Part shown: positions 1 to 64,000 of the stretch, piece by piece
Layout: each line of letters begins with the position of its first letter
Numbering within the stretch: position 1 is the stretch's first letter
Assembly: GCF_900142725.1 (NCBI RefSeq)
Contig: NZ_FRBW01000001.1
Coordinates: forward strand, 62,001-126,000
Source of the DNA: Roseibium suaedae
Lineage (GTDB): Bacteria; Pseudomonadota; Alphaproteobacteria; Rhizobiales; Stappiaceae
Length of the DNA stretch: 64,000 bases
Direction: 5' to 3'
Program-made: the position numbers and the translations under genes
The notes under the pieces: model-generated
Seen by the model: the letters and a program-made list of their open reading frames with translations, nothing else
Told to the model about the DNA's origin: nothing
The model's database searches: none

Positions 1-183
1 ATCGTTGTCTCCATCCGGAATGGCGAGGCTGACAGCACCGCCGGCGACCTTCGTCGTCGTCGACACGGTGGTGCCGACAACGGAGGCTGTGGTGCCCACG
101 ACTGCACCGCCCACCGAGACCACGGCGCAATTGGCGGTCAGGAGGCAGAGGCAAGCCAGCAGCAGAAAGCGTGTCAGTATCAT
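1..183 (-). CDS. Partial small lipoprotein-like protein, N-terminus only
   Basis: Reading the minus strand from an ATG at 183 gives an open frame of 61 codons that runs off the left edge. It starts MILTRFLLLACLCLL, a short basic then hydrophobic signal, followed by T-A-N-C (Cys19), which fits a lipobox loosely because Asn before the Cys is atypical. The residues after the Cys are rich in Val, Gly and Thr with a repeated VGTT motif, then turn acidic (IPDGDND). I recognise no named family. An envelope lipoprotein is the best reading. It is divergent from the TonB receptor gene at 569 and shares the gap 184-568 with it. Confidence 0.6.
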   Translation of the reverse strand, partial: MILTRFLLLACLCLLTANCAVVSVGGAVVGTTASVVGTTVSTTTKVAGGAVSLAIPDGDND

Positions 184-568
184 TTAAGTCCGTCGTGCAT
201 CTGTAAGGGGCGTTTTGCCCCTAGAAATCAGGATCTGGACCGGAGGAGGAGGACCTCCGATGTTGCTTTGGACCCTACACGACCGACCACAAGATGGGAA
301 CCTGTCCGCATATCCCGGTGCATTTGCCAAAGCTTATGCAGAAACAATTGCCCGGACATGTGGAGCAAAAAGCAGTTTCGGTCCAAAAGCCGTGGTCTCA
401 CTGCAACATAGAGACGAAAAAGGTTCATGAATTAAACTTGAATATATAAATCATATTTTTGGACTGGTAGAGACCGGAACAGCCGGGGGGCTGACCGGAT
501 TGTTTCTGAAAATCTCTTTCGAACCAGAGTGATAGGTGTCCCAGGCGTCATTTTAATGTGATGAGAGG
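184..568. other. Divergent intergenic region ahead of the TonB receptor
   Basis: This 385-base gap separates the leftward lipoprotein start from the rightward receptor gene. The short frames in it show no protein-like composition. The AT-rich part at 430-460 carries the IRO-like site listed separately, and promoters for both neighbours should lie here. I found no confident -35/-10 pair by eye. Confidence 0.5.
439..453. promoter_or_regulatory. IRO-like (RirA-type) operator TGA-N9-TCA
   Basis: TGAATATATAAATCA matches the palindromic TGA-N9-TCA iron-responsive operator known for RirA-regulated genes in rhizobia. It lies about 115 bases before the TonB receptor start. With flanks (ACTTGA.TATA.AA.TCAT) it is strikingly like the reverse complement of the site at 3832-3846 in front of the siderophore-interacting protein gene. 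Confidence 0.6.
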
Positions 569-2746
569 ATGCCTGAATTGGCCACTGTCCCGTTCCCGTT
601 TTCACCTGTGTCATGTGCATTTTCCCGGCAGACTGGTATCCGCCGCAGCCCGCTGGTTCTGGCGCTTCTTTCCAGCTCCGCCCTTCTGTTTCCGGTTCAG
701 GTTCATGCCCAGCAGGCCAATGCTGGGGCGGAAGCTACGGAGCTGACGGAAATCGTTGTGGAAGGTGCCACTGACAGCGCAAGCGGACCGGACAAGTCCA
801 TCGTTGCGGGCAGAACGCTTGCCGGCAGCAAGACGGACACGGCCGTGGAGGACATATCTGCGTCGGTTTCCGTTATCACTCAGGCCGAGATGGAGCGACG
901 GGGAACGCAAAATCTGGATGAGGTTCTGGCTTACACGTCCAGCGTTTCTGCCGATGAATATGGCTCTGATGACCGCTACGACTGGGTGCGCATCCGTGGC
1001 TTCTATCAGACCAGCACCGGCTCCTATCTTGATGGTCTGCCCATGCGGATTTCCGGATTTACGGGCAGCAGGGTCGAGCCCTATGGACTGCAGCGGGTGG
1101 AAGTTCTCAAGGGGTCGACGTCAACGCTCTTCGGTCTCAATGCGCCGGGAGGCCTCATAAACTCCATCTCCAAACGGCCGCAGGCGGTGAAGCATGGTGA
1201 GGTCTACACTACGCTGGGTGACGAGCATGTGGAGTTCGGGACGGATTTTGGCGGGCCGATTGATGACCAGGGGATCTGGTCCTATCGGATCACATCCAAA
1301 TGGCAGGATGGGAACAACGGTGCGGACCATACCGAAGACGACCGCTTCTATATTGCCCCGGCTTTGACCTGGGCGCCGACGGATGCGACCTCTCTGACCC
1401 TTTTGCCGAGCTACAACAAGCGGGACGGCAATACTGCGCATGGCATTCCCTATGGATCGGGGATTGATCCGAAGACCTATCTTGGCGAGCCCGAGTTCGA
1501 GGCGATGGATACGATCGAGAAGAACATCGGCTATGCCTTTAGCCATGACTTCGGCAATGGGCTGCAGTTCCGTCAGAACGCCCGCTACACCGATCTCGAT
1601 CTGACCTATGAGTCTGTGTATGGAGCCACGGCCGATCCGTCGGTCTCCCGCAGTGCCTGGGCGGTCTATGGCAACTCCCGCCGTTTCGTGATCGACAACC
1701 AGCTGCAATATGACGTCAGCTTTGGCCGGTTCGACAGCCGCTCGCTTGCCGGTATGGATTTCAGCTACAATGATACGGACGAGCATCGCGTCTTTGGCTC
1801 GGCGTCCGGCATCAACATCTACAATCCGGTTTACTGCGGTTTGTCCTGTCTCACGCTGCCGGCGGGATACGACTGGAACCAGCAGGAAACGGCACGCGGT
1901 TTCTATCTCCAGGAAGAGCTGACCTTTGACGACCGCTGGATCCTGACCCTTGGCGGCCGTTTCGACAGTGTGACAACAGAGTCCGCCTTCCCGGATTCAG
2001 GCCTGTCCTACAAGGCTGATGATGAAGCCTTCACCAAGCGCATCGGCCTGACCTACAAGGTGACTGATGGCCTTTCGGTCTATGGCAACTACTCGGAATC
2101 CTTCCAGCCGATTTCTGCGGACAGGACGTCGCTGGTTGGAACACCCAAGCCGCAGGAGGGCACCCAGTACGAGGTCGGGCTGAAATACCGTCCGGCCAAC
2201 TATGATGCCCTTTTCACGCTGGCCCTGTTCGATCTGACCCAGACGAACGTGCCCTACAACATCAGCACCACCACCCAGAGCCAGATCGGGGAGACGAACG
2301 TCAAGGGAGTGGAGCTGGAAGGCAAGTTCGCACTCACCGACCAGTTCAACCTGACCGTTGCCTATTCCTATTGGGATGCGGAGATTGTCGAGGATGGCAT
2401 CACAGGCAATCAGGGCAACAAGCCTCAGCTCATTCCTCAGCAGATGGCCTCGATCTGGGCTGACTACACCCTGCCGGGCGAAGGGATCTTCGGCGACCTG
2501 ACGCTTGGGCTTGGCGTGCGGTATACGGGCGCAAGTTTTGCGGACAACGAGAACACCCTCAAGATCAAGCCGCATACGCTGGTTGATGCCGCCGTGAACT
2601 ATCAGATCCGGGACAATGTTGCGCTTGCGGTGAATGCCACCAACCTGTTCGACACGGAGTACCTCTCCTATGTCAGCATCTACGACAACACGGCCTTCTA
2701 TGGAGATGGCCGGGCTGTCCGGGCAACGTTGAAATACACCTGGTAA
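569..2746 (+). CDS. TonB-dependent siderophore receptor
   Basis: The 725-residue protein is an outer-membrane ligand-gated channel for ferric siderophore, driven by TonB-ExbBD. An N-terminal signal ends near VHA-QQ (about residue 48). A TonB-box-like ELTEIVVEGA follows, then the plug domain (about 75-190; IRGF, DGLP, RVEVLKGSTSTLFG, PGGLIN) and the beta-barrel ending in a C-terminal aromatic residue (KYTW). It belongs to the ferrichrome/hydroxamate (FhuA/FpvA-like) subfamily by overall pattern; the substrate is not deducible. The ATG at 569 has AGAGG directly abutting it, an unfavourable spacing, so the start is uncertain; the in-frame GTG at 608 is an alternative. The IRO-like box upstream suggests iron repression. 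A 13-bp-stem hairpin follows the gene. Confidence 0.95.
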   Translation: MPELATVPFPFSPVSCAFSRQTGIRRSPLVLALLSSSALLFPVQVHAQQANAGAEATELTEIVVEGATDSASGPDKSIVAGRTLAGSKTDTAVEDISASVSVITQAEMERRGTQNLDEVLAYTSSVSADEYGSDDRYDWVRIRGFYQTSTGSYLDGLPMRISGFTGSRVEPYGLQRVEVLKGSTSTLFGLNAPGGLINSISKRPQAVKHGEVYTTLGDEHVEFGTDFGGPIDDQGIWSYRITSKWQDGNNGADHTEDDRFYIAPALTWAPTDATSLTLLPSYNKRDGNTAHGIPYGSGIDPKTYLGEPEFEAMDTIEKNIGYAFSHDFGNGLQFRQNARYTDLDLTYESVYGATADPSVSRSAWAVYGNSRRFVIDNQLQYDVSFGRFDSRSLAGMDFSYNDTDEHRVFGSASGINIYNPVYCGLSCLTLPAGYDWNQQETARGFYLQEELTFDDRWILTLGGRFDSVTTESAFPDSGLSYKADDEAFTKRIGLTYKVTDGLSVYGNYSESFQPISADRTSLVGTPKPQEGTQYEVGLKYRPANYDALFTLALFDLTQTNVPYNISTTTQSQIGETNVKGVELEGKFALTDQFNLTVAYSYWDAEIVEDGITGNQGNKPQLIPQQMASIWADYTLPGEGIFGDLTLGLGVRYTGASFADNENTLKIKPHTLVDAAVNYQIRDNVALAVNATNLFDTEYLSYVSIYDNTAFYGDGRAVRATLKYTW

Positions 2747-2761
2747 TCCGGGATCGTTTTC

Positions 2762-2792
2762 CTCAGCCTCCCGGGCCAACCGGGAGGCTGAG
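2762..2792. terminator. Hairpin between convergent genes
   Basis: A perfect 13-bp stem (CTCAGCCTCCCGG) with a 5-base loop lies between the stop of the TonB receptor and the stop of the convergent siderophore-interacting protein. There is no clear T-run on either side, so termination efficiency is uncertain. Confidence 0.55.
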
Positions 2793-2816
2793 CTGATTTA
2801 AGGGGACGCTGAGCGG

Positions 2817-3788
2817 TCAGGTCCAGTAGGCGGCGGCTACGAAAGCGGTCTTGGGCAGGCCTTGCTTCAGGAGTTGGGCCCGAGCGGCCTGGGCGGTGTC
2901 CTTGTGTCCGGCAACCCAGACAAAGCCCCCCTCCGGAAGACTGCAGTCCGAAAGGGCATCAAGCAGGCTTTCGACGCGGTTCACACGCGGATCATCGGCG
3001 TAGGGGCCGAGGTCCTGTGCGCAGACGGTGACAAAGGCACGGACTTCGCCTTTCGCCAGAGCAAGCATTCGCAGGATGGCTGGCCAGGAGGTTTCATCGC
3101 CAAAGAGCAGCAGGGGCGATCCCTCCGGGCACATGCCGCCGCCAGGGCCCATGATCCCGACCGTTTCCCCAATCGGGTTTCCCCTGAAATAGTCGCAGGT
3201 TGGGCTGCCCTCATGGTTGAAGACATCGAAATCCAGCCATCCGTCGCCCGTTTCAATGACCGTATAGACCGGCTTGTGAATCTTGTCGTCGCCTTCAGGC
3301 CAAAGGGTGCGGCCGGAGGCGGAGATCGTTGGCCACTTCGGCTCACGGTCATGCGGCGGAATCAGCAGCCGGAAATGCAGTCCGCCTTCGTTAAACCGGG
3401 AAGCTTCGGGATGGCTGACGCGCACCCTCAGATATCCGGGAGAGCGTTCGATCACGGAGGAGACTGTCATCAGGGACAAGCCGGGAGCAAGCGCGCCTTC
3501 GGCAACGTTCGACCAGTTCACCCGGAGCCCGAGTTCTTCCTGCATCGTGGAAACCGTGTCCTGCAGCACTTGCAGGAGCCTCTGGTCCTGGCCTGCCAGA
3601 GAGATCAGGGCATCTTCGCCGCGTGCATCCAGGGTCAGCCTGGTTTCCCAGATCGTGGTGCTCAAACGGCCGGCGCTATCTTCCAGCGGAATGTTCCGTT
3701 CCGAGGTGAGCTGACGGAGGGCCGAGAAGGCTGCCTTCGCGCCTTTCGGGATGTGGCCTTCGGTCGTGTGGATCTCCGGTGAACTCAT
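2817..3788 (-). CDS. Siderophore-interacting protein (FAD-dependent ferric-siderophore reductase) with N-terminal DUF2218-like domain
   Basis: This 323-residue protein probably releases iron from imported siderophores in the cytoplasm with NAD(P)H and FAD. The N-terminal ~90 residues look like DUF2218 (KAAFSALRQLTSERNIP). The rest fits the SIP family: an FAD-binding half with DFDVFNHEGSPTCDYFRGN and GIMGPGG, then the NAD(P)-binding part LLLFGDETSWPAILRML, ending WVAGHKD...AAAYW. I chose the ATG at 3788 because GAGGA lies 6 bases upstream; longer readings to 3929 run through the IRO box and the upstream terminator hairpin and are unlikely. It converges on the TonB receptor, giving a matched uptake/reduction pair. 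Confidence 0.92.
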   Translation of the reverse strand: MSSPEIHTTEGHIPKGAKAAFSALRQLTSERNIPLEDSAGRLSTTIWETRLTLDARGEDALISLAGQDQRLLQVLQDTVSTMQEELGLRVNWSNVAEGALAPGLSLMTVSSVIERSPGYLRVRVSHPEASRFNEGGLHFRLLIPPHDREPKWPTISASGRTLWPEGDDKIHKPVYTVIETGDGWLDFDVFNHEGSPTCDYFRGNPIGETVGIMGPGGGMCPEGSPLLLFGDETSWPAILRMLALAKGEVRAFVTVCAQDLGPYADDPRVNRVESLLDALSDCSLPEGGFVWVAGHKDTAQAARAQLLKQGLPKTAFVAAAYWT

Positions 3789-3831
3789 GGCTGTCCTCAT
3801 CCGTCTCAGTGATGACGTCAGATGACATTCA

Positions 3832-3846
3832 TGAGTTTTATAGTCA
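3832..3846. promoter_or_regulatory. IRO-like (RirA-type) operator TGA-N9-TCA
   Basis: TGAGTTTTATAGTCA lies 44 bases upstream of the siderophore-interacting protein start. Its reverse complement with flank, ACTTGACTATAAAACTCAT, aligns with the site at 439-453. Two such sites in front of the two iron genes make chance unlikely. Confidence 0.65.
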
Positions 3847-3887
3847 AGTATAAGCAGCGCGGCAGAATGAAGCCCCTTAACACGCAA

Positions 3888-3927
3888 GGGCCCGGCTTTC
3901 GCGCAAGTCTGCGGGAAAACCGGGCCC
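3888..3927 (-). terminator. Terminator-like hairpin after the multihaem gene
   Basis: GGGCCCGG at 3888 pairs with CCGGGCCC at 3920-3927, with further partial pairing inside. On the minus strand it follows the stop of the 1081-residue protein and runs into TTGCGTGTT. It separates that transcript from the downstream siderophore-interacting protein gene. Confidence 0.55.
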
Positions 3928-3955
3928 AAGCATTTTTACCGCAGCACGTCCGCTG

Positions 3956-6900
3956 TCAGTGGTCCAGCACGTTGAAGGTTACCATGTGAACCGCGGAGGT
4001 CTGGCGGGCAGGCTGGCTATGAGACGTCGTCTTTGCAGCCGAGGCAGCCTGGGCCTTGTTCTTTTCGAACAGCTTCACCGCCAGGCCTCGCGAGGGTGGC
4101 TGGCGGGACGCACGCACCACGCTTCGCGCTTCATGTGCGCTCAGGCGCTGATCCCGAAGCCCGCCTTCCCGGCAGTTCAGCACCAGGGTCTCATCGTTGG
4201 CTGGGGTGTCGAAGATCAGGGCGCCGACAGACTTGTCCGGGATGAGGCGTGGTTCTCCCGGCTGCAGGAATGGATCGCCGATCATCTCATCCGGGATCAC
4301 CTCGACATTGCCATCTGCCTCCACATAGAAGATCTGCAGCTCACAGGCATTGTTGGCGGTGACGCTGAAGGTGAGTTCCTCGCCGACAGCGACATCCGTC
4401 CGGTCGATATGAACCCGGAGCTTCAAGGCGCTCTGCGGATCACCGGCAGGCTTGTAGCCGTCGTCCCGGTAGCTTGCGTCCTTGTAGCTGGGCGGAAGCG
4501 CGTTGGCGTGGCTTGCAGAACCTGCGTGGTGATCCATCGGATCGAGGTTCAGCACGGGTTTAATCAGGCGGGAGAACTGTTCCTCCATCTCGAACCGGGG
4601 GACGCGGACACCGGCCTGCAACTGGTTGATCCAGTCAATGGCAAGGCCGCGGGCCATGGGGTCCTGAACGCGCTGGATGGCCTGCTGGAACTCGTCGAGC
4701 GTCATTTCGAACTCGGCTGCCAGCATTTCCGCATCCATGTCGGCTTCATAGAAGTCGGCAAACCAGGTCATCACCTCTTCCTTGCCCGGACCGCTGCGGC
4801 TTCTGATCGTGCCGTCTGGCGCGGTTTCAACCGCATCGATCTTTGTCAAGGCATCGATGAAGAAGGCCCGGTCCTTCGCATAAAGGGCATCCAGCTCCTT
4901 CTGCTCGACATACATGCGCAGCAGCGTGTCGCGCTGGTCCAGGCTGAACAGGGCAGAGGTTTCCAGATGGCTGCGCAGCTGGTCGCGCTTGGCGATGATG
5001 CCGTCATAGTGGCAGCTCATGCAGGAGCGGCCATTGATGATGTCGATCCCCTTGCCGATCGGGCGCTGGCGGAAGGACACGATGGAGGTCGGTCCTCGGT
5101 CCAGACGGTCCCCGGCGGCGGTGGACAGGTAATAGCCCTGCATGCCGTTGGGCAGGGTGAACAGCATTTCGCCGCCATCATGCTCGAAGGGCTCCAGTCC
5201 GTCGTGCAGGGGAGATACAGCGTCGGGGCCGTGGGGATGCAGCTTCAGGCTCTGCACACCGCGGCTACCGGCGAAGTCATAGGACTTCCAGTAGTAGCCG
5301 CCGCCGGGCAGGTCGTGCCGTTCCAGCATCCGGTTGTGATCGGAAACGCCGGATGATCCTTCCAGGAAAGCGGCGCGGGCGACATCCAGCCGTTCGATGT
5401 TCCGGTTGACGTCCACACCCATGGCCTGTTCGAGATCCTCAATGTTCTCGGGCAGGCTCAGGAGCATGTGATACATCTCCGGACGGCTGGCATTGGCCAT
5501 GAACCAGTCGGCACGCATGATCGGCAGATCGGCGCGGGTGCCGTTGGCAAGAGCCTCGAGCGAGGGATCGTTCCCCGGCGCATAGCCGTAGGGGTAGGTT
5601 GCCGAAAGGGTCTGCCAGCGCTCCGGATCCCACTTCAGGTCGCGGATGTCGACCCGGACCAGCAGATTGTCGCTGCCGTCAACGACGGTCGGCATGACGA
5701 GGCGCGGGCCCTGGGACACGGAGTTGATCAGCTTGCGGAACCCGGCCTGGAACAGATCCAGCCGCCGGGCGAAGGCGTCTTCCTCCTCGCAGGGGTTCAC
5801 GCCATTGTAGAGATTCATGAAGCTATAGTAGCGGGTGAAGGGGCGGTCGCGCTCATCCACCTCGGCGAGATCGCGCAGGGCGAGCTCGGCTTCCTTGCGC
5901 CAGTGGCGCATCGGGCGCGAGCGGGCGGGCGGCGCAGGTTCGGCAGCAACCGCCGTGCTGTTGAGATTATCGATCCATGCGCCCAGAGCCTCCAGTTCGG
6001 CATCGGAAGGGCTGTTGCCATAGGGCATGCGGCCACTGGAAACGCTGGTATAGAGCAGGGACTTGGACCGGTCGCCAGGCGTAACGAACGCTGGATTGCG
6101 GGCAATCGAGGCAAGTTCGCCTGCAGGGAAGCTGCCCTGGGCGCTTTCTCCCAGACCATGACAGTTGCGGCAGTAGCGGCCCACGAATTCATCTGCCTGG
6201 AGCGCCAGATTGTCCGTGGGCACTGCGGTCGTGTCGCCGGTGGCGCGGCAGCTTGCCTCGCTACTCATCTCCACCTTTTCGACCTTCTGTTCCCGTCCGG
6301 TCAGATAGGCGAGCATCGCCAGCCGGTCCTCGTCGGTCAGAACCGAGAGACCCTTGGCCAGATTGCGCTTCAACGGCGAGCTGATGCCGCTGCCGGAGAG
6401 CTTCATTCCCTTGTCGATGAAGTCGCGGGTGAAGACCTCCGGATGGGCCAGACCGGACATGCGGGCGGTCGAGATGTCCGGAGCCAGTTCGCCGTTGATG
6501 GTCTTTTCCCCGGTCAGGCTGAGGTCCTGATCAAGGCCATAGGTGAGTGTGCGCGGGGTGTGGCACTCGCCGCAGGCCCCGACGTTTTCGACCAGATACC
6601 GGCCGCGGCTCATCTGCGAGCCATCGCCTGGCTGGAAGGCGGGTGTCTCGAAGTTCTGGCGCTTCCAGAGGGAGACGGTTGTGTCGAGGTTATAGGGGAA
6701 GGAAACTTCGTGACGCTCGGAGGGCGTATCGGACTGGGCAAGGGTCTCGATATAGGCCTTGATGTCGAGCACGTCCTCCGGCTTCATCCCGGCATAGGCC
6801 GCATAGGGGAAGGTCGGGTAATAATTGCGCCCATCCGGTGCAAGACCATTGATGACGGCATTGAGATATTGGGCATTGGTCCAACCGCCTGTGCCTTGGG

Positions 6901-7201
6901 AGCTGGCGGTGATGTTGGGCACGAAGAACGTGCCGATATGGCTTTCCAGCTTGCGGCCGCCGGACAGAAGCGAGGTGTCTTCCCCGGACGCATGACAGCC
7001 GATGCAGCCAGCCGCATTTGCCAGATAGGCGCCATTCTTGACGTCGCCCTGATAGGTGGCAAAGGCATTGTCGTCAAAAACGTCGGCAGCAATGGCCCCA
7101 TGGGTGGCAAGGCTGGCCGCCAGAAGCATCAGGCCTCCTGCAGCCTTCACCGGAAAAGCAGCTGTCCGGCCTTTCCAATTCTCTTTGTCTTGCAATGTCA
7201 C
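3956..7201 (-). CDS. Exported tetrahaem c-type cytochrome with DUF4384-like C-terminus
   Basis: This is a 1081-residue protein with a GTG start (AGGAG about 8 bases upstream) and a signal peptide or anchor ending near IAADVF (residue 39). Four haem-binding CXXCH motifs are visible: CIGCH (66-70), CGECH (210-214), CRNCH (344-348) and CMSCH (727-731). Residues 45-310 resemble the di-haem cytochrome subunit of membrane alcohol dehydrogenases, and 330-415 a single cytochrome c domain. Residues 440-740 form a domain I recognise only as uncharacterised, with an LPNGMQGYYLS segment before the last haem. About residues 905-1025 resemble DUF4384, a module usually found next to caspase-like proteases. 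It sits 38 bases downstream of the flavocytochrome at 7240, which could feed it electrons. Its exact function is unknown. Confidence 0.8.
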   Translation of the reverse strand: MTLQDKENWKGRTAAFPVKAAGGLMLLAASLATHGAIAADVFDDNAFATYQGDVKNGAYLANAAGCIGCHASGEDTSLLSGGRKLESHIGTFFVPNITASSQGTGGWTNAQYLNAVINGLAPDGRNYYPTFPYAAYAGMKPEDVLDIKAYIETLAQSDTPSERHEVSFPYNLDTTVSLWKRQNFETPAFQPGDGSQMSRGRYLVENVGACGECHTPRTLTYGLDQDLSLTGEKTINGELAPDISTARMSGLAHPEVFTRDFIDKGMKLSGSGISSPLKRNLAKGLSVLTDEDRLAMLAYLTGREQKVEKVEMSSEASCRATGDTTAVPTDNLALQADEFVGRYCRNCHGLGESAQGSFPAGELASIARNPAFVTPGDRSKSLLYTSVSSGRMPYGNSPSDAELEALGAWIDNLNSTAVAAEPAPPARSRPMRHWRKEAELALRDLAEVDERDRPFTRYYSFMNLYNGVNPCEEEDAFARRLDLFQAGFRKLINSVSQGPRLVMPTVVDGSDNLLVRVDIRDLKWDPERWQTLSATYPYGYAPGNDPSLEALANGTRADLPIMRADWFMANASRPEMYHMLLSLPENIEDLEQAMGVDVNRNIERLDVARAAFLEGSSGVSDHNRMLERHDLPGGGYYWKSYDFAGSRGVQSLKLHPHGPDAVSPLHDGLEPFEHDGGEMLFTLPNGMQGYYLSTAAGDRLDRGPTSIVSFRQRPIGKGIDIINGRSCMSCHYDGIIAKRDQLRSHLETSALFSLDQRDTLLRMYVEQKELDALYAKDRAFFIDALTKIDAVETAPDGTIRSRSGPGKEEVMTWFADFYEADMDAEMLAAEFEMTLDEFQQAIQRVQDPMARGLAIDWINQLQAGVRVPRFEMEEQFSRLIKPVLNLDPMDHHAGSASHANALPPSYKDASYRDDGYKPAGDPQSALKLRVHIDRTDVAVGEELTFSVTANNACELQIFYVEADGNVEVIPDEMIGDPFLQPGEPRLIPDKSVGALIFDTPANDETLVLNCREGGLRDQRLSAHEARSVVRASRQPPSRGLAVKLFEKNKAQAASAAKTTSHSQPARQTSAVHMVTFNVLDH

Positions 7202-7239
7202 AGCCCGTCTCCTCTTCCCTCGCGAAAGGCCGATTTCGC

Positions 7240-8496
7240 TTACCGGAATTCGAATTTTTCAAATTTTACTTTGCCGGGGGCATTGCCCGACAGTTTCAGG
7301 TCTTTCACGATGGCAAGGCGCATGGCTTCCGGACCGCAGAACCAGAAGTCGGCGCCCTTCGGGGGAACCTGTGATTTTTCAATCAGTTGAGCCGCACCGA
7401 GGCGGCCGTTCGTCTTGCTTGCATGGAGCGTGAACGTGAAGTTCGGCAGGCTGGCGCTCAGCCCTTCCAGATAGTCCCGTTGCACGGCTTCGACTTCGGA
7501 GCGGACGCTGTGGAACAGGTGCACCTTCTTGTCCGGCGTTGCGCGCAGGGTTTCCACCTGCGCCAGGAAAGGGGTGATCCCGATGCCGCCTGCCAGCCAG
7601 ACCTGGCTCTGACTGCCTTTGTGAACCTCGAACCGGCCGTAGCCACCTTCCAGATGCAGAATGTCTCCGACCTGCAAGGTATCGCGCAGGCGCCGGGTGA
7701 AGTCGCCGAGCGGCTTGATCGCAAAGGAAATCGAGGAAGTGGCCGGATCATGCCGGGCAATGGTGAAGGGGTGAGGCTCGCCAAGACCTGACCGGTCTGA
7801 CTTCAGGAATGCAAAATGACCGGGCCGCGCCGCGATCGGGCGGCCGACAGCCCGTGCGGTCACCAGCGTCGCGCTGGGCAGAGCGATAATGTCGCTCACC
7901 TGATAGCGCTTGCGGGCAATGAAGGGGCGGATCTGGGTCACGATGAAGCTGATCACTCCGATGGCGGCAAAGATGTTCAGGTAGACGGCCAGAAGGGCGG
8001 TGCCATCAAACGGCCGCTTGATGAAATTCAGATGCACGGCAATCAGAATGAAGAAGAAGCCGATGAAGCGGTGTGACTGGCGCCACAGATTATACGGAAC
8101 CTCGATGCGGGTTTTCGGTAGCCGTTTCACCAGGCTGATGCCCGCAAGCACGACAAGGCCATAGAACCCGATCTCTCCCGCGGTTCCTGCCATCTCATTC
8201 AGGCCGGAGGTCAGGACCAGGCCCTTGAAGTTCGGCGTCACGATGTAGTGGATCAGGAACAGCACCAGCGCCGCGATGCCAAGCTGGCGGTGGGTGTGGT
8301 AGATGCGGTCGAGGCCGCCAAACAGACCTTCAAGATAGCGGGGACGGGTGGCCAGGAACTGATTGAGCGCCATGGCCACGAAGGACATGGAGGCTGCGGC
8401 GATCGAGGCCCAGGTTGCAAGGCCGGTGTGGCTTGCTGCCGGAACTGACAGAAAAAACGCCACAAGCACGGCTGCGGCCATCAGAAACTGTCCCAA
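7240..8496 (-). CDS. Ferric reductase/NADPH oxidase-like transmembrane flavocytochrome
   Basis: The 418-residue protein has about six N-terminal membrane helices with haem-ligand-type histidines (YHTHRQLG, LIHYIV, RQSHRFIG, AVHLNF), then a cytoplasmic ferredoxin-reductase-like half. That half shows the FAD motif HPFTIA, the NAD(P) motif GGIGITPF and a terminal CGPEAM...FEKFEF. It would move electrons from cytosolic NAD(P)H through membrane haems to the periplasm, as in ferric reductases and bacterial NOX enzymes. It is the first gene of a two-gene leftward unit with the exported tetrahaem cytochrome, a plausible electron acceptor. It is divergent from the OmpA/CHAT operon. Confidence 0.88.
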   Translation of the reverse strand: MGQFLMAAAVLVAFFLSVPAASHTGLATWASIAAASMSFVAMALNQFLATRPRYLEGLFGGLDRIYHTHRQLGIAALVLFLIHYIVTPNFKGLVLTSGLNEMAGTAGEIGFYGLVVLAGISLVKRLPKTRIEVPYNLWRQSHRFIGFFFILIAVHLNFIKRPFDGTALLAVYLNIFAAIGVISFIVTQIRPFIARKRYQVSDIIALPSATLVTARAVGRPIAARPGHFAFLKSDRSGLGEPHPFTIARHDPATSSISFAIKPLGDFTRRLRDTLQVGDILHLEGGYGRFEVHKGSQSQVWLAGGIGITPFLAQVETLRATPDKKVHLFHSVRSEVEAVQRDYLEGLSASLPNFTFTLHASKTNGRLGAAQLIEKSQVPPKGADFWFCGPEAMRLAIVKDLKLSGNAPGKVKFEKFEFR

Positions 8497-8922
8497 TTTA
8501 CCCCCTCAAACGTCTTGCCGGCCAATCCTCTGGATGGTCTTACCGGCGCTCCGTCAGTTTTCCAGTCAGTTCGCCAAGGTCGGCCCTGGCCTGGAAAAAT
8601 CTCAAATGAACCTTTTGCTGTCGCTCTAGTACCTATGTTCCGAATGGAACGCTTCAGGTTCATGCGTCCGCCTGAAATGTTGCGTCAAACTCAAGAACAA
8701 CTTTTGCTAGAGGCAGTCGTCGCGAAACAATTTGAATTCAATTTCCTTAATCTTTCGAAGAGACTGCCTGAAAAGTCCACTAGAAAAACTCGACTTGTCA
8801 TGCTCTATTGAAATCAAGAATTTTTCAACCCTCCGGATATTTCATTGCCGATTAATAGTCTCGAATAGAGAGACGGTGATACGTCCCGGACCGATTTTGC
8901 AGCTACGTAGGAAACTCGGAAA
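8497..8922. other. Divergent regulatory region between redox and OmpA/CHAT operons
   Basis: This 426-base gap is AT-rich for the window, especially at 8690-8860. Small overlapping frames in it show no protein-like features. It must hold the promoters for the leftward flavocytochrome operon and the rightward OmpA/CHAT operon. I could not identify a confident promoter or operator by eye. Confidence 0.45.
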
Positions 8923-9552
8923 ATGCGGAAAAATGGCATTCTCGTCCGGTTCTCTGCCCGCCTGATCCTGGCAGCAGGGCTCGGACTTGCGGTGAGCACA
9001 CCCGCAGTGGTCGCGCAGGAACTGAACAGCGACAGCATCGTCCAGCAACTTGCGCCGAAGAAGAAGTTCGCGACCCGTGGCCTGAAGTCTGCGGCCACTG
9101 CGCCGGAAATGTCCTCGGATCAGAAAACCTATCTGAAATCGCTTCCGACCCGCGGCCTCAAGGTCGAGATGAAGAAGGAAGTGGCGGTGATCATGGACAC
9201 CTATGACTTGCCGCAGATCAATATCGAGATCCAGTTCGACTATAATTCCGCCAAGATCAAACCGGGGTCGGTTCCGGATCTGAATGCGCTGGGCACGGCC
9301 CTTCTGAGCCACGAACTGTCCGGCGCACGCATCCTGCTCAATGGCCACACAGATGCGGCCGGCAGCCAGCAGTTCAATATGGGGCTGTCCGAAAAGCGGG
9401 CCGATGCGGTGCGGGACTATCTGATCTCCAGGTTCGGGATCGAGCCTGACCGGCTGATCGCCATCGGCTTTGGCGAAGAGCGCCTGAAGAACCGGCATGA
9501 TCCGGAGGCAGCTGAGAACCGAAGGGTTGAAGTGGTCAATCTGAACGGCTGA
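8923..9552 (+). CDS. OmpA-family C-terminal domain protein
   Basis: This is a 209-residue exported protein. The signal peptide ends near VVA-QEL (residue 30). About 70 residues of linker follow with a duplicated TRGLK motif, then an OmpA/MotB-type peptidoglycan-binding domain from about residue 100 (IQFDYNSAKIKP, LNGHTDAAGSQQFNMGLSEKRADAV, ENRRVEV). The Asp and Arg that bind diaminopimelate in this family are present in GHTD...SEKRA. It has no beta-barrel, so it is probably a periplasmic tether. It is the first gene of an operon with the CHAT protein 32 bases downstream. Confidence 0.9.
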   Translation: MRKNGILVRFSARLILAAGLGLAVSTPAVVAQELNSDSIVQQLAPKKKFATRGLKSAATAPEMSSDQKTYLKSLPTRGLKVEMKKEVAVIMDTYDLPQINIEIQFDYNSAKIKPGSVPDLNALGTALLSHELSGARILLNGHTDAAGSQQFNMGLSEKRADAVRDYLISRFGIEPDRLIAIGFGEERLKNRHDPEAAENRRVEVVNLNG

Positions 9553-9584
9553 TCTGGAAAAGCGCGGGAGGGCGCGGAGGCGAA

Positions 9585-12500
9585 ATGGTAAGCAGGGTCC
9601 TTCTGTGCCTGATGGCGCTGGTTCTTTCGGCAGCCTCGGCATCCGCCATCGAAATCTACCGCAACAGCAAGCCCTATGACGTGGCGGCGTCCCTGCCGTC
9701 AGGCTTCTTCTTCCGGGAAGAAGGCGTCGACCGGAAGTTCGATGTCGGTGGTGTTGCGGGCAACCTCCGGCTCATTCAGGACAGCTATTCGGAATGCGAA
9801 AGCCTTGTCGACGAGCGGCAGAGAAACTGGGTTAAATACGGCTTCGATCAGGCCTTTGACCGGTATGTCAGCCCGAATGAATGCTCCATCAGCATTCACA
9901 ACAGCAACAGCCGTGAAAGCGTAAGCTCCTTCTATATCCGCATCGATGCCTGTGCCTGCTATTCCGCCCTGCATTTCCGCTATCTCGAACAGGCACGGCC
10001 GGATTTCGAAGCCTATGCGCCGTCGATTGTTTCCAGTGTCCGCACCAACAACCGGGGGGCGGCTGGACCTGCCATTGCCTCGCGAGGGGCTGCGCCAGTT
10101 GCACAGACCCCGGCACAGGCTTCCTCCAAATCCCCGGCACAGGCCGCAGAAGTTCGATCCCTGCCGCAACAATTGCCTCAAAGCTCGGCATCGTCCGAAG
10201 GCGGAGCCATAGCACGCATCTATCGTGCACTGGACCCGCTGAAATGCTCGGCTATTGGCAAAGAGGAAGTGAAGCGGGGAGAGGATGCAGTCATTCTTCT
10301 GTCCGCATGGACGGGCACCAAGGCCAAAGATCTTGCCCGCCGGGCGGGTGGAGCGGACCTGTCACAGATCATTTATGACTCGGACTGGGGCAACAACAAG
10401 GGTCCATATCTCCGGTCGCTGGAGCGGATTGTTGCGGCACATGACGGTGCGGTTCAAAGGATCGAAGCCGATGCCCAGACTTATGGCGCTGCCCTTTGCG
10501 GCATCATTGCCTTTTCCCTCAAGGACACCCTGAACAATCTCAGCTCTGCCCAGGACGGGTTCAATTCCGTCTTTCATGACTATCTGAAGGCTGCCCAGAC
10601 GCTGGTCCAGCTCCATAATTGCGGGAGCGGCACCATTGATGGCGCTTTCGGAGGCGGCAGCCGGGCAAACTGGAACACCATGCTGGAAGGCCTGGGCCTT
10701 ACTCCGGTCAGCGGAGCCTTCACGCCGACGTTGAGTGATCTGGCAAAGGCTGCATCTGTTCCGGTCAATGCGCCGGTCTGTGCTGGCGGCAGCGTTCAGA
10801 CCGCAGCTCCCGGCGGAGATCAGATCCTGCCGTTCCTGTTCCCGACCGATGATGCCTACACGTCCGGTGGCTGGCTCGCAAAGCGGACGCCTGCCCTTCG
10901 CCAAAAGCTGGAGTCCCTGGGGCGGGAAGGGCGCTGGTCCGCCTTTCAGCAGATGCTGGTCCGTCGTCTCGTCTATGAAGGCTATGAGCCGAAAAGCGAT
11001 GTGGCCGCGACATTGCTCGCCAATATCTTCGAGGATGGCATCGGGGTGACACCTGATCTGCAGGCGGCCCGGTTCTGGCGCGGCAAGGCCTCGGAGAAAC
11101 CGAGCAGCTTCGAGCGCTATCTGGTGGCTGTGCGCACCGGTGAGGGGCTGGAAGCCGTGACCCGGAGCCTGTCCGGCTGGCAATCAGATTACGAGAGTAA
11201 CTTTCAAACACCGATCGTCAGCGGCCCCATGCTCTACATTTCCGCGCTCGAGTTGTCGCTGGACAACCGGCTGGAGCTTGCGCGTCTTGGTCATATTGTC
11301 ATGAAAAGCTCCCGGATGCTGGAGCTTGTCCTTCTGGAAGGCAGCAAGGAGCTGCAATATTCCCTGGCCGAACGGCTTCTGGATGGGGCAAGCATTCTTG
11401 GCAAGGGAACGTCTCAGGCCGTGGCCTTGTTGCGCCGGTCTGCGGAACAGGGGGCGCCTTACGCGGCCTCGCATCTCGCCTTCATGATGACTTACGGCAA
11501 TGGAGCAGCGGCCAATCGCGAGGAAATCGGACGCCTTTTGCAGTTTGCCGTTGGCAAGGGAGATCCCTTTGCGGCCTATCAGCTGGCGCGGCTGGCAGAG
11601 CGGGAAAATCCCTCCGACATTCAGCAGGCGGTCAAATGGTATGACAAGCTGATTGCCTTGAATGGCAAGGATGGCCGGTCCGTTGCCGGTATCAGCCTCA
11701 TCGTCAACCGCATCATGTCCGGCAGTCTTGCTCTCTCTAATCCTTCAACTCAACAGGGCATTGAAAAGCTGGCCCAGGAGGATGTGTTCTTCGCCCAGGA
11801 AATGGCCCGCATGTATCTTTGCGCGGAATGCGGTGGTTCGCTTGACTTTGCCGAGGGCGCAAAGTGGCTCCGGGTCATGCGCGATGGGAAGCTGGATTAT
11901 GCGAATGTGGTGCTCTACCGGCTTCTGACCCAGCATCCGGAGCTGGCCAAGTCCAAGTCTGAGGCGCTGGATGGGCTGGCTAAGCGTGTGCACATCGAAA
12001 ATGGCGTTCTGGGTTGGGAAACCGACCTTTCCTCCTATGTTGTCTACAAGGCTGAGCTTGCCCGGAACAAGGTGAAAACCGGGGAGCTTCCCGGTTTCAT
12101 GGCTGAGGTGCTGAACCAGATTTGCGCTGAGCCCAAGAACCCGGAGCACTATTGCGAGGATGGGGCAAAGATCTTGGCCTCGGGAGCGCTGGGCGCCGAT
12201 CTCGTTGCGGTGGGGCTGGAGCTTCTGGAAAAACGCCAGTCCATCGCCCTCGTGGATGTTCTGGCTGCCTATGGGGATTTTACCGGTGCGGTTGAGCGCG
12301 GCCTGAAGGCCGAGCAGGAGGAGCTGCTCGACAGGGCTGCTCTTATCTGGCCAGGTGGTATCCGGGAGGGCAGCCTGTTTCTTGATATCGACCGGCTGCG
12401 TTCGCCCACGCTGCGCCGGCTCATTGCCCAGCGGGATCCGGACAATCTGAAGTCTCTGCCCAAGGGCTTTGGCGAATATCTGGCGCTTCTTGCGCGAAAT

Positions 12501-14540
12501 GGGGACACAGGAGCCCGGAACTACCTGAAGCTTCTGTCGGCACCATTGGCGGCACCGGTTCCGGTTCAGACCGACCTTGGCAAGGCGCGGGAGACCTTCG
12601 AGACGGTCAAGGCCCGCGGCGGCCTGAACCTGTCCCTGGTGACGGCCGCCCGCATCTATTCCAGTGCACTGGACGGTGAAGGCAACAGGACGCAGGCGCT
12701 TGAACTTGAACTGACGGCCCTTGCCGCCGAGCGCCAGCTGGATCAGGTGATTGGTTTTGGCTCCGGCGCCCTTCAGGCGAGCCTCACCACCGTTTGCCAC
12801 ATGTCCAAGGCCAGTGAGCGGATCTTTGCCTTCGGGGCGGACGATATCGCCCTGGTGCTTGCCAAGGACGTGATCAACGAGCTGCAGCGCGTGCGCAGGG
12901 ACCTCAGTGCCATACCTGAACGGCTGCAAGGCTGCTTCCGCGATCTGGTCGCCGACAATTACCGCTGGCTAGCCGATCTCCTGGTGCGGCAGGACCGCTT
13001 GAGCGAAGCCGAATTCGTTCTTTCCCTTCTCAAGGACTTCGAGGCGTTCCAGTTCTCCGGCCGGGACAGGGCCTTTGAAGGCGATGCCTTCCGGCAGCTG
13101 CCCTATTCTGCGGAGGAACAGGAACTGAAGGATGCGCTGGATGCCTTGAGGCTGCCAACCGTCAGCGCCGTGCACCGCCGCGATCAGCTGCTTGCCCGCC
13201 AGTCCATGCAAGCACTGACAGCGCGTGAAAAAGCCGAGCTGGATCAGCTGAACCAGCAGCTGGAAGAAGCGGGGGCTGCCTATGACGCGGGCCTGAAGCG
13301 GATCCTGGCGGCGGCCAAGGGTTTGAGCGACGCACCGAAGGCCCGCGAGGCGATTGCTGCGGAAGACTCGGTACAGAAGACCATCCTGGCGCCGCTGGAT
13401 GAAAAGGCCGTGGCCATCCATTATCTGGTGATGCCGGACCGGCTGAACATCCTCGTCACCACCAAGTCCGAACGCAAGAGTGTCACCATTTCCGAGTGGC
13501 GCGGCGAGCCCTTCACAGAAGAGCGCCTGAATGCGGCGCTGGCCAATTTCCATGAAGTCATCACCGACGCGCGACTGGACGACAAGCCCCTGAGCCGGGA
13601 CCTCTATGATCTTCTGGTGAAGCCGGTCGATGCGGATCTTGCGGCTGCCGCGCCCGATCTGGTGCTGGTGTCCCTCGACAAGCGCCTGCGCTATCTGCCT
13701 TATCAGGCGCTCTATGATGGCCAGCGCTACCTGATCGAGCGGTTTGCCTTGTCCCTGCTGACCAGCAGCGAAAGCGAGATCACAGGCAAACGCGCGACGG
13801 GGATTCCCTTTGCGGCGCTGGGCATGACCCAGGAGACGGAGCTCTTTTCAGCGCTTCCGGGGGTGGCCGTGGAACTGGATGGCATCGTCAAGGGGCAGGA
13901 TGGTTTCGGCCTGTTCGACGGGCAGATCTACATGGATAAGGCCTTCGACAAGCCTGCGCTGGTGCACTCCCTCAAGATTGGCGAGGCAAGCCCAAGCGAT
14001 CTGGGCGTGGTCCATATCTCGTCGCATTTCTATCTTGGAGAGAGTGACAAGGATTCGTTCCTGCTGCTCGGCACGGGCGAGCATCTCAGCCTCGCCGAGA
14101 TCAAGAACGATCCCAAGGACTTCGACTTCAAGCATGTGGAGCTTCTGACGCTGTCCGCCTGCGAGACCGGGCGTGTCCATCCGGACCGGGATGGCCGAGA
14201 GATCGAAAGCCTTGCCAAGATCACTGGCGACCGGGGTGCGCAATCCACCATTGCCAGCCTCTGGCAGGTCGCTGATGCGTCAACCGCCATCATGATGCAG
14301 CGCTTCTATGAGCTGCGCGAATTCGGCAACATGAGCAAGGCCAGGGCGTTGGCCATCGTCCAGCGGGAGTTCATCACCGGCAAGGTCGGCGACGAGCAGA
14401 ACCTGGCCACCCGCAGTGTCGTGTTCGAAACCGCCCGCAAATTCGGCGAAGCCGTGCCCGTGGCAGCTGATGGCATGAACCCGGGCTTTGCCCATCCCTA
14501 TTTCTGGGCTCCCTTTGTCCTGACAGGAAACTGGCGATGA
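9585..14540 (+). CDS. Giant exported Sel1/alpha-solenoid CHAT-domain (caspase-like) protein
   Basis: This 1651-residue protein begins with a Sec signal peptide (cleavage near ASA-IEI, residue 21). A Cys-containing N-terminal domain (25-160) and an Ala/Pro/Ser linker (161-210) follow. A peptidoglycan-binding-like segment lies near 350-390 (DGAFGGGSRANWN). Sel1-type repeats (about 430-720), a long helical solenoid, a short coiled coil near 1207-1240 and a C-terminal CHAT domain (about 1260-1650) complete it. In the CHAT domain the usual His motif appears as VHISSHF (His1477, His1481) and the Cys motif as LSACETG (Cys1526), so a protease dyad is possible, although the Gly normally after the His is Phe. 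Most studied TPR-CHAT proteases are cytoplasmic; this one carries an export signal. It overlaps the next gene by 4 bases. Confidence 0.88.
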   Translation: MVSRVLLCLMALVLSAASASAIEIYRNSKPYDVAASLPSGFFFREEGVDRKFDVGGVAGNLRLIQDSYSECESLVDERQRNWVKYGFDQAFDRYVSPNECSISIHNSNSRESVSSFYIRIDACACYSALHFRYLEQARPDFEAYAPSIVSSVRTNNRGAAGPAIASRGAAPVAQTPAQASSKSPAQAAEVRSLPQQLPQSSASSEGGAIARIYRALDPLKCSAIGKEEVKRGEDAVILLSAWTGTKAKDLARRAGGADLSQIIYDSDWGNNKGPYLRSLERIVAAHDGAVQRIEADAQTYGAALCGIIAFSLKDTLNNLSSAQDGFNSVFHDYLKAAQTLVQLHNCGSGTIDGAFGGGSRANWNTMLEGLGLTPVSGAFTPTLSDLAKAASVPVNAPVCAGGSVQTAAPGGDQILPFLFPTDDAYTSGGWLAKRTPALRQKLESLGREGRWSAFQQMLVRRLVYEGYEPKSDVAATLLANIFEDGIGVTPDLQAARFWRGKASEKPSSFERYLVAVRTGEGLEAVTRSLSGWQSDYESNFQTPIVSGPMLYISALELSLDNRLELARLGHIVMKSSRMLELVLLEGSKELQYSLAERLLDGASILGKGTSQAVALLRRSAEQGAPYAASHLAFMMTYGNGAAANREEIGRLLQFAVGKGDPFAAYQLARLAERENPSDIQQAVKWYDKLIALNGKDGRSVAGISLIVNRIMSGSLALSNPSTQQGIEKLAQEDVFFAQEMARMYLCAECGGSLDFAEGAKWLRVMRDGKLDYANVVLYRLLTQHPELAKSKSEALDGLAKRVHIENGVLGWETDLSSYVVYKAELARNKVKTGELPGFMAEVLNQICAEPKNPEHYCEDGAKILASGALGADLVAVGLELLEKRQSIALVDVLAAYGDFTGAVERGLKAEQEELLDRAALIWPGGIREGSLFLDIDRLRSPTLRRLIAQRDPDNLKSLPKGFGEYLALLARNGDTGARNYLKLLSAPLAAPVPVQTDLGKARETFETVKARGGLNLSLVTAARIYSSALDGEGNRTQALELELTALAAERQLDQVIGFGSGALQASLTTVCHMSKASERIFAFGADDIALVLAKDVINELQRVRRDLSAIPERLQGCFRDLVADNYRWLADLLVRQDRLSEAEFVLSLLKDFEAFQFSGRDRAFEGDAFRQLPYSAEEQELKDALDALRLPTVSAVHRRDQLLARQSMQALTAREKAELDQLNQQLEEAGAAYDAGLKRILAAAKGLSDAPKAREAIAAEDSVQKTILAPLDEKAVAIHYLVMPDRLNILVTTKSERKSVTISEWRGEPFTEERLNAALANFHEVITDARLDDKPLSRDLYDLLVKPVDADLAAAAPDLVLVSLDKRLRYLPYQALYDGQRYLIERFALSLLTSSESEITGKRATGIPFAALGMTQETELFSALPGVAVELDGIVKGQDGFGLFDGQIYMDKAFDKPALVHSLKIGEASPSDLGVVHISSHFYLGESDKDSFLLLGTGEHLSLAEIKNDPKDFDFKHVELLTLSACETGRVHPDRDGREIESLAKITGDRGAQSTIASLWQVADASTAIMMQRFYELREFGNMSKARALAIVQREFITGKVGDEQNLATRSVVFETARKFGEAVPVAADGMNPGFAHPYFWAPFVLTGNWR

Positions 14541-15298
14541 ACTGCTCTTCCGCATCTCTGGTCAGGGCCTTGACCGGCCTTGGAGCTCTCGCAGCCATTC
14601 TACTGCCCTTGCATGGAGCGCAGGCCCAGGAAGACAAGGACATCATGTCCGCTGCCGGGCAGTGTTTCAGGGCTTCCTACAAGGCCGAGAGAGGCGATGT
14701 CAGAGACATCCGGATCTTCTTTGAGCGCTCGGTTTCCAAGGAGCCGGGGCAGGAGATCTATGTCGATCTGAATTATTCCTACTGGGATGTGCCGAATGAA
14801 ACCTATGGCATGACGGCGAATTGCTCGTCGAATGGCCGGGAGATCATCTGCGGGATCGAATGCGATGGCGGACGCCTGCGGCTGCAACTGGCGGAGGACG
14901 GGCGTCTTCTGGCCGAGGCCATAGGCCTTCGAACCGATGCCCATGAGGCTTCCAAGAGCCTGCTTCCCGACTACAACGGTGCCGATGGGCTGGTGCTCAA
15001 TAATATCTTCGCACTGGAGCGGACGGGACCGGCGGATTCAAGCTGCAACTTTGATCCGCAGACCACCTTTGTCGCGCTGCAGGCCGGCGACCTGTCGCCC
15101 CGGGTCGCCATTCTGGAAGCGAAACTGAACCAGCTCGGCCATTTGCTCGAGTTCCCGGACGAGGTCTTCGACGAAGTCACCAGCGCGGCGGTGAAGTCCT
15201 TCCAGGTCCAATACCGTCTTCCAGACACGGGCATCGTGGACGAACCTACCGCCCGCGCGATCGAAAGTATCTCCCTGACCAATCTGGGCGGCTGTTGA
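14537..15298 (+). CDS. Exported peptidoglycan-binding-domain protein
   Basis: This 253-residue protein begins with an ATGA overlap on the CHAT gene, so the two are translationally coupled. A signal peptide ends near AQA-QED (residue 31). The middle region (about 35-180) is an unrecognised domain with several cysteines. The C-terminal ~65 residues match PG_binding_1 (VAILEAKLNQLG, AVKSFQVQYRLPDTGIVDEPT). It probably anchors a periplasmic assembly on the wall together with the OmpA-domain protein. It could be a substrate or partner of the CHAT protein, but that is inference from gene order. Confidence 0.82.
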   Translation: MNCSSASLVRALTGLGALAAILLPLHGAQAQEDKDIMSAAGQCFRASYKAERGDVRDIRIFFERSVSKEPGQEIYVDLNYSYWDVPNETYGMTANCSSNGREIICGIECDGGRLRLQLAEDGRLLAEAIGLRTDAHEASKSLLPDYNGADGLVLNNIFALERTGPADSSCNFDPQTTFVALQAGDLSPRVAILEAKLNQLGHLLEFPDEVFDEVTSAAVKSFQVQYRLPDTGIVDEPTARAIESISLTNLGGC

Positions 15299-15534
15299 GC
15301 TTGGTGCCGATTTTCGGATGCGAAACGGAAGGCAAGTTTTCTGGCTGGAAATAACTAGAAACGTTTGACCTGGTCACGTGTCGGTTGGTAAACCTTTCTT
15401 GGATTTTCTAATTTTTCCTAATGCTTCCATGATATTCTGACTCCTGAGTTTGAATGGAGTTACCTCAGGGGCATCTGAGATTTGTATTGAAATGCGAGTT
15501 TTGGACGAGCTCGCCAGCATGACGGCTATGTTGA

Positions 15535-17241
15535 ATGAAGTCTAAGAATTCACCGGTTCACCGCGCTTTCGTGGCACTTCGCCTCGGCTTTGTCGGTGTT
15601 GCCATGATCAGCCTAGTAATCAATATCCTGATGTTGACCGGCCCCCTGTTCATGATGCAGGTGTATGACCGTGTCCTGGCGAGCGGCTCAATCCCCACCC
15701 TCCTTGTTCTCGGCTCACTTGTTGCGGCTCTCTACTGCTTTTATGGATTGCTCGAGGCAATTCGCGGCCGGATTTTGGCCCGGCTGGCGCAGCGGGTCGA
15801 TGCGCAGCTGTCCAGATTGGTCTACGGCATTTCCAACGAGCTGCCCGTCACAATCGGGCGCCGTGCAGCTCATGTTCGCCCGGTCGTTGAATTGGATACG
15901 ATAAGACAGTTTTTGTCGGGGCCAGGTCCCACCGCAATATTCGATCTGCCGTGGCTGCCGTTCTACCTTGTGATTGTTTATCTGTTCCATCCGGTCCTTG
16001 GCCTGGTTGCCGCGGGCGGAGGATTGTTGATCTGTCTCCTGATTGCTCTCAACGAGGCTGTCTCAAGACGGCCGGTCGAAGAGGCCGTGAAGTACAATGC
16101 CCTGCGGTCTTCCGACGTTGAAGCCGGTCAGAGGAACTCCGAAGTCATCCATGCAATGGGCATGCAGCCGGCTCTTTCATCGAGGTGGGAAGCCGCAAAT
16201 GTGCTCTTTCAGAGGTCGCAACGTGTGGCATTGGACTGGGCAGGATTCTATGGGAATCTGACGAAAACCCTTCGTTTCGTTCTTCAGTCAGCAATATTGG
16301 GAACCGGTGCCTGGCTCGCGATCGAGCACGAGATTTCTGCAGGTGTCATGATTGCAGCTTCCATCATGACTTCCCGGGCATTGTCGCCGATAGAACAAGC
16401 TGTCGCAAATTGGCGCGGATTTGTTGCATGCCGGCAATCGGTTTCCCGGCTTACAAAGCTTCTCGAGAGACCGAATCTCGAAAAATCCTACTCACTCCCC
16501 TTGCCTTTGCCCAACAAGACCGTGACGGTTGAGGCCTTGTACTGCGGGCCGTTTGGCGAGCCTAATCCAACTCTTCAAGGCATTTCATTTGCGCTGTCCG
16601 CCGGTGAGGGGCTTGGGGTTATTGGAAGCTCGGGAGCAGGAAAGACGACGCTTGCGCGTGCACTTGTAGGTGCTCTGGCTCCTTTGAAGGGGGCTGTGCG
16701 CTTTGATGGTGCAGAACTGAGCCAGTGGTCAGAGGACCGGAGGGGCGAAATCATCGGCTACTTGCCTCAGGATGTGCAGCTTTTTGACGGTTCAATTGCA
16801 GAAAACATTGGCCGTTTCCGGAAAGATGCTGACCCGGTAGAGATTATTGAGGCTGCACAGATCGCGGATATACATGATCTCATCGTGTCCCTGCCTGAGG
16901 GCTATGACACGATAATTGGAAGATCGGGCCGTATTCTATCAGCAGGCCAAAGACAGAGAATTGCACTGGCAAGAGCCTTGTTCGGCACGCCTTTTCTTCT
17001 GGTTCTGGATGAGCCGAACTCGAATTTGGATTCCGGAGGTGAAGTCGCGCTTACTCAGGCGATCAAGACGATGAAAGACAAAGGAAGCGTCGTCATTGTA
17101 ATCGCCCACCGGCCAAGCGCGATCGTTGCTGCGGACAAGATCCTGTGCCTTCAGGACGGCCGAATGACAGCCTTCGGTCTGAAGGAAGAAGTCTTGAAAA
17201 AAGTACTCGCCCCTGTCCCTGCAAAGCAGGAGGTGATGTGA
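15535..17241 (+). CDS. Type I secretion system permease/ATPase (PrtD-type ABC exporter)
   Basis: This is the inner-membrane ABC half-transporter that powers export of RTX proteins. At 568 residues it matches the PrtD/RsaD/AprD family, which lacks the C39 peptidase domain. A six-helix exporter domain occupies about residues 15-320 (SLVINILMLTGPLFMMQVYDRVL is typical). Next comes the nucleotide-binding domain, with Walker A GSSGAGKTT near 364, signature LSAGQRQRIALARA and Walker B LLVLDEPNSNLD. The ribosome site before ATG 15535 is weak, but the family N-terminus fits. The next gene overlaps or abuts it, and the RTX protease downstream is the obvious substrate. Confidence 0.93.
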   Translation: MKSKNSPVHRAFVALRLGFVGVAMISLVINILMLTGPLFMMQVYDRVLASGSIPTLLVLGSLVAALYCFYGLLEAIRGRILARLAQRVDAQLSRLVYGISNELPVTIGRRAAHVRPVVELDTIRQFLSGPGPTAIFDLPWLPFYLVIVYLFHPVLGLVAAGGGLLICLLIALNEAVSRRPVEEAVKYNALRSSDVEAGQRNSEVIHAMGMQPALSSRWEAANVLFQRSQRVALDWAGFYGNLTKTLRFVLQSAILGTGAWLAIEHEISAGVMIAASIMTSRALSPIEQAVANWRGFVACRQSVSRLTKLLERPNLEKSYSLPLPLPNKTVTVEALYCGPFGEPNPTLQGISFALSAGEGLGVIGSSGAGKTTLARALVGALAPLKGAVRFDGAELSQWSEDRRGEIIGYLPQDVQLFDGSIAENIGRFRKDADPVEIIEAAQIADIHDLIVSLPEGYDTIIGRSGRILSAGQRQRIALARALFGTPFLLVLDEPNSNLDSGGEVALTQAIKTMKDKGSVVIVIAHRPSAIVAADKILCLQDGRMTAFGLKEEVLKKVLAPVPAKQEVM

Positions 17242-17243
17242 CG

Positions 17244-18560
17244 ATGTCAGCTTCCCATGTGCCAGAAGAGGGGGATACGACGCTACGGGCCAGTTTGCGC
17301 AGGCATTTCCTCATCTCTTTTGTTCTGTGTGTTGCCTTGTTCGGAGGAGGTATCGTCTGGGCGTCTACGCAGAATATTTCCGGAGCTGTCGTCGCTTCGG
17401 GAAAAGTGGCCGTTGAAAGCAATATCAAGCAAGTTCAGCATCGTGAGGGAGGTATCGTCAAGGAGATCTATGTACAGGATGGCGATGTCGTAGAGGCCGG
17501 GAATCTCGTGTTGAAGCTGGATGACACGGTCACAAAAGCCAATCTTGCCGTCGTGAACAAGCAGATCTCTGAGCTGACAGCCCAGGAGGCGAGACTGGCG
17601 GCCGAGCGAGACGGCCTGGCCGAGATTTCGTTCTCGAATTCAGTCCGCGGAGGTTCCTCTGTCGCTGAACTGACTGGTGTCCAGCGCCTCCTGTTCGATG
17701 CTCGAAGGGCCAGCCTTGCAGGCCGCAAGCAACAATTTGAAGAACAGATACTCCAGTTCGAGAAGCAGATCGAAGGTCTGACAGCTCAGCTTTCGGCGAA
17801 GGCGCAGGAGATTGATCTCGTTGCCGTCGAGCTCAACGACCTTGGGGGACTTCTGGACAAGCAGCTGGTGTCAAAGAGCCGAGTGACCGCCTTGAAGAGG
17901 GAAAGCGCGCGGCTGCAAGGCGAGTATGGCAGCTTTGTCAGTCAGATTGCGCAGGCCAAGGAGGCAATCAGTGAGAGGCGGATATTGAGCCTGCAGCTCG
18001 ATGAGGGATTCCGGGCGGAAGTTCTGGAGCAGCTTCAGGAAGTCCGCTCCAGATTGGCGCAATTGGAGGAACAGAAGATTGCGGCAGCCGACATGCTGAC
18101 AAGGATGGACATCCGTGCGCCTCAGACAGGTTATGTGCACCAGCTCTCGGTTCACACGGTGCATGGGGTCATTGCACCGGGGGAAACGGTAATGCTGATT
18201 GTGCCTCAGGCAGATCAATTGATTGTCGAGGCCAAAGTCAGGCCGATCGACATCGATCAACTTGGCTCACGGCAGGTTGCCAGAATTAGATTTCCCGGGT
18301 TCGATCACCGGACAACGCCGGAGCTCGAGGGGCAGGTGCTCACGGTTTCCGCCGATACCGCCGAAGACCAGCGCACCGGCGTGAACTTCTATTCCGTCCG
18401 GGTTTTGATAGACGCTTCTGAACTGGAAAAGTTGAAGGGAAAAGTCCTGGTCCCGGGGATGCCGGCAGAAGTGTTTCTGACGACACAGGAGCGTTCGGTT
18501 CTTTCCTATCTGGCGAAGCCGCTCATGGATCAGGTCGTGCATGCAATGCGGGAACGATAG
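17244..18560 (+). CDS. Type I secretion membrane fusion protein (HlyD/PrtE family)
   Basis: This 438-residue periplasmic adaptor links the ABC exporter to a TolC-type channel. It has one N-terminal membrane helix (about 25-45), biotinyl-lipoyl halves (GGIVKEIYVQDGDVVEAG; later RAPQTGYVHQL), a long coiled-coil hairpin (about 100-290) and a C-terminal beta domain ending in a short basic tail. AGGAGG at 17228-17233 sits 10 bases before ATG 17244; a GTG at 17238 overlapping the stop of the ABC gene is the alternative. No outer-membrane TolC gene is in the window, so the channel must be encoded elsewhere. Confidence 0.93.
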   Translation: MSASHVPEEGDTTLRASLRRHFLISFVLCVALFGGGIVWASTQNISGAVVASGKVAVESNIKQVQHREGGIVKEIYVQDGDVVEAGNLVLKLDDTVTKANLAVVNKQISELTAQEARLAAERDGLAEISFSNSVRGGSSVAELTGVQRLLFDARRASLAGRKQQFEEQILQFEKQIEGLTAQLSAKAQEIDLVAVELNDLGGLLDKQLVSKSRVTALKRESARLQGEYGSFVSQIAQAKEAISERRILSLQLDEGFRAEVLEQLQEVRSRLAQLEEQKIAAADMLTRMDIRAPQTGYVHQLSVHTVHGVIAPGETVMLIVPQADQLIVEAKVRPIDIDQLGSRQVARIRFPGFDHRTTPELEGQVLTVSADTAEDQRTGVNFYSVRVLIDASELEKLKGKVLVPGMPAEVFLTTQERSVLSYLAKPLMDQVVHAMRER

Positions 18561-18753
18561 GGTCGTGAACGTCGTCTACTACGATGGGATTTCATTCTGA
18601 ATGGAATGAGAAACATTTGGAATTGAATAAATATTGAAATTCACGCAGATGGACCTTAGGATTTTTCAATCTATGGCAAAGGTCACGGAATGTTAGTTAT
18701 GAAATCTGCAAGCTTACAATGTGTTCTCGTTTCCTGTTGAGGGTATTTGAACT

Positions 18754-19314
18754 GTGAGACATAATTATGTGTCATCTTTGATTGTTCTTGGTCTTTGCTT
18801 GAAGTGTATTCTCATGACTTCTTCGTTCGCATCTGAAATTTCTGCCGGTATTGCAGCCGAACTGACGTCGCAAAGTTTCGATCAGGACAAATTGATAGCA
18901 GTGCCGGTCGGCTTCTATTTGAAAAACGATCTAAGGTATTGCCTGCTGCCCGAGACGGATCGGGCCCAGATAAATCGCCGACTTCAAACTGCGCGGTACA
19001 CAAAAGCGGGGCTGGAGGCATACACCCGGTACTTTTGCCGCTCGAGAGTCTTCATCGAGCAAACAAAGAAAGGGCGGCAGATCGTTGTTGTTGCCAGGAG
19101 CGATGCAAATCCCTCTCAGTTCAAGAGGCAAATGTGTGAGAGGTTGCCGGGAGGTACACTGTTTTCACTGGTCAGGTTGAACTGGGAGGTGGTTTTTCCT
19201 GCGACCTACGAGGTTGATGGCAAAGCTGTCATGAAAGCTGTCAGGGAGTTTGAGACCCTGGCGGAGATGCAGGCCAAGGGCGTGTCGTGCCTTGATGAAG
19301 AGCCTGGAAAATAA
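18754..19314 (+). CDS. Unknown exported protein inside the type I secretion cluster
   Basis: This 186-residue frame has a GTG start, GAGGG about 10 bases upstream, and an N-terminal hydrophobic signal ending near SFA-SEI (residue 28). Mature cysteines are at YCLLP, YFCRS, MCERL and VSCLD, an even number that would suit two disulphides. I recognise no family. In serralysin operons a small periplasmic protease inhibitor is often encoded beside the protease, and a role of that sort, or as a secretion accessory, is possible from position only. There is a 193-base gap upstream and 56 bases to the protease gene. Confidence 0.65.
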   Translation: MRHNYVSSLIVLGLCLKCILMTSSFASEISAGIAAELTSQSFDQDKLIAVPVGFYLKNDLRYCLLPETDRAQINRRLQTARYTKAGLEAYTRYFCRSRVFIEQTKKGRQIVVVARSDANPSQFKRQMCERLPGGTLFSLVRLNWEVVFPATYEVDGKAVMKAVREFETLAEMQAKGVSCLDEEPGK

Positions 19315-19370
19315 TTCAATTACCGTAACGATATTTGGTAATTTTCATTTCTGTTTAGAAGGGGTGAGCT

Positions 19371-22300
19371 GTGGTCAAGAATTCTATTGATTGGGGTACT
19401 CAGGTTGCTGCGTCCGGCGGTGTGATCAACGTCTATTTTGCTGAATCAGGCGAAGTTTTTGACGGTCAGACTTCGCAGGGATGGAGCAGCTATGAAATCC
19501 AGCAGGCGATGCTTGCCTTTTCCAGCTACTCGAATTTCCTGAATATTACATTCAACAGAGTTTATTCCTCTTCCGAAGCGACTTTCAATCTCGTTGCCAC
19601 TTCCAGCTCAAGCATTGGTGGCAATCTGGGCTACATGAATCCTCCGGGAACCTCCGGCGCTGGCATTGGGGTTTTTGCGACTGACGGCACCGGATGGAAC
19701 ACATATGGCGGGCTGGAAGTTGGAGGTTATGGCTACATAACCCTGATCCATGAATTCGGACATGGGATGGGCCTTGCTCACCCGCATGATACAGGCGGAA
19801 GTTCGTCGATCATGTCGGGCGTAACAGCATCGTTCGGCGACTATGGTGACTTCGATCTGAACCAGGGTGTTTATACTGCCATGTCATACAATGACGGCTG
19901 GCAGACGGCTCCCCACGGTGCTTCCCCGAGCTATAGCTATGGCTATGAGGGGACCATGATGGCCCTCGATATCGCTGTGCTCCAAGACAAGTATGGTGCG
20001 AATACGACATTTGCGTCGGGAAACAACACCTATGTCCTTCCCGGGAGCAATGGAGTTGGAACCTATTATTCCTCGATTTGGGATACCGGCGGGAACGATG
20101 AGATTTCCTACACTGGAAGCCTTGACGTAACTATCGATCTTCGGCCAGCCACTTTGAACTACGAAGTTGGTGGCGGCGGGTTCATTTCCTATGCAAGCGG
20201 AATTCATGGCGGTTACACGATCGCTCAAGGTGTGGTGATCGAGTTCGCGACATCGGGTTCAGGAAATGACACTCTTGTCGGGAATGCCGCCAACAACGTT
20301 CTGAGAGGCAATGGCGGGAACGACACTCTGACGGGGAACCGCGGTAACGACAAGATCTACGGCGGAACTGGTAGTGACGTCGCTGTCTATAACTATAATT
20401 CTTCCGAATATACGATAACGCATAACGATGATGGCTCGATTACCATCGCACATACCGGGGGCACTCGTCTTGATGGTGTAGATACCCTTTATGATGTCGA
20501 GGCTGCTCAATTTGCGGACGAACGCATTGTCCTCGATAAGCTGACAGGTCCGTTGGATGTGGTCTTCCTTCAGGACTTGACCGGGTCTTTCGATGACGAT
20601 CTTCCATATATGCAGAATTCTGTCGATGACATTGCTGAATCCATTGAGCTGAGCTTTTCGGGGTCACGATTTGCGGTCACGTCATTCAAGGATATTTATG
20701 ACGAATATACTTATGCCGTAGAAGCAAATTTCACGACGTCAACAGCAAGCCTGTCGAGTACATATGCTGGTCTTAGTGCTAGCGGGGGTGGTGATAGTGC
20801 GGAAGCGCAGCTAACCGCGCTGTTGAGCGCCGCCAACGATACGACGCTTTCTTACAGAGTGGGTGTATCGCGTGTTTTTGTTCTCGCGACAGATGCCTCG
20901 TTTCATTCGTACGAAAGTATCGAGACGATCGCGGCTACTTTTGCGGAAAAGGACATCATTCCAATTTTCGCGGTCACGTCCAGTCAAGTCGGGACCTACC
21001 AAGGTCTGGTAGATCAAATTGGCGCCGGCATTGTCGTGACCATCCAGTATGACAGCAGCGATTTCGCCGATTCCATTCGATATGGTCTTGCTGAATTGAG
21101 CGGTGAAGTCACGGAGCTGGGAACTTCCTCGAATGACATTCTGACGGGGAAAGAAGGGTTTTCCGACTATATTTTCGGGATGGCGGGTGACGATTCAATT
21201 CGCGGCCTGGGCGGAAATGACAAGCTCGACGGCGGGTCAGGTGATGATGACCTCTCGGGAGATTCCGGTGATGACACGGTCATCGGAGGATCCGGGAAGG
21301 ACGTCCTACGCGGCGGGACAGGTTCGGACAAGATCGACGGAAACCAGGGTGATGACACTCTCTATGGTGATGATGTCGGGACAACTTCGGGCTTCGGAAA
21401 TGACGAGTTGAACGGCGGGGATGGAAACGACATCCTGGTCGGCGATCTGGGAAGCGATAAACTTGACGGCGGTGCAGGGTCTGACTGGGTCTATTATCAG
21501 AACTCGACGTCTGCTATCCGCGTTGATCTATCCAGCCGTGCCGCAGCTTCCGGTGGATACGCCCAAGGCGATGTAATCTCCAATATCGAGAATATTCTCG
21601 GTACGCGCTTCAGCGATACAATTGCTGGCAACGGATCTGCAAATTTCCTTCGCGGGGGAAATTCCGGCGACACACTTATCGGCAACGCGGGCAATGACAC
21701 GCTCTGGGGTGAGCAAGGCAATGATATTCTGCGCGGTGATGCCGGTGCGGATATCTTGAACGGCGGGGCTGGTTTCGACTGGGCCTACTATCACCTTTCG
21801 GATGCAGCGGTCAGGATCGATCTTGCAGGCGGCGCTGTCCAGCATGGAGGGCATGCCGAAGGAGATACGCTCATCGGGATAGAGAATATCCTCGGGTCGG
21901 TGCATGACGACATCATCACGGGGAACACCGGGGCAAATCATCTTCGCGGTCACCTGGGAAATGACAGTCTGATCGGCAACGAGGGAGATGATACGCTTTG
22001 GGGAGAAGCTGGGAATGACGTGCTTCGCGGTGATGCCGGGGCTGATGTCCTGGACGGTGGTAGCGGAGATGACTGGGCCTACTATCAGAAGTCAGATGCC
22101 GCCGTGGTAGTTGATCTCTCCGATGGCGCAACTGAACAAGGCGGGCATGCGCAAGGGGATACGCTGATCAGCATCGAGAGGGTCCTTGGGTCGACGTTTG
22201 GTGACTCGATCACTGGAAATGCAGGTGCAAACTTCCTGAGAGGGTTCGATGGCAACGACAACCTGATTGGCAATGCCGGCGATGATGTGCTTTGGGGCGA

Positions 22301-23447
22301 AGCCGGGAATGACATTCTGCGAGGCGATGCCGGGGCGGACACTCTTGACGGCGGGGCTGGCAGCGACTGGGCCTATTATCAGAACTCCAATGCCGCAATT
22401 AATGTGAATATGGCCGACCGGGCAGCGGAGACCGGGGGGCATGCGCAAGGAGATGTTCTCAGCAATATTGAAAACGTCCTCGGCTCCTTCTTTGCGGATA
22501 CAATCGCAGGAAATGCGGGAGCGAACTTCCTGCGCGGGTTCAATTCAGGTGACATGCTGATTGGCAACGCGGGTAACGATATCCTCTGGGGTGAGCAAGG
22601 AAACGACATTCTGCGAGGTGATGCCGGAGCCGACGTTCTGAATGGAGGAGAGGGCTATGACTGGGCCTATTACCACCTCTCGGATGCCGCGGTTTCCGTT
22701 GATCTCACTCAAGGTGCGGTTCAGCATGGCGGCCACGCAGAAGGCGATACGCTGATTGCCATCGAGCATGTGCTTGGATCCGTGCATGACGATTCCATCA
22801 TAGGGAACTCAGGCGCAAACCATCTTCGTGGTCACCTGGGCAACGACAGTCTCGTCGGCAATGGTGGCGATGACATCTTGTGGGGCGAAGCGGGTGATGA
22901 CGTCCTGCGCGGAGATGCCGGCAGTGATGTCTTGAATGGCGGCACTGGAAACGATTGGGCTTACTACCAAAAGTCCGACGCTGCGATTATCGTCAATCTC
23001 CTGGATGGCCTTTCAGAACATGGTGGTCATGCGGAAGGAGACACGTTGATCGGGATCGAACGCGTGCTCGGTTCCCTTTATGACGATTCCATCACCGGGG
23101 ATAACAATGCGAACTTCCTCAGAGGGTTCAACGGCAATGACACCCTCGTCGGCAACGGTGGCGACGACATTCTGTGGGGCGAGTTGGGCACAGACACTTT
23201 GACCGGTGGAACCGGCAAAGACACTTTCCACTTCATTGCTGACGGAGCAACAGACACGGTCACCGACTTCGAGGACGGTATTGATCTTCTGTCCATCAAC
23301 TGGGGGGCGACTTCCTTGTCCCAGCTGGCCATTTCTGAAACCGGGGCAGGCAACGTGGACACGCTCATCAGCTTTGGTGGCAATTCCATACTGCTGCAGA
23401 ACTTTGACCACACGCTACTGACAACGGATGACTTCAGGTTTGTCTGA
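19371..23447 (+). CDS. Secreted serralysin-type RTX metalloprotease with vWA-like insert
   Basis: This is a 1358-residue type I secretion substrate with a GTG start and no Sec signal. Residues 1-230 form an M10B serralysin-like catalytic domain with the zinc site HEFGHGMGLAH (His127, Glu128, His131, His137) and a Met-turn AMSYN (Met171). A serralysin C-terminal/RTX region follows (230-390; GNDTL, GGNGGND). Residues about 396-580 form a vWA/integrin-beta-like domain with a MIDAS-type DLTGS (402-406). Calcium-binding RTX nonapeptides then run to about 1290 and include six 98-residue repeat units from nucleotide 21483. The C-terminus has the usual acidic/hydrophobic secretion signal ending DDFRFV. 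Export is by the ABC and fusion proteins just upstream. Confidence 0.92.
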   Translation: MVKNSIDWGTQVAASGGVINVYFAESGEVFDGQTSQGWSSYEIQQAMLAFSSYSNFLNITFNRVYSSSEATFNLVATSSSSIGGNLGYMNPPGTSGAGIGVFATDGTGWNTYGGLEVGGYGYITLIHEFGHGMGLAHPHDTGGSSSIMSGVTASFGDYGDFDLNQGVYTAMSYNDGWQTAPHGASPSYSYGYEGTMMALDIAVLQDKYGANTTFASGNNTYVLPGSNGVGTYYSSIWDTGGNDEISYTGSLDVTIDLRPATLNYEVGGGGFISYASGIHGGYTIAQGVVIEFATSGSGNDTLVGNAANNVLRGNGGNDTLTGNRGNDKIYGGTGSDVAVYNYNSSEYTITHNDDGSITIAHTGGTRLDGVDTLYDVEAAQFADERIVLDKLTGPLDVVFLQDLTGSFDDDLPYMQNSVDDIAESIELSFSGSRFAVTSFKDIYDEYTYAVEANFTTSTASLSSTYAGLSASGGGDSAEAQLTALLSAANDTTLSYRVGVSRVFVLATDASFHSYESIETIAATFAEKDIIPIFAVTSSQVGTYQGLVDQIGAGIVVTIQYDSSDFADSIRYGLAELSGEVTELGTSSNDILTGKEGFSDYIFGMAGDDSIRGLGGNDKLDGGSGDDDLSGDSGDDTVIGGSGKDVLRGGTGSDKIDGNQGDDTLYGDDVGTTSGFGNDELNGGDGNDILVGDLGSDKLDGGAGSDWVYYQNSTSAIRVDLSSRAAASGGYAQGDVISNIENILGTRFSDTIAGNGSANFLRGGNSGDTLIGNAGNDTLWGEQGNDILRGDAGADILNGGAGFDWAYYHLSDAAVRIDLAGGAVQHGGHAEGDTLIGIENILGSVHDDIITGNTGANHLRGHLGNDSLIGNEGDDTLWGEAGNDVLRGDAGADVLDGGSGDDWAYYQKSDAAVVVDLSDGATEQGGHAQGDTLISIERVLGSTFGDSITGNAGANFLRGFDGNDNLIGNAGDDVLWGEAGNDILRGDAGADTLDGGAGSDWAYYQNSNAAINVNMADRAAETGGHAQGDVLSNIENVLGSFFADTIAGNAGANFLRGFNSGDMLIGNAGNDILWGEQGNDILRGDAGADVLNGGEGYDWAYYHLSDAAVSVDLTQGAVQHGGHAEGDTLIAIEHVLGSVHDDSIIGNSGANHLRGHLGNDSLVGNGGDDILWGEAGDDVLRGDAGSDVLNGGTGNDWAYYQKSDAAIIVNLLDGLSEHGGHAEGDTLIGIERVLGSLYDDSITGDNNANFLRGFNGNDTLVGNGGDDILWGELGTDTLTGGTGKDTFHFIADGATDTVTDFEDGIDLLSINWGATSLSQLAISETGAGNVDTLISFGGNSILLQNFDHTLLTTDDFRFV
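21483..23246 (+). repeat. Six in-frame 294-bp tandem repeats in the RTX protease, arranged ABCABC
   Basis: Units start at 21483, 21777, 22071, 22365, 22659 and 22953, each exactly 294 bases (98 residues) with no indels. Each begins DW(A/V)YY, contains a GG(H/Y)A.GD.(L/I)..IE..LG core, then RTX nonapeptides ending LRGDAGAD. The starts run YYQNS, YYHLS, YYQKS, YYQNS, YYHLS, YYQKS, and other unit-specific residues follow the same order, so a three-unit block of 882 bp appears duplicated. The last unit diverges at its end into the secretion signal. Confidence 0.92.
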
Positions 23448-23470
23448 TTGCAGATGGGCGTGAACAAGAT

Positions 23471-23513
23471 ACTGGAACAGGGGATGCCAGTTGGCTCAAT
23501 CCTCTGTTCCAGT
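23471..23513 (+). terminator. Hairpin after the RTX protease
   Basis: ACTGGAACAG at 23471 pairs with CTGTTCCAGT ending at 23513, with extra pairing (GGAT/ATCC) inside. It lies between the protease stop and the convergent LysR gene stop and probably ends one or both transcripts. There is no T-run. Confidence 0.5.
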
Positions 23514-23529
23514 CTGCTCAAGAGCTCCC

Positions 23530-24438
23530 TCACCCCTCCATGAACCGCTGGAGCCTCGGGACCATGAAGTCCAGGAAGGCGCGGAGGCGGTGGGGGAGGT
23601 GGGGGCCGCCGAGATAGAGGGCGTGGACGTCTTCCGTGTCACCGGCGACCGCATCTGCCAGCACTTCGACCAGGCGGCCCTGGCGCAGGTCTTCGCGGAC
23701 ATGAAACTCGCCGATATGGGCAAGGCCGATGCCGGCAATCGCCATGCGGCGGAGGGTCTCGCCGTTGTTCGCCAAGAGCGGGCCGGTGACCGCATTGTCC
23801 ACGACCCGGCTGTTGCTGCCATCGCGCAGGGGCCAGACGGGTGACGCGCGGCGGAAATTCACGCTCAGGCAGGCGTGGGCCGTCAGATCTTCGATCACCT
23901 GCGGCGTGCCCCTTCGGGCGAGATAATCCGGAGAGGCGACGATCTTGCGCTGTGCAGTGCCGAGCTTGCGAGCCATCAGGCTGGAGTTGGACAGGGTACC
24001 GACCCGGAAGGCCACATCCGTCCGGTCAAGATAGAGGTCCACCACTTCGTCCGAGATCGACAGATCCACGGTGATGCCCGGAAAGGCCTGCCAGAAGGCG
24101 GGCAACAGCGGCTCCACCGCGACAATGCCGAAGCCGACCGAGGCGGTGACCCGGACCGTACCGGTGATACGGGCCGCCCCTTCGCTCAGGTCCCGCTCAA
24201 TCGCGTCAAGTTCGGCCAGGAGCGCTTGGCTGCGCTCGTAATAGGTCCGGCCCTCGCCGGTCAGTGCCAGATGCCGGGTCGAGCGCTTGAGCAGTTGCAC
24301 GCCCATGCGCGCCTCGATGCGTCCGATCAGCTTCGAAACGCTTGAGGGTGTCATCAGCAATTGCCGTGCGGCCTTCGAGAAACTGCCGGTTTCCACGACC
24401 CGCACGAAGACCTGCATTTCGCCAGCTCTGTTGTCCAT
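23530..24438 (-). CDS. LysR-family transcriptional regulator
   Basis: This 302-residue regulator has the typical N-terminal winged helix-turn-helix (FVRVVETGSFSKAARQLLMTP...VSKLIGRIEARMG) and a C-terminal periplasmic-binding-like effector domain. It is divergent from the MFS exporter gene at 24775 and probably controls it; the effector is unknown. The ATG at 24438 gives the normal family N-terminus. Confidence 0.92.
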   Translation of the reverse strand: MDNRAGEMQVFVRVVETGSFSKAARQLLMTPSSVSKLIGRIEARMGVQLLKRSTRHLALTGEGRTYYERSQALLAELDAIERDLSEGAARITGTVRVTASVGFGIVAVEPLLPAFWQAFPGITVDLSISDEVVDLYLDRTDVAFRVGTLSNSSLMARKLGTAQRKIVASPDYLARRGTPQVIEDLTAHACLSVNFRRASPVWPLRDGSNSRVVDNAVTGPLLANNGETLRRMAIAGIGLAHIGEFHVREDLRQGRLVEVLADAVAGDTEDVHALYLGGPHLPHRLRAFLDFMVPRLQRFMEG

Positions 24439-24774
24439 CTTATCGTTGATACATGAAACAGTTTCACAAATGAAGTGCCCTGCCGCTGGATTATCAAGGC
24501 AGCCAGCAGGCTTTATCTGTTGGTCTGTGAAAGCGCGCTGAATAATCCCTGGCGTGTTCCCCTGCGGCGCCTTCCAGCCTGTTGCCGCTTTGCTGAAACC
24601 CTTAATTCCCGCAGGCGCTCCGGTGCATCTTCCCGTGCACTGGCGAGTGCTTGATCACCTGACTTCTTGCACCGGCTTTCCGGTTCCCTCCCGGACCGCT
24701 CAAGCCGGGGACCTGTCCGTCTTGCCTGCCTGAGCAGGACGGCCGGGCATGGCCCTTCGAAAAGGAAATCCTGC
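24439..24774. other. Divergent promoter region of LysR regulator and MFS exporter
   Basis: The 336-base gap has no convincing gene. LysR-type control normally uses a T-N11-A site in such a region, but I could not single one out. AAGGAA before 24775 is the ribosome site of the exporter. Confidence 0.4.
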
Positions 24775-25956
24775 ATGGACGCCCGCAGTACGCTCAACTG
24801 GCCGCTTCTGGCCCTTGCCATCGGTGCCTTCGGCATCGGGGTGACCGAGTTTTCACCCATGGGCATGTTGCCCGTCATTGCCGACGGGGTTGGCGTTTCC
24901 ATTCCCTCCGCAGGTCTGCTGGTCAGCGCCTATGCGCTTGGGGTGATGATCGGTGCGCCGGTGATGACGCTATTGTTCTCCCGCTTCGGCAAGCGCACCT
25001 CGCTGATGGCCCTGATGGCGATCTTCACCCTGGGCAATATCCTGTCTGCCCTGTCGCCGGACTACTGGACGCTGCTTGCCTCCCGGGTGATCACCAGTCT
25101 TAACCATGGGGCCTTCTTCGGCCTCGGCGCCATCGTGGCGGCCAGCGTCGTTGCGCCGGAAAAGCGCGCCAGCGCAGTGGCAACCGTGTTCATGGGGCTG
25201 ACGATCGCCAATGTTGGCGGCGTGCCAGTGGCAACCTGGGTCGGCCAGCAGATCGGCTGGCGGGAAGCCTTCGCCGGAACGGCGGTTCTGGGGCTCGTCA
25301 CCATCGCGGCGCTGGCTCTGGCGTTGCCTCGTGGCACGAGCGGCACCCGCCCGCATGTGGGCCGCGAGCTGAAGGTCCTGACACGCACGCCGGTTCTGGT
25401 TGCATTGCTCACCACCGTCATGGGCTCCAGCGCCATGTTCGCGCTCTACACCTATATCGCGCCGGTGCTGGAAACCCTGGCGGGTGCTTCCAATGAAGGG
25501 GTGACCCTGGCGCTGATCGCGGTCGGGCTGGGCTTTACCGCCGGCAACTGGCTGGGCGGCAAGGTGGCCGACTGGTCGCTGGACGGCGCTGCGGCGATCT
25601 TTCTTGCGGCCTTGAGCGTGATCATGCTGGTCTCGCCGCTGTTCTTTGGCTCCACCGTCTCCAGCATCGCCATTCTGTTTGTCTGGGGCGCGGCCGCCTT
25701 CGCCATCGTGCCGCCGGTGCAGATCCGGGTCATGCAGGCGGCTTCCGACGCGCCAGGCCTCGCCTCCTCCATCAACATCGGCGCCTTCAACCTGGGCAAT
25801 GCCATCGGCGCAGCTCTTGGCGGCGCGGTGATCAGCGCCGGTCTGGGCTATGCGGCGGTTCCGGTCGCCGGGGCCATCATGGCCGCAGCTGGCCTCGGCC
25901 TCGTGTGGCTCGGCCGCAAGGGCAGCTTCCAGCAACCGGTTGCCTGTGAGGCGTAA
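24775..25956 (+). CDS. MFS transporter, DHA1/AraJ-like exporter
   Basis: This is a 393-residue protein with 12 predicted membrane helices. The pattern GVTEFSPMGMLPVIADGVGVS, then SAYALGVMIGAPVMT, is typical of the DHA1 (AraJ/PbuE/YdhP-like) proton-coupled efflux family. The motif-A segment SRFGKR lies between helices 2 and 3. The start at 24775 has AAGGAA 8 bases upstream and begins just before helix 1. Substrate unknown; a divergent LysR gene is the likely regulator. Confidence 0.9.
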   Translation: MDARSTLNWPLLALAIGAFGIGVTEFSPMGMLPVIADGVGVSIPSAGLLVSAYALGVMIGAPVMTLLFSRFGKRTSLMALMAIFTLGNILSALSPDYWTLLASRVITSLNHGAFFGLGAIVAASVVAPEKRASAVATVFMGLTIANVGGVPVATWVGQQIGWREAFAGTAVLGLVTIAALALALPRGTSGTRPHVGRELKVLTRTPVLVALLTTVMGSSAMFALYTYIAPVLETLAGASNEGVTLALIAVGLGFTAGNWLGGKVADWSLDGAAAIFLAALSVIMLVSPLFFGSTVSSIAILFVWGAAAFAIVPPVQIRVMQAASDAPGLASSINIGAFNLGNAIGAALGGAVISAGLGYAAVPVAGAIMAAAGLGLVWLGRKGSFQQPVACEA

Positions 25957-25977
25957 GGCGGCAGACGTGAGTGAGGC

Positions 25978-26006
25978 ATGAGATCCGTTACTGCAGCGGA
26001 TCTCAT
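25978..26006 (+). terminator. Hairpin after the MFS gene
   Basis: ATGAGATCCG pairs perfectly with CGGATCTCAT around a 9-base loop, 21 bases after the MFS stop. There is no T-tract, so it may be a weak terminator or an RNA-protecting stem. Confidence 0.5.
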
Positions 26007-26016
26007 GAGCCCTCTG

Positions 26017-26138
26017 CGAACGAGTAGGCCCCGGGTCTCGCGTTGCGCTGCGTCCGGGTTTACATCAGAGACTTGCCCCAACGGTCACCCCGGGCGCAGG
26101 CGAAGCCGGAGACCCGGGGCCCACTCATTGCCAGAGCG
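26017..26138. repeat. Dispersed palindromic repeat, inverted pair
   Basis: One copy (26017-26066, GAGTAGGCCCCGGGTCTCGC core) is followed by an inverted copy (26083-26138, GTCACCCCGGGCGCAGG ... CCCACTCATTGCCAGAG). The same family recurs at 26983, 27136, 31161, 33186, 33413 and 33622, always outside genes. Confidence 0.85.
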
Positions 26139-26252
26139 AAAGGAACCTCTCTCCATTGTCATATGATGAATTCCCTTTCCTCGCGACAGGTTCAAGCGCT
26201 ATGATGTGCTGCGCCGCGTCGAATACGCGGCTCAGGGGAGAAGCAGAAAGAA

Positions 26253-26945
26253 ATGGCACGCAGACCACGTCTGGCGCAGGCGGTAATTGATGAACTGAAG
26301 CGGCAGATCGAATGCGGCAGTCTTTCCGCAGGGGCGCAATTGCCGACGGAGCCCAAGCTGGAAGAGCAGTTTGCCGTCAGCCGCACGGTGGTGCGCGAGG
26401 CGATTGCCGAGCTGCGGGCCGCAGGTCTCGTCACGCCGATCCAGGGCAAGGGCATGTTCGTGGTCGATGCGCCGGTGTTTTCCGCCGCCGGACTGACCCC
26501 GGTCGAAGTCAGCAGCATTCCGCAGACCCTTGAAATGATTGAATTCCGGATCGCGATCGAGACGGAGGCCGCAGCCGTTGCCGCCTACCGGCGGTCGGCC
26601 ACCCAGGAAGACGCGATCCGTGCTGCCAATGCCCGCATGGCAGAGGCGATTTCGGCCGGAGAACCAGCGGTGGAGGCGGATTTTGCCTTTCACATGGCCG
26701 TGGCAGAGGCCACCAGCAACCGGTTCTTCCCCGAGGCCCTGTCCCGCTTCGGCCCTGGCTCGATCCCCCGCGGCCAGTTTCCCAACCTGCCGAGTGCCCA
26801 GGATGTTCAGTACTTGCGCAATGTGCTGAGCGAGCACGAGCAGATCCTGGATGCAATCGCCGACCAGAACCCGGAGGCGGCCCGCGCCGCCATGCGGGCG
26901 CATCTCATGGCCAGCCAGAAACGCTACCGGCTTCTTGCTCGCTAA
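26253..26945 (+). CDS. FadR-subfamily GntR transcriptional regulator (first)
   Basis: This 230-residue regulator has an N-terminal GntR winged helix (LPTEPKLEEQFAVSRTVVREAIAELRAAGLV) and a C-terminal FCD ligand domain. Metal-binding residues are visible in ADFAFHMAV, SEHEQIL and MRAHL. It is a paralogue of the regulator at 27248. Its target is not certain; an 8-bp palindrome TCATATGA at about 26158-26165 upstream of its start could be an operator, but that is weak. Confidence 0.9.
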   Translation: MARRPRLAQAVIDELKRQIECGSLSAGAQLPTEPKLEEQFAVSRTVVREAIAELRAAGLVTPIQGKGMFVVDAPVFSAAGLTPVEVSSIPQTLEMIEFRIAIETEAAAVAAYRRSATQEDAIRAANARMAEAISAGEPAVEADFAFHMAVAEATSNRFFPEALSRFGPGSIPRGQFPNLPSAQDVQYLRNVLSEHEQILDAIADQNPEAARAAMRAHLMASQKRYRLLAR

Positions 26946-26982
26946 AGGCGGGGAAGCTTCGAAGGACCATCCCCTTCCATCC

Positions 26983-27036
26983 ACCGTCACCCCGGGCGCA
27001 GCGAAGCGGAGACCCGGGGCCCACTCATTTGCAGAG
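26983..27036. repeat. Dispersed palindromic repeat copy
   Basis: GTCACCCCGGGCGCAGCGAA, then GGAGACCCGGGGCCCACTCATTTGCAG, lies just after the first GntR gene. It is the same orientation as the second half of the pair at 26083. Confidence 0.85.
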
Positions 27037-27135
27037 AGTTGCAGGAAGCCCGCAAACGGCTTCCTGGTGCCGCAACCAAGACTGAGTGTGGACAGAACCG
27101 CAGCGCGCGAAAAAAGGGCTTCGTCCCTGGAGGGT

Positions 27136-27180
27136 CTGCGAGTAGGCCCCGGGTCTCGCTTTGCTCGCCCGGGGTGACAT
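27136..27180. repeat. Dispersed palindromic repeat copy, opposite orientation
   Basis: GCGAGTAGGCCCCGGGTCTC, then GCTCGCCCGGGGTGACAT, is the reverse orientation of the copy at 26983, so the two could form a long stem in RNA between the convergent genes. Confidence 0.85.
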
Positions 27181-27247
27181 CTGAAGCTTGCCTCCACAGG
27201 TCACCCCGGCCAGGCACTGCAGAGGTTCGGGGGACAGCAATGTCCCC

Positions 27248-27988
27248 TCACGCCACCCCTTTGCGCAGAAGGTCGCGGTAGCGGGCGAGGCTGCCTTCCA
27301 GATGGGCTTTCATCGCCGCTTCCGCCTGTTCCGGGTTGCCGTCGATGATGGCATCCGCAATGCGGGTGTGTTCGGCGACGATATCCGGGTTCGGGCGGTA
27401 TTTGCGCGGCGGGCCATTGCGCCGTTCCAGCTCCACACGCGGCACGATGCCGGAGCGGATCAGCGCCAGAAGCTCGGGAAACCGCTTGTTTTGGGTGGCT
27501 TGCGCGATGGCATAGTGAAAGGCGAAATCCGCCTCCCGGGTGCTTTCTCCGGCTGCAAAGGCCGCGGCCATCGCCTCGTTGGCCTTCAGGATTGCATCGA
27601 TCTGCTGGGGCGAGCGGCGGGCGGCGGCAAGGCTTGCGGCCCTGGTCTCGAAAGCGGAGCGCAGCTCGAACAATTCGATCACTGCAGACAGCCGGTCCAT
27701 GTCCAGATCGGCGAAGGGCTGGGTCAATCGGGCCTTGGCCGGGTCGAGCGCAAAGACACCTGATCCCTTTCTGGCCTCCACCAGGCCCTCGGACCGCAGC
27801 AGGGAAATGGCCTCGCGCACCACCGTGCGGCTGACGGAATGGGTGCGGGTCAGTTCGGATTCGCTCGGCAAACGGTCGCCAGGGCGGAAGCGCCCGGCGT
27901 TGATCTCGCTTCGGAGGCTGTCGGCAATCATCACCGCCCGGGTGCGGGCCGGGCTGCCTTCAAGGGAAGACTCAACGGAAGCATTCAA
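27248..27988 (-). CDS. FadR-subfamily GntR transcriptional regulator (second), probable island regulator
   Basis: The protein is about 246 residues: GntR winged helix (LPSESELTRTHSVSRTVVREAISLLRSEGLV) and FCD domain (ADFAFHYAI, AEHTRIA, MKAHLEG). I chose the TTG at 27988, which has GGAGAGG 8 bases upstream. A longer TTG start at 28045 would place the palindrome at 28015-28027 inside the gene, whereas an operator there suits autoregulation. It is divergent from the enolase-superfamily gene at 28203, whose promoter carries the same palindrome, as does the ABC importer operon at 38339. Confidence 0.88.
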   Translation of the reverse strand: MNASVESSLEGSPARTRAVMIADSLRSEINAGRFRPGDRLPSESELTRTHSVSRTVVREAISLLRSEGLVEARKGSGVFALDPAKARLTQPFADLDMDRLSAVIELFELRSAFETRAASLAAARRSPQQIDAILKANEAMAAAFAAGESTREADFAFHYAIAQATQNKRFPELLALIRSGIVPRVELERRNGPPRKYRPNPDIVAEHTRIADAIIDGNPEQAEAAMKAHLEGSLARYRDLLRKGVA

Positions 27989-28014
27989 ACCGGCCACCTC
28001 TCCAATCGCGCGTT

Positions 28015-28027
28015 TCTGTAAGACAGA
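28015..28027. promoter_or_regulatory. GntR-type operator, TCTGT-AAG-ACAGA
   Basis: This perfect inverted repeat (5-base arms, 3-base centre) lies 27 bases upstream of the chosen start of the GntR gene. It matches the arms of the sites at 28147 and 38339. Confidence 0.65.
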
Positions 28028-28146
28028 TACCCCACCGTATCCCAAGTTGGAAGCATCAGATACGCCAACCTGTCCGGATGCCGCGCAGGCAAGGCCCGTT
28101 TTGTGCGGAAAACCTGTTGACCACTTCCGGTAATGTGAAATACATT

Positions 28147-28159
28147 TCTGTTATACAGA
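28147..28159. promoter_or_regulatory. GntR-type operator, TCTGT-TAT-ACAGA
   Basis: This perfect inverted repeat lies 44 bases before the enolase-superfamily gene. Its 11-base core, CTGTTATACAG, is identical to that upstream of the ABC importer operon (38339-38349). Confidence 0.75.
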
Positions 28160-28202
28160 TTTTCAAGGTCTCCATCAGAAGACCGGGGGAGGAGAAACCA
28201 CC

Positions 28203-29351
28203 GTGATCATCACCGACGTGTCCGTCCGCGTTTTCAGGCACAAAACCCGCCGGCATTCCGACAGCGCCGGTCATGCGCATCCGGGCCCCGAGCACGAGGT
28301 GAAGCAGGCCATGCTGACCATCCGCACGGAGGATGGGGTCGAGGGTCACAGTTTCTGCCCGCCGGAAGTGGTCCGCCCTCATGTGATCGACAAGTTCGTG
28401 AAGAAGGTTCTCATCGGCCAGGACCACCGGGACCGGGAGCGTCTGTGGCAGGATCTGGCCCACTGGCAGCGCGGCTCCGCCGCCCAGCTCACTGACCGTA
28501 CCCTCGCGGTGGTGGACTGCGCCCTGTGGGATCTGGCAGGCCGCACCCTTAATCAGCCTGTCTACAAGCTGATCGGCGCCTACCGGGACAAGGTTCTCGC
28601 CTATGGTTCGATTATGTGCGGCGATGAGGTCGAGGGCGGTCTGGCGACCCCGGAGGATTACGGCCGTTTTGCCGAAACGCTGGTCAAGCGCGGCTACAAG
28701 GGCATCAAGCTGCACACCTGGATGCCGCCGGTTAGCTGGGCGCCGGATGTGAAGATGGACCTGAAGGCCTGCGCCGCCGTGCGCGAGGCGGTCGGCCCGG
28801 ATATCCGGTTGATGATCGACGCCTTCCACTGGTATTCCCGCGTCGACGCCTTGGCCCTGGGCCGGGGCCTGGAAAAGCTGGACTTCGACTGGATCGAGGA
28901 GCCGCTGGACGAGCAGTCCATGTCTTCCTACCAGTGGCTGGCGGCAAACCTCGACATTCCGGTCATCGGGCCGGAAAGCGCGGCGGGCAAGCATTGGCAC
29001 CGGGCCGAATGGGTGAAGGCGGGCGCTTGCGACATCCTGCGCACGGGCGTCAACGATGTGGGCGGCATTACCCCGGCCCTCAAGACCATGCGCATGGCAG
29101 AAAGCTTCGGCATGGATTGCGAGGTCCACGGCAACACGGCCATGAACCTGCAGGTGGTGGCAGCGGCCAAGAACTGCCGCTGGTACGAGCGCGGCCTGCT
29201 GCACCCGTTCCTCGAATATGACGATGGCTTCGACTACCTGAACAGCCTGTCCGATCCGATGGATGAACAGGGCTTTGTCCACGTGCCCAACCGTCCCGGT
29301 CTTGGTGAGGACATCAATTTCGAGCACATCGAGAACAACCGCGAAAGCTGA
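28203..29351 (+). CDS. Mandelate racemase/muconate-lactonizing enzyme family protein (sugar-acid dehydratase-like)
   Basis: This 382-residue enolase-superfamily enzyme abstracts the proton alpha to a carboxylate with Mg2+. The N-terminal capping domain spans about 1-125. The barrel carries GYKGIKLHTW, the metal ligands in DAFHWYS, WIEEPLDE and GPES, and a late base in EVHGNTAMN. The metal-ligand pattern is intact. Racemase, cycloisomerase and acid-sugar dehydratase functions cannot be told apart by eye; dehydratase is the commonest for such operons. GGAGGAG precedes the ATG. It leads an apparent operon with the ABC binding protein at 29455. Confidence 0.88.
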   Translation: MIITDVSVRVFRHKTRRHSDSAGHAHPGPEHEVKQAMLTIRTEDGVEGHSFCPPEVVRPHVIDKFVKKVLIGQDHRDRERLWQDLAHWQRGSAAQLTDRTLAVVDCALWDLAGRTLNQPVYKLIGAYRDKVLAYGSIMCGDEVEGGLATPEDYGRFAETLVKRGYKGIKLHTWMPPVSWAPDVKMDLKACAAVREAVGPDIRLMIDAFHWYSRVDALALGRGLEKLDFDWIEEPLDEQSMSSYQWLAANLDIPVIGPESAAGKHWHRAEWVKAGACDILRTGVNDVGGITPALKTMRMAESFGMDCEVHGNTAMNLQVVAAAKNCRWYERGLLHPFLEYDDGFDYLNSLSDPMDEQGFVHVPNRPGLGEDINFEHIENNRES

Positions 29352-29355
29352 GTTT

Positions 29356-29395
29356 GCCGGCTGGCGCGGGTGAGGAGACCCAAACGCCAGCCGGC
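29356..29395 (+). repeat. Stem-loop between enolase gene and binding-protein gene
   Basis: GCCGGCTGGCG pairs perfectly with CGCCAGCCGGC, leaving an 18-base loop. Without a T-tract inside an apparent operon it is more likely an RNA-stabilising or partial-attenuation stem, which would allow higher expression of one gene than the other. Confidence 0.5.
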
Positions 29396-29454
29396 CAAAG
29401 GCGGCAAGGCCGGTGAGATCCGGCATTGGTCCGCAAAACCCCTTGGGAGGAACC

Positions 29455-31062
29455 ATGAAACATCTATTTGCATCCGCAGCGCTTGGCGCGCTGCTTCTTG
29501 CCGCTGCCCCCGGTCTCAAGTCTGCGTCCTTCGCGGAAACTCCGGCAGATCAGCTGGTTGTCGCCTTCAACATGACCAACGTGCTGACCATGGATCCGGC
29601 TGCGATCACCGGCGGGGAAACCGTCCAGATCCTTAACAACGTCTATGACGCGCTGGTCTCGCTCAACCCGGAAACCCTGGCGCTGGAGCCGCGCCTTGCC
29701 GAGAGCTGGGAGATTGCCCCGGACAACATGTCCGTGACCTTCCACCTGCGCAAGGACGCGAGATTCGCCTCCGGCAATCCGCTGACCGCTGAAGATGTTG
29801 CCTTCACCCTGACGCGTCTATTGAAACTCAGCCAGGCCCAGGCCTCCAGCCTGACGAGCCGCGGTTTCAAGGTCGAGGACGCGGACAAATATTTCGTTGC
29901 CAAGGACGCCCATACCTTCGTGCTGAACCTGGCCAACCCGGACGATCCCAAGCTCCTGATGATGGTGCTGGCGGAAGCGGGCCGCGGCTCCATCCTCGAC
30001 AGCAAGCTGGTCAAGGAGAACGAGAAGGATGGCGACCTTGGCCAGGCCTTCCTGACCAACAATTCTGCAGGTTCGGGCGCCTATGCGCTGACCAACTGGC
30101 GGGCGAACGAATATGTCATCCTGACCCGCAACGACAATTTCTGGGGCAAGGCGCCGGAAATGAAGCGCGTCCTGATGCGCCATCTGCCGGAGTCCCAGAC
30201 CCAGCGTCTGGGCCTTGAAAAGGGCGATATCGACGTCGGCTTCTCCCTGGCGGCCGCGGACCTGCGCGCACTGGAAGAGAACAAGGATCTGAAGGTGGAA
30301 TCCGTGCCGAGCGCCGGCTTCTACTATCTCGCCGTGTCCATGAAGGACGAGCGCTTCGCCAACAAGAAGGTCCGCGAGGCCCTGCGCTACCTGATCGATT
30401 ATGACGGCATCAACTCGGCCATCATGCCCTATTTCGGCGTCAAGCATCAGCGGCCGATCAACTCCAACGCCTTTGCCGTCCTGCCGGACACGGATTATGC
30501 CTTCGACCCGGAAAAGGCCAAGACGCTGCTGGCGGAAGCGGGCTATCCGAACGGCTTCGAGACAACGCTCCGGGTGATCTCGACCCAGGAATTCCTGGAT
30601 TCGGCCACCGCCATTCAGGGCACCCTGGCGAAGGCCGGCATCAACGCCAAGATCATCACCGGCAGCGGTGGCCAGATCTATGGCGCCATGCGCGAGCGTG
30701 AGTTCGAGCTTCTCGTCGGCCGTGGCGGCGGCGGCCAGCAGCCCCACCCGGACAGCAACCTGCGCGCCATGGTCTACAATCCGGATAATTCCCAGGAAGC
30801 CGGGCTGACCAACTATCAGGGCTGGCGCACGTCCTTCTTCGATGAAGACCTGAACAAGATGATCGAAGCCGCGCTCATCGAGCCGGATCAGGCCAAGCAG
30901 ACCAAGATGTATGAGGACATCCAGCACACGATGGATGACCTGGTGATCTCGATCCAGCCCTTCTCCGAGCGCGTCGTCACCGCCGCCTATCAGGGCAAGG
31001 TCCACGGCATCATCGTCGATCCGTGGGTAACCCGCTTCGAAGGTGTTACCAAGGAGCGCTGA
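29455..31062 (+). CDS. ABC importer solute-binding protein, family 5 (peptide/nickel/opine type)
   Basis: This 535-residue periplasmic binding protein has a signal peptide ending near SFA-ETP and the family-5 pattern (YDALVSLNPETLALEPRLAESW, FHLRKDARFASGNPLTAEDVAFTL). ATG 29455 has GGAGG 6 bases upstream. It is the probable recognition subunit for the permease/ATPase operon on the opposite strand at 34745-38280. The ligand is unknown but is probably related to the substrate of the adjacent enolase-family enzyme and hydrolase. A strong terminator follows. Confidence 0.92.
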   Translation: MKHLFASAALGALLLAAAPGLKSASFAETPADQLVVAFNMTNVLTMDPAAITGGETVQILNNVYDALVSLNPETLALEPRLAESWEIAPDNMSVTFHLRKDARFASGNPLTAEDVAFTLTRLLKLSQAQASSLTSRGFKVEDADKYFVAKDAHTFVLNLANPDDPKLLMMVLAEAGRGSILDSKLVKENEKDGDLGQAFLTNNSAGSGAYALTNWRANEYVILTRNDNFWGKAPEMKRVLMRHLPESQTQRLGLEKGDIDVGFSLAAADLRALEENKDLKVESVPSAGFYYLAVSMKDERFANKKVREALRYLIDYDGINSAIMPYFGVKHQRPINSNAFAVLPDTDYAFDPEKAKTLLAEAGYPNGFETTLRVISTQEFLDSATAIQGTLAKAGINAKIITGSGGQIYGAMREREFELLVGRGGGGQQPHPDSNLRAMVYNPDNSQEAGLTNYQGWRTSFFDEDLNKMIEAALIEPDQAKQTKMYEDIQHTMDDLVISIQPFSERVVTAAYQGKVHGIIVDPWVTRFEGVTKER

Positions 31063-31084
31063 TCCTCCTCCCTCAGCCTCCCCA

Positions 31085-31113
31085 AGCGCGCCCCAACAAG
31101 GGCGCGCTTTTTT
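31085..31113 (+). terminator. Rho-independent terminator after binding-protein gene
   Basis: AGCGCGCCC pairs with GGGCGCGCT over a 6-base loop and runs into TTTTT. It lies 22 bases after the stop codon. Confidence 0.9.
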
Positions 31114-31160
31114 GTTCGGGAGAGACCTATTCTCCCCACATACTTGCCCTACGGAGCACG

Positions 31161-31280
31161 GCACACTGGGAAAGTCATCGCGCTGCTCTGCAAGTGAGTA
31201 GGCCCCGGGTCTTGCGATGCTCGCCCGGGGTGACATCCAAGCTCTCTACGGTCACCCCGGCCAAGCGCAGCGCGTCCGGT
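31161..31280. repeat. Dispersed palindromic repeat, extended copy plus partial inverted copy
   Basis: The core is at 31196-31234 (GAGTAGGCCCCGGGTCTTGC ... CGCCCGGGGTGAC), followed by a partial inverted copy (GGTCACCCCGGCCAAGCGC). About 35 extra bases before the core (ACACTGGGAAAGTCATCGCG onward) are shared with the copy at 33186, so the two share a longer unit. Confidence 0.8.
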
Positions 31281-31569
31281 TGCCGGATCAGTTTTCCCTA
31301 TAGCTTCAGGTTGCAGCCGCGGATCAAGGAATGCTTCAAGACGCCTCTCCTAGTTCAGGAGGGCAAATTGGGGGCATGGCGGGGTGTCTGGTGGGCTGGC
31401 ACGTGTGATCTGCATAAATATTTGCCTTAATTGAGAGTTTTTTCCCTGGGGCATTGAAGTTGAGTTTCAGGGTTTCGCCTCTTTTTGCGCTTGGCAGTCC
31501 CCATTTGGGGGATTTAGCGGGCTGAGGGGATAGGATAAGATACCCTTCATTTTGAGGGGAGATGTATCG

Positions 31570-31869
31570 ATGGAAATGATTGCGGTCGGGATTCTGATCA
31601 TGTGGCTTGGGGTGGCGAGCATGATTGCGCGTCAGTTGGCGAAGAACAGCTATCCGCCTGCGGTCAATGCGATTGCGCTGGCAGGGGCCGGGTTCATCGC
31701 AACGGTGACCCTTTTGTTCTTCATGTTCAGACCGATGCTGCCCGCCGGCATTCCGGCGACCTGGATCCTGCAGCCGCTCGCCATTGCCTCTGGCATTGCG
31801 GCCCTTGTCGTCGCCCTGGTGAGCTTCCTGCTCATCAAGCAGACACGCCGCCGCAGGGCTGCCGCATAA
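31570..31869 (+). CDS. Small three-helix membrane protein, unknown function
   Basis: This is a 99-residue protein with three hydrophobic segments (about residues 4-20, 32-53 and 62-87) and a short Arg-rich C-terminus (TRRRRAAA). GGGGAGA lies 9 bases before ATG 31570. I recognise no family. It sits 56 bases before the exported ankyrin protein and may be co-transcribed with it. Confidence 0.65.
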   Translation: MEMIAVGILIMWLGVASMIARQLAKNSYPPAVNAIALAGAGFIATVTLLFFMFRPMLPAGIPATWILQPLAIASGIAALVVALVSFLLIKQTRRRRAAA

Positions 31870-31925
31870 AGCGGCCTCTCGTGCATTTGCCGGCCATTTT
31901 GGTGGCCATTTTGGGGAGAACACCC

Positions 31926-33098
31926 GTGTTTTCGCATTTCCGTTGTTTCTGTGCTTCCATTCTCGGGAGCCTTCTGGTTCTCGCCGCTCCCCATCCGGGA
32001 GCCTTGGCTCAACACATCGATTTTGTGGCAATTGACGCCCTAACCGGCCTGGAACAGATGACCGATGGCGTTGCGATGATGAAGGTGGGAACCTCAAACT
32101 CCGACTATGAAATCGAATCCCTGCAATACGCCCGCGCTGGCGCGGGAAAAGCCCTGACCGCGATTGAGGTGGTTCTGGCCAAGAACCCGGACTATGTGGT
32201 CAAGGATCCCTTGACCGGCGAGACGGCCAAGGCGGCTGATATCAAGTCCCAGGCCGCCGCTGGTCTGGAAGAGTTGAACGAGATCCTGCGTACGGACTTG
32301 AAAAAGCAGCTTGCCGCTCAGGAGAGCAAGAACCTTGGCGAAGCGGATTTCCCGAAGCTGGTTCAGCTGGTTCCGGGCGGGGATCTCAACGCCATCCGGG
32401 CAGAGATCGACAGAACCGGCCGGCCGGATGCGCATTACCAGAACCAGACAGCCCTGCTGGAGGCGGCCAAGCGTGGCAAGACCGGTATCATCGACCTGCT
32501 GGCCGAAAAGGGCGCGGATTTCGACTGGGTGACCTGGACGTCTTCGCCCTTGAGTGAAGCTGCGAAGAATGGCCATGCTGATGCGGCACGCCGGCTCATC
32601 AAGCATGGTGCGGACTTTGACCGCCCGAACGGCAAGAACCTCAATACGCCTCTGATCGATGCCATCCAGAAAGAGCATGAGGATGTGATCCTCGCCCTTG
32701 TCGAGGAGGGCGCGGACGTAACCATTGTCGACTGGCGTGGCAGCAGCCCGCTGGACTGGGCCCGCCACAAGAAAATGAACAAGGTCGTCAGGCTGCTGGA
32801 GTTTGAACTGAAGGGCAAAAAGACCGGCTACACGGCCTATGAGGTGCTGAAGCCCTTCGGTGCGGCCTCACAGATCCTGCAGCGCAACAACCGGGAACTG
32901 GCGGAGATGGAGAAGGCTGTTTCTTCCGTCAACAACGCGCCGGATCCCGGCTGCACCCAGACCCGGAAGCTGGACAAGGACATCAAGGAGATTGCCGGGC
33001 GTCTGGAGACCTTCGGTGACAAGGGCGGCGCGGCCCAAGCCGACAGAATTTACAAGGCCTTTGTGAAAGGCGCAAAGCAGGCCTGCCTCAACGGCTAG
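31926..33098 (+). CDS. Exported ankyrin-repeat protein
   Basis: The protein is 390 residues. I chose the GTG at 31926, which has GGGGAGA 7 bases upstream and starts a clear signal peptide (FRCFCASILGSLLVLA ... ALA-QHI). Three to four ankyrin repeats occupy about residues 171-290 (TALLEAAKRGKTGIIDLLAEKGADF, TPLIDAIQKEHEDVILALVEEGADV, SPLDWARHKKMNKVVRLL). The N-terminal 130 and C-terminal 90 residues are unrecognised; the latter has two cysteines. The repeats suggest protein binding in the periplasm. Nothing ties it functionally to the surrounding transport island. Confidence 0.85.
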   Translation: MFSHFRCFCASILGSLLVLAAPHPGALAQHIDFVAIDALTGLEQMTDGVAMMKVGTSNSDYEIESLQYARAGAGKALTAIEVVLAKNPDYVVKDPLTGETAKAADIKSQAAAGLEELNEILRTDLKKQLAAQESKNLGEADFPKLVQLVPGGDLNAIRAEIDRTGRPDAHYQNQTALLEAAKRGKTGIIDLLAEKGADFDWVTWTSSPLSEAAKNGHADAARRLIKHGADFDRPNGKNLNTPLIDAIQKEHEDVILALVEEGADVTIVDWRGSSPLDWARHKKMNKVVRLLEFELKGKKTGYTAYEVLKPFGAASQILQRNNRELAEMEKAVSSVNNAPDPGCTQTRKLDKDIKEIAGRLETFGDKGGAAQADRIYKAFVKGAKQACLNG

Positions 33099-33185
33099 GG
33101 AATAAATCTCGCCGGAACGCCTTGGCTTCCACGGCCTTCCGGCAATTCCCCATCGTCTTCCGAATTCTGACTTCGCGGCGGTCTG

Positions 33186-33331
33186 CACACTGGAAAAGCC
33201 ATCGCGCTGCTCTGGAAATGAGTGGGCCCCGGATCTTCGCTGCGCTACGTCCAGGGTGACGGCGTTGACATATACAGATGTCACCCGGGCCGCAGGCAAA
33301 ACCGGAGAGCCGGGGCCTACTCATTGCCAGA
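33186..33331. repeat. Dispersed palindromic repeat, inverted pair (extended)
   Basis: The first arm shares the extended 5' part with 31161, then GAGTGGGCCCCGG ... CCAGGGTGAC. The second arm is inverted (GTCACCCGGGCCGCAGG ... GGGGCCTACTCATTGCCAG). Confidence 0.8.
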
Positions 33332-33412
33332 ACTTCGCTCAAACACGCGGAAAACCGCGAAAACGCGTCAGGCTTGAGATCCCTTGCCACAGAACTTGAT
33401 CAGCAGCCCTCT

Positions 33413-33530
33413 GCGAACGAGTGGCCACCGGGTCTCCGGCTCTGCCTGCGCCCGGGGTGGACCGGGGCGGAAGCGTCTGAGATCACCCCGGGCAAGCGCA
33501 GCGCGACCCGGGGCCTACTCATTTGCAAAG
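33413..33530. repeat. Dispersed palindromic repeat, inverted pair
   Basis: The first arm is GCGAACGAGTGGCCACCGGG ... GCGCCCGGGGTGG. The inverted arm is ATCACCCCGGGCAAGCGC ... GACCCGGGGCCTACTCATTTGC. Confidence 0.8.
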
Positions 33531-33621
33531 CGATCACATTGAGCACGGCTTCAGGACCAGGCCCTCGCTTGGTCAGTTGATCTTCAGGCGGGACCCCTTC
33601 GCACATCCCTCGAAAGACGCC

Positions 33622-33664
33622 GTGCGAGTGGGCCCCGGGTCTCGCGTTGCTCACCCGGGGTGAC
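33622..33664. repeat. Dispersed palindromic repeat copy
   Basis: GTGCGAGTGGGCCCCGGGTC, then TCGCGTTGCTCACCCGGGGTGAC, is an intact single arm close to the 3' end of the hydrolase gene. Confidence 0.8.
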
Positions 33665-33726
33665 CGGGAGGTGAGCGTCGGAGGTCACCAACTCTGTTTT
33701 GCGATGTCATCCAAGGCTTCCGACTG

Positions 33727-34761
33727 TCACCCAGCCGTCTTGCCCAGAAAGGCCACTGCTTCTGCCAGGACGGGGGCAGGGCAGGTGTGGGCGTAATCGT
33801 GAAAGCCGGTGTCGGGGGCAGGGGCCTTTGCCGCCGTGCAGATGCTGGTAATCCGGGCAAAGGCGCGGGCGGCGCTTTCCTCCGGCATATGCGGGTCGCC
33901 GCGGCCGGAGCGGAAGAACAGCGGCTTTCCGGCAGCAAGGCCTGCCAGATCGGGAAAATCCGCAAGGGCTGCCAGCGCGGGATGGAGGAAATAGAAGGCG
34001 GATTGGCCCTTGAGCAGGGGGGCACCCGGCTGCATCAGATCCGCTCGTTCCGCCATCCAGCCGACAGAAGCCGCAGCGCCAACGTCTGAACTGAGGGCTG
34101 CCACCTGCCAGGCGCGGAAGCCGCCGAAGGAAAAGCCGAAGGCGGAGATCCTTTGCGGATCTATCTCGGCAAGCGAGGCCAGCCAGCGGGCGGCCTGAAT
34201 GTCTTCTGCGGCCACCAAGCCGGCAAGGCTCCAGCCGAGGCCGAGGGCATTGGCGGCCAGCGCCTGCTGATGGCTGTAGCCACCGGCAAAGCGGCTGCCC
34301 CAGCCCAGAGCATCAAGACAGAGAACGGCAAAGCCCGCCTCCAGCAAGGCGGAAGCGGGGGCCCTCCCGTCATAATGGCGGGCGCGGCCGGTCTCAGAGG
34401 CGGGCAGGTCGAACAGTTTCTGCCAGCCGAGCTCGAAGGCACCGCCGTGGTCATGCAGCAGCAAGACGGCGGGAAAGGGCGGCTTGCCCTTGGGCAGCAT
34501 CAGGCAACCTTCGGTCTTCGCCCCCGTGGCAAAGCGCAGGGTCAGGCGCGTGCCGTCCCGTTCTGCCTCCGGCATCCCGCCGCTTGGCGGCAGGCTGTCC
34601 TGCCAAAGCGCAAGCAGGCGGCGGCGCCAGTCCTCGAACCCGCTGCCGCCAAAGCCGAGATCCATCGGTAGCGCGTGCCGTCGCGCCTCCAGAAAATCCG
34701 GCAGGGGCAGGGGCTGAAGTTGGGGCTGGGGCGTGGTGGCCGGATCAGACGGCGCGTTCAT
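33727..34761 (-). CDS. Alpha/beta hydrolase (dienelactone hydrolase-like)
   Basis: This 344-residue hydrolase has a nucleophile elbow G-F-S-F-G-G (ISAFGFSFGGFRAW), the early HDHGG oxyanion-type motif, an Asp in SGRGDPHMPEE and a C-terminal His in DYAHTCP, so the Ser-Asp-His triad looks complete. There is no signal peptide; it is cytoplasmic. It is the last gene of the ABC importer operon and its ATG at 34761 lies inside the end of the ATPase gene (TTG at 34767 is an alternative). It probably opens an ester or lactone in the imported compound. Confidence 0.85.
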   Translation of the reverse strand: MNAPSDPATTPQPQLQPLPLPDFLEARRHALPMDLGFGGSGFEDWRRRLLALWQDSLPPSGGMPEAERDGTRLTLRFATGAKTEGCLMLPKGKPPFPAVLLLHDHGGAFELGWQKLFDLPASETGRARHYDGRAPASALLEAGFAVLCLDALGWGSRFAGGYSHQQALAANALGLGWSLAGLVAAEDIQAARWLASLAEIDPQRISAFGFSFGGFRAWQVAALSSDVGAAASVGWMAERADLMQPGAPLLKGQSAFYFLHPALAALADFPDLAGLAAGKPLFFRSGRGDPHMPEESAARAFARITSICTAAKAPAPDTGFHDYAHTCPAPVLAEAVAFLGKTAG

Positions 34762-35491
34762 ACTCAAGCGACGCCCCGATCAGTTCGCGTGCATAGGGAT
34801 CCGTTGCGCCATTGCCGGGGATCGCCTCGCGCGGCAGGATTTCGACGATCCGTCCGGCCTGCATCACCGCAAAGCGCTCGCACATGTGGTCGACCACCGC
34901 CAGATCGTGGCTCACCATGATGTAGGTGAAGCCCTTTTCTGCGCGCAGCCGGGCCAGAAGATTGAGGATTTCCGCCTGCACCGACACATCCAGCGCCGAG
35001 GTAGGCTCGTCCAGCAGCAACACGTCCGGCTCCAGGATGAGCGCCCGGGCAATGGCGACACGCTGCCGCTGGCCACCGGAGAGCTGATGGGGATAGCGGT
35101 CGAGGAAATCGATCGGCAGACCCACGTCGGTCAAGACCTGCTCCATCCGCTCCTGGTGATTGTCCAGCCGGTTGACGATCAGCGACTCGCTCAAGGTGGT
35201 GCGGACCGAATGGCGTGGATGCAACGAGCCATAGGGGTCCTGAAACACCATCTGCAAGGTGCGGCAGCGCTCCGGCGTTGCCATGTCCCGAACGGAGGTT
35301 CCGCCGATCTTCACCTCGCCGCCCCAGACGGACAACAGCAGCGACAGGCAGCGCAGCACCGTCGACTTGCCCGATCCGCTTTCGCCGACCAGGCCGAAGC
35401 ATTCGCCGGGCTCCACGTCGAAACAGACGTCCTTCAGCACCCGGGTTTCGCCAAAGGCGATTTCCATGTTGCGCACATTGACGGACTTCAT
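34745..35491 (-). CDS. ABC importer ATP-binding protein (DppF/OppF type)
   Basis: This 248-residue ATPase has Walker A GESGSGKST, signature LSGGQRQRVAIARAL and Walker B VLLLDEPTSALD. Unlike many OppF proteins it stops soon after the nucleotide domain and lacks the long C-terminal oligopeptide extension. The start at 35491 overlaps the upstream stop by 4 bases (ATGA) with GGAGG 7 bases before it. It pairs with the ATPase at 35488. Confidence 0.93.
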   Translation of the reverse strand: MKSVNVRNMEIAFGETRVLKDVCFDVEPGECFGLVGESGSGKSTVLRCLSLLLSVWGGEVKIGGTSVRDMATPERCRTLQMVFQDPYGSLHPRHSVRTTLSESLIVNRLDNHQERMEQVLTDVGLPIDFLDRYPHQLSGGQRQRVAIARALILEPDVLLLDEPTSALDVSVQAEILNLLARLRAEKGFTYIMVSHDLAVVDHMCERFAVMQAGRIVEILPREAIPGNGATDPYARELIGASLEYERAV

Positions 35492-36345
35492 GAACTTGCC
35501 TCCACCGGCTCGGACCATTCCGGGCGGCGCTGCAGCACCGGCAGCGTGCCGCGGCCCCCGCCAATGCGCGGCTGGGCGGCCAGAAGCCCGCGGGAATAGG
35601 GATGCTGGGCGTTGTCCAGCTCGCTGGCCTTCAGGCTTTCCACCACCTGGCCGGCATACATGATCAGCACCCGGTCGCAGAAATTGCGCACCAGATTGAG
35701 GTCATGGGAAATCATGATCAGGCCGATGCCCTTGTCGCGCACCAGCGCATCCAGAATGCCCAGCACCTGCAGGCGCACGGTTACGTCCAGCGCCGAGGTC
35801 GGCTCATCGGCAATGACAAGAGACGGATTGGTCAGGAGCATCATGGCAATCATGATGCGCTGGCCCATGCCGCCGGAGACCTCATGCGGGTAAAGCCCGT
35901 AGACCCGCTCCGGATCGCGGATCTGCACCGCCTCCAGCATGTCCAGCGTGCGGGCACGCGCTTCCCGTTTCGGGCATTTGTTGTGGGTCAGATAGGCTTC
36001 CGTGATCTGGTCGCCGCAGCGCTGGATCGGGTTCAGCGAGAATTTCGGATCCTGCAGGATCATCGACATCTGCGCCCCGCGCACATGCAGCATGTCCTTC
36101 TCGCTGGCGCGCAAAAGGTCGATGCCCTTGAAACTCATCCGGTCGGCGGTGATCTCCGCCGTCGGCAACAGGCGCAGCAAGGCGCGGCCGACGGTGGACT
36201 TGCCCGAGCCGCTTTCGCCCACGATGCCCAGCCGTTCCCGACCCAGGGTGAAGGAGACATTGCGCACGGCGGGCCGGGGAGTGCCGCGATAATGGATCGA
36301 GAGGTTCTCGACGCTCAGGATCGGATCGGAGGGATGGTCGGTCAT
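35488..36345 (-). CDS. ABC importer ATP-binding protein (DppD/OppD type)
   Basis: This 285-residue ATPase has Walker A GESGSGKST, a signature that reads VSGGMGQRIMIAMM (normal for the DppD branch) and Walker B LVIADEPTSALD. The C-terminal part has the HPYSRGLL segment of the oligopeptide family. It starts 4 bases after the permease gene at 36350 and overlaps the next ATPase by 4 bases. Confidence 0.93.
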   Translation of the reverse strand: MTDHPSDPILSVENLSIHYRGTPRPAVRNVSFTLGRERLGIVGESGSGKSTVGRALLRLLPTAEITADRMSFKGIDLLRASEKDMLHVRGAQMSMILQDPKFSLNPIQRCGDQITEAYLTHNKCPKREARARTLDMLEAVQIRDPERVYGLYPHEVSGGMGQRIMIAMMLLTNPSLVIADEPTSALDVTVRLQVLGILDALVRDKGIGLIMISHDLNLVRNFCDRVLIMYAGQVVESLKASELDNAQHPYSRGLLAAQPRIGGGRGTLPVLQRRPEWSEPVEASS

Positions 36346-36349
36346 GGCT

Positions 36350-37258
36350 CTACCTCCGGTTCATCTGCTTGGGATCGAGCGCATCGCGCAGGCCGTCGCC
36401 CAGAAGGTTGAAGGCGAGGCTGACACAGAGAATGGCAAGGCCCGGAAAGGTCACCGTCCACCAGCTGTCGATCATGTAGCGGCGGCCGGTGGCGATCATC
36501 GCGCCCCATTCGGGCAGGGGCGGCTGCGCCCCGAGGCCCAGGAAGCCGAGGCCGGCAGCGGTCAGGATCACGGTCGCCATGTTGAGGGTCAGGCGGATCA
36601 GCACCGAGGGCAGGCACATGGGCACGATCGAGCGCCAGATGATGCGGCCGGACGAGGCCCCTTGCAGGCGCGCCGCGGCAATATAGTCGGCGGAGCGGAA
36701 GGTGAGGGTCTCGGCCCGGGCCAGGCGGGCAATCGGCGGCCAGGCGGTGAGCGAGATGGCGATGATGGCGTTGTTGAGGCTTGGCCCGAGGGCGGCGACA
36801 AAGGCCAGCGACAGGATCAGCGAGGGGAAGGACAGGAAGATGTCCGTGATCCGCATCAGCACCGTGTCGATCCGGCCGCCGAAATAGCCGGCAACGGTGC
36901 CCACCAGCAGGCCGATGGGGCCAACGATGACCGAGACCAGGGTGATGAAGGTCAAGGTGATGCGCGAGCCGTAGAGAATGCGGCTGTAGATGTCCCGGCC
37001 CAGTTCATCGGTGCCGAAGAAATGCGCCATGCTCGGCGCCTGAAGGGCGCTCTGCAGGTCCTGGGCATAGGGGTCATGGGTGGCCAGCAGCGGCGCCAGC
37101 GCCGCCCCCGACAAGAGCACGGCCAGCACCAGCAGGCCGAAGGCGGATGTAGGGCTTTTCAGAAGAAAAGTCAGGATGTTGCGCAAGGCAATGAGGGACT
37201 GGGGAACCCGTTTCACGGTCTCCCGGGCCGGCCGTTGCGAGGCGTCGGTCATGGTCAT
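36350..37258 (-). CDS. ABC importer permease (DppC/OppC type)
   Basis: This 302-residue inner-membrane permease has about six helices. The N-terminal OppC_N segment (LLKSPTSAFGLLVLAVLLSG) is present, and the BPD_transp_1 domain carries the EAA-like ARAETLTFRSADYIAAAR. Its start overlaps the upstream permease stop by 4 bases. It forms the membrane pore with the DppB-type subunit. Confidence 0.93.
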   Translation of the reverse strand: MTMTDASQRPARETVKRVPQSLIALRNILTFLLKSPTSAFGLLVLAVLLSGAALAPLLATHDPYAQDLQSALQAPSMAHFFGTDELGRDIYSRILYGSRITLTFITLVSVIVGPIGLLVGTVAGYFGGRIDTVLMRITDIFLSFPSLILSLAFVAALGPSLNNAIIAISLTAWPPIARLARAETLTFRSADYIAAARLQGASSGRIIWRSIVPMCLPSVLIRLTLNMATVILTAAGLGFLGLGAQPPLPEWGAMIATGRRYMIDSWWTVTFPGLAILCVSLAFNLLGDGLRDALDPKQMNRR

Positions 37259-38280
37259 CGGGTCCTCGGGTCAAACACGCGGTAGAGAAGATCGGACAGA
37301 AGGTTGAGGGTGATGAAGATCACTCCCACGATCAGGACGCAGGTCATCACCGCGTTCATGTCGCCGATCAGGAGATTGCTGGTGAGATATTGGCCGAAGC
37401 CCGGCCAGGCGAAGACGGTCTCGATCAGCACGGCGCCTTCCAGCAGCGCCCCATAGGCCAGCGCCACGATGGTGACGAGCTGCACCCGGATGTTGCCGAA
37501 GGCATGGCGCCAGATGGTCTGGCGGTTGGACAGGCCTTTGACGCGCGCGGTGGTGATATATTCCTGATTGATCTGATCCAGCATGAAGCTGCGGGTCATG
37601 CGGGTGATATAGGCCGAAGAGGAATAGCCCAGGAGCGCGGCCGGCAGGATGATGTGGTTGACCGCGCTGCGGAAGATCTCCCACTCACCGGCCATGGCGC
37701 TGTCGATCAGGAGGAAGCCGGTCTGTTCGGGCACCAGCCCGATATAGAACTGGTCCATGCGGCCCGAGCCGCCGACCCAGCCGAAATGGGCATAGAAGAT
37801 CAGGAGGGCGATCATGCCGGTCCAGAAGATCGGCATGGAATGGCCTGCAAGGCTCAGGACGCGAACCACGTGATCGGGCCAGCGGTCCTTGTTGACGGCG
37901 GCCAGCACACCCATGGACACGCCAAGCGTGGCGCCAATGAGAATGGCGAAGGTGGCCAGCTCGATGGTGGCCGGCAGCACATAGAGAATGTCCTCCAGCA
38001 CCGGTTTGCCCGTGCGGATGGAGGTGCCGAAATTGAAGGTGGCAACGTCCTTCAGATAATAGAGGAACTGCTGCCACATGGGCCGGTCGAAGCCGAGCTG
38101 TTGGTAGACATGCTCATAGACCTCGCGGGTCGCATCCTCGCCCACCATGGCCCGCACCGGGTCCACGGGCATGACGCGGCCGATCACGAAAGTCAGGATC
38201 AGCAGTCCAAACAGCGTCACGAGGATCGTGCCGCCCTGTCCGGCAATCGCCCCCAACCGGCGGCGGCCTAGATACGCCAT
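37255..38280 (-). CDS. ABC importer permease (DppB/OppB type)
   Basis: This 341-residue permease has the classical OppB N-terminus (TLFGLLILTFVIGRVMPVDP), several membrane helices and an EAA-type loop (SFMLDQINQEYITTARVKGL). I chose ATG 38280 because GGAGGAG lies 6 bases upstream; a longer frame would cross the promoter and operator. It is the first gene of the five-gene importer/hydrolase operon. Confidence 0.93.
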   Translation of the reverse strand: MAYLGRRRLGAIAGQGGTILVTLFGLLILTFVIGRVMPVDPVRAMVGEDATREVYEHVYQQLGFDRPMWQQFLYYLKDVATFNFGTSIRTGKPVLEDILYVLPATIELATFAILIGATLGVSMGVLAAVNKDRWPDHVVRVLSLAGHSMPIFWTGMIALLIFYAHFGWVGGSGRMDQFYIGLVPEQTGFLLIDSAMAGEWEIFRSAVNHIILPAALLGYSSSAYITRMTRSFMLDQINQEYITTARVKGLSNRQTIWRHAFGNIRVQLVTIVALAYGALLEGAVLIETVFAWPGFGQYLTSNLLIGDMNAVMTCVLIVGVIFITLNLLSDLLYRVFDPRTR

Positions 38281-38650
38281 ACAAGCTCCTCCTTCTTGCG
38301 ACGGCCCGGATTTCACATCCGCATTATGTTGGACAAATCTGTTATACAGGATTGCGAATGTCAAGCGGATAGGTGGGGGAGGGTGTCGTTTGGGAAGGCG
38401 GATGAGTCTTGAGGGGAAATGAGCCACACCTCTTCAGAGGGCGCATAACCGAGTAGCGCCAGCTTGAACGCCCAGAGATGAGAAGGATGGCTCCGGCCGC
38501 AGTTGCTGAAAATAAGTTGCAGGCATTGGATGCCGGGTGCTGAAGGCACATTTTCCTGTTGGATGGGGCCTTCCCACGGCAATAAAAATCAAAATGACAG
38601 CCGATTGCCAGCATCTTAGGACGCGGCATAAATAGATCTCTGGGAAAAAT
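38281..38650. other. Promoter region of the ABC operon
   Basis: This 370-base gap lies between the importer operon and tRNA-Arg. It contains the operator at 38339. The remaining sequence (38400-38650) shows no convincing gene on either strand. Confidence 0.45.
38339..38349. promoter_or_regulatory. GntR-type operator, CTGT-TAT-ACAG
   Basis: This 11-base palindrome lies 58 bases upstream of the first permease gene. It is identical to the core of the site at 28147-28159 before the enolase-family gene, linking the importer operon to the GntR regulator at 27248. Confidence 0.72.
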
Positions 38651-38727
38651 TGGCGCACCCGACAGGATTCGAACCTGTGACCCCTGCCTTCGGAGGGCAG
38701 TACTCTATCCAGCTGAGCTACGGGTGC
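38651..38727 (-). tRNA. tRNA-Arg (anticodon CCG)
   Basis: On the minus strand the acceptor stem GCACCCG/CGGGTGC, D-arm, T-arm GGTTCGAATCC and an encoded 3' CCA are all present. The anticodon stem CTGCC/GGCAG encloses the loop CTCCGAA, giving anticodon CCG for the Arg codon CGG. No integrase or att-like duplication is visible nearby. Confidence 0.96.
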
Positions 38728-39042
38728 GTGCCGCGATCCGGAACGAGCCGGTCGGATAGAAGCTCCTGATAGCCCATCACACTGGCGGCATCAATTCCTT
38801 TCTTGTGCTTTTGGACAGGATCAAACGGATTGTTGGAATCCGGGCGTCCGGCGAGAGGGGGAGCAGTTCAGGAAAGACGTGCCGGCTGCGGGAAGGGGAT
38901 GAAGAAGGTGGGGGCGGGCGCGGCAGAAACGCAGGCTCTTTGCTGAGGTGCGCGCCTCTTCGAAGGAGGCTCCTTGGCAGTGGTGAGGCCGGGCTCTACG
39001 AGGTCATGCAGGATTGGAAAGCAAAGGCTGTCACTGGAAAAC

Positions 39043-39075
39043 AAAAAAAACGCGCGGACCCAAAGGGACCGCGCG
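39043..39075 (-). terminator. Orphan minus-strand intrinsic terminator
   Basis: CGCGCGGACCC pairs with GGGACCGCGCG (one mismatch) around AAA. On the minus strand the stem is followed by eight T residues, a canonical intrinsic terminator. No minus-strand protein gene ends here, so it may end a small RNA starting to the right. Confidence 0.6.
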
Positions 39076-39447
39076 AAACAAGTTTTAGTGCACGTGGCCC
39101 CATCGACCACTCATTGTTTATACATTGAATTGCCTAGGGAGTCATCATCAGCATCTCAAAAAGTACAAGGCGGATGCAAGATCTTGTCGTCCTCAGTCAA
39201 GTTTCGACTATTTGAAATTAGATGTTTCGCTTGGTTTCCGAAGGGCGGGCAAGTTTAGGGGAAGGGCTGGCAGTCCTTTCACAGACAGGAAAGTGGATGC
39301 TGTGGCAGGTTGCAGCAGGTGCCCACGGTAGGAAGTGATAGTATATATGGACTGCCGTTTCGGACGGCGTGATTGATGCTTGAGTGGTTCGCTGGCAAGC
39401 TTCCGGCAGGTAATGCGCGAAGGACGGAAGGAATCTCATCTAAGCCA

Positions 39448-39476
39448 TTGACGTTGTCCGGTCCCCGCTTTATACA
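39448..39476 (+). promoter_or_regulatory. Sigma-70 promoter for rpsT
   Basis: TTGACG (39448-39453) and TATACA (39471-39476) are separated by exactly 17 bases. Transcription would start near 39483, giving a leader of about 120 bases with a GGCGG/CCGCC stem; S20 often autoregulates through its leader. Confidence 0.8.
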
Positions 39477-39602
39477 AGCGCCCAACCGGTGGCGGGACTA
39501 CTCGCCGCCGTTGTTTTCGATCGGGTTCGCTTCCGCTTAGGCAAGGGGATCCGCCCGGTTTAACCTGGACATTAGTTCCACCTACGGATCAGGATTGAGC
39601 CC

Positions 39603-39869
39603 ATGGCCAATACACCCTCGGCCAAGAAGGCGGCCCGCAAGATTGCCCGCCGGACGGCCACGAACAAAGCTCGTCGGAGCCGCGTGCGGACGTTTTTGCG
39701 CAAGGTAGAGGAAGCAATCGCTTCCGGTGACCAGGCCGCAGCCAGCGACGCTCTGAAGGCAGCTCAGCCGGAAATCATGCGCGCAGCGACCAAGGGCGTT
39801 CTTCACGCCAACACGGCCGCCCGCAAGGTGTCCCGTCTGAACGCACGTGTAAAGGCGATTAGCGCATAA
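39603..39869 (+). CDS. rpsT: 30S ribosomal protein S20
   Basis: This 88-residue, strongly basic protein binds 16S rRNA early in small-subunit assembly. The sequence [19 protein letters not shown], the internal [14 protein letters not shown] and the C-terminal [17 protein letters not shown] are diagnostic. It has a good sigma-70 promoter upstream and a strong terminator 25 bases after its stop. Confidence 0.98.
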
Positions 39870-40513
39870 TTAATGATTGTGCGCATCGTTGCAAAAACCC
39901 GGCTTCAGGCCGGGTTTTTTTTTAGCCTGGCAAGGGCTCTGTGCTGACCATTGTCAATTGAGTCAGCAAAATAGGAGCTTTTGGACGCATCTCGCGCTGA
40001 CATAAATTTTTTAATAAAAACAAGTACTTAGCGATAGGTTGGGGTGGGGGCTTGGTTGTGGCTTCGATTCTGGGTGAGTCAAGGTGGAACTTGATTCATT
40101 TTTTTTCCTACCCCCAGCTTATGCTGGTTCAAGGGCTGCGAGGCTTGGAAAATCCCTGAAGAAAAAAGCATTTGTGCGCTGCCCAGCCAGGGGGGTAAGC
40201 GGGGTGACGTAAGGGAGCTTTTTGCCCCCCCGGATATTTGTTGGACACAGGCTGTTGCCCGGCCCGGAGGGGCTGTATATGTTGGTTTCACCGGCGGGCT
40301 GAAAGGTCTGGCGAGCAAAAAAAAGATAAAAACCATCTGGGTAAATTATGGTCACAATGGCAAAAAAGAGATCAGAGTTTTCCCAAAGATGGACTGGCAG
40401 TGAATACAAAAATGTACTCATTGCTGAGGTTGGTCATATCTAGTTCCGGCTGAAGTTCTCAGAAATTTGAAAGTATAGTCAGCAACAGCCTTCGCTGTTG
40501 TTAAGGGGGCACT
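39870..40513. other. AT-rich intergenic region between rpsT and rhodanese gene
   Basis: Beyond the rpsT terminator this 644-base gap has an AT-rich tract near 40004-40030 (TTTTTTAATAAAAAC) and G-rich runs (40038-40060). I looked for DnaA boxes (TTATNCACA) as signs of an origin and found none exact, so I do not call oriC. No gene is supported. Confidence 0.45.
39893..39923 (+). terminator. Rho-independent terminator of rpsT
   Basis: ACCCGGC TTCA GGCCGGGT makes a stable stem with a tetraloop-sized turn, followed by a run of T residues. It is preceded by A residues, so it could act in both directions. Confidence 0.93.
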
Positions 40514-40954
40514 GTGCAAAATTCAGAACGCTATGCCGGCGATGTGGAACCACGCGCCGCCTATGAAAATTTGTCGCATGCATCCCAGGCTGTCCTGGTG
40601 GACGTGCGCACTCAGGCCGAGTGGAATTTCGTTGGCGTCCCGGATTTGCGGGCTTTTGATGGCGAGCCTCTCTTCGTGGAGTGGCAAAGCTTTCCTCCTG
40701 CGCCTCCTGTCAATGGATTTATTGGTCAGCTGGCCAAAAAAATGTCCGAGAAAGGACTTGACCAGACGGCCTCAATCTATTTTTTGTGCCGCTCCGGCGT
40801 CAGGAGCCTCGCGGCAGCAAATGCCATGGCGCAAGCCGGTTACGTCAATTGCTTCAATATTGCAGGCGGTTTCGAAGGGCCTCTGAATCCAGAGGGTCAT
40901 CGAGGCGTGCAATCCGGCTGGAAGGCCTCCGGATTGCCTTGGATCCAGTCCTGA
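40514..40954 (+). CDS. Rhodanese-like domain protein
   Basis: This single-domain 146-residue rhodanese (sulphurtransferase fold) has DVRTQAEW in the first half and an active-site loop C-R-S-G-V-R-S with the catalytic Cys at residue 92. It has a GTG start with AAGGGGG before it. It has no signal peptide, so it is cytoplasmic. It lies just upstream of dnaA; the sulphur donor or acceptor is unknown. Confidence 0.9.
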   Translation: MQNSERYAGDVEPRAAYENLSHASQAVLVDVRTQAEWNFVGVPDLRAFDGEPLFVEWQSFPPAPPVNGFIGQLAKKMSEKGLDQTASIYFLCRSGVRSLAAANAMAQAGYVNCFNIAGGFEGPLNPEGHRGVQSGWKASGLPWIQS

Positions 40955-41027
40955 TTTTCCTGTTCTGAACAGGTTCTACCGGCAGGTGTTAAAGCCCGCC
41001 GATCTCATAACCGTCCCAATCGGGACA

Positions 41028-41033
41028 TATAAT
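41028..41033 (+). promoter_or_regulatory. Probable dnaA -10 element
   Basis: A perfect TATAAT would start transcription near 41040. The -35 position (TCATAA, 17-base spacer) is poor, so activation may be required. This placement argues against the GTG at 41038 being the dnaA start. Confidence 0.5.
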
Positions 41034-41103
41034 AGCTGTGCACTCAGCATTTAGCCAAAGAGCGGCTGTGGCGGATCGCTCTTTAAAACAGGAGGCGGAA
41101 GAA

Positions 41104-42585
41104 ATGCAGGTTCAGGAGGCAAGCGGCTCCGAACACTGGAACCGTGTGAAAAAGCGGCTCCGCGCGGAACTTGGTGATGACGTCTTTTCCAGCTGGTTCG
41201 CACGTGTCGACCTGGAAGAGCATGCAGAAGGCACTGTGCGCCTGTCTGTCCCGACCCGGTTTCTCAAGCAGTGGATTCAATCCCACTACAATGAGCGCCT
41301 GATGGGTCTGTGGAAGGGTGAATGTGACAACGTTCACAAGATCGAGCTGACCGTCCGTGGCGCAGTGCGCCCGCGGCAGGTGTCCGCTCCGGTCAAGGCT
41401 GGCATTCCGGCGCCCCAGCGCCCGAAGATTGCCTCCGTGGAACCGCGTCTGGATGGGTTTTCCGACAACAGCAATTCTGTTGCCGCAGCGCAGGCTGCAA
41501 CGGCCGCTCTTGGTCGTGGTGAAAGTGTTTCCGAAGTTGGCCGCGACATTCTTCAGGGCGCAGCCCTGGATCCGAAATACACGTTCGAGACATTTGTTGA
41601 AGGCGAGTCCAATGGTCTGGCTCTGGCGGCTGCCCGTCAGGTTGCCTCCGGCGGTGCCGTGACCTTCAATCCTCTTTATCTTCATGCGTCTGTCGGACTG
41701 GGCAAGACCCACCTGATGCAGGCCGTTGCGGCCAAGGTGCGGGCGTCTGGCCGCAAGGTGCTTTACCTCACCGCCGAACATTTCATGTACCGCTTCGTGT
41801 CTGCCCTGAAGGCGCAGTCCGCTCTGGCGTTCAAGGAAACCCTGCGGACGATCGATCTCCTCCTGATCGACGACATGCAGTTTCTGCACGGCAAGCAGGT
41901 GCAGCAGGAATTCTGCCACACGCTCAACGCCTTGATCGACGGTGCCCGTCAGGTCATCGTGGCGGCTGACCGGGCTCCATCCGAACTGGACACCCTGGAT
42001 GACCGGGTTCGCTCCCGTCTGTCCGGTGGTCTGGTTGTCGGCATCCATGAGCCGGACTTCTCGCTTCGCCGCAACATCCTGTCGGCGCGCGTCGGCTTGG
42101 CGCAGCGCAGCTATCCGAACTTTGAAGTTCCGGACAGCGTGCTGGATTTCGTGGCCCGCCACGTCGTGTCTTCCGGACGCGATCTGGAAGGCGCGCTGAA
42201 CCGCCTCGTCGCGCATAATCAGCTGACCAATCAGCCGATTACCCAGGAAATGGCGGAGTTGACCCTCCGCGACCTCATCCGCTCGAGCGAACCGCGCCGT
42301 GTGAAGATCGAGGATATCCAGCGGGTCGTGTCCAAGCACTATAATGTGACCAAGGCTGACCTTCTGTCCGCGCGCCGGACCCGGACGATCGTCCGTCCGC
42401 GTCAGATTGCCATGTATCTGGCCAAGGTCATGACGCCGCGGTCCCTGCCGGAAATCGGCCGCCGCTTTGGCAATCGCGATCACACCACGGTGCTTCATGC
42501 CGTGCGCAAGATCGAGGAAATGGCCCGTGCCGACAACGCGCTGGCTCAGGAGCTGGAGCTGCTGAAGCGCATGCTCGACGCGTGA
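41104..42585 (+). CDS. dnaA: Chromosomal replication initiator DnaA
   Basis: This 493-residue initiator has domain I ([22 protein letters not shown]), a variable linker, an AAA+ domain III with Walker A VGLGKTHL near residue 200 and Walker [11 protein letters not shown], and the domain IV DNA-binding signature ([23 protein letters not shown]). I chose ATG 41104 because AGGAGG lies 8 bases upstream. The upstream GTG at 41038 falls at the expected transcription start and would add 22 uncharacteristic residues. Confidence 0.97.
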
Positions 42586-42621
42586 GCCTTCAAAGGTTTA
42601 CCGCGGGAATTTAACAGGTTG

Positions 42622-42654
42622 AGAGGGGCGTCTTTCGGGGCGCCCCTCTTGCAT
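42622..42654 (+). terminator. Terminator after dnaA
   Basis: AGAGGGGCG pairs with CGCCCCTCT around a 10-base loop, 36 bases after the dnaA stop. The T-rich tail is weak, so some readthrough into dnaN is possible. Confidence 0.65.
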
Positions 42655-42763
42655 TTCAAGCCCATTCCGGGCAGTGTCTTCAGCCCCGCTTCCCTTCGTG
42701 GAAGCGCCTAGAGTTCCATGAACCGGGACGTCTTCCCGGACTTCTCAAGTACGGACATTGCGT

Positions 42764-43882
42764 ATGAAAGCGACCCTCGAGCGGACCGACCTCCTCAAGT
42801 CCCTGACCCATGTGCACCGGGTTGTCGAGCGCCGTAACACCATTCCGATCCTGTCGAACGTCCTGCTGCGCGCCGAAGGCGGTGCCTTGCAGCTGAAGGC
42901 GACGGACCTTGATCTGGAAATCGTGGAAACCGTGCCGGCAATGGTGGAAATGAGCGGTGCGACCACCGTTCCGGCCCACATGATCTATGACATTGTGCGC
43001 AAGTTGCCGGATGGCTCCCAGGTTGTCCTGGAAACCACCAGCGACAATGCAACGCTGGAAATCCGGGCAGGCCGGTCGCGCTTCTCCTTGCAGATGCTGC
43101 CGGAAACCGACTTCCCGGATCTGACGGCGGGCGAGTTCAGCCATGGCTTCTCGCTCACGGCTGCCGAATTCCGCAAGCTGATCGACACGACCCAGTTTGC
43201 AATCTCGACCGAAGAGACCCGGTATTATCTCAACGGCATCTACATGCATTCGGTCGATGGCGCGAAGGGCCAGCGGTTCCGTGCTGTTGCCACCGACGGG
43301 CATCGTCTGGCGCAGGCGGAAGTTCCGGCGCCGAACGGCTCCATGGGCATGCCGGGTGTGATCGTTCCGCGCAAGACTGTCGGTGAAATCCAGAAGCTGC
43401 TGGAAACCCCGGACGCGAATGTCCAGATCGAGCTGTCGGAAACCAAGATCCGCATCACCACCGGTGCCGTGGTTCTCACGTCCAAGCTGATCGATGGCAC
43501 TTTCCCGGACTATGGCCGGGTCATTCCGCAAGGCAATGACAAGGAAATGCGGGTCGACCGGGACGAGTTCAAGGAAGCCGTTGACCGTGTGTCGACCATT
43601 TCCTCCGAACGCGGACGTGCGGTGAAGATTTCGCTGTCCGAGGGCCGTATGGTTCTGGCGGTCAACAATCCGGATTCCGGCAGTGCGACGGAAGAGCTGG
43701 CGGTGGAATATGAGTCCACGCCGCTCGAGATCGGTTTCAACTCCCGTTATCTCCTGGACATCGCCAACCAGCTTACCAGTGATACGGCCCTGTTCCGCCT
43801 CGCGGATTCTGGCTCCCCGACGCTGATCCAGGACAACACGATTGATGATTGCCTCTTCGTCCTGATGCCGATGCGGGTCTGA
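42764..43882 (+). CDS. dnaN: DNA polymerase III beta subunit (sliding clamp)
   Basis: This 372-residue clamp begins MKATLERTDLLKSLTHVHRV and has the conserved ERRNTIPILSNVLL near its N-terminus. Three repeated clamp domains follow, ending DDCLFVLMPMRV, the family's usual C-terminus. ATG 42764 gives the standard start although no strong Shine-Dalgarno precedes it. It forms the ring that tethers polymerase III to DNA and lies between dnaA and recF in the common order. Confidence 0.97.
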   Translation: MKATLERTDLLKSLTHVHRVVERRNTIPILSNVLLRAEGGALQLKATDLDLEIVETVPAMVEMSGATTVPAHMIYDIVRKLPDGSQVVLETTSDNATLEIRAGRSRFSLQMLPETDFPDLTAGEFSHGFSLTAAEFRKLIDTTQFAISTEETRYYLNGIYMHSVDGAKGQRFRAVATDGHRLAQAEVPAPNGSMGMPGVIVPRKTVGEIQKLLETPDANVQIELSETKIRITTGAVVLTSKLIDGTFPDYGRVIPQGNDKEMRVDRDEFKEAVDRVSTISSERGRAVKISLSEGRMVLAVNNPDSGSATEELAVEYESTPLEIGFNSRYLLDIANQLTSDTALFRLADSGSPTLIQDNTIDDCLFVLMPMRV

Positions 43883-43976
43883 CGCATCCACGAAATTGGC
43901 CGGCAGCCGTTTGCCTCATCGGCACAACACGGCTGCTGGTTTCTATGGTTCGGTGCACGGATCTGGATGAGGGATC

Positions 43977-45119
43977 ATGTCTGATTGGACACAGGCGGGG
44001 CTGACCCGCCTGACATTGACCGATTTCCGGAACTATGAGCGCCTGGATCTTGTCTTCACCGGGCAGCTCGTCGCCTTTGTTGGCGACAATGGCATCGGCA
44101 AGACAAACATTCTCGAAGCCATTTCCTTTCTGACGGCGGGCCGCGGGCTGCGCCGCGCAGCCATTTCCGATATCGCCCGGCTGGGCGGTTCTGGTGGCTG
44201 GAGCGTTTCTGCCAGCATGGTGCGGGATGATCTCGACACCAGGATCGGTACCGGGCTGACACCTGGAGAAGCCGGGCGCCGGGTGCGCATTGACGGCGAA
44301 GATGCGCGTAGTTCCGAAGCGTTGCTCGACTATATGCGGGTGCTCTGGCTGGTGCCGGCCATGGATGGGCTGTTTACCGGACCGGCCGGGGACCGGCGCA
44401 GGTTTCTTGACCGCTTGACCTTATCTCTTGATCCGAGCCATGGGCGTCGGGTCGCGGATTTTGAAAAGGCGCTGCGTCAGCGCAACCGGCTTCTCGATCA
44501 GGGCGGCAGCGCGTCCTATCTCTCCGCCATCGAAACGCAGGTCGCCGAACTCGGGACGGCTGTTTCCATCGCCCGGAGCGAAACCGTCAGCCTGCTGTCT
44601 GAAACCGTCAGGCTTCAAGCAGAGGGCGGACTGCCGTTTCCGCTGGCAAAGCTTGCCCTTGAAGGGGCATTCGAGACCGGAACGTTGGGCCTCAGCGCCA
44701 TCGACCGTGAGGATCTCTTCAGGGAATGGCTTGAAGAGGGTCGGGGAAGGGACCGGGCCGCCGGCCGAACGCTGACGGGTCCACATCTTTCTGACCTGCA
44801 TGTCCGGCACGCGGCAAAGGACATGCCTGCCTCTCAATCCTCCACCGGAGAACAGAAGGCACTGCTGATCGGCCTGGTCCTGGCGCATGCGGAACTCACC
44901 GCGCAGGTCAGTGGAATGAAGCCGGTTCTGCTTCTGGACGAAATTGCCGCCCATCTGGATCCGGGCCGGCGCAAGGCGCTCTTCGACAAGCTGCAGGGTC
45001 TGGGCGGTCAGGTCTTCATGACCGGCACCGACAGGGCGCTGTTCGAGGGCTTGCCTGAGGGCGGAGAAATCTTCCGGATCGCGCAAGGCGGAACTGCGAT
45101 GCGCGATCCGGTCGAATGA
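43977..45119 (+). CDS. recF: DNA replication and repair protein RecF
   Basis: This 380-residue SMC-like ATPase loads RecA at gaps in the RecFOR pathway. It shows LTDFRNYERLDLVF, Walker A GDNGIGKT (36-43), a signature region around STGEQKALLIGLVLAHA and Walker B PVLLLDEIAAHLD. It follows dnaN after 94 bases with GAGGGATC before the ATG. Confidence 0.96.
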   Translation: MSDWTQAGLTRLTLTDFRNYERLDLVFTGQLVAFVGDNGIGKTNILEAISFLTAGRGLRRAAISDIARLGGSGGWSVSASMVRDDLDTRIGTGLTPGEAGRRVRIDGEDARSSEALLDYMRVLWLVPAMDGLFTGPAGDRRRFLDRLTLSLDPSHGRRVADFEKALRQRNRLLDQGGSASYLSAIETQVAELGTAVSIARSETVSLLSETVRLQAEGGLPFPLAKLALEGAFETGTLGLSAIDREDLFREWLEEGRGRDRAAGRTLTGPHLSDLHVRHAAKDMPASQSSTGEQKALLIGLVLAHAELTAQVSGMKPVLLLDEIAAHLDPGRRKALFDKLQGLGGQVFMTGTDRALFEGLPEGGEIFRIAQGGTAMRDPVE

Positions 45120-45135
45120 AGATTTACGAGGCAAA

Positions 45136-45315
45136 TCAGACGGTTATGTCAACGAGGGTGCCGGTGCCTCTGGGGGCGGGAGCCGAAGTTCCGCCCATGT
45201 CATCCGCATCATGATCGTTGATCTTGTCCGGTCCAGGTCCTTCCCTCATTTCGCGGGAGGAAACCTGACTGGCCTTCTGAGCAATTGCCCCACTTCCAAC
45301 ACTTCCGACATTCAT
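45136..45315 (-). CDS. Small conserved-looking protein of unknown function
   Basis: This 59-residue frame has ATG 45315 and GAGGA 9 bases upstream. It begins MNVGSVGSGAIAQKAS, has an acidic Asp-rich centre (GPGPDKINDHDADDMGG) and ends in a Pro/Thr-rich tail GTGTLVDITV. I recall similarly built short proteins in related alphaproteobacteria but cannot name a family. It has no membrane segment and is probably disordered. A perfect CtrA-type site lies 49 bases upstream, which supports it being a real, regulated gene. It converges on recF. Confidence 0.6.
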   Translation of the reverse strand: MNVGSVGSGAIAQKASQVSSREMREGPGPDKINDHDADDMGGTSAPAPRGTGTLVDITV

Positions 45316-45363
45316 GATCAATGTCCTCAAAGTGCCCCCGCAGACAGGAAGCGCTTTGACTGG

Positions 45364-45378
45364 TTAACAGGCAATTAA
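45364..45378. promoter_or_regulatory. CtrA-type site TTAA-N7-TTAA
   Basis: TTAACAGGCAATTAA exactly matches the full CtrA box of alphaproteobacteria. It lies between the leftward 59-residue gene (start 45315) and rightward gyrB (start 45579). Its distance suits control of the small gene best. Confidence 0.6.
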
Positions 45379-45557
45379 TGCTTTCGTATTTCTGAAACAA
45401 CGATCCGTCGCGGGCTGTTCCAATCCAACAGAAATCGCCCTCTTGAAGCGGGCGGCCGGGAGGCTCGCAAGGCCTAGGGTTCCCAAGGTTTTCCCCCGGT
45501 GATCCTGCCGAGTTGAATGCTGCCGGGAACCCCGTATAACGGACTGACAAACTCTAA

Positions 45558-48011
<2,454 letters not shown>

Positions 48012-48033
48012 CCCGGACAGCCTTACGAACACG

Positions 48034-48070
48034 AAAAAGCCCGCCGGAACGATGGTCCGGCGGGCTTTTT
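48034..48070. terminator. Bidirectional rho-independent terminator
   Basis: AAAAAGCCCGCCGGA pairs perfectly with TCCGGCGGGCTTTTT around a 7-base loop. It lies between gyrB and the convergent GGDEF gene and has T-tracts in both directions. Confidence 0.95.
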
Positions 48071-48093
48071 GTTGGCTTTGAAAAACCGGCTTT

Positions 48094-50154
48094 CTAGTCT
48101 TCCAGCGCAATGCCCGGCCGGCGGGTGCAGCCTTGCAGTGCGTCAACCGCCAGCTCATTGAGGAGCGCGATCCGGCTCTCCGTTGCGGGTCCCTTGGCGA
48201 TGATGCGCAGGCCAATATCGTGAGCGGAGGCGACGATGCCCTTGAGCAGAACCCGCTGGCCGTAATTCTCTTCCACCGAGCTGGTCAGGTCGGATGACAG
48301 GCGGATCCAGTCGAGACGCAAACCACTTAGCCGGGATAGGACCGGCCAGTGGCCCATGAAGTCGTCGATCGCTGTCTGGCAGCCAAGCTCCGTTGCAAAG
48401 CGCAGGAAGGCAGTGGAGCTGCCGGGAGCCCGCAGATAGGTCCGCTCGGTCACTTGCAGGCATAGGCGCCCAGCCAGAAGGGGATTGCCGGCCAGACGAT
48501 TGCGCAGAAGATCCGAGAACCGGCGGTCTTCGAGAGCAGCCTGGGAAATGGTCAGGCTGCGGAACACCTTGGTTTCGTCAACGGTCGCGGCGTCCAGCGC
48601 CTGGTCAACGATCCAGGCGTCGAGCAGGGCAACAGCCTGCTGGTTCGAGCGCTGGTCTTCCTGATGAGAGGAGGCGGCCTGGCCGTCTTCTTCTGAACGC
48701 GGCTTCAGGACCACATCAAGGCCGATGGGGCGCATGGTTTCAAGGCGAAGGATGGGCTGAGAGGCCAGCTCAAGCTCTTCCATCCTGAACTCGGACAGGA
48801 CCGGGCGAGCGCTGAAGGCCAGCTTGGGGCCAAGCGCCGAATGGCCTGCAGTTGCCGAAGGGTTGAACATCTCGACCTGAACGGAGCCCACATTGCCGCG
48901 CTTGCTGCGCAGGCAGGAGAGATCGGCATGGTGCAGGACATCTGCTGCCTTTGCCCCTTCCAGAGCCGCGCTCGGTGGGACGATGCAGACGCCAATGGAC
49001 CCGGCGACGGAGAAGGCATGCCCCTCTGTGTCGAGATGCAGTCCGGCGAGACCATCTCTCAGGGACAGGGCTATGGCCTGGGCCCCGATATAGCCCTCGA
49101 TCGGACAGAACAGGGCAAACTCGTCGCCATTGATCCGGGCGGCGGCGCCTTTTTCCGGAGTGCAATCCTTGATGACCCCGGCCACCAGGTTCAGCATGGC
49201 ATCGCCAGCAGCCCGGCCGCCAAGGTCGTTTACGGACTTGAAGCCGTCGATGTCCAGATAGAAGACGGCGACATCCTTGAGCTCGGAACTGCCGGACTGC
49301 TGCAATCCGGCATCAAGCAGCTCTTGAAAGGCCCTGCGGTTGAGCAATCCCGTGAGCGGATCGAGATCGTCCGCCTTGCCGGTTCTGGCGTCGCCACGTG
49401 GGCAGGGAACACCATGGCGGGCAACCGCCAGAACGGCGCCTTCCGCATCCTGATCGCGTGAGCCTGGCATGAAGCGGACCTCGATGGCGTGCTGTCCGGC
49501 GGCGACCAGTCCATCCTCGCCGATGGCGCGGATCGGGATCAGCAAGTTGCTGGCCCGGCCGCTGCGCGCTTCCTGCACACATTCGGCAAGCTGGACAGGC
49601 GAGACCAGGCAGTCGGTCAGACCTGTGATGCGGGCATTGATGACGCCAATACTGTCTTCCGGATTGATCAGGAACCAGTCTTCCGGAAAATGCTCCAGCG
49701 ACATTTCGGGATTTGCAGCGGCGTAAGTGCCGGAAGACATTGCTTCCTCCGGCAGGTCGAGCGCCTGGATCAGCAGGATCTGGTTTGTCGCGGCAGGTCC
49801 TGTGAGCAAGGAGAAGCCTAGCCCGGGACCAAGAGCCTGTCCGCTCGAACCATAGAGCAGGCCAAAAACCTCGCAGGCCGCGCCGTTCACAGCCGTCGCA
49901 AAGGCCGTCTTGCACTTGATCCAGCTTTCCGGAGAAAGCGCCTTGGGCAGGGTGATGGGAAGGTCGCTGGTCTTGAGGCCGAGCTGACGCATCAGCGGCG
50001 CATTTGCCGCAAACAGGGTTCCATCTGCATTTGCCAGTCCCGCCGGCTGAACCAGCGTCTCCAGAAGGGCGCGGCTCGCTCCGGCTAACAGATCACCGCC
50101 CGGCAAAGCCAAAAGGGCTATGTTGCCGGCGGCAGGTCGTTGACTGTTTTGCAA
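48094..50154 (-). CDS. PAS-GGDEF-EAL-type protein with degenerate EAL
   Basis: This 686-residue cytoplasmic protein has N-terminal PAS-like regions (about 20-240), a GGDEF domain (from about 265; DPLTGLLNRRAF, FYLDIDGFKSVND) and an EAL-type domain (about 455-686). The GGDEF signature reads N-G-D-E-F (residues 342-346). The EAL motif is replaced (GLDVVLKP near 478) and downstream metal-binding residues also look altered, so phosphodiesterase activity is unlikely. It may make or only sense cyclic-di-GMP. The start is TTG 50154 with GAGAGGGCGG upstream. An exact CtrA-type box at 50304 suggests cell-cycle or motility control. Confidence 0.88.
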   Translation of the reverse strand: MQNSQRPAAGNIALLALPGGDLLAGASRALLETLVQPAGLANADGTLFAANAPLMRQLGLKTSDLPITLPKALSPESWIKCKTAFATAVNGAACEVFGLLYGSSGQALGPGLGFSLLTGPAATNQILLIQALDLPEEAMSSGTYAAANPEMSLEHFPEDWFLINPEDSIGVINARITGLTDCLVSPVQLAECVQEARSGRASNLLIPIRAIGEDGLVAAGQHAIEVRFMPGSRDQDAEGAVLAVARHGVPCPRGDARTGKADDLDPLTGLLNRRAFQELLDAGLQQSGSSELKDVAVFYLDIDGFKSVNDLGGRAAGDAMLNLVAGVIKDCTPEKGAAARINGDEFALFCPIEGYIGAQAIALSLRDGLAGLHLDTEGHAFSVAGSIGVCIVPPSAALEGAKAADVLHHADLSCLRSKRGNVGSVQVEMFNPSATAGHSALGPKLAFSARPVLSEFRMEELELASQPILRLETMRPIGLDVVLKPRSEEDGQAASSHQEDQRSNQQAVALLDAWIVDQALDAATVDETKVFRSLTISQAALEDRRFSDLLRNRLAGNPLLAGRLCLQVTERTYLRAPGSSTAFLRFATELGCQTAIDDFMGHWPVLSRLSGLRLDWIRLSSDLTSSVEENYGQRVLLKGIVASAHDIGLRIIAKGPATESRIALLNELAVDALQGCTRRPGIALED

Positions 50155-50303
50155 CAGACCGCCCTCTCATCAGAAATTTGAAACTCTCAAGCGCCGCGAC
50201 AAAACACAAAACCGGCACCAACTTGTTGATTCGAAAGTTAACACGCCCGAACTGAGAGAAGAGGAGGGCAGAAGACTGCCCACAGGTCTAAGGTTGGTGA
50301 TGG

Positions 50304-50318
50304 TTAATGAATGGTTAA
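50304..50318. promoter_or_regulatory. CtrA-type site TTAA-N7-TTAA
   Basis: TTAATGAATGGTTAA exactly matches the CtrA consensus and lies 150 bases upstream of the GGDEF/EAL gene. A further TTAA follows two bases later. Confidence 0.6.
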
Positions 50319-50363
50319 CTTAAAGATTTCAAATCTTTGTAATGAAGATAGAAAGTATTAAAG

Positions 50364-50388
50364 CGGCCCCCGAAATGGCCGGGGGCCG
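50364..50388 (-). terminator. Terminator after enoyl-CoA hydratase gene
   Basis: CGGCCCCCG pairs with CGGGGGCCG around a 7-base loop. On the minus strand it lies just after the enoyl-CoA hydratase stop and is followed by a short T-containing tail. Confidence 0.7.
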
Positions 50389-50402
50389 AAGTCAAAGAGC
50401 GG

Positions 50403-51176
50403 TCAACGGTTATTGAACTGCGGCTTGCGCTTGTCCACGAACGCGGACATGCCTTCCTTCTGGTCTTCCGTGGCAAACATGGAATGGAAAACCCGGCGCT
50501 CGAAACGCACGCCTTCGGCAAGTGTCGTCTCATAAGAGCGGTTCACGCTCTCCTTGGTCATCATGGCGATGGGGAGTGAGAAGCCCGCGATCTTTTCGGC
50601 TGCCTTCATAGCTTCCTCAAGCAGTTCATCGGCGGGAACAACGCGGCTCACAAGGCCGGAACGCTCGGCTTCCTGTGCGTCCATCATGCGGCCGGTCAGG
50701 CACATGTCCATGGCCTTGGACTTGCCGACGAAACGCGTAAGCCTCTGGGTGCCGCCTGCGCCCGGCATGACGCCAAGGGTGATCTCCGGCTGGCCGAACT
50801 TGGCCGTATCCGCAGCGATGATGAAATCGCACATCATGGCCAGTTCGCAGCCACCGCCAAGAGCATAGCCGGCAACCGCCGCAATGATCGGCTTGCGGGC
50901 GCGCGAGACCTGATCCCAGGAGGTGATGAAGTCGTTGAGATAGGCTTCCATGTAGGTCAGGGAGCCCATTTCCTTGATGTCGGCACCTGCGGCGAAGGCC
51001 TTTTCGGACCCCGTCAGCACGATGCAGCCGATTTTCTCGTCGGATTCAAAGCTGCCGAGAGCCGTGTTCAGCTCGGCGATCAGCGCGGAATTCAGCGCAT
51101 TCAGGGCAGAAGGTCTGTTCAGCGTGACAAGACCGACGCGGCCTCGTGTTTCGACGCGGATATTCTCGTAACCCAT
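50403..51176 (-). CDS. Enoyl-CoA hydratase (crotonase family)
   Basis: The 257-residue enzyme hydrates trans-2-enoyl-CoA in beta-oxidation. It has the CoA oxyanion-hole segments [10 protein letters not shown] and [11 protein letters not shown] and both catalytic glutamates (Glu111 and Glu131, the latter in [18 protein letters not shown]). It ends in the usual [10 protein letters not shown] chose ATG 51176, which has GGGAG 8 bases upstream and starts MGYENI, over a weaker ATG 15 bases earlier. It is next to mutM in the same orientation. Confidence 0.95.
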
Positions 51177-51290
51177 CTGGTTCGCTCCCAATCCAGAATT
51201 GTTGCTTCGTCTGATCTACGCGTACCCGGCCCGGTCAACTCTGGCAACAGACCTTCTTGCTGATGTCCCAACGTCACCTTGCAAGAGCGT

Positions 51291-52184
51291 TCAGCGCTGA
51301 CAGCGCGGACAGAAGAAGGTCGAGCGGTTGGACTGCACGATCCGTTCGACGATGCCCTTGCAATCCGGCGTCCGGCAGGCGGCTCCCTCCCGGTCATAGA
51401 CAGCAAACCGGTGCTGAAAGTACCCGAGCGTTCCATCCGCCTGGGTGTGATCGCGCAGGCTCGAGCCTCCGGCCTCGATGGCCTCCATCAGGGTTTCGCG
51501 GATGTGGTGGGCAAGTGCGGTGGTCTTGGCTGTCGCCTTGCCGCCCCTACCGGCGATGCTGCCCGCCGCCCGCCGCGGATCCAGCCCGGTCCGCCACAGG
51601 GCTTCACACACATAGATGTTGCCGAGACCTGCGATCATTTTCTGGTCCAGAAGAGCCGCCTTGAGCGGGGCCTTCTTGTTTTCGAACAGGCGCGAGATCA
51701 GGCCGCCGTCGAGTTCGTTGCCAAGAGGCTCTATGCCCATGGAACTGAAGAGCGCATGGCCCGCAAGCTCTGCTCTTGGAATAAGGGTCATGAAGCCGAA
51801 CCGGCGCGGGTCATTGTAGAGAACGCGAAGCCTTGCGCCATCCTGCCGGACCAGATGAAAGACGACATGATCATGCTTGCCGTCCTTTGAGCGGGCATGA
51901 ACGAACTCGCCGGGGGCCAGGGCCCCTTCTTCCGCTTCAATGCGGAAGGAGCCGGACATGCCGAGATGCATGACGAGCACGTCGCCGGTATCAATATCCG
52001 CCAGCAGATATTTGGACCGGCGGGACAGGGCATTGACGGTCCGCCCTGTCAGCTTGCCCGCAAAATTGTCCGGAAAGGGAAAACGCAGATCGGGCCGGTT
52101 CTGGTCCAGCCGCTCGATCCTGGAGCCTTCGAAGGCAGGAGAAAGGCCGCGCCGGACGGTTTCTACCTCGGGCAGTTCTGGCAT
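51291..52184 (-). CDS. mutM: Formamidopyrimidine-DNA glycosylase
   Basis: This 297-residue bifunctional repair glycosylase/AP lyase removes 8-oxoguanine and Fapy lesions. The N-terminus [14 protein letters not shown] carries the catalytic Pro2 and Glu3, a Lys lies in RRSKYLL, and a C-terminal zinc finger (CRTPDCKG ... FFCPRCQR) is intact. Met at 52184 must be the start because Pro2 is the nucleophile. It is divergent from ubiE. Confidence 0.97.
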
Positions 52185-52423
52185 GCGATCCTCTGTCTCT
52201 CCGCAATAAGCCTTCCGGAGACCGGAACTCATGCGGCAAATAGGTTTCATCCCCTGCCGGGAATGGCGCGAAACGGAACCTTGTACTATGGTCCGCCGCA
52301 AAATGACCACCACGGGATTGCCTTTGACTTGGCTCCCGTGGAAAAAGCAGAGCGAAAGACCATCGGCCCGCGGTGCATTGATTGGAAGATCGGCCCATCC
52401 GCCACGGCCAAGGAGTGACCATC

Positions 52424-53227
52424 ATGGCTCAGGACGCCCCCATTTCCCAGCGCAGCAGCACCCGCGCCCCCGAGGACATGCCGACCAGTTTCGGCTTCAC
52501 CACTGTCGGCGAAGGGCAGAAGCAGGCGCTGGTTGATGACGTCTTCCACAAGGTCGCGGCCCGCTATGACGTCATGAACGACCTCATGTCTGCCGGCATG
52601 CACCGGGTCTGGAAGGATGCGATGGTGTCCCTTCTGGCCCCGCCAAAGTCCGGCGGCCGGCCCTGGACCCTTCTCGACGTGGCCGGCGGGACTGGTGATA
52701 TCTCGACCCGCGTCGTCCGCCGCTCCGGCGAAACGGTGAATGCGGTCGTCTGCGACATCAATGAATCCATGCTGGCTGTTGGCCGGGACCGGGCGGAAAA
52801 GGCGGGTCTTTCGGACCTGATCACCTTCTCCCAGGGCAACGCCGAGGAGCTTCCTTTCCCGGACAAGCATTTCGACGCCTATACGATCGCCTTTGGCATC
52901 CGAAATGTGCCGGATATTCCGAAGGCCCTGCGCGAGGCGCACCGGGTGCTCAAGCGTGGCGGCCGTTTCCTGTGCCTTGAGTTTTCCGAGGTCGACGTGC
53001 CGCTGCTCGACAAGGTCTATGACGCCTTCTCCTTCAACGTCATTCCGCCGATTGGCCGCATGGTGACAGGAGACGGTGAGCCTTACCGCTATCTCGTGGA
53101 ATCCATCCGCAAGTTCCCCCATCAGGAGCGCTTTGCGGAAATGATCCGCGAAGCAGGGTTCGAGCGGGTCACCTATCGCAACTATTCCGGCGGGATTGCC
53201 GCCCTTCACGCTGGCTGGAAACTCTGA
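52424..53227 (+). CDS. ubiE: Ubiquinone/menaquinone C-methyltransferase
   Basis: This 267-residue SAM-dependent methyltransferase of quinone synthesis has the family N-terminus ([28 protein letters not shown]), SAM motif I ([11 protein letters not shown]) and the [24 protein letters not shown] segment. ATG 52424 has AAGGAG 8 bases upstream. ubiB starts 3 bases after its stop, so the pair is an operon. Confidence 0.97.
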
Positions 53228-53230
53228 TCC

Positions 53231-54814
53231 ATGGGATTTGCCGTGATGCCACTGATCCGCCTTGTCCGGGCGGGTTACATCATGGCCCGCGAGGGCGTGT
53301 TCGGATTGGCGCAGCTTCCCGATCTTCCGGCAGGGCCGCGGATCGCGATTGCCTGCGCCCGGATGCTGGAGCGCCGGTCCGTGCGGGACAAGAGTGCCCA
53401 GTCGCGCCTTTCAGATGCGCTGAACCGGCTCGGTCCCTCCTATGTGAAGCTCGGCCAGTTTCTGGCGACCCGCGAAGACGTGGTCGGCAAGGACGCGGCC
53501 CGCGAACTGTCTTCGCTGCAGGACAGCTTGCCGCCCTTCTCCCACGAGGCCGCCCGCAAGGCCGTGGCCGAACAGCTTCAGCGGCCTGTTGAAGAAATCT
53601 TCGTCGAGTTCGGCCAGGCGGTTGCAGCTGCGTCTATTGCTCAGGTCCATCCGGCGGTTGTCCGCTCCCGGGATGGAACGGAGCGCAAGGTCGCGGTCAA
53701 GGTGTTGCGCCCCGGGGTCGCCCGCCGGTTCCAACGGGACCTGGAAAGCTTCTACTTGGTGGCGCGGATTGCCGAGCGGTTCCATCCGCCGTCCCGCCGC
53801 CTGCGCCCTGTGGCCGTGGTTGATACGCTCGCCAAGTCTGTCGCCATGGAAATGGACTTCCGTCTTGAGGCCGCGGGCCTGTCGGAGATGGCCGAGAACA
53901 CGGCCGGAGATCCGGGCTTCCGTGTGCCGGAGGTCGACTGGCTGCGCACCTCCAAGGGCATTCTCACCATGGAGTGGATCGACGGACGCAAGATGTCGGA
54001 CGTCGGAGGGCTGAGGTCTGACGGTCTGGACCTTGAGGCTCTCGGCGCAAACGTGATCCAGAGCTTCCTGCGCCACACCCTGCGCGATGGCTTCTTCCAT
54101 GCGGACATGCATCAGGGCAACCTGTTCGTGGAAGCGGATGGAACGCTGGTCGCTGTCGATTTCGGCATCACCGGGCGGCTCAGCCCGCGCGAGCGCCGGT
54201 TCCTCGCTGAAATCCTCTTCGGCTTCATCACGCGTAACTACCGCCGGGTGGCGGAGGTTCACTTCGAGGCGGGCTATGTTCCGGCCGATCAGGACGTGGA
54301 CATGTTCGCCCAGGCGATCCGCGCCATTGGCGAGCCGATCCACGGTCATGATGCCAGCGAGATTTCCATGGCCCGGCTGTTGACCCAGCTGTTCGAGGTG
54401 ACGGAACTCTTCGAGATGAGCACACAGACCCAGCTCATCATGCTGCAGAAGACCATGGTCGTGGTGGAGGGCGTTGCCCGGACGCTCAATCCGCATCTCG
54501 ACATGTGGAAGACCGCCGAGCCTGTCGTCGGTACCTGGATTCGCGACAATCTCGGTCCTGTCGGCAAGATCAAGGATGCGGGCAATCTGGTTGGCTCCAT
54601 GCTTCGCATTGCCAACGATCTGCCCATCTTCGCTGACCGCATCGGCCGCATGTCCTACGAGCTAGAGAGCATGACCCAGAACGGCCTGCGTTTTGACAAG
54701 GCAACGGCGGAAGCCATCGGCAAGGCCGAAGCCCGCCACACCCGCTCCGGCCGCGTGGCGCTTTGGGTGATTGCGCTGTCTCTGGCGGCGATTGCGGTGA
54801 AGCAGTTCCTCTGA
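53231..54814 (+). CDS. ubiB: Ubiquinone biosynthesis regulatory kinase-like protein UbiB
   Basis: This 527-residue ABC1/ADCK-type atypical kinase is needed for ubiquinone synthesis. Visible marks are YVKLGQFLATR (KxGQ motif), the Ala-rich loop AAASIAQVH, the lysine in VAVKVLRPG, DMHQGNLFV and the metal motif DFGITG. A hydrophobic C-terminal helix (VALWVIALSLAAIAV) anchors it to the inner membrane. It is coupled to ubiE by a 3-base gap. Confidence 0.96.
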   Translation: MGFAVMPLIRLVRAGYIMAREGVFGLAQLPDLPAGPRIAIACARMLERRSVRDKSAQSRLSDALNRLGPSYVKLGQFLATREDVVGKDAARELSSLQDSLPPFSHEAARKAVAEQLQRPVEEIFVEFGQAVAAASIAQVHPAVVRSRDGTERKVAVKVLRPGVARRFQRDLESFYLVARIAERFHPPSRRLRPVAVVDTLAKSVAMEMDFRLEAAGLSEMAENTAGDPGFRVPEVDWLRTSKGILTMEWIDGRKMSDVGGLRSDGLDLEALGANVIQSFLRHTLRDGFFHADMHQGNLFVEADGTLVAVDFGITGRLSPRERRFLAEILFGFITRNYRRVAEVHFEAGYVPADQDVDMFAQAIRAIGEPIHGHDASEISMARLLTQLFEVTELFEMSTQTQLIMLQKTMVVVEGVARTLNPHLDMWKTAEPVVGTWIRDNLGPVGKIKDAGNLVGSMLRIANDLPIFADRIGRMSYELESMTQNGLRFDKATAEAIGKAEARHTRSGRVALWVIALSLAAIAVKQFL

Positions 54815-54820
54815 CGGTTC

Positions 54821-55013
54821 AACCCTCACCCGGACCTTCGGTCCGACCTCTCCCGATCTCGGGAGAGGTAAGCTCCGCTCGCATAGCTAGAGCTGAAGTT
54901 CGAGCATCTAGGCCATGTTTTCAAACTGAATAATTTGGCCAAACGCCAACAAAGCCCACCAGTCACCTCTCCCAAGCCTGGGAGAGGTCGGACCGAAGGT
55001 CCGGGTGAGGGTT
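54821..55013. repeat. Long inverted repeat with perfect 34-bp arms
   Basis: Arms at 54821-54854 and 54980-55013 are exact reverse complements (AACCCTCACCCGGACCTTCG onward). Each arm also runs into a short inner hairpin (CTCTCCCGATCTCGGGAGAG and CTCTCCCAAGCCTGGGAGAG). The element fills most of the gap between the convergent ubiB and AlkB-type genes and could act as a terminator. Similar intergenic elements are common in alphaproteobacteria. Confidence 0.9.
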
Positions 55014-55019
55014 GTTCAT

Positions 55020-55640
55020 TTAATCCCTCGTCACCCGTCTCAGCGTCAGATTGATCCGCCCGCCATTCTTCAGCAAAGTTGAGGTGCCCGGCAGGATGCG
55101 GTCGATGCCGTGGAAGGCGAGGCGGGAGGGGCCGCCGAGTACGGCGACGTCACCGGAACTCAGGCGGAGAGACGTCGTCGGGTCCTTGCGGTTTGTGCCG
55201 CCGATCCGGAAGGTGGCCGTGTCGCCTAGAGAGACGGAGATTACCGGGGCATCGAAGGTTTCCTCGTCCCGGTCCTGATGCAGGCCCATTTTCGCGGATG
55301 TCTCATAAAAATTGATCAGGCAGGCTTCCGGCTCGCGCGCGTCCGGCGCGACGTCGCGCCAGAGCTGCAGGAGTGCATTCGGGATCAGTGGCCATGGGTT
55401 ACCGGTTGCCGGATGAACTGACTGATAGCGGTAGCCGTTGATGTCCGAGACCCAGCCAAGCGGCCCGCAATTGCTCATGCGAACGGAGAAAGGTTTTCCG
55501 GTTCGCGGCATCACGGGGCGGAACAGCGGTGCGTCCACAAGAACCATGCGCAGGGTTTCCAGAAGTTCTTCCTGGGCTGTCCGGCTGAAATATCCCGGAA
55601 GCAGGCGGAACCCTTCGGGTTGTGAGGCGGCTTTGGTCAC
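55020..55640 (-). CDS. alkB: AlkB-type 2-oxoglutarate/Fe(II) dioxygenase
   Basis: This 206-residue enzyme probably reverses alkyl damage to DNA or RNA bases by oxidative demethylation. The iron ligands are visible as His121-x-Asp123 (LHQDRDE) and His177 (FHGID), and the 2-oxoglutarate site as RINLTLR (Arg195, Arg201). I chose GTG 55640 with AGGAAGG 5 bases upstream. Longer frames back to 55772 would overlap the dnaK heat-shock promoter and lack family residues. It is divergent from dnaK. Confidence 0.92.
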   Translation of the reverse strand: MTKAASQPEGFRLLPGYFSRTAQEELLETLRMVLVDAPLFRPVMPRTGKPFSVRMSNCGPLGWVSDINGYRYQSVHPATGNPWPLIPNALLQLWRDVAPDAREPEACLINFYETSAKMGLHQDRDEETFDAPVISVSLGDTATFRIGGTNRKDPTTSLRLSSGDVAVLGGPSRLAFHGIDRILPGTSTLLKNGGRINLTLRRVTRD

Positions 55641-55749
55641 TGTATTCCTTCCTCGTCTTCTTCGCCGGCTTGGGGCAGCTTCTGCTGGTAACCAACTGGG
55701 AAGATTTATAGAGAATACAGAAAGCCTCGCAAATCGGCGCGTCTGGTGC

Positions 55750-55778
55750 CTTGCGAGGCCGAATTCATCCACCTATAT
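55750..55778 (+). promoter_or_regulatory. RpoH (sigma-32) type promoter of dnaK
   Basis: CTTG (55750-55753), an 18-base spacer and CCTATAT (55772-55778) fit the alphaproteobacterial RpoH consensus CTTG-N17/18-CYTATNT exactly. Transcription would begin near 55786, about 105 bases before dnaK. Confidence 0.85.
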
Positions 55779-55891
55779 AGCGTTCGACACCACGGAAACG
55801 TGGCCAACCCGGGCGCTATCCCGGAGACATACTGAGGAGCCGGATTGATGCCGTTACGGGTCTTTCCGGTTTGCTAGAAAGAGAGGCAGAT

Positions 55892-57805
55892 ATGGCAAAG
55901 GTCATTGGTATCGACCTCGGCACGACCAACTCGTGCGTCGCCGTCATGGACGGTAAAGATTCCAAGGTTATTGAAAACTCCGAAGGTGCACGGACGACTC
56001 CGTCCATGGTCGCCTTTTCCGACGACGGTGAGCGTCTCGTCGGTCAGCCTGCCAAGCGTCAGGCTGTTACCAACCCGACCAACACCCTGTTCGCGGTTAA
56101 GCGCCTGATCGGCCGCCGGTTCGACGATCCGACCGTGGCCAAGGACAAGAAGCTCGTTCCGTTCGAAATCGTGAAGGCTGACAACGGCGATGCTTGGGTC
56201 GAAGCCCACGGTGAGAAGTACTCCCCGTCGCAGGTTTCCGCCTTCATTCTTCAGAAGATGAAGGAAACCGCCGAGAGCTATCTCGGCGAGAAGGTCACCC
56301 AGGCGGTCATCACCGTTCCGGCCTACTTCAACGATGCTCAGCGTCAGGCAACCAAGGATGCCGGCAAGATCGCCGGTCTCGAAGTCCTGCGCATCATCAA
56401 CGAGCCGACTGCGGCAGCCCTTGCCTATGGCCTAGACAAGAACGATGGCAAGACCATCGCAGTCTATGACCTTGGCGGCGGTACCTTCGACGTGTCCGTG
56501 CTCGAAATCGGTGACGGCGTCTTTGAAGTGAAGTCCACGAACGGGGACACGTTCCTCGGCGGTGAAGACTTCGACATGGTTCTGGTCGACTATCTGGCTT
56601 CCGAGTTCAAGAAGGACCAGGGCATCGACCTCAAGAACGACAAGCTGGCCCTGCAGCGTCTGAAGGAAGCTGCGGAAAAGGCGAAGATCGAACTGTCGTC
56701 CTCGTCCCAGACCGAAATCAACCTGCCGTTCATCACGGCGGATGCTTCCGGTCCCAAGCACCTGACGCTCAAGCTGACCCGCGCGAAGTTCGAATCCCTC
56801 GTGGACGATCTGGTCAAGCGGACCATCGAGCCGATGAAGGCTGCTCTGAAGGACGCCGGCATCTCTGCTGGTGAAATCGATGAAGTGGTTCTGGTCGGCG
56901 GCATGACCCGTATGCCGAAGATCCAGGAAACCGTGAAGAACTTCTTCGGCAAGGAGCCGCACAAGGGTGTGAACCCGGACGAAGTGGTGGCCATGGGCGC
57001 TGCCATTCAGGCCGGTGTTCTGCAGGGCGACGTCAAGGACGTTCTGCTGCTCGACGTGACGCCGCTGTCCCTCGGCATCGAAACGCTGGGCGGTGTCTTC
57101 ACCCGTCTGATCGACCGTAACACGACGATCCCGACGAAGAAGAGCCAGACCTTCTCGACCGCCGAAGACAACCAGACGGCTGTGACCATCCGCGTGTTCC
57201 AGGGTGAACGCGAAATGGCTGCGGACAACAAGATCCTCGGCCAGTTCGACCTGGTGGGCCTGCCGCCCGCACCGCGCGGCGTGCCGCAGATCGAAGTCGC
57301 TTTCGACATCGACGCCAACGGCATCGTGAACGTGTCCGCAAAGGACAAGGGCACGGGCAAGGAACAGCAGATCCGCATCCAGGCCTCCGGCGGCCTCAGC
57401 GACAGTGACATCGACCAGATGATCAAGGACGCTGAATCTCACGCCGATGAGGACAAGAAGCGGAAGGAACTGGTCGAAGCCAAGAACCAGGGTGAAGCTC
57501 TGGTGCACTCCACCGACAAGTCCCTCAAGGACTACGGTGACAAGGTCAGCGCCGACGAAAAGGGTGCGATCGAGACGGCTCTTGAGAGCCTGAAGACCGC
57601 GCTTGAAGGCACCGACCTGGAGGACATCAAGGCCAAGACCCAGGCTCTTGCCGAAGCGTCCATGAAGCTGGGCGAAGCCATGTACAAGGCATCGCAGGCT
57701 GAAGCTGAAGGCGCCGACGCCGGTGCGGAAGCTTCCGCTGCTGATGACGACGTGGTCGACGCAGACTTCGAGGAAGTCAAGGACGACGACAAGAAGTCGG
57801 CCTAA
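55892..57805 (+). CDS. dnaK: Chaperone DnaK (Hsp70)
   Basis: This 637-residue Hsp70 has the N-terminal ATPase signatures [29 protein letters not shown] and [10 protein letters not shown], the substrate-binding beta domain and the C-terminal lid. It ends with the conserved acidic [11 protein letters not shown] tail. ATG 55892 has GAGAGG upstream. It works with DnaJ 231 bases downstream and is under a heat-shock promoter. Confidence 0.99.
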
Positions 57806-57808
57806 CCC

Positions 57809-57853
57809 AAAGCAACCGGCGGCCTGCAGGGCGACTTGCAGGCCGTTGGCTTT
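57809..57853 (+). terminator. Imperfect hairpin between dnaK and dnaJ
   Basis: An AAAGC...GGCCTGCA arm pairs with TGCAGGCC...GGCTTT, with a bulge, directly after dnaK. It probably reduces, rather than blocks, transcription into dnaJ, which would fit the usual excess of DnaK over DnaJ. Confidence 0.6.
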
Positions 57854-58036
57854 CTGTGGCATTGGCGCTGCGGACTGGCGCTCCCCGCGACATTTTCTGG
57901 GTGCCGGATGGAAATCCGGCTCTTGTCATGTCAGGGAGGCAAGCTGACTGCATCCGAAAGCGCCGGCCCAATGACCTCCGAAGGCGTCTGCGCGGATGCG
58001 TGTGCGGACATGCCGGACAGGATTGAGTGACCAGAC

Positions 58037-59167
58037 ATGGCCAAACGTGATTTCTATGAAGTGCTGGGCGTCTCCAAGGATGCTGATGAAAAGGCTCTGA
58101 AGAGCGCCTATCGCAAGATGGCGATGCAATACCATCCGGATCGCAATCCGGGGAATGCAGAGGCCGAAGCCAGCTTCAAGGAAGTGAACGAAGCCTATGA
58201 CACTTTGAAGGACGCGCAGAAGCGCGCGGCCTATGACCGTTTTGGCCATGCTGCTTTCGAAAACGGCGGCTTTGGCGGCGGTGGTGCCGGTCGCAATGGC
58301 GACTTCCATTCCACCATGTCCGACATTTTCGAAGAATTTTTCGGCATGGGCGGCGGTGGCCGCCGGTCGAACGGCCGCGAGCGCGGCGCTGACCTGCGCT
58401 ACAATCTCGAAATCACCCTCGAGGAAGCCTTCGAAGGCAAGACCGTCGAGATCGAAGTTCCGACCAGCGTAACCTGTGAGGCTTGCACCGGTTCCGGCGC
58501 GAAGCCGGGGACGAGCCCTGCAACCTGCCGCACCTGCGGTGGGGCTGGCCGTGTGCGCGCTGCGCAAGGGTTCTTCACGCTCGAACGCACCTGCCCGACC
58601 TGTCAGGGCAAGGGCCAGGTCATTGCTGATCCCTGCGGTGTTTGCGGCGGTGTCGGCCGGACTACCCAGGAGCGGACGCTCTCGGTCAATATTCCCTCGG
58701 GCATCGAGGACGGAACCCGTATCCGTCTTGCGGGCGAAGGCGAGGCCGGGCTGCGCGGGGGGCCGTCCGGCGACCTCTATATCTTTCTGTCGATCCGCCC
58801 GCATGAGTTCTTCCAGCGCGAAGGCGCGGATCTCTATTGCCGGGTTCCGATCTCCATGACGACGGCTGCCCTTGGCGGCCAGTTCGATGTGCCGACCCTG
58901 GAAGGCGTAACCAGCCGGGTGAAGGTTCCGGAAGGAACGCAGACCGGAAAACAGTTCCGCCTCAAGGGCAAAGGCATGCCGGTGATGCGTTCGGCGCAGC
59001 ATGGTGACATGTATATTCAGGTAACTGTGGAGACCCCGACCAACCTGACAAAGCGCCAGAGAGAGTTGCTCACCGAATTCGAACAGGGTGCTTCTGGTGA
59101 AAATCACCCGGAATCCTCCGGATTTTTCGCTAGGATGAAGGATTTCATCGACAATCTTGGCAGCTGA
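58037..59167 (+). CDS. dnaJ: Co-chaperone DnaJ (Hsp40)
   Basis: The 376-residue type I Hsp40 stimulates DnaK ATPase. It has the J domain with His-Pro-Asp (33-35), a Gly/Phe-rich linker ([11 protein letters not shown]), four zinc-binding CxxCxGxG repeats ([32 protein letters not shown]) and the C-terminal client-binding domain. All zinc ligands are intact. Confidence 0.98.
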
Positions 59168-59240
59168 CACGGATTGGCCATCTTGAAATGATGCTTCTGA
59201 ACGCCCTACATTTTCGCAAGCGGGGGGAGGACTGGAGCAG

Positions 59241-59870
59241 ATGATGGATAGGACGGGGCCGCATTCCCAGGCCGTTCGCAAAAAAGTCGAACAGGTCAAG
59301 GCGTTAAAGGCAAAGGCCCTGGATGAAGTCCGCTTCTTCCGGTCTTGGGTGGAAAGCCCGCTCAAGACAGGTGCTGTCAGTCCTTCCGGTCCTTTGCTTG
59401 CAGCCAAGATGGCCTCCTATCTGGAGGCTGCCCCCGGAGCTCACGTGGTCGAGCTCGGACCGGGCACCGGTGTCGTAACCCGCGCCATTCTGGAACGCGG
59501 CATTCTCCGCAAGAACCTTGTCGCCGTCGAGTACAGCCACGAATTCTGCGAGTTGCTGCATGGCCGTTACCCGGGCATGTCCGTCATTCAGGGCGATGCC
59601 TATGCCATCCAGGACCTGTTCAAGGGCACAAAGCCGTTGGACGGGATCGTCTCCAGCCTGCCGCTTTTCACGAAACCGGAGAATGAGCGGCTGCGGCTGA
59701 TCGAGGATGCGCTGGAGCTGTTGAAGCCGGGCGCGCCTTTCATCCAGTTTTCCTACGCGCTCGTTCCGCCGGTAAAGGCCCAGCCAGGCCGTTTCTCGCT
59801 GAGCAAGTCCGACTGGATCTGGAAGAACCTGCCGCCGGCACGGGTCTGGGTCTATCGCAAGGTCCATTGA
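59241..59870 (+). CDS. pmtA: Phospholipid N-methyltransferase, PmtA type
   Basis: This 209-residue SAM-dependent methyltransferase resembles rhizobial PmtA, which converts phosphatidylethanolamine to phosphatidylcholine. It has an amphipathic basic N-terminus for membrane contact (RKKVEQVKALKAKALDEVRFF), WVESPLKTGAVSPSG, SAM motif I VVELGPGTGVVTRAIL and SSLPLFTKPENERLRLIE. Two adjacent ATG codons (59241 and 59244) make the exact start uncertain by one residue. rRNA-dimethylase-like proteins share the fold, but the N-terminus fits PmtA. Confidence 0.85.
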   Translation: MMDRTGPHSQAVRKKVEQVKALKAKALDEVRFFRSWVESPLKTGAVSPSGPLLAAKMASYLEAAPGAHVVELGPGTGVVTRAILERGILRKNLVAVEYSHEFCELLHGRYPGMSVIQGDAYAIQDLFKGTKPLDGIVSSLPLFTKPENERLRLIEDALELLKPGAPFIQFSYALVPPVKAQPGRFSLSKSDWIWKNLPPARVWVYRKVH

Positions 59871-59922
59871 CCGGACCGCAGGCACTCAATTGAAATCTCT
59901 TTGCCAATAGAGGGGTGTTGTC

Positions 59923-60510
59923 ATGCGGGCAGTCAAGATTCTCGTTTTCTCCGGTTCGACCCGGTCTGGCTCCTTCAACGGCAAGCTTGCCGGCGCGGTC
60001 CTGCGCGAACTGGCTTTGGGCGATGCCCAGGCGACCCGGATCTCCCTCTCGGATTTTCCCTTGCCGCTCTATGATGGCGACCTGGAACAGACCAAGGGCG
60101 TGCCTGAGGCTGCGCACAAGCTGAAGCGGATCATCCAGTCTCATGACGGGGTCTTTATCGCCTGCCCGGAATACAATGCGGGCGTGACACCTCTGCTTAA
60201 GAATACCCTCGACTGGGTCAGCCGGATTTCCGATCCGGGCGAACCGGCCTCCGCAGCTTTCAAGCAGAACCGTGTTTTCGCCATCGGCTCGGCCTCCCCG
60301 GGCGCCATGGGCGGTGTCCGTGGTCTCATGTCCATGCGCACCATTCTGGAAATGGGGCTCGGCGCCCTTGTCATTCCCCAGACCGTGATCGTTTCCAGTG
60401 CGGCATCTGCCTTTGATGCCAAGGGGGATCTTGCGGATGAGCGGTCCGCATCGCTTCTCAAGGCCATGGTTCAGGCCCTGATCCGGCAGGCCCGTTTTCA
60501 ACTGGGCTGA
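59923..60510 (+). CDS. NAD(P)H-dependent FMN reductase (flavodoxin-like fold)
   Basis: This 195-residue flavoenzyme belongs to the NADPH-dependent FMN reductase/chromate- and azo-reductase family. The FMN phosphate loop is GSTRSGSFNGKLA near the N-terminus and the family motif PEYNAGVTPLLKNTLDWVSR is present. The physiological acceptor cannot be told; quinones, flavins and chromate are all used by relatives. It lies 52 bases after the methyltransferase gene. Confidence 0.92.
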   Translation: MRAVKILVFSGSTRSGSFNGKLAGAVLRELALGDAQATRISLSDFPLPLYDGDLEQTKGVPEAAHKLKRIIQSHDGVFIACPEYNAGVTPLLKNTLDWVSRISDPGEPASAAFKQNRVFAIGSASPGAMGGVRGLMSMRTILEMGLGALVIPQTVIVSSAASAFDAKGDLADERSASLLKAMVQALIRQARFQLG

Positions 60511-60542
60511 CAACCGGAGGTCCTCAGCCGTGAGCCCTGTGG

Positions 60543-60571
60543 CTTGGCAATGCTGCCCGGTACCCCTACAT
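60543..60571 (+). promoter_or_regulatory. RpoH-like promoter of hslV
   Basis: CTTG (60543-60546), an 18-base spacer and CCTACAT (60565-60571) differ from the alphaproteobacterial heat-shock consensus by one base in the -10 element. It lies 73 bases before hslV, a classic heat-shock gene. Confidence 0.6.
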
Positions 60572-60643
60572 AGGTCCCGGAGAGGCGGTGATGGTCGTAT
60601 GCAGGACCGGTGCCGCCCGTGACGTCAACGCCAAGAGGACCCT

Positions 60644-61201
60644 ATGAGCGAAGCACGAGAACCCGCCGTCTGGCATGGCACCACCATTCTGCTGGTCCGC
60701 AAGGGCGGCAAGGTCGTGATTGCCGGCGATGGCCAGGTTTCCCTCGGTCAGACCGTCATCAAGAACACCGCCCGCAAGGTGCGCCCGCTGGCAAAGGGCG
60801 AAGTGATCGCCGGCTTTGCCGGGGCGACAGCGGATGCTTTCACCCTCTTTGAGCGTCTGGAAGCCAAACTGGAACAATATCCCGGACAGCTGATGCGCTC
60901 CTGCGTGGAGCTGGCGAAGGACTGGCGGACGGACCGCTATCTGCGCCGTCTCGAAGCGATGATGCTTGTTGCCGATAAGAATGTGGCTCTGGTCCTGACG
61001 GGCACGGGTGACGTTCTGGAGCCGGAAGGCGGTATCGCCGGTATCGGGTCCGGAGGCAATTATGCGCTGGCTGCGGCCCGTGCGCTAGCAGATACGGATC
61101 TGGATGCGGAAGCCATTGCCCGCAAGGCCATGGCAATCGCCGCTGATATCTGCGTCTACACCAACGGCAATCTGACGGTCGAAAGCCTGGAGACGGAGTG
61201 A
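60644..61201 (+). CDS. hslV: ATP-dependent protease peptidase subunit HslV
   Basis: This 185-residue proteasome-like threonine peptidase has the mature N-terminus [11 protein letters not shown] after a short propeptide, so Thr13 is the nucleophile. [28 protein letters not shown] and [15 protein letters not shown] are family marks. It forms the HslUV complex with the unfoldase gene at 62343; one membrane-protein gene lies between them. Confidence 0.97.
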
Positions 61202-61235
61202 GTGCGTCAGCTCTCACCCTTAGCGGGAGAACGCA

Positions 61236-62321
61236 ATGACTGAGGTTCTCGAACGCCGCCTTCAGGATGCCGTGTCGGCTGGCCTTCTCGATGCCGGACT
61301 GGCAGGCCGTCTGAAGGTCTTCTGGCAGGAGCAGGACCGGCTCGGGGTAGAGGCTCAGGCCTCAGATCCGGTGTCGCGTGTGGATGCGGAAGAGGTCCGC
61401 TTCGTCCGCGGGTTCCACGATATCTTCATTGCCATTGGCCTTTCCCTCTTTATGGTCGGTCTGGTCTACGGCCTGAAGGGGCTCGTGCCGATGGGCGTCA
61501 CGGCGGCTGCGGGTGCTGCGGCAATCTGGGGTCTCTCCGAGATCTTTGCACGCCGCATGCGGCTTGCGCTGCCATCCTTTCTGCTGACGATCCTGTTCAC
61601 CCCGTTCTTTTTCCTGGCCTGTCTTGGCCTGTTCGTGGGCGAAAACAGCACAGCGGCTTCGGCAGGGAATGCCTTTGACAATTCCGAAGCTCAGGTTCTG
61701 ATCCTGCCTGCCCTGATCGCGACACTCGGTGCATCGCTCCATCTCTGGCGGTTCCGTGTTCCAGTGGGATTTGCGGTGGTGACGGCAGGAGTGCTCTTCC
61801 TTGCTGTCGTGCTGGTGGAAACCGCTGTTCCGCATCTGGTTCAGAACAATATTGCCTGGTTCACGCTTGTGGCCGGCCTTGCCAGTTTCCTGGCGGGCAT
61901 GGTGTTCGACAGCCGGGACCTGACCCGGTCCACGATCAACAGCGACAAAGGCTTCTGGCTTCATCTGATGGCCGCGCCCCTGATCGTGCACTCCATTCTC
62001 AACCTTGCGACCGGCGGCGACTATTTCAGTGACACGGGATCTGCAGCGATCGTGATCGCCATGTTCCTGCTCCTGTCCTTTGTCGCCATCCTTGTCGACC
62101 GCCGGGCATTGCTGGTTTCCGGTCTTGGCTATTTCGGTGTCGCCCTGGGCGTGCTGTTGAGCGAGGCGGAACTTTCGGGCGAGGCCGGTGTTGCCGGAAC
62201 CCTTCTGGTTCTGGGTTGCTTCATTCTTCTGCTGGGCTCGGCCTGGCGTATTGTCCGCCGGGTTCTGGTGGCGCCTGTGGCCGGAACGCCGGTCATGCGC
62301 TTCATCCCGGCGGCCTCCTGA
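61236..62321 (+). CDS. Multi-pass membrane protein of unknown function between hslV and hslU
   Basis: This 361-residue protein has a short cytoplasmic N-terminal helix region (about 1-60) and roughly ten hydrophobic segments. The layout resembles DUF2157/DUF4401-type membrane proteins, but I cannot assign a family firmly. It sits 34 bases after hslV and 21 bases before hslU, so it is probably in the same heat-shock operon. Whether it has any role in proteolysis is unknown. Confidence 0.85.
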   Translation: MTEVLERRLQDAVSAGLLDAGLAGRLKVFWQEQDRLGVEAQASDPVSRVDAEEVRFVRGFHDIFIAIGLSLFMVGLVYGLKGLVPMGVTAAAGAAAIWGLSEIFARRMRLALPSFLLTILFTPFFFLACLGLFVGENSTAASAGNAFDNSEAQVLILPALIATLGASLHLWRFRVPVGFAVVTAGVLFLAVVLVETAVPHLVQNNIAWFTLVAGLASFLAGMVFDSRDLTRSTINSDKGFWLHLMAAPLIVHSILNLATGGDYFSDTGSAAIVIAMFLLLSFVAILVDRRALLVSGLGYFGVALGVLLSEAELSGEAGVAGTLLVLGCFILLLGSAWRIVRRVLVAPVAGTPVMRFIPAAS

Positions 62322-62342
62322 TCATCTGATGGAAGTATCGAC

Positions 62343-63647
62343 ATGACCGACTTTTCCCCTCGTGAAATCGTTTCAGAACTGGACCGCTACATCGTTGGCC
62401 AGAAAGACGCCAAGCGGGCCGTCGCCATTGCCCTGCGCAACCGTTGGCGCCGCCAGCAGTTGCAGGGGCAGATGCGCGAGGAGGTTCTGCCGAAGAACAT
62501 TCTCATGATCGGGCCGACCGGCGTCGGCAAGACGGAGATCGCCCGCCGCCTGGCGAAGCTGGCCAACGCCCCCTTCACCAAGGTTGAGGCGACCAAGTTC
62601 ACAGAAGTGGGCTATGTCGGCCGCGACGTGGAGCAGATCGTCCGCGATCTTGTCGAGGCGGGCATCAGCCTGGTGCGCACCGGCAAGCGGGAAGAGGTCA
62701 AGGCCAAGGCCCATATCATGGCTGAAGACCGGGTTCTCGACGCGCTCGTTGGCAAGACCGCCAGCCCTGCCACTCGTGATTCCTTCCGCAAGAAGCTGCG
62801 GGAAGGGGAGATGGACGACAAGGAAATCGAAGTGGAGGTCCGCGCACAGCCGCAGATGCCGAGCTTCGATGTTCCGGGCATGCCTGGTGCCAGCGTCGGC
62901 GTGATGAACATTTCCGACATGCTGGGCAAGGCCTTTGGCGGCCAGACAAAGATGAAGCGCACCACCGTGCGCGATTCTTATCAGCTCCTGATCAATGAGG
63001 AATCCGACAAGCTTCTCGACGAGGACAAGATCGTTCAGGAAGCGGTGTCTCTGGTCGAGAATTCCGGCATCGTGTTTCTGGACGAAATCGACAAGATCTG
63101 CGCAAGGGAAGGGCGTGGCGGCGCGGATGTGTCGCGCGAAGGCGTGCAGCGCGACCTGCTGCCCCTGATCGAAGGCACAGTGGTCTCCACCAAGCATGGA
63201 CCGGTGAAGACGGACCATATTCTCTTCATTGCTTCGGGCGCTTTCCATGTGGCAAAGCCTTCCGACCTCTTGCCGGAGCTTCAGGGGCGTCTGCCGATCC
63301 GTGTCGAGTTGAAGGCTCTGACGCGCGATGACTTCCGAGCCATCCTGACCGAACCGGAGGCAAGCCTCATCAAGCAGTATGTGGCGCTTCTGGCGACGGA
63401 AAACGTCACCCTGTCCTTCACCGAGGATGCGATCGACGAGATTGCCTCTGTGGCGGTTGATCTCAACGGGTCGGTCGAGAATATCGGCGCCCGCCGCCTG
63501 CAGACTGTGATGGAGCGGATCCTGGACGAGGTGTCCTACACCGCTCCCGACCGGTCGGGCGAAACCATCGAGATCAATGCGGAGCATATCCGCGAGAACA
63601 TTGGTGAGCTGGCAAAGAACGTCGACCTGTCGAAGTTCATCCTCTAA
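62343..63647 (+). CDS. hslU: ATP-dependent protease ATPase subunit HslU
   Basis: This 434-residue AAA+ unfoldase has Walker A GPTGVGKT (57-64), the pore motif G-Y-V-G ([10 protein letters not shown]), the intermediate I domain, Walker [10 protein letters not shown] and the C-terminal helix ending LSKFIL that inserts into HslV to activate it. It starts [20 protein letters not shown], typical of the family. Confidence 0.98.
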
Positions 63648-63771
63648 CCTGTCGGTCAGACTCCTTGGGATCCCTGACAAAAGACAGCGGTCTCAAGAGG
63701 GAAATGAAAGGTCAATTTGGCGCAGCGGTTAGCCTCTTGCGGTTCCTCTGCGCCAGTGGCAGCATGCGCCC

Positions 63772-64000
63772 ATGGTAGCAATCCGAAAGAGCAATGAAGA
63801 AGGTCACCGCCGGAAGTTTCTGGTCGTGGTCGATGACACGCCCGAGTGTGATCGCGCAATCGTCTATGCGGCCAAGCGCGCGGCGCGGACGAGCGGCGTC
63901 GTCACCCTTCTTTTCGTCGTGACCCCGACCGACTTCCAGCACTGGCTGGGGGTCGAGGACATCATGCGCGCCGAGGCGATGGAAACGGCAGAGACCACCC
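63772..64000 (+). CDS. Universal stress protein family, N-terminal part
   Basis: The frame from ATG 63772 stays open to the right edge (76 codons). After a short basic start it reads KFLVVVDDTPECDRAIVYAAKRA, then GVVTLLFVVTP, the first beta-alpha-beta of the UspA fold. The ATP-binding GxxGxxxxG region lies beyond the window. An earlier ATG at 63764 is out of frame and stops at once. Confidence 0.8.
   Translation, partial: MVAIRKSNEEGHRRKFLVVVDDTPECDRAIVYAAKRAARTSGVVTLLFVVTPTDFQHWLGVEDIMRAEAMETAETT

Follow-up and report, generated by a model that had tools for sequence, protein, structure and literature searches.

Within the window, the 64,000-nucleotide stretch of Roseibium suaedae DNA analysed here, all five open reading frames of the original prediction were found at their coordinates (Table 1). 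They form two divergent operons sharing a single 426-base gap, and the genes of P0004 and P0005 overlap by four bases (14537–14540), both as predicted. The gap presumably holds the promoters of the two operons; a scan of it for sigma-70-type promoters gave no match. A sixth gene, of the siderophore-interacting-protein family and absent from the original prediction, lies 26 bases downstream of P0001.

Table 1 Features of the locus, in positions of the window.
Feature	Coordinates	Strand	Description or basis
TonB-type receptor gene	569–2746		
Sixth gene, siderophore-interacting-protein family	3929–2817	minus (strand of P0001)	Pfam
P0001	3956–7201	minus	tetrahaem cytochrome c, export predicted
P0001 DUF4384 region, residues 921–1081	3959–4441	minus	Pfam PF14326 and model matches
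P0001 fourth-haem domain, residues 430–890	4532–5914	minus	kept motif residues
P0002	7240–8496	minus	NOX-type flavocytochrome: b-haem transmembrane domain, FAD and NAD(P)H domains
Divergent intergenic gap	8497–8922	no strand	426 bases by coordinates
P0003	8923–9552	plus	OmpA-domain protein, signal-peptide-like start, predicted wall anchor
P0004	9585–14540	plus	1651 residues, Sel1/helical repeats and CHAT, export predicted
P0004 CHAT domain, residues 1335–1649	13587–14531	plus	Pfam, alignment, model
P0004 H1481	14025–14027	plus	
P0004 C1526	14160–14162	plus	
P0005	14537–15298	plus	PG_binding_1 at the carboxy terminus, export predicted

A motif scan of P0001 located CXXCH motifs at residues 66, 210, 344 and 727, and residues 937–991 matched DUF4384 (PF14326) with 31.1 bits against a Pfam cut-off of 27, bearing out the predicted four-haem protein with a DUF4384-like end. 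Residues 43–413 align with chain C of the structures 7w2j and 8jej. Residues 430–890 matched no Pfam model over its cut-off, and no fold match was listed for them in a search whose query, the whole protein, barely probes that part. This fourth-haem domain contains an invariant His-Asp-Gly-Gly-Glu motif (H674-D675-G-G-E678) near the CXXCH motif C727xxC730H731, with H674, D675, E678, C727, C730 and H731 kept in all 55 rows of the alignment. For residues 921–1081, model matches predict an Ig-like β-sandwich, and C953 and C1010 of this DUF4384 region are kept in 55 of 55 rows. Among the genes read at 569–23447 we found no partner dehydrogenase subunit.

The adjacent P0002 exceeded the Pfam cut-offs of Ferric_reduct, NAD_binding_1 and, barely, FAD_binding_8 (22.2 versus 22 bits), and contains the His pairs 69/83 and 142/155 with a spacing of 13–14 residues, in agreement with its original assignment as an NAD(P)H flavocytochrome. 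Its best solved relative was 8qt6 (E = 8e-40, residues 30–417), and 8qq7 was also matched nearly full length; both we take to be the NOX of S. pneumoniae (SpNOX). The features of the NOX family, comprising two b-haem His pairs, an FAD domain and an NAD(P)H domain, are present.

For the opposite operon, Pfam supported the proposed domains throughout, assigning OmpA (PF00691) to P0003 (69.2 bits, cut-off 27.2, E = 4e-19), CHAT (PF12770; 152.8 bits, cut-off 24, E = 1.7e-44) and Sel1 (32.8 bits, cut-off 30.7) to P0004, and PG_binding_1 (PF01471) to P0005 (47.2 bits, cut-off 23, E = 2.6e-12). The expected His/Cys motifs of the CHAT domain are in place, with H1477, H1481 and C1526 invariant in a 34-row alignment. 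P0004 gave no match to Peptidase_C14 (C14; PF00656), the window locus having CHAT in its place. The starts of all three proteins satisfy a simple signal-peptide heuristic, which predicts their export. The structure model of P0004 residues 1000–1651 reached a mean pLDDT of 85.7, and the top rows of its Foldseek search were TPR-CHAT (Craspase) chains and separases, where the match to 8eey_B had an E-value of 2.5e-12 but a low TM-score of 0.37.

The haem protein belongs to a family with 3,434 database members at E < 1e-10 among 7,998 candidates scored. Counting the window genome, the full-length cytochrome was found in 2 of the 37 Roseibium genomes searched, and the cytochrome in 34/297 and 25/199 genomes of the order and in 2/385 genomes of the class sample. 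Outside the class, two profiles (E 1e-20) gave no match in samples of 398 and 349 genomes from the phylum. As 2–5 first-look candidates were scored per genome in the large genome samples, these counts are lower bounds.

A caspase-fold gene was present near the cytochrome gene in 75 of the 80 loci of the main set and in 14 of the 20 loci of the order sample, combining to 87 of 98 distinct loci, with two loci common to both sets. All distances were within 5.1 kb, the largest gap being 5,071 bases. The partner is CHAT in the window locus and in 4/80 loci, and otherwise Peptidase_C14; the P0005 homologue keeps its position after the CHAT gene in L031, L041, L188 and L189. No caspase-fold gene was detected in five main-set loci, including L034 and L089 with full flanks, or in six of the order sample, one of which is truncated by a contig end. 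As a control we used loci of cytochromes with three haems and without the fourth-haem part, 20 of the 28 loci L003–L030 chosen blind to content, and none was near C14, CHAT, flavocytochrome or OmpA (0/20). The nearest-caspase counts depend on a custom C14 profile, built from 10 Pfam-confirmed seeds out of the very neighbourhoods under study and refined in two iterations on the same open reading frames; one of 21 C14 candidates put to Pfam was without a PF00656 match.

In the 98.9 Mb of 20 carrier genomes, the background amounted to 103 matches for C14 and 14 for CHAT, a density at which 2.6% of 22-kb stretches are expected to contain one, whereas a caspase-fold gene was present in 18 of the 20 stretches of carrier genomes. 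The linkage counts are not independent, because the rows are related. The caspase gene lies downstream or upstream, on the same or the opposite strand, and on the tree at least 18 switches of partner type were counted among four labels, with at least two CHAT changes on well-supported branches. Such variability in the position, strand and type of the caspase is not accounted for by a single block passed on intact. Median gaps of 23, 12, 0 and −4 bases in 51 canonical loci are operon-like. At the genome level, C14 occurred in 73 of 121 genomes of the order and the haem protein in 15 (G037 weakly), all of them with C14; the corresponding hypergeometric value of 3e-4 is supportive only and holds if all 121 lie within the 199-genome sample.

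The cassette has a constant part, a multihaem cytochrome c ending in a DUF4384-type region, usually accompanied by OmpA and, in one lineage, by the flavocytochrome, and a variable part, a caspase-fold protein that is either CHAT or Peptidase_C14. The flavocytochrome gene was found in 77/80 loci of the main set but in only 5/20 of the order sample and is therefore not part of the core. The two operons had originally been proposed to form one system. This holds for the linkage of the cytochrome side with the caspase-fold/OmpA side, seen in many genomes (87/98 loci; control 0/20), but not for CHAT, which is not constant and is replaced by Peptidase_C14 in most loci. A strict five-gene unit was considered and rejected: in two other Roseibium genomes the CHAT and PG-binding pair occurs by itself, with OmpA and the cytochromes undetected, and cytochrome loci mostly use C14.

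Turning to the C14 partners, their domains kept the His in 151/154 and the Cys in 152/154 cases. Scanned over their first 60 residues, 146 of 177 C14 genes passed the signal-peptide heuristic, compared to 153 of 613 other genes, predicting export only; this figure is preferred to the 166/177 obtained by scanning up to the domain start. At least two domain-bearing caspase open reading frames were present in 69 of the 80 main-set loci, and the proteins carry accessory parts (TPR, Sel1, SH3, WD40 or NADase_transloc) that vary by locus. In L141, C14 is fused to PG_binding_1, which is over cut-off, and to Sel1, seen as one match below cut-off; in L106 it is fused to Sel1 and PG_binding_1, the latter below cut-off. 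These fusions mirror P0004 plus P0005. Of 21 partner C14 proteins run against Pfam, 4 had DUF4384 over cut-off, and a profile comparison of the cytochrome DUF4384 with that of C14 proteins gave a probability of 87% with a pairwise E-value of 4e-6.

We propose, tentatively and short of even confidence, that the cassette is a redox-gated envelope protease, in which the multihaem cytochrome c controls a caspase-fold protein predicted to be held at the wall; we infer that the haem protein gates it through its redox or ligand state. The flavocytochrome would draw electrons from NAD(P)H in the cytosol and, via its two b haems, pass them through the inner membrane to the c haems of the cytochrome, which is predicted to be periplasmic. 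The state of the fourth-haem domain, with its His-Asp-Gly-Gly-Glu motif, may depend on electron supply or on a small ligand, e.g. peroxide or NO. The Ig-like DUF4384 end with its two kept cysteines could relay this state by contact, as suggested by the occurrence of DUF4384 also in several partner caspases. The switched protease would then cleave an envelope substrate, with OmpA, PG_binding_1, Sel1, TPR or SH3 parts probably positioning it at the peptidoglycan. Sensing of redox or envelope damage by a wall-anchored protease, as initially suggested, would be compatible with the data.

The haem protein could instead be an enzyme or electron sink, such as an NAD(P)H-fed periplasmic peroxidase or reductase, with the caspase-fold protein confined to maturing, anchoring or recycling it, as a helper rather than the output. 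The amino-terminal half of P0001 closely resembles membrane dehydrogenase cytochrome subunits, and the invariant H674-D675-G-G-E678 near the fourth CXXCH would fit an active site; however, two or more caspases per locus, with locus-specific extra domains, go beyond the needs of a maturation protease, and we regard this explanation as unlikely. To a similar degree we doubt an envelope device for death or defence, where damage by phage or stress would alter electron flow and the cytochrome, as sensor, would prompt killing or lysis of the cell by the caspase-fold effector. Effectors with a caspase fold, TPR-CHAT among them, are known from bacterial immunity, Craspase TPR-CHAT chains were the best Foldseek rows of the P0004 CHAT model, and variable effector parts around a constant core are reminiscent of modular conflict systems, but a PADLOC-DB search with the five proteins matched no caspase or CHAT defence model and returned only weak MotB-type matches to the OmpA protein.

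Mere neighbourhood, with common caspase-fold genes linked by inheritance or accident and without joint function, would accord with the at least 21 C14 genes of some genomes and with main-set loci coming mostly from a few related genera. We consider it very improbable, as even at rich-genome density a 20-kb stretch would contain a caspase-fold gene in about 2–6% of cases, the control was empty, and the link persists through changes of side, strand and fold type. An iron unit, in which the flavocytochrome, the siderophore-interacting protein and the TonB-type receptor serve ferric reduction next to an unrelated CHAT operon, fits the gene positions in the window and the Pfam name Ferric_reduct of the P0002 membrane part, but is hardly credible with the siderophore-interacting protein matched in 0/80 loci and the caspase-fold link in 75/80.

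The cassette gives many bacterial caspase homologues, which are mostly without assigned function, a constant and testable haem-protein partner, and the switching of periplasmic caspase-fold proteases becomes approachable by haem chemistry and genetics in harmless rhizobia. A further question is whether a link between cytochrome c and caspases predates mitochondria, whose origin lies in the Alphaproteobacteria. That an alphaproteobacterial cytochrome c directly switches an envelope caspase-fold protease on or off by electron flow is conceivable yet rather doubtful; such a bacterial signalling route, in which the caspase fold could be swapped (C14 or CHAT) around an unchanging haem protein, would either predate its mitochondrial counterpart or run alongside it.

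A literature search found no description of a cytochrome/caspase-fold envelope cassette, in line with the original view that no system of such make-up had been described. In its available text, the survey of metacaspases and orthocaspases (Asplund-Samuelsson et al. 2012, PMC3501461) reports 14 metacaspase operons with OmpA and, for Alphaproteobacteria, operons that hold several caspases each, and its alphaproteobacterial operons contain Peptidase_C14 genes like the loci of the relatives here; the main text, however, is without cytochrome, heme, redox, electron transfer or CHAT and describes no cytochrome or flavocytochrome link. Some of the VMAP/iSTAND conflict systems (Kaur et al. 2020, PMC7159879) have, according to the accessible part of that paper, periplasmic caspase-like peptidases with OmpA or Sel1 parts, as shared with the cassette, but they depend on NTPases, unlike the cassette, and the two mentions of cytochrome c in that part both concern the APAF-1 apoptosome. 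Craspase TPR-CHAT (Csx29, type III-E CRISPR) resembles P0004 in its helical repeats followed by CHAT; P0004 differs in its signal-peptide-like start, its Sel1 repeats and the PG-binding protein that accompanies it, and none of the five genes was seen to encode an RNA-guided partner. The amino-terminal three-haem part of P0001 is akin to the cytochrome subunit of membrane fructose/alcohol dehydrogenases (7w2j and 8jej, chain C), to which P0001 adds the fourth-haem domain and the Ig-like DUF4384 end. Finally, P0002 matches the bacterial NADPH oxidase SpNOX (8qt6/8qq7), the subject of PMC11031084 and PMC11564096, almost end to end; its gene, however, adjoins that of a multihaem cytochrome c, and its acceptor is therefore likely a protein rather than oxygen.

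All five open reading frames of the original prediction were confirmed in the window by ORF reading, Pfam and motif checks. P0002 is a NOX-type flavocytochrome, as evidenced by Pfam, relatives of solved structure and its histidine pairs, and Pfam assigned an OmpA domain to P0003 and PG_binding_1 to P0005. P0004 combines helical repeats with a CHAT domain, whose proposed His and Cys are both kept across the aligned relatives. In the haem protein P0001, a three-haem cytochrome part of a type known from membrane dehydrogenases is joined to a fourth-haem domain and a predicted Ig-like DUF4384 end. Invariant in all rows of an alignment of 55 relatives were the haem 3 residues C344, H348 and M392, the haem 4 residues C727, C730 and H731, as well as H674, D675, E678 and, in the DUF4384 end, the cysteines C953 and C1010. 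No Pfam model exceeded the cut-off for the fourth-haem domain. For this haem-bearing domain (residues 430–890), 3,434 of 7,998 scored database candidates matched the family profile at E 1e-10 or better, and all 120 matches listed carried DUF4384. The order and orientation of the five genes are preserved in Roseibium aestuarii (L031), which corresponds to G016 of the same genus, the cytochrome lying at coordinate 748520 in both.

Features of the locus and its flanks, in window coordinates
Feature	Position	Strand	Remark
TonB-dependent receptor-like gene	569-2746	+	judged by eye; faces the next gene
Siderophore-interacting-protein family gene	2817-3929	-	26 bases downstream of P0001, same strand
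P0001, cytochrome c with DUF4384 end	3956-7201	-	
P0002, flavocytochrome	7240-8496	-	
P0003, OmpA protein	8923-9552	+	
P0004, Sel1/CHAT protein	9585-14540	+	
P0005, PG_binding_1 protein	14537-15298	+	
Type I secretion pair (ABC transporter, HlyD-type fusion protein) and RTX protein	15535-23447	+	immediately past the CHAT operon

Among the flanking genes, the RTX protein (1358 residues) carries Peptidase_M10_C and VWA domains, and no match to the siderophore-interacting-protein family gene was listed in the 80 loci described below.

Searching named genomes with the C-terminal part of P0001 yielded 145 confirmed stretches. The 80 best were retained; they come from Rhizobiales and Rhodobacter-type families. 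Matches to the flavocytochrome occurred in 77 of them, the three remaining loci starting at or near a contig end, and OmpA protein matches in 79, at a distance of up to 1.5 kb in 73. A caspase-fold gene was present in 75 (Peptidase_C14 (C14) in 71, CHAT in three, both in one), Pfam confirming PF00656 in 20 of the 21 C14 candidates submitted; none was found in L034 and L089, which have full flanks, or on the short contigs of L035, L036 and L099. In L032 (Rhizobium sp. L1K21), a CHAT-TPR protein and an SH3 protein lie downstream of the cytochrome, C14 genes occur to its left and right, and an M15 peptidase is also encoded, possibly a stack of several caspase modules.

An order-wide search detected the haem protein in 34 of 297 genomes, including that of the window, and 20 of the remaining 33 loci were taken with wide flanks. 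These contained C14 in 14, OmpA in 16 and the flavocytochrome in 5 cases, and the haem protein possessed only two CXXCH motifs in 13. Based on this composition and these motif counts, the cassette core likely comprises haem 3, haem 4 and the DUF4384-type end, together with OmpA and a caspase-fold protein. In L153–L156, a separate gene with a lower-scoring match to the haem-protein profile lies beside caspases. As L142 and L145 duplicate L042 and L098 of the first set, both sets amount to 98 distinct loci, 11 of which lack an adjacent caspase; five genomes of this kind (G089, G131, G092, G093, G171) encode C14 elsewhere. In L146 and L147 (family f34, small genomes), the haem protein and OmpA genes point away from each other and have no neighbouring caspase, and the genomes hold 10 and 7 C14 matches elsewhere. 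Six genomes of the same order (G091, G093, G094, G126, G135, G143) contain about 19 to at least 21 C14 genes each.

Of 154 C14 domains, 151 retained the His and 152 the Cys. A signal-peptide heuristic on the first 60 residues was passed by 146 of 177 C14 genes, compared with 153 of 613 other genes of the same loci. The canonical operon has a pair of C14 genes, which share 4 or 1 bases in 40 of 51 loci, and the DUF4384 of the cytochrome and that of the partner caspases belong to the same family by Pfam and profile comparison.

Chance proximity is poorly compatible with these data. Given the density of C14 plus CHAT in 20 carrier genomes, 2.6% of 22-kb stretches would be expected to contain one, against 18 of 20 observed, and neither C14, CHAT, flavocytochrome nor OmpA occurred near 20 control loci, mostly of the same genus, encoding a three-haem cytochrome without the fourth-haem part (383,656 bases). 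Since the loci are related, p-values overstate the linkage, and its survival through rearrangement is the better evidence. The 100 loci show 32 gene patterns, some arising from contig cuts or ORF calls, with the caspase upstream or downstream on either strand relative to the haem protein. On a quick haem-protein tree with flagged long branches, four partner labels require 18 changes, and at least two origins of CHAT beside the haem protein fall on strongly supported branches. In L141 and L106, C14 is fused to Sel1 and PG_binding_1, one part in each being below the cut-off; P0004 plus P0005 have this set of parts as well.

The original prediction of a single system stood in part: the cytochrome lies near a caspase-fold gene in 87 of the 98 distinct loci, but the CHAT and PG-binding pair occurs alone in the Roseibium relatives G018 (L189) and G024 (L188), where no OmpA or cytochrome genes were detected with it, and is there a separate two-gene module. 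Within the genus, the full-length cytochrome was found only in the genome of the window and G016 among 37 genomes searched. Four full-length P0004 relatives may be linked to P0001 relatives, their contigs being equal in length to those of listed P0001 relatives (pairs P0021/P0086, P0023/P0108, P0024/P0113 and P0028/P0203).

While we hold the linkage of cytochrome c with caspase-fold proteins with high confidence, our confidence in a mechanism is moderate to low. Beyond the observed linkage, domains, kept residues and swap between caspase types, we infer that NAD(P)H electrons would pass the membrane through P0002 and arrive at the c haems of P0001, whose fourth-haem domain may sense electron supply or a small ligand. 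Its state could be relayed through contact via the Ig-like DUF4384 end to a protease that OmpA, PG-binding or repeat parts putatively tether to the wall and that would then cleave a substrate.

Searches of an open-access library that excludes preprints and most subscription journals found no description of such a cassette. The accessible part of Asplund-Samuelsson 2012 (PMC3501461) describes 14 metacaspase operons with OmpA and reports no cytochrome, the available text of the pseudo-orthocaspase paper PMC6426788 names DUF4384 once and cytochrome not at all, and in the available portion of PMC7475262, on cyanobacterial orthocaspases with DUF4384, both mentions of cytochrome c concern plants. 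In Alphaproteobacteria, a cytochrome c and caspase-fold proteins show a real and conserved association that is apparently new to the literature.
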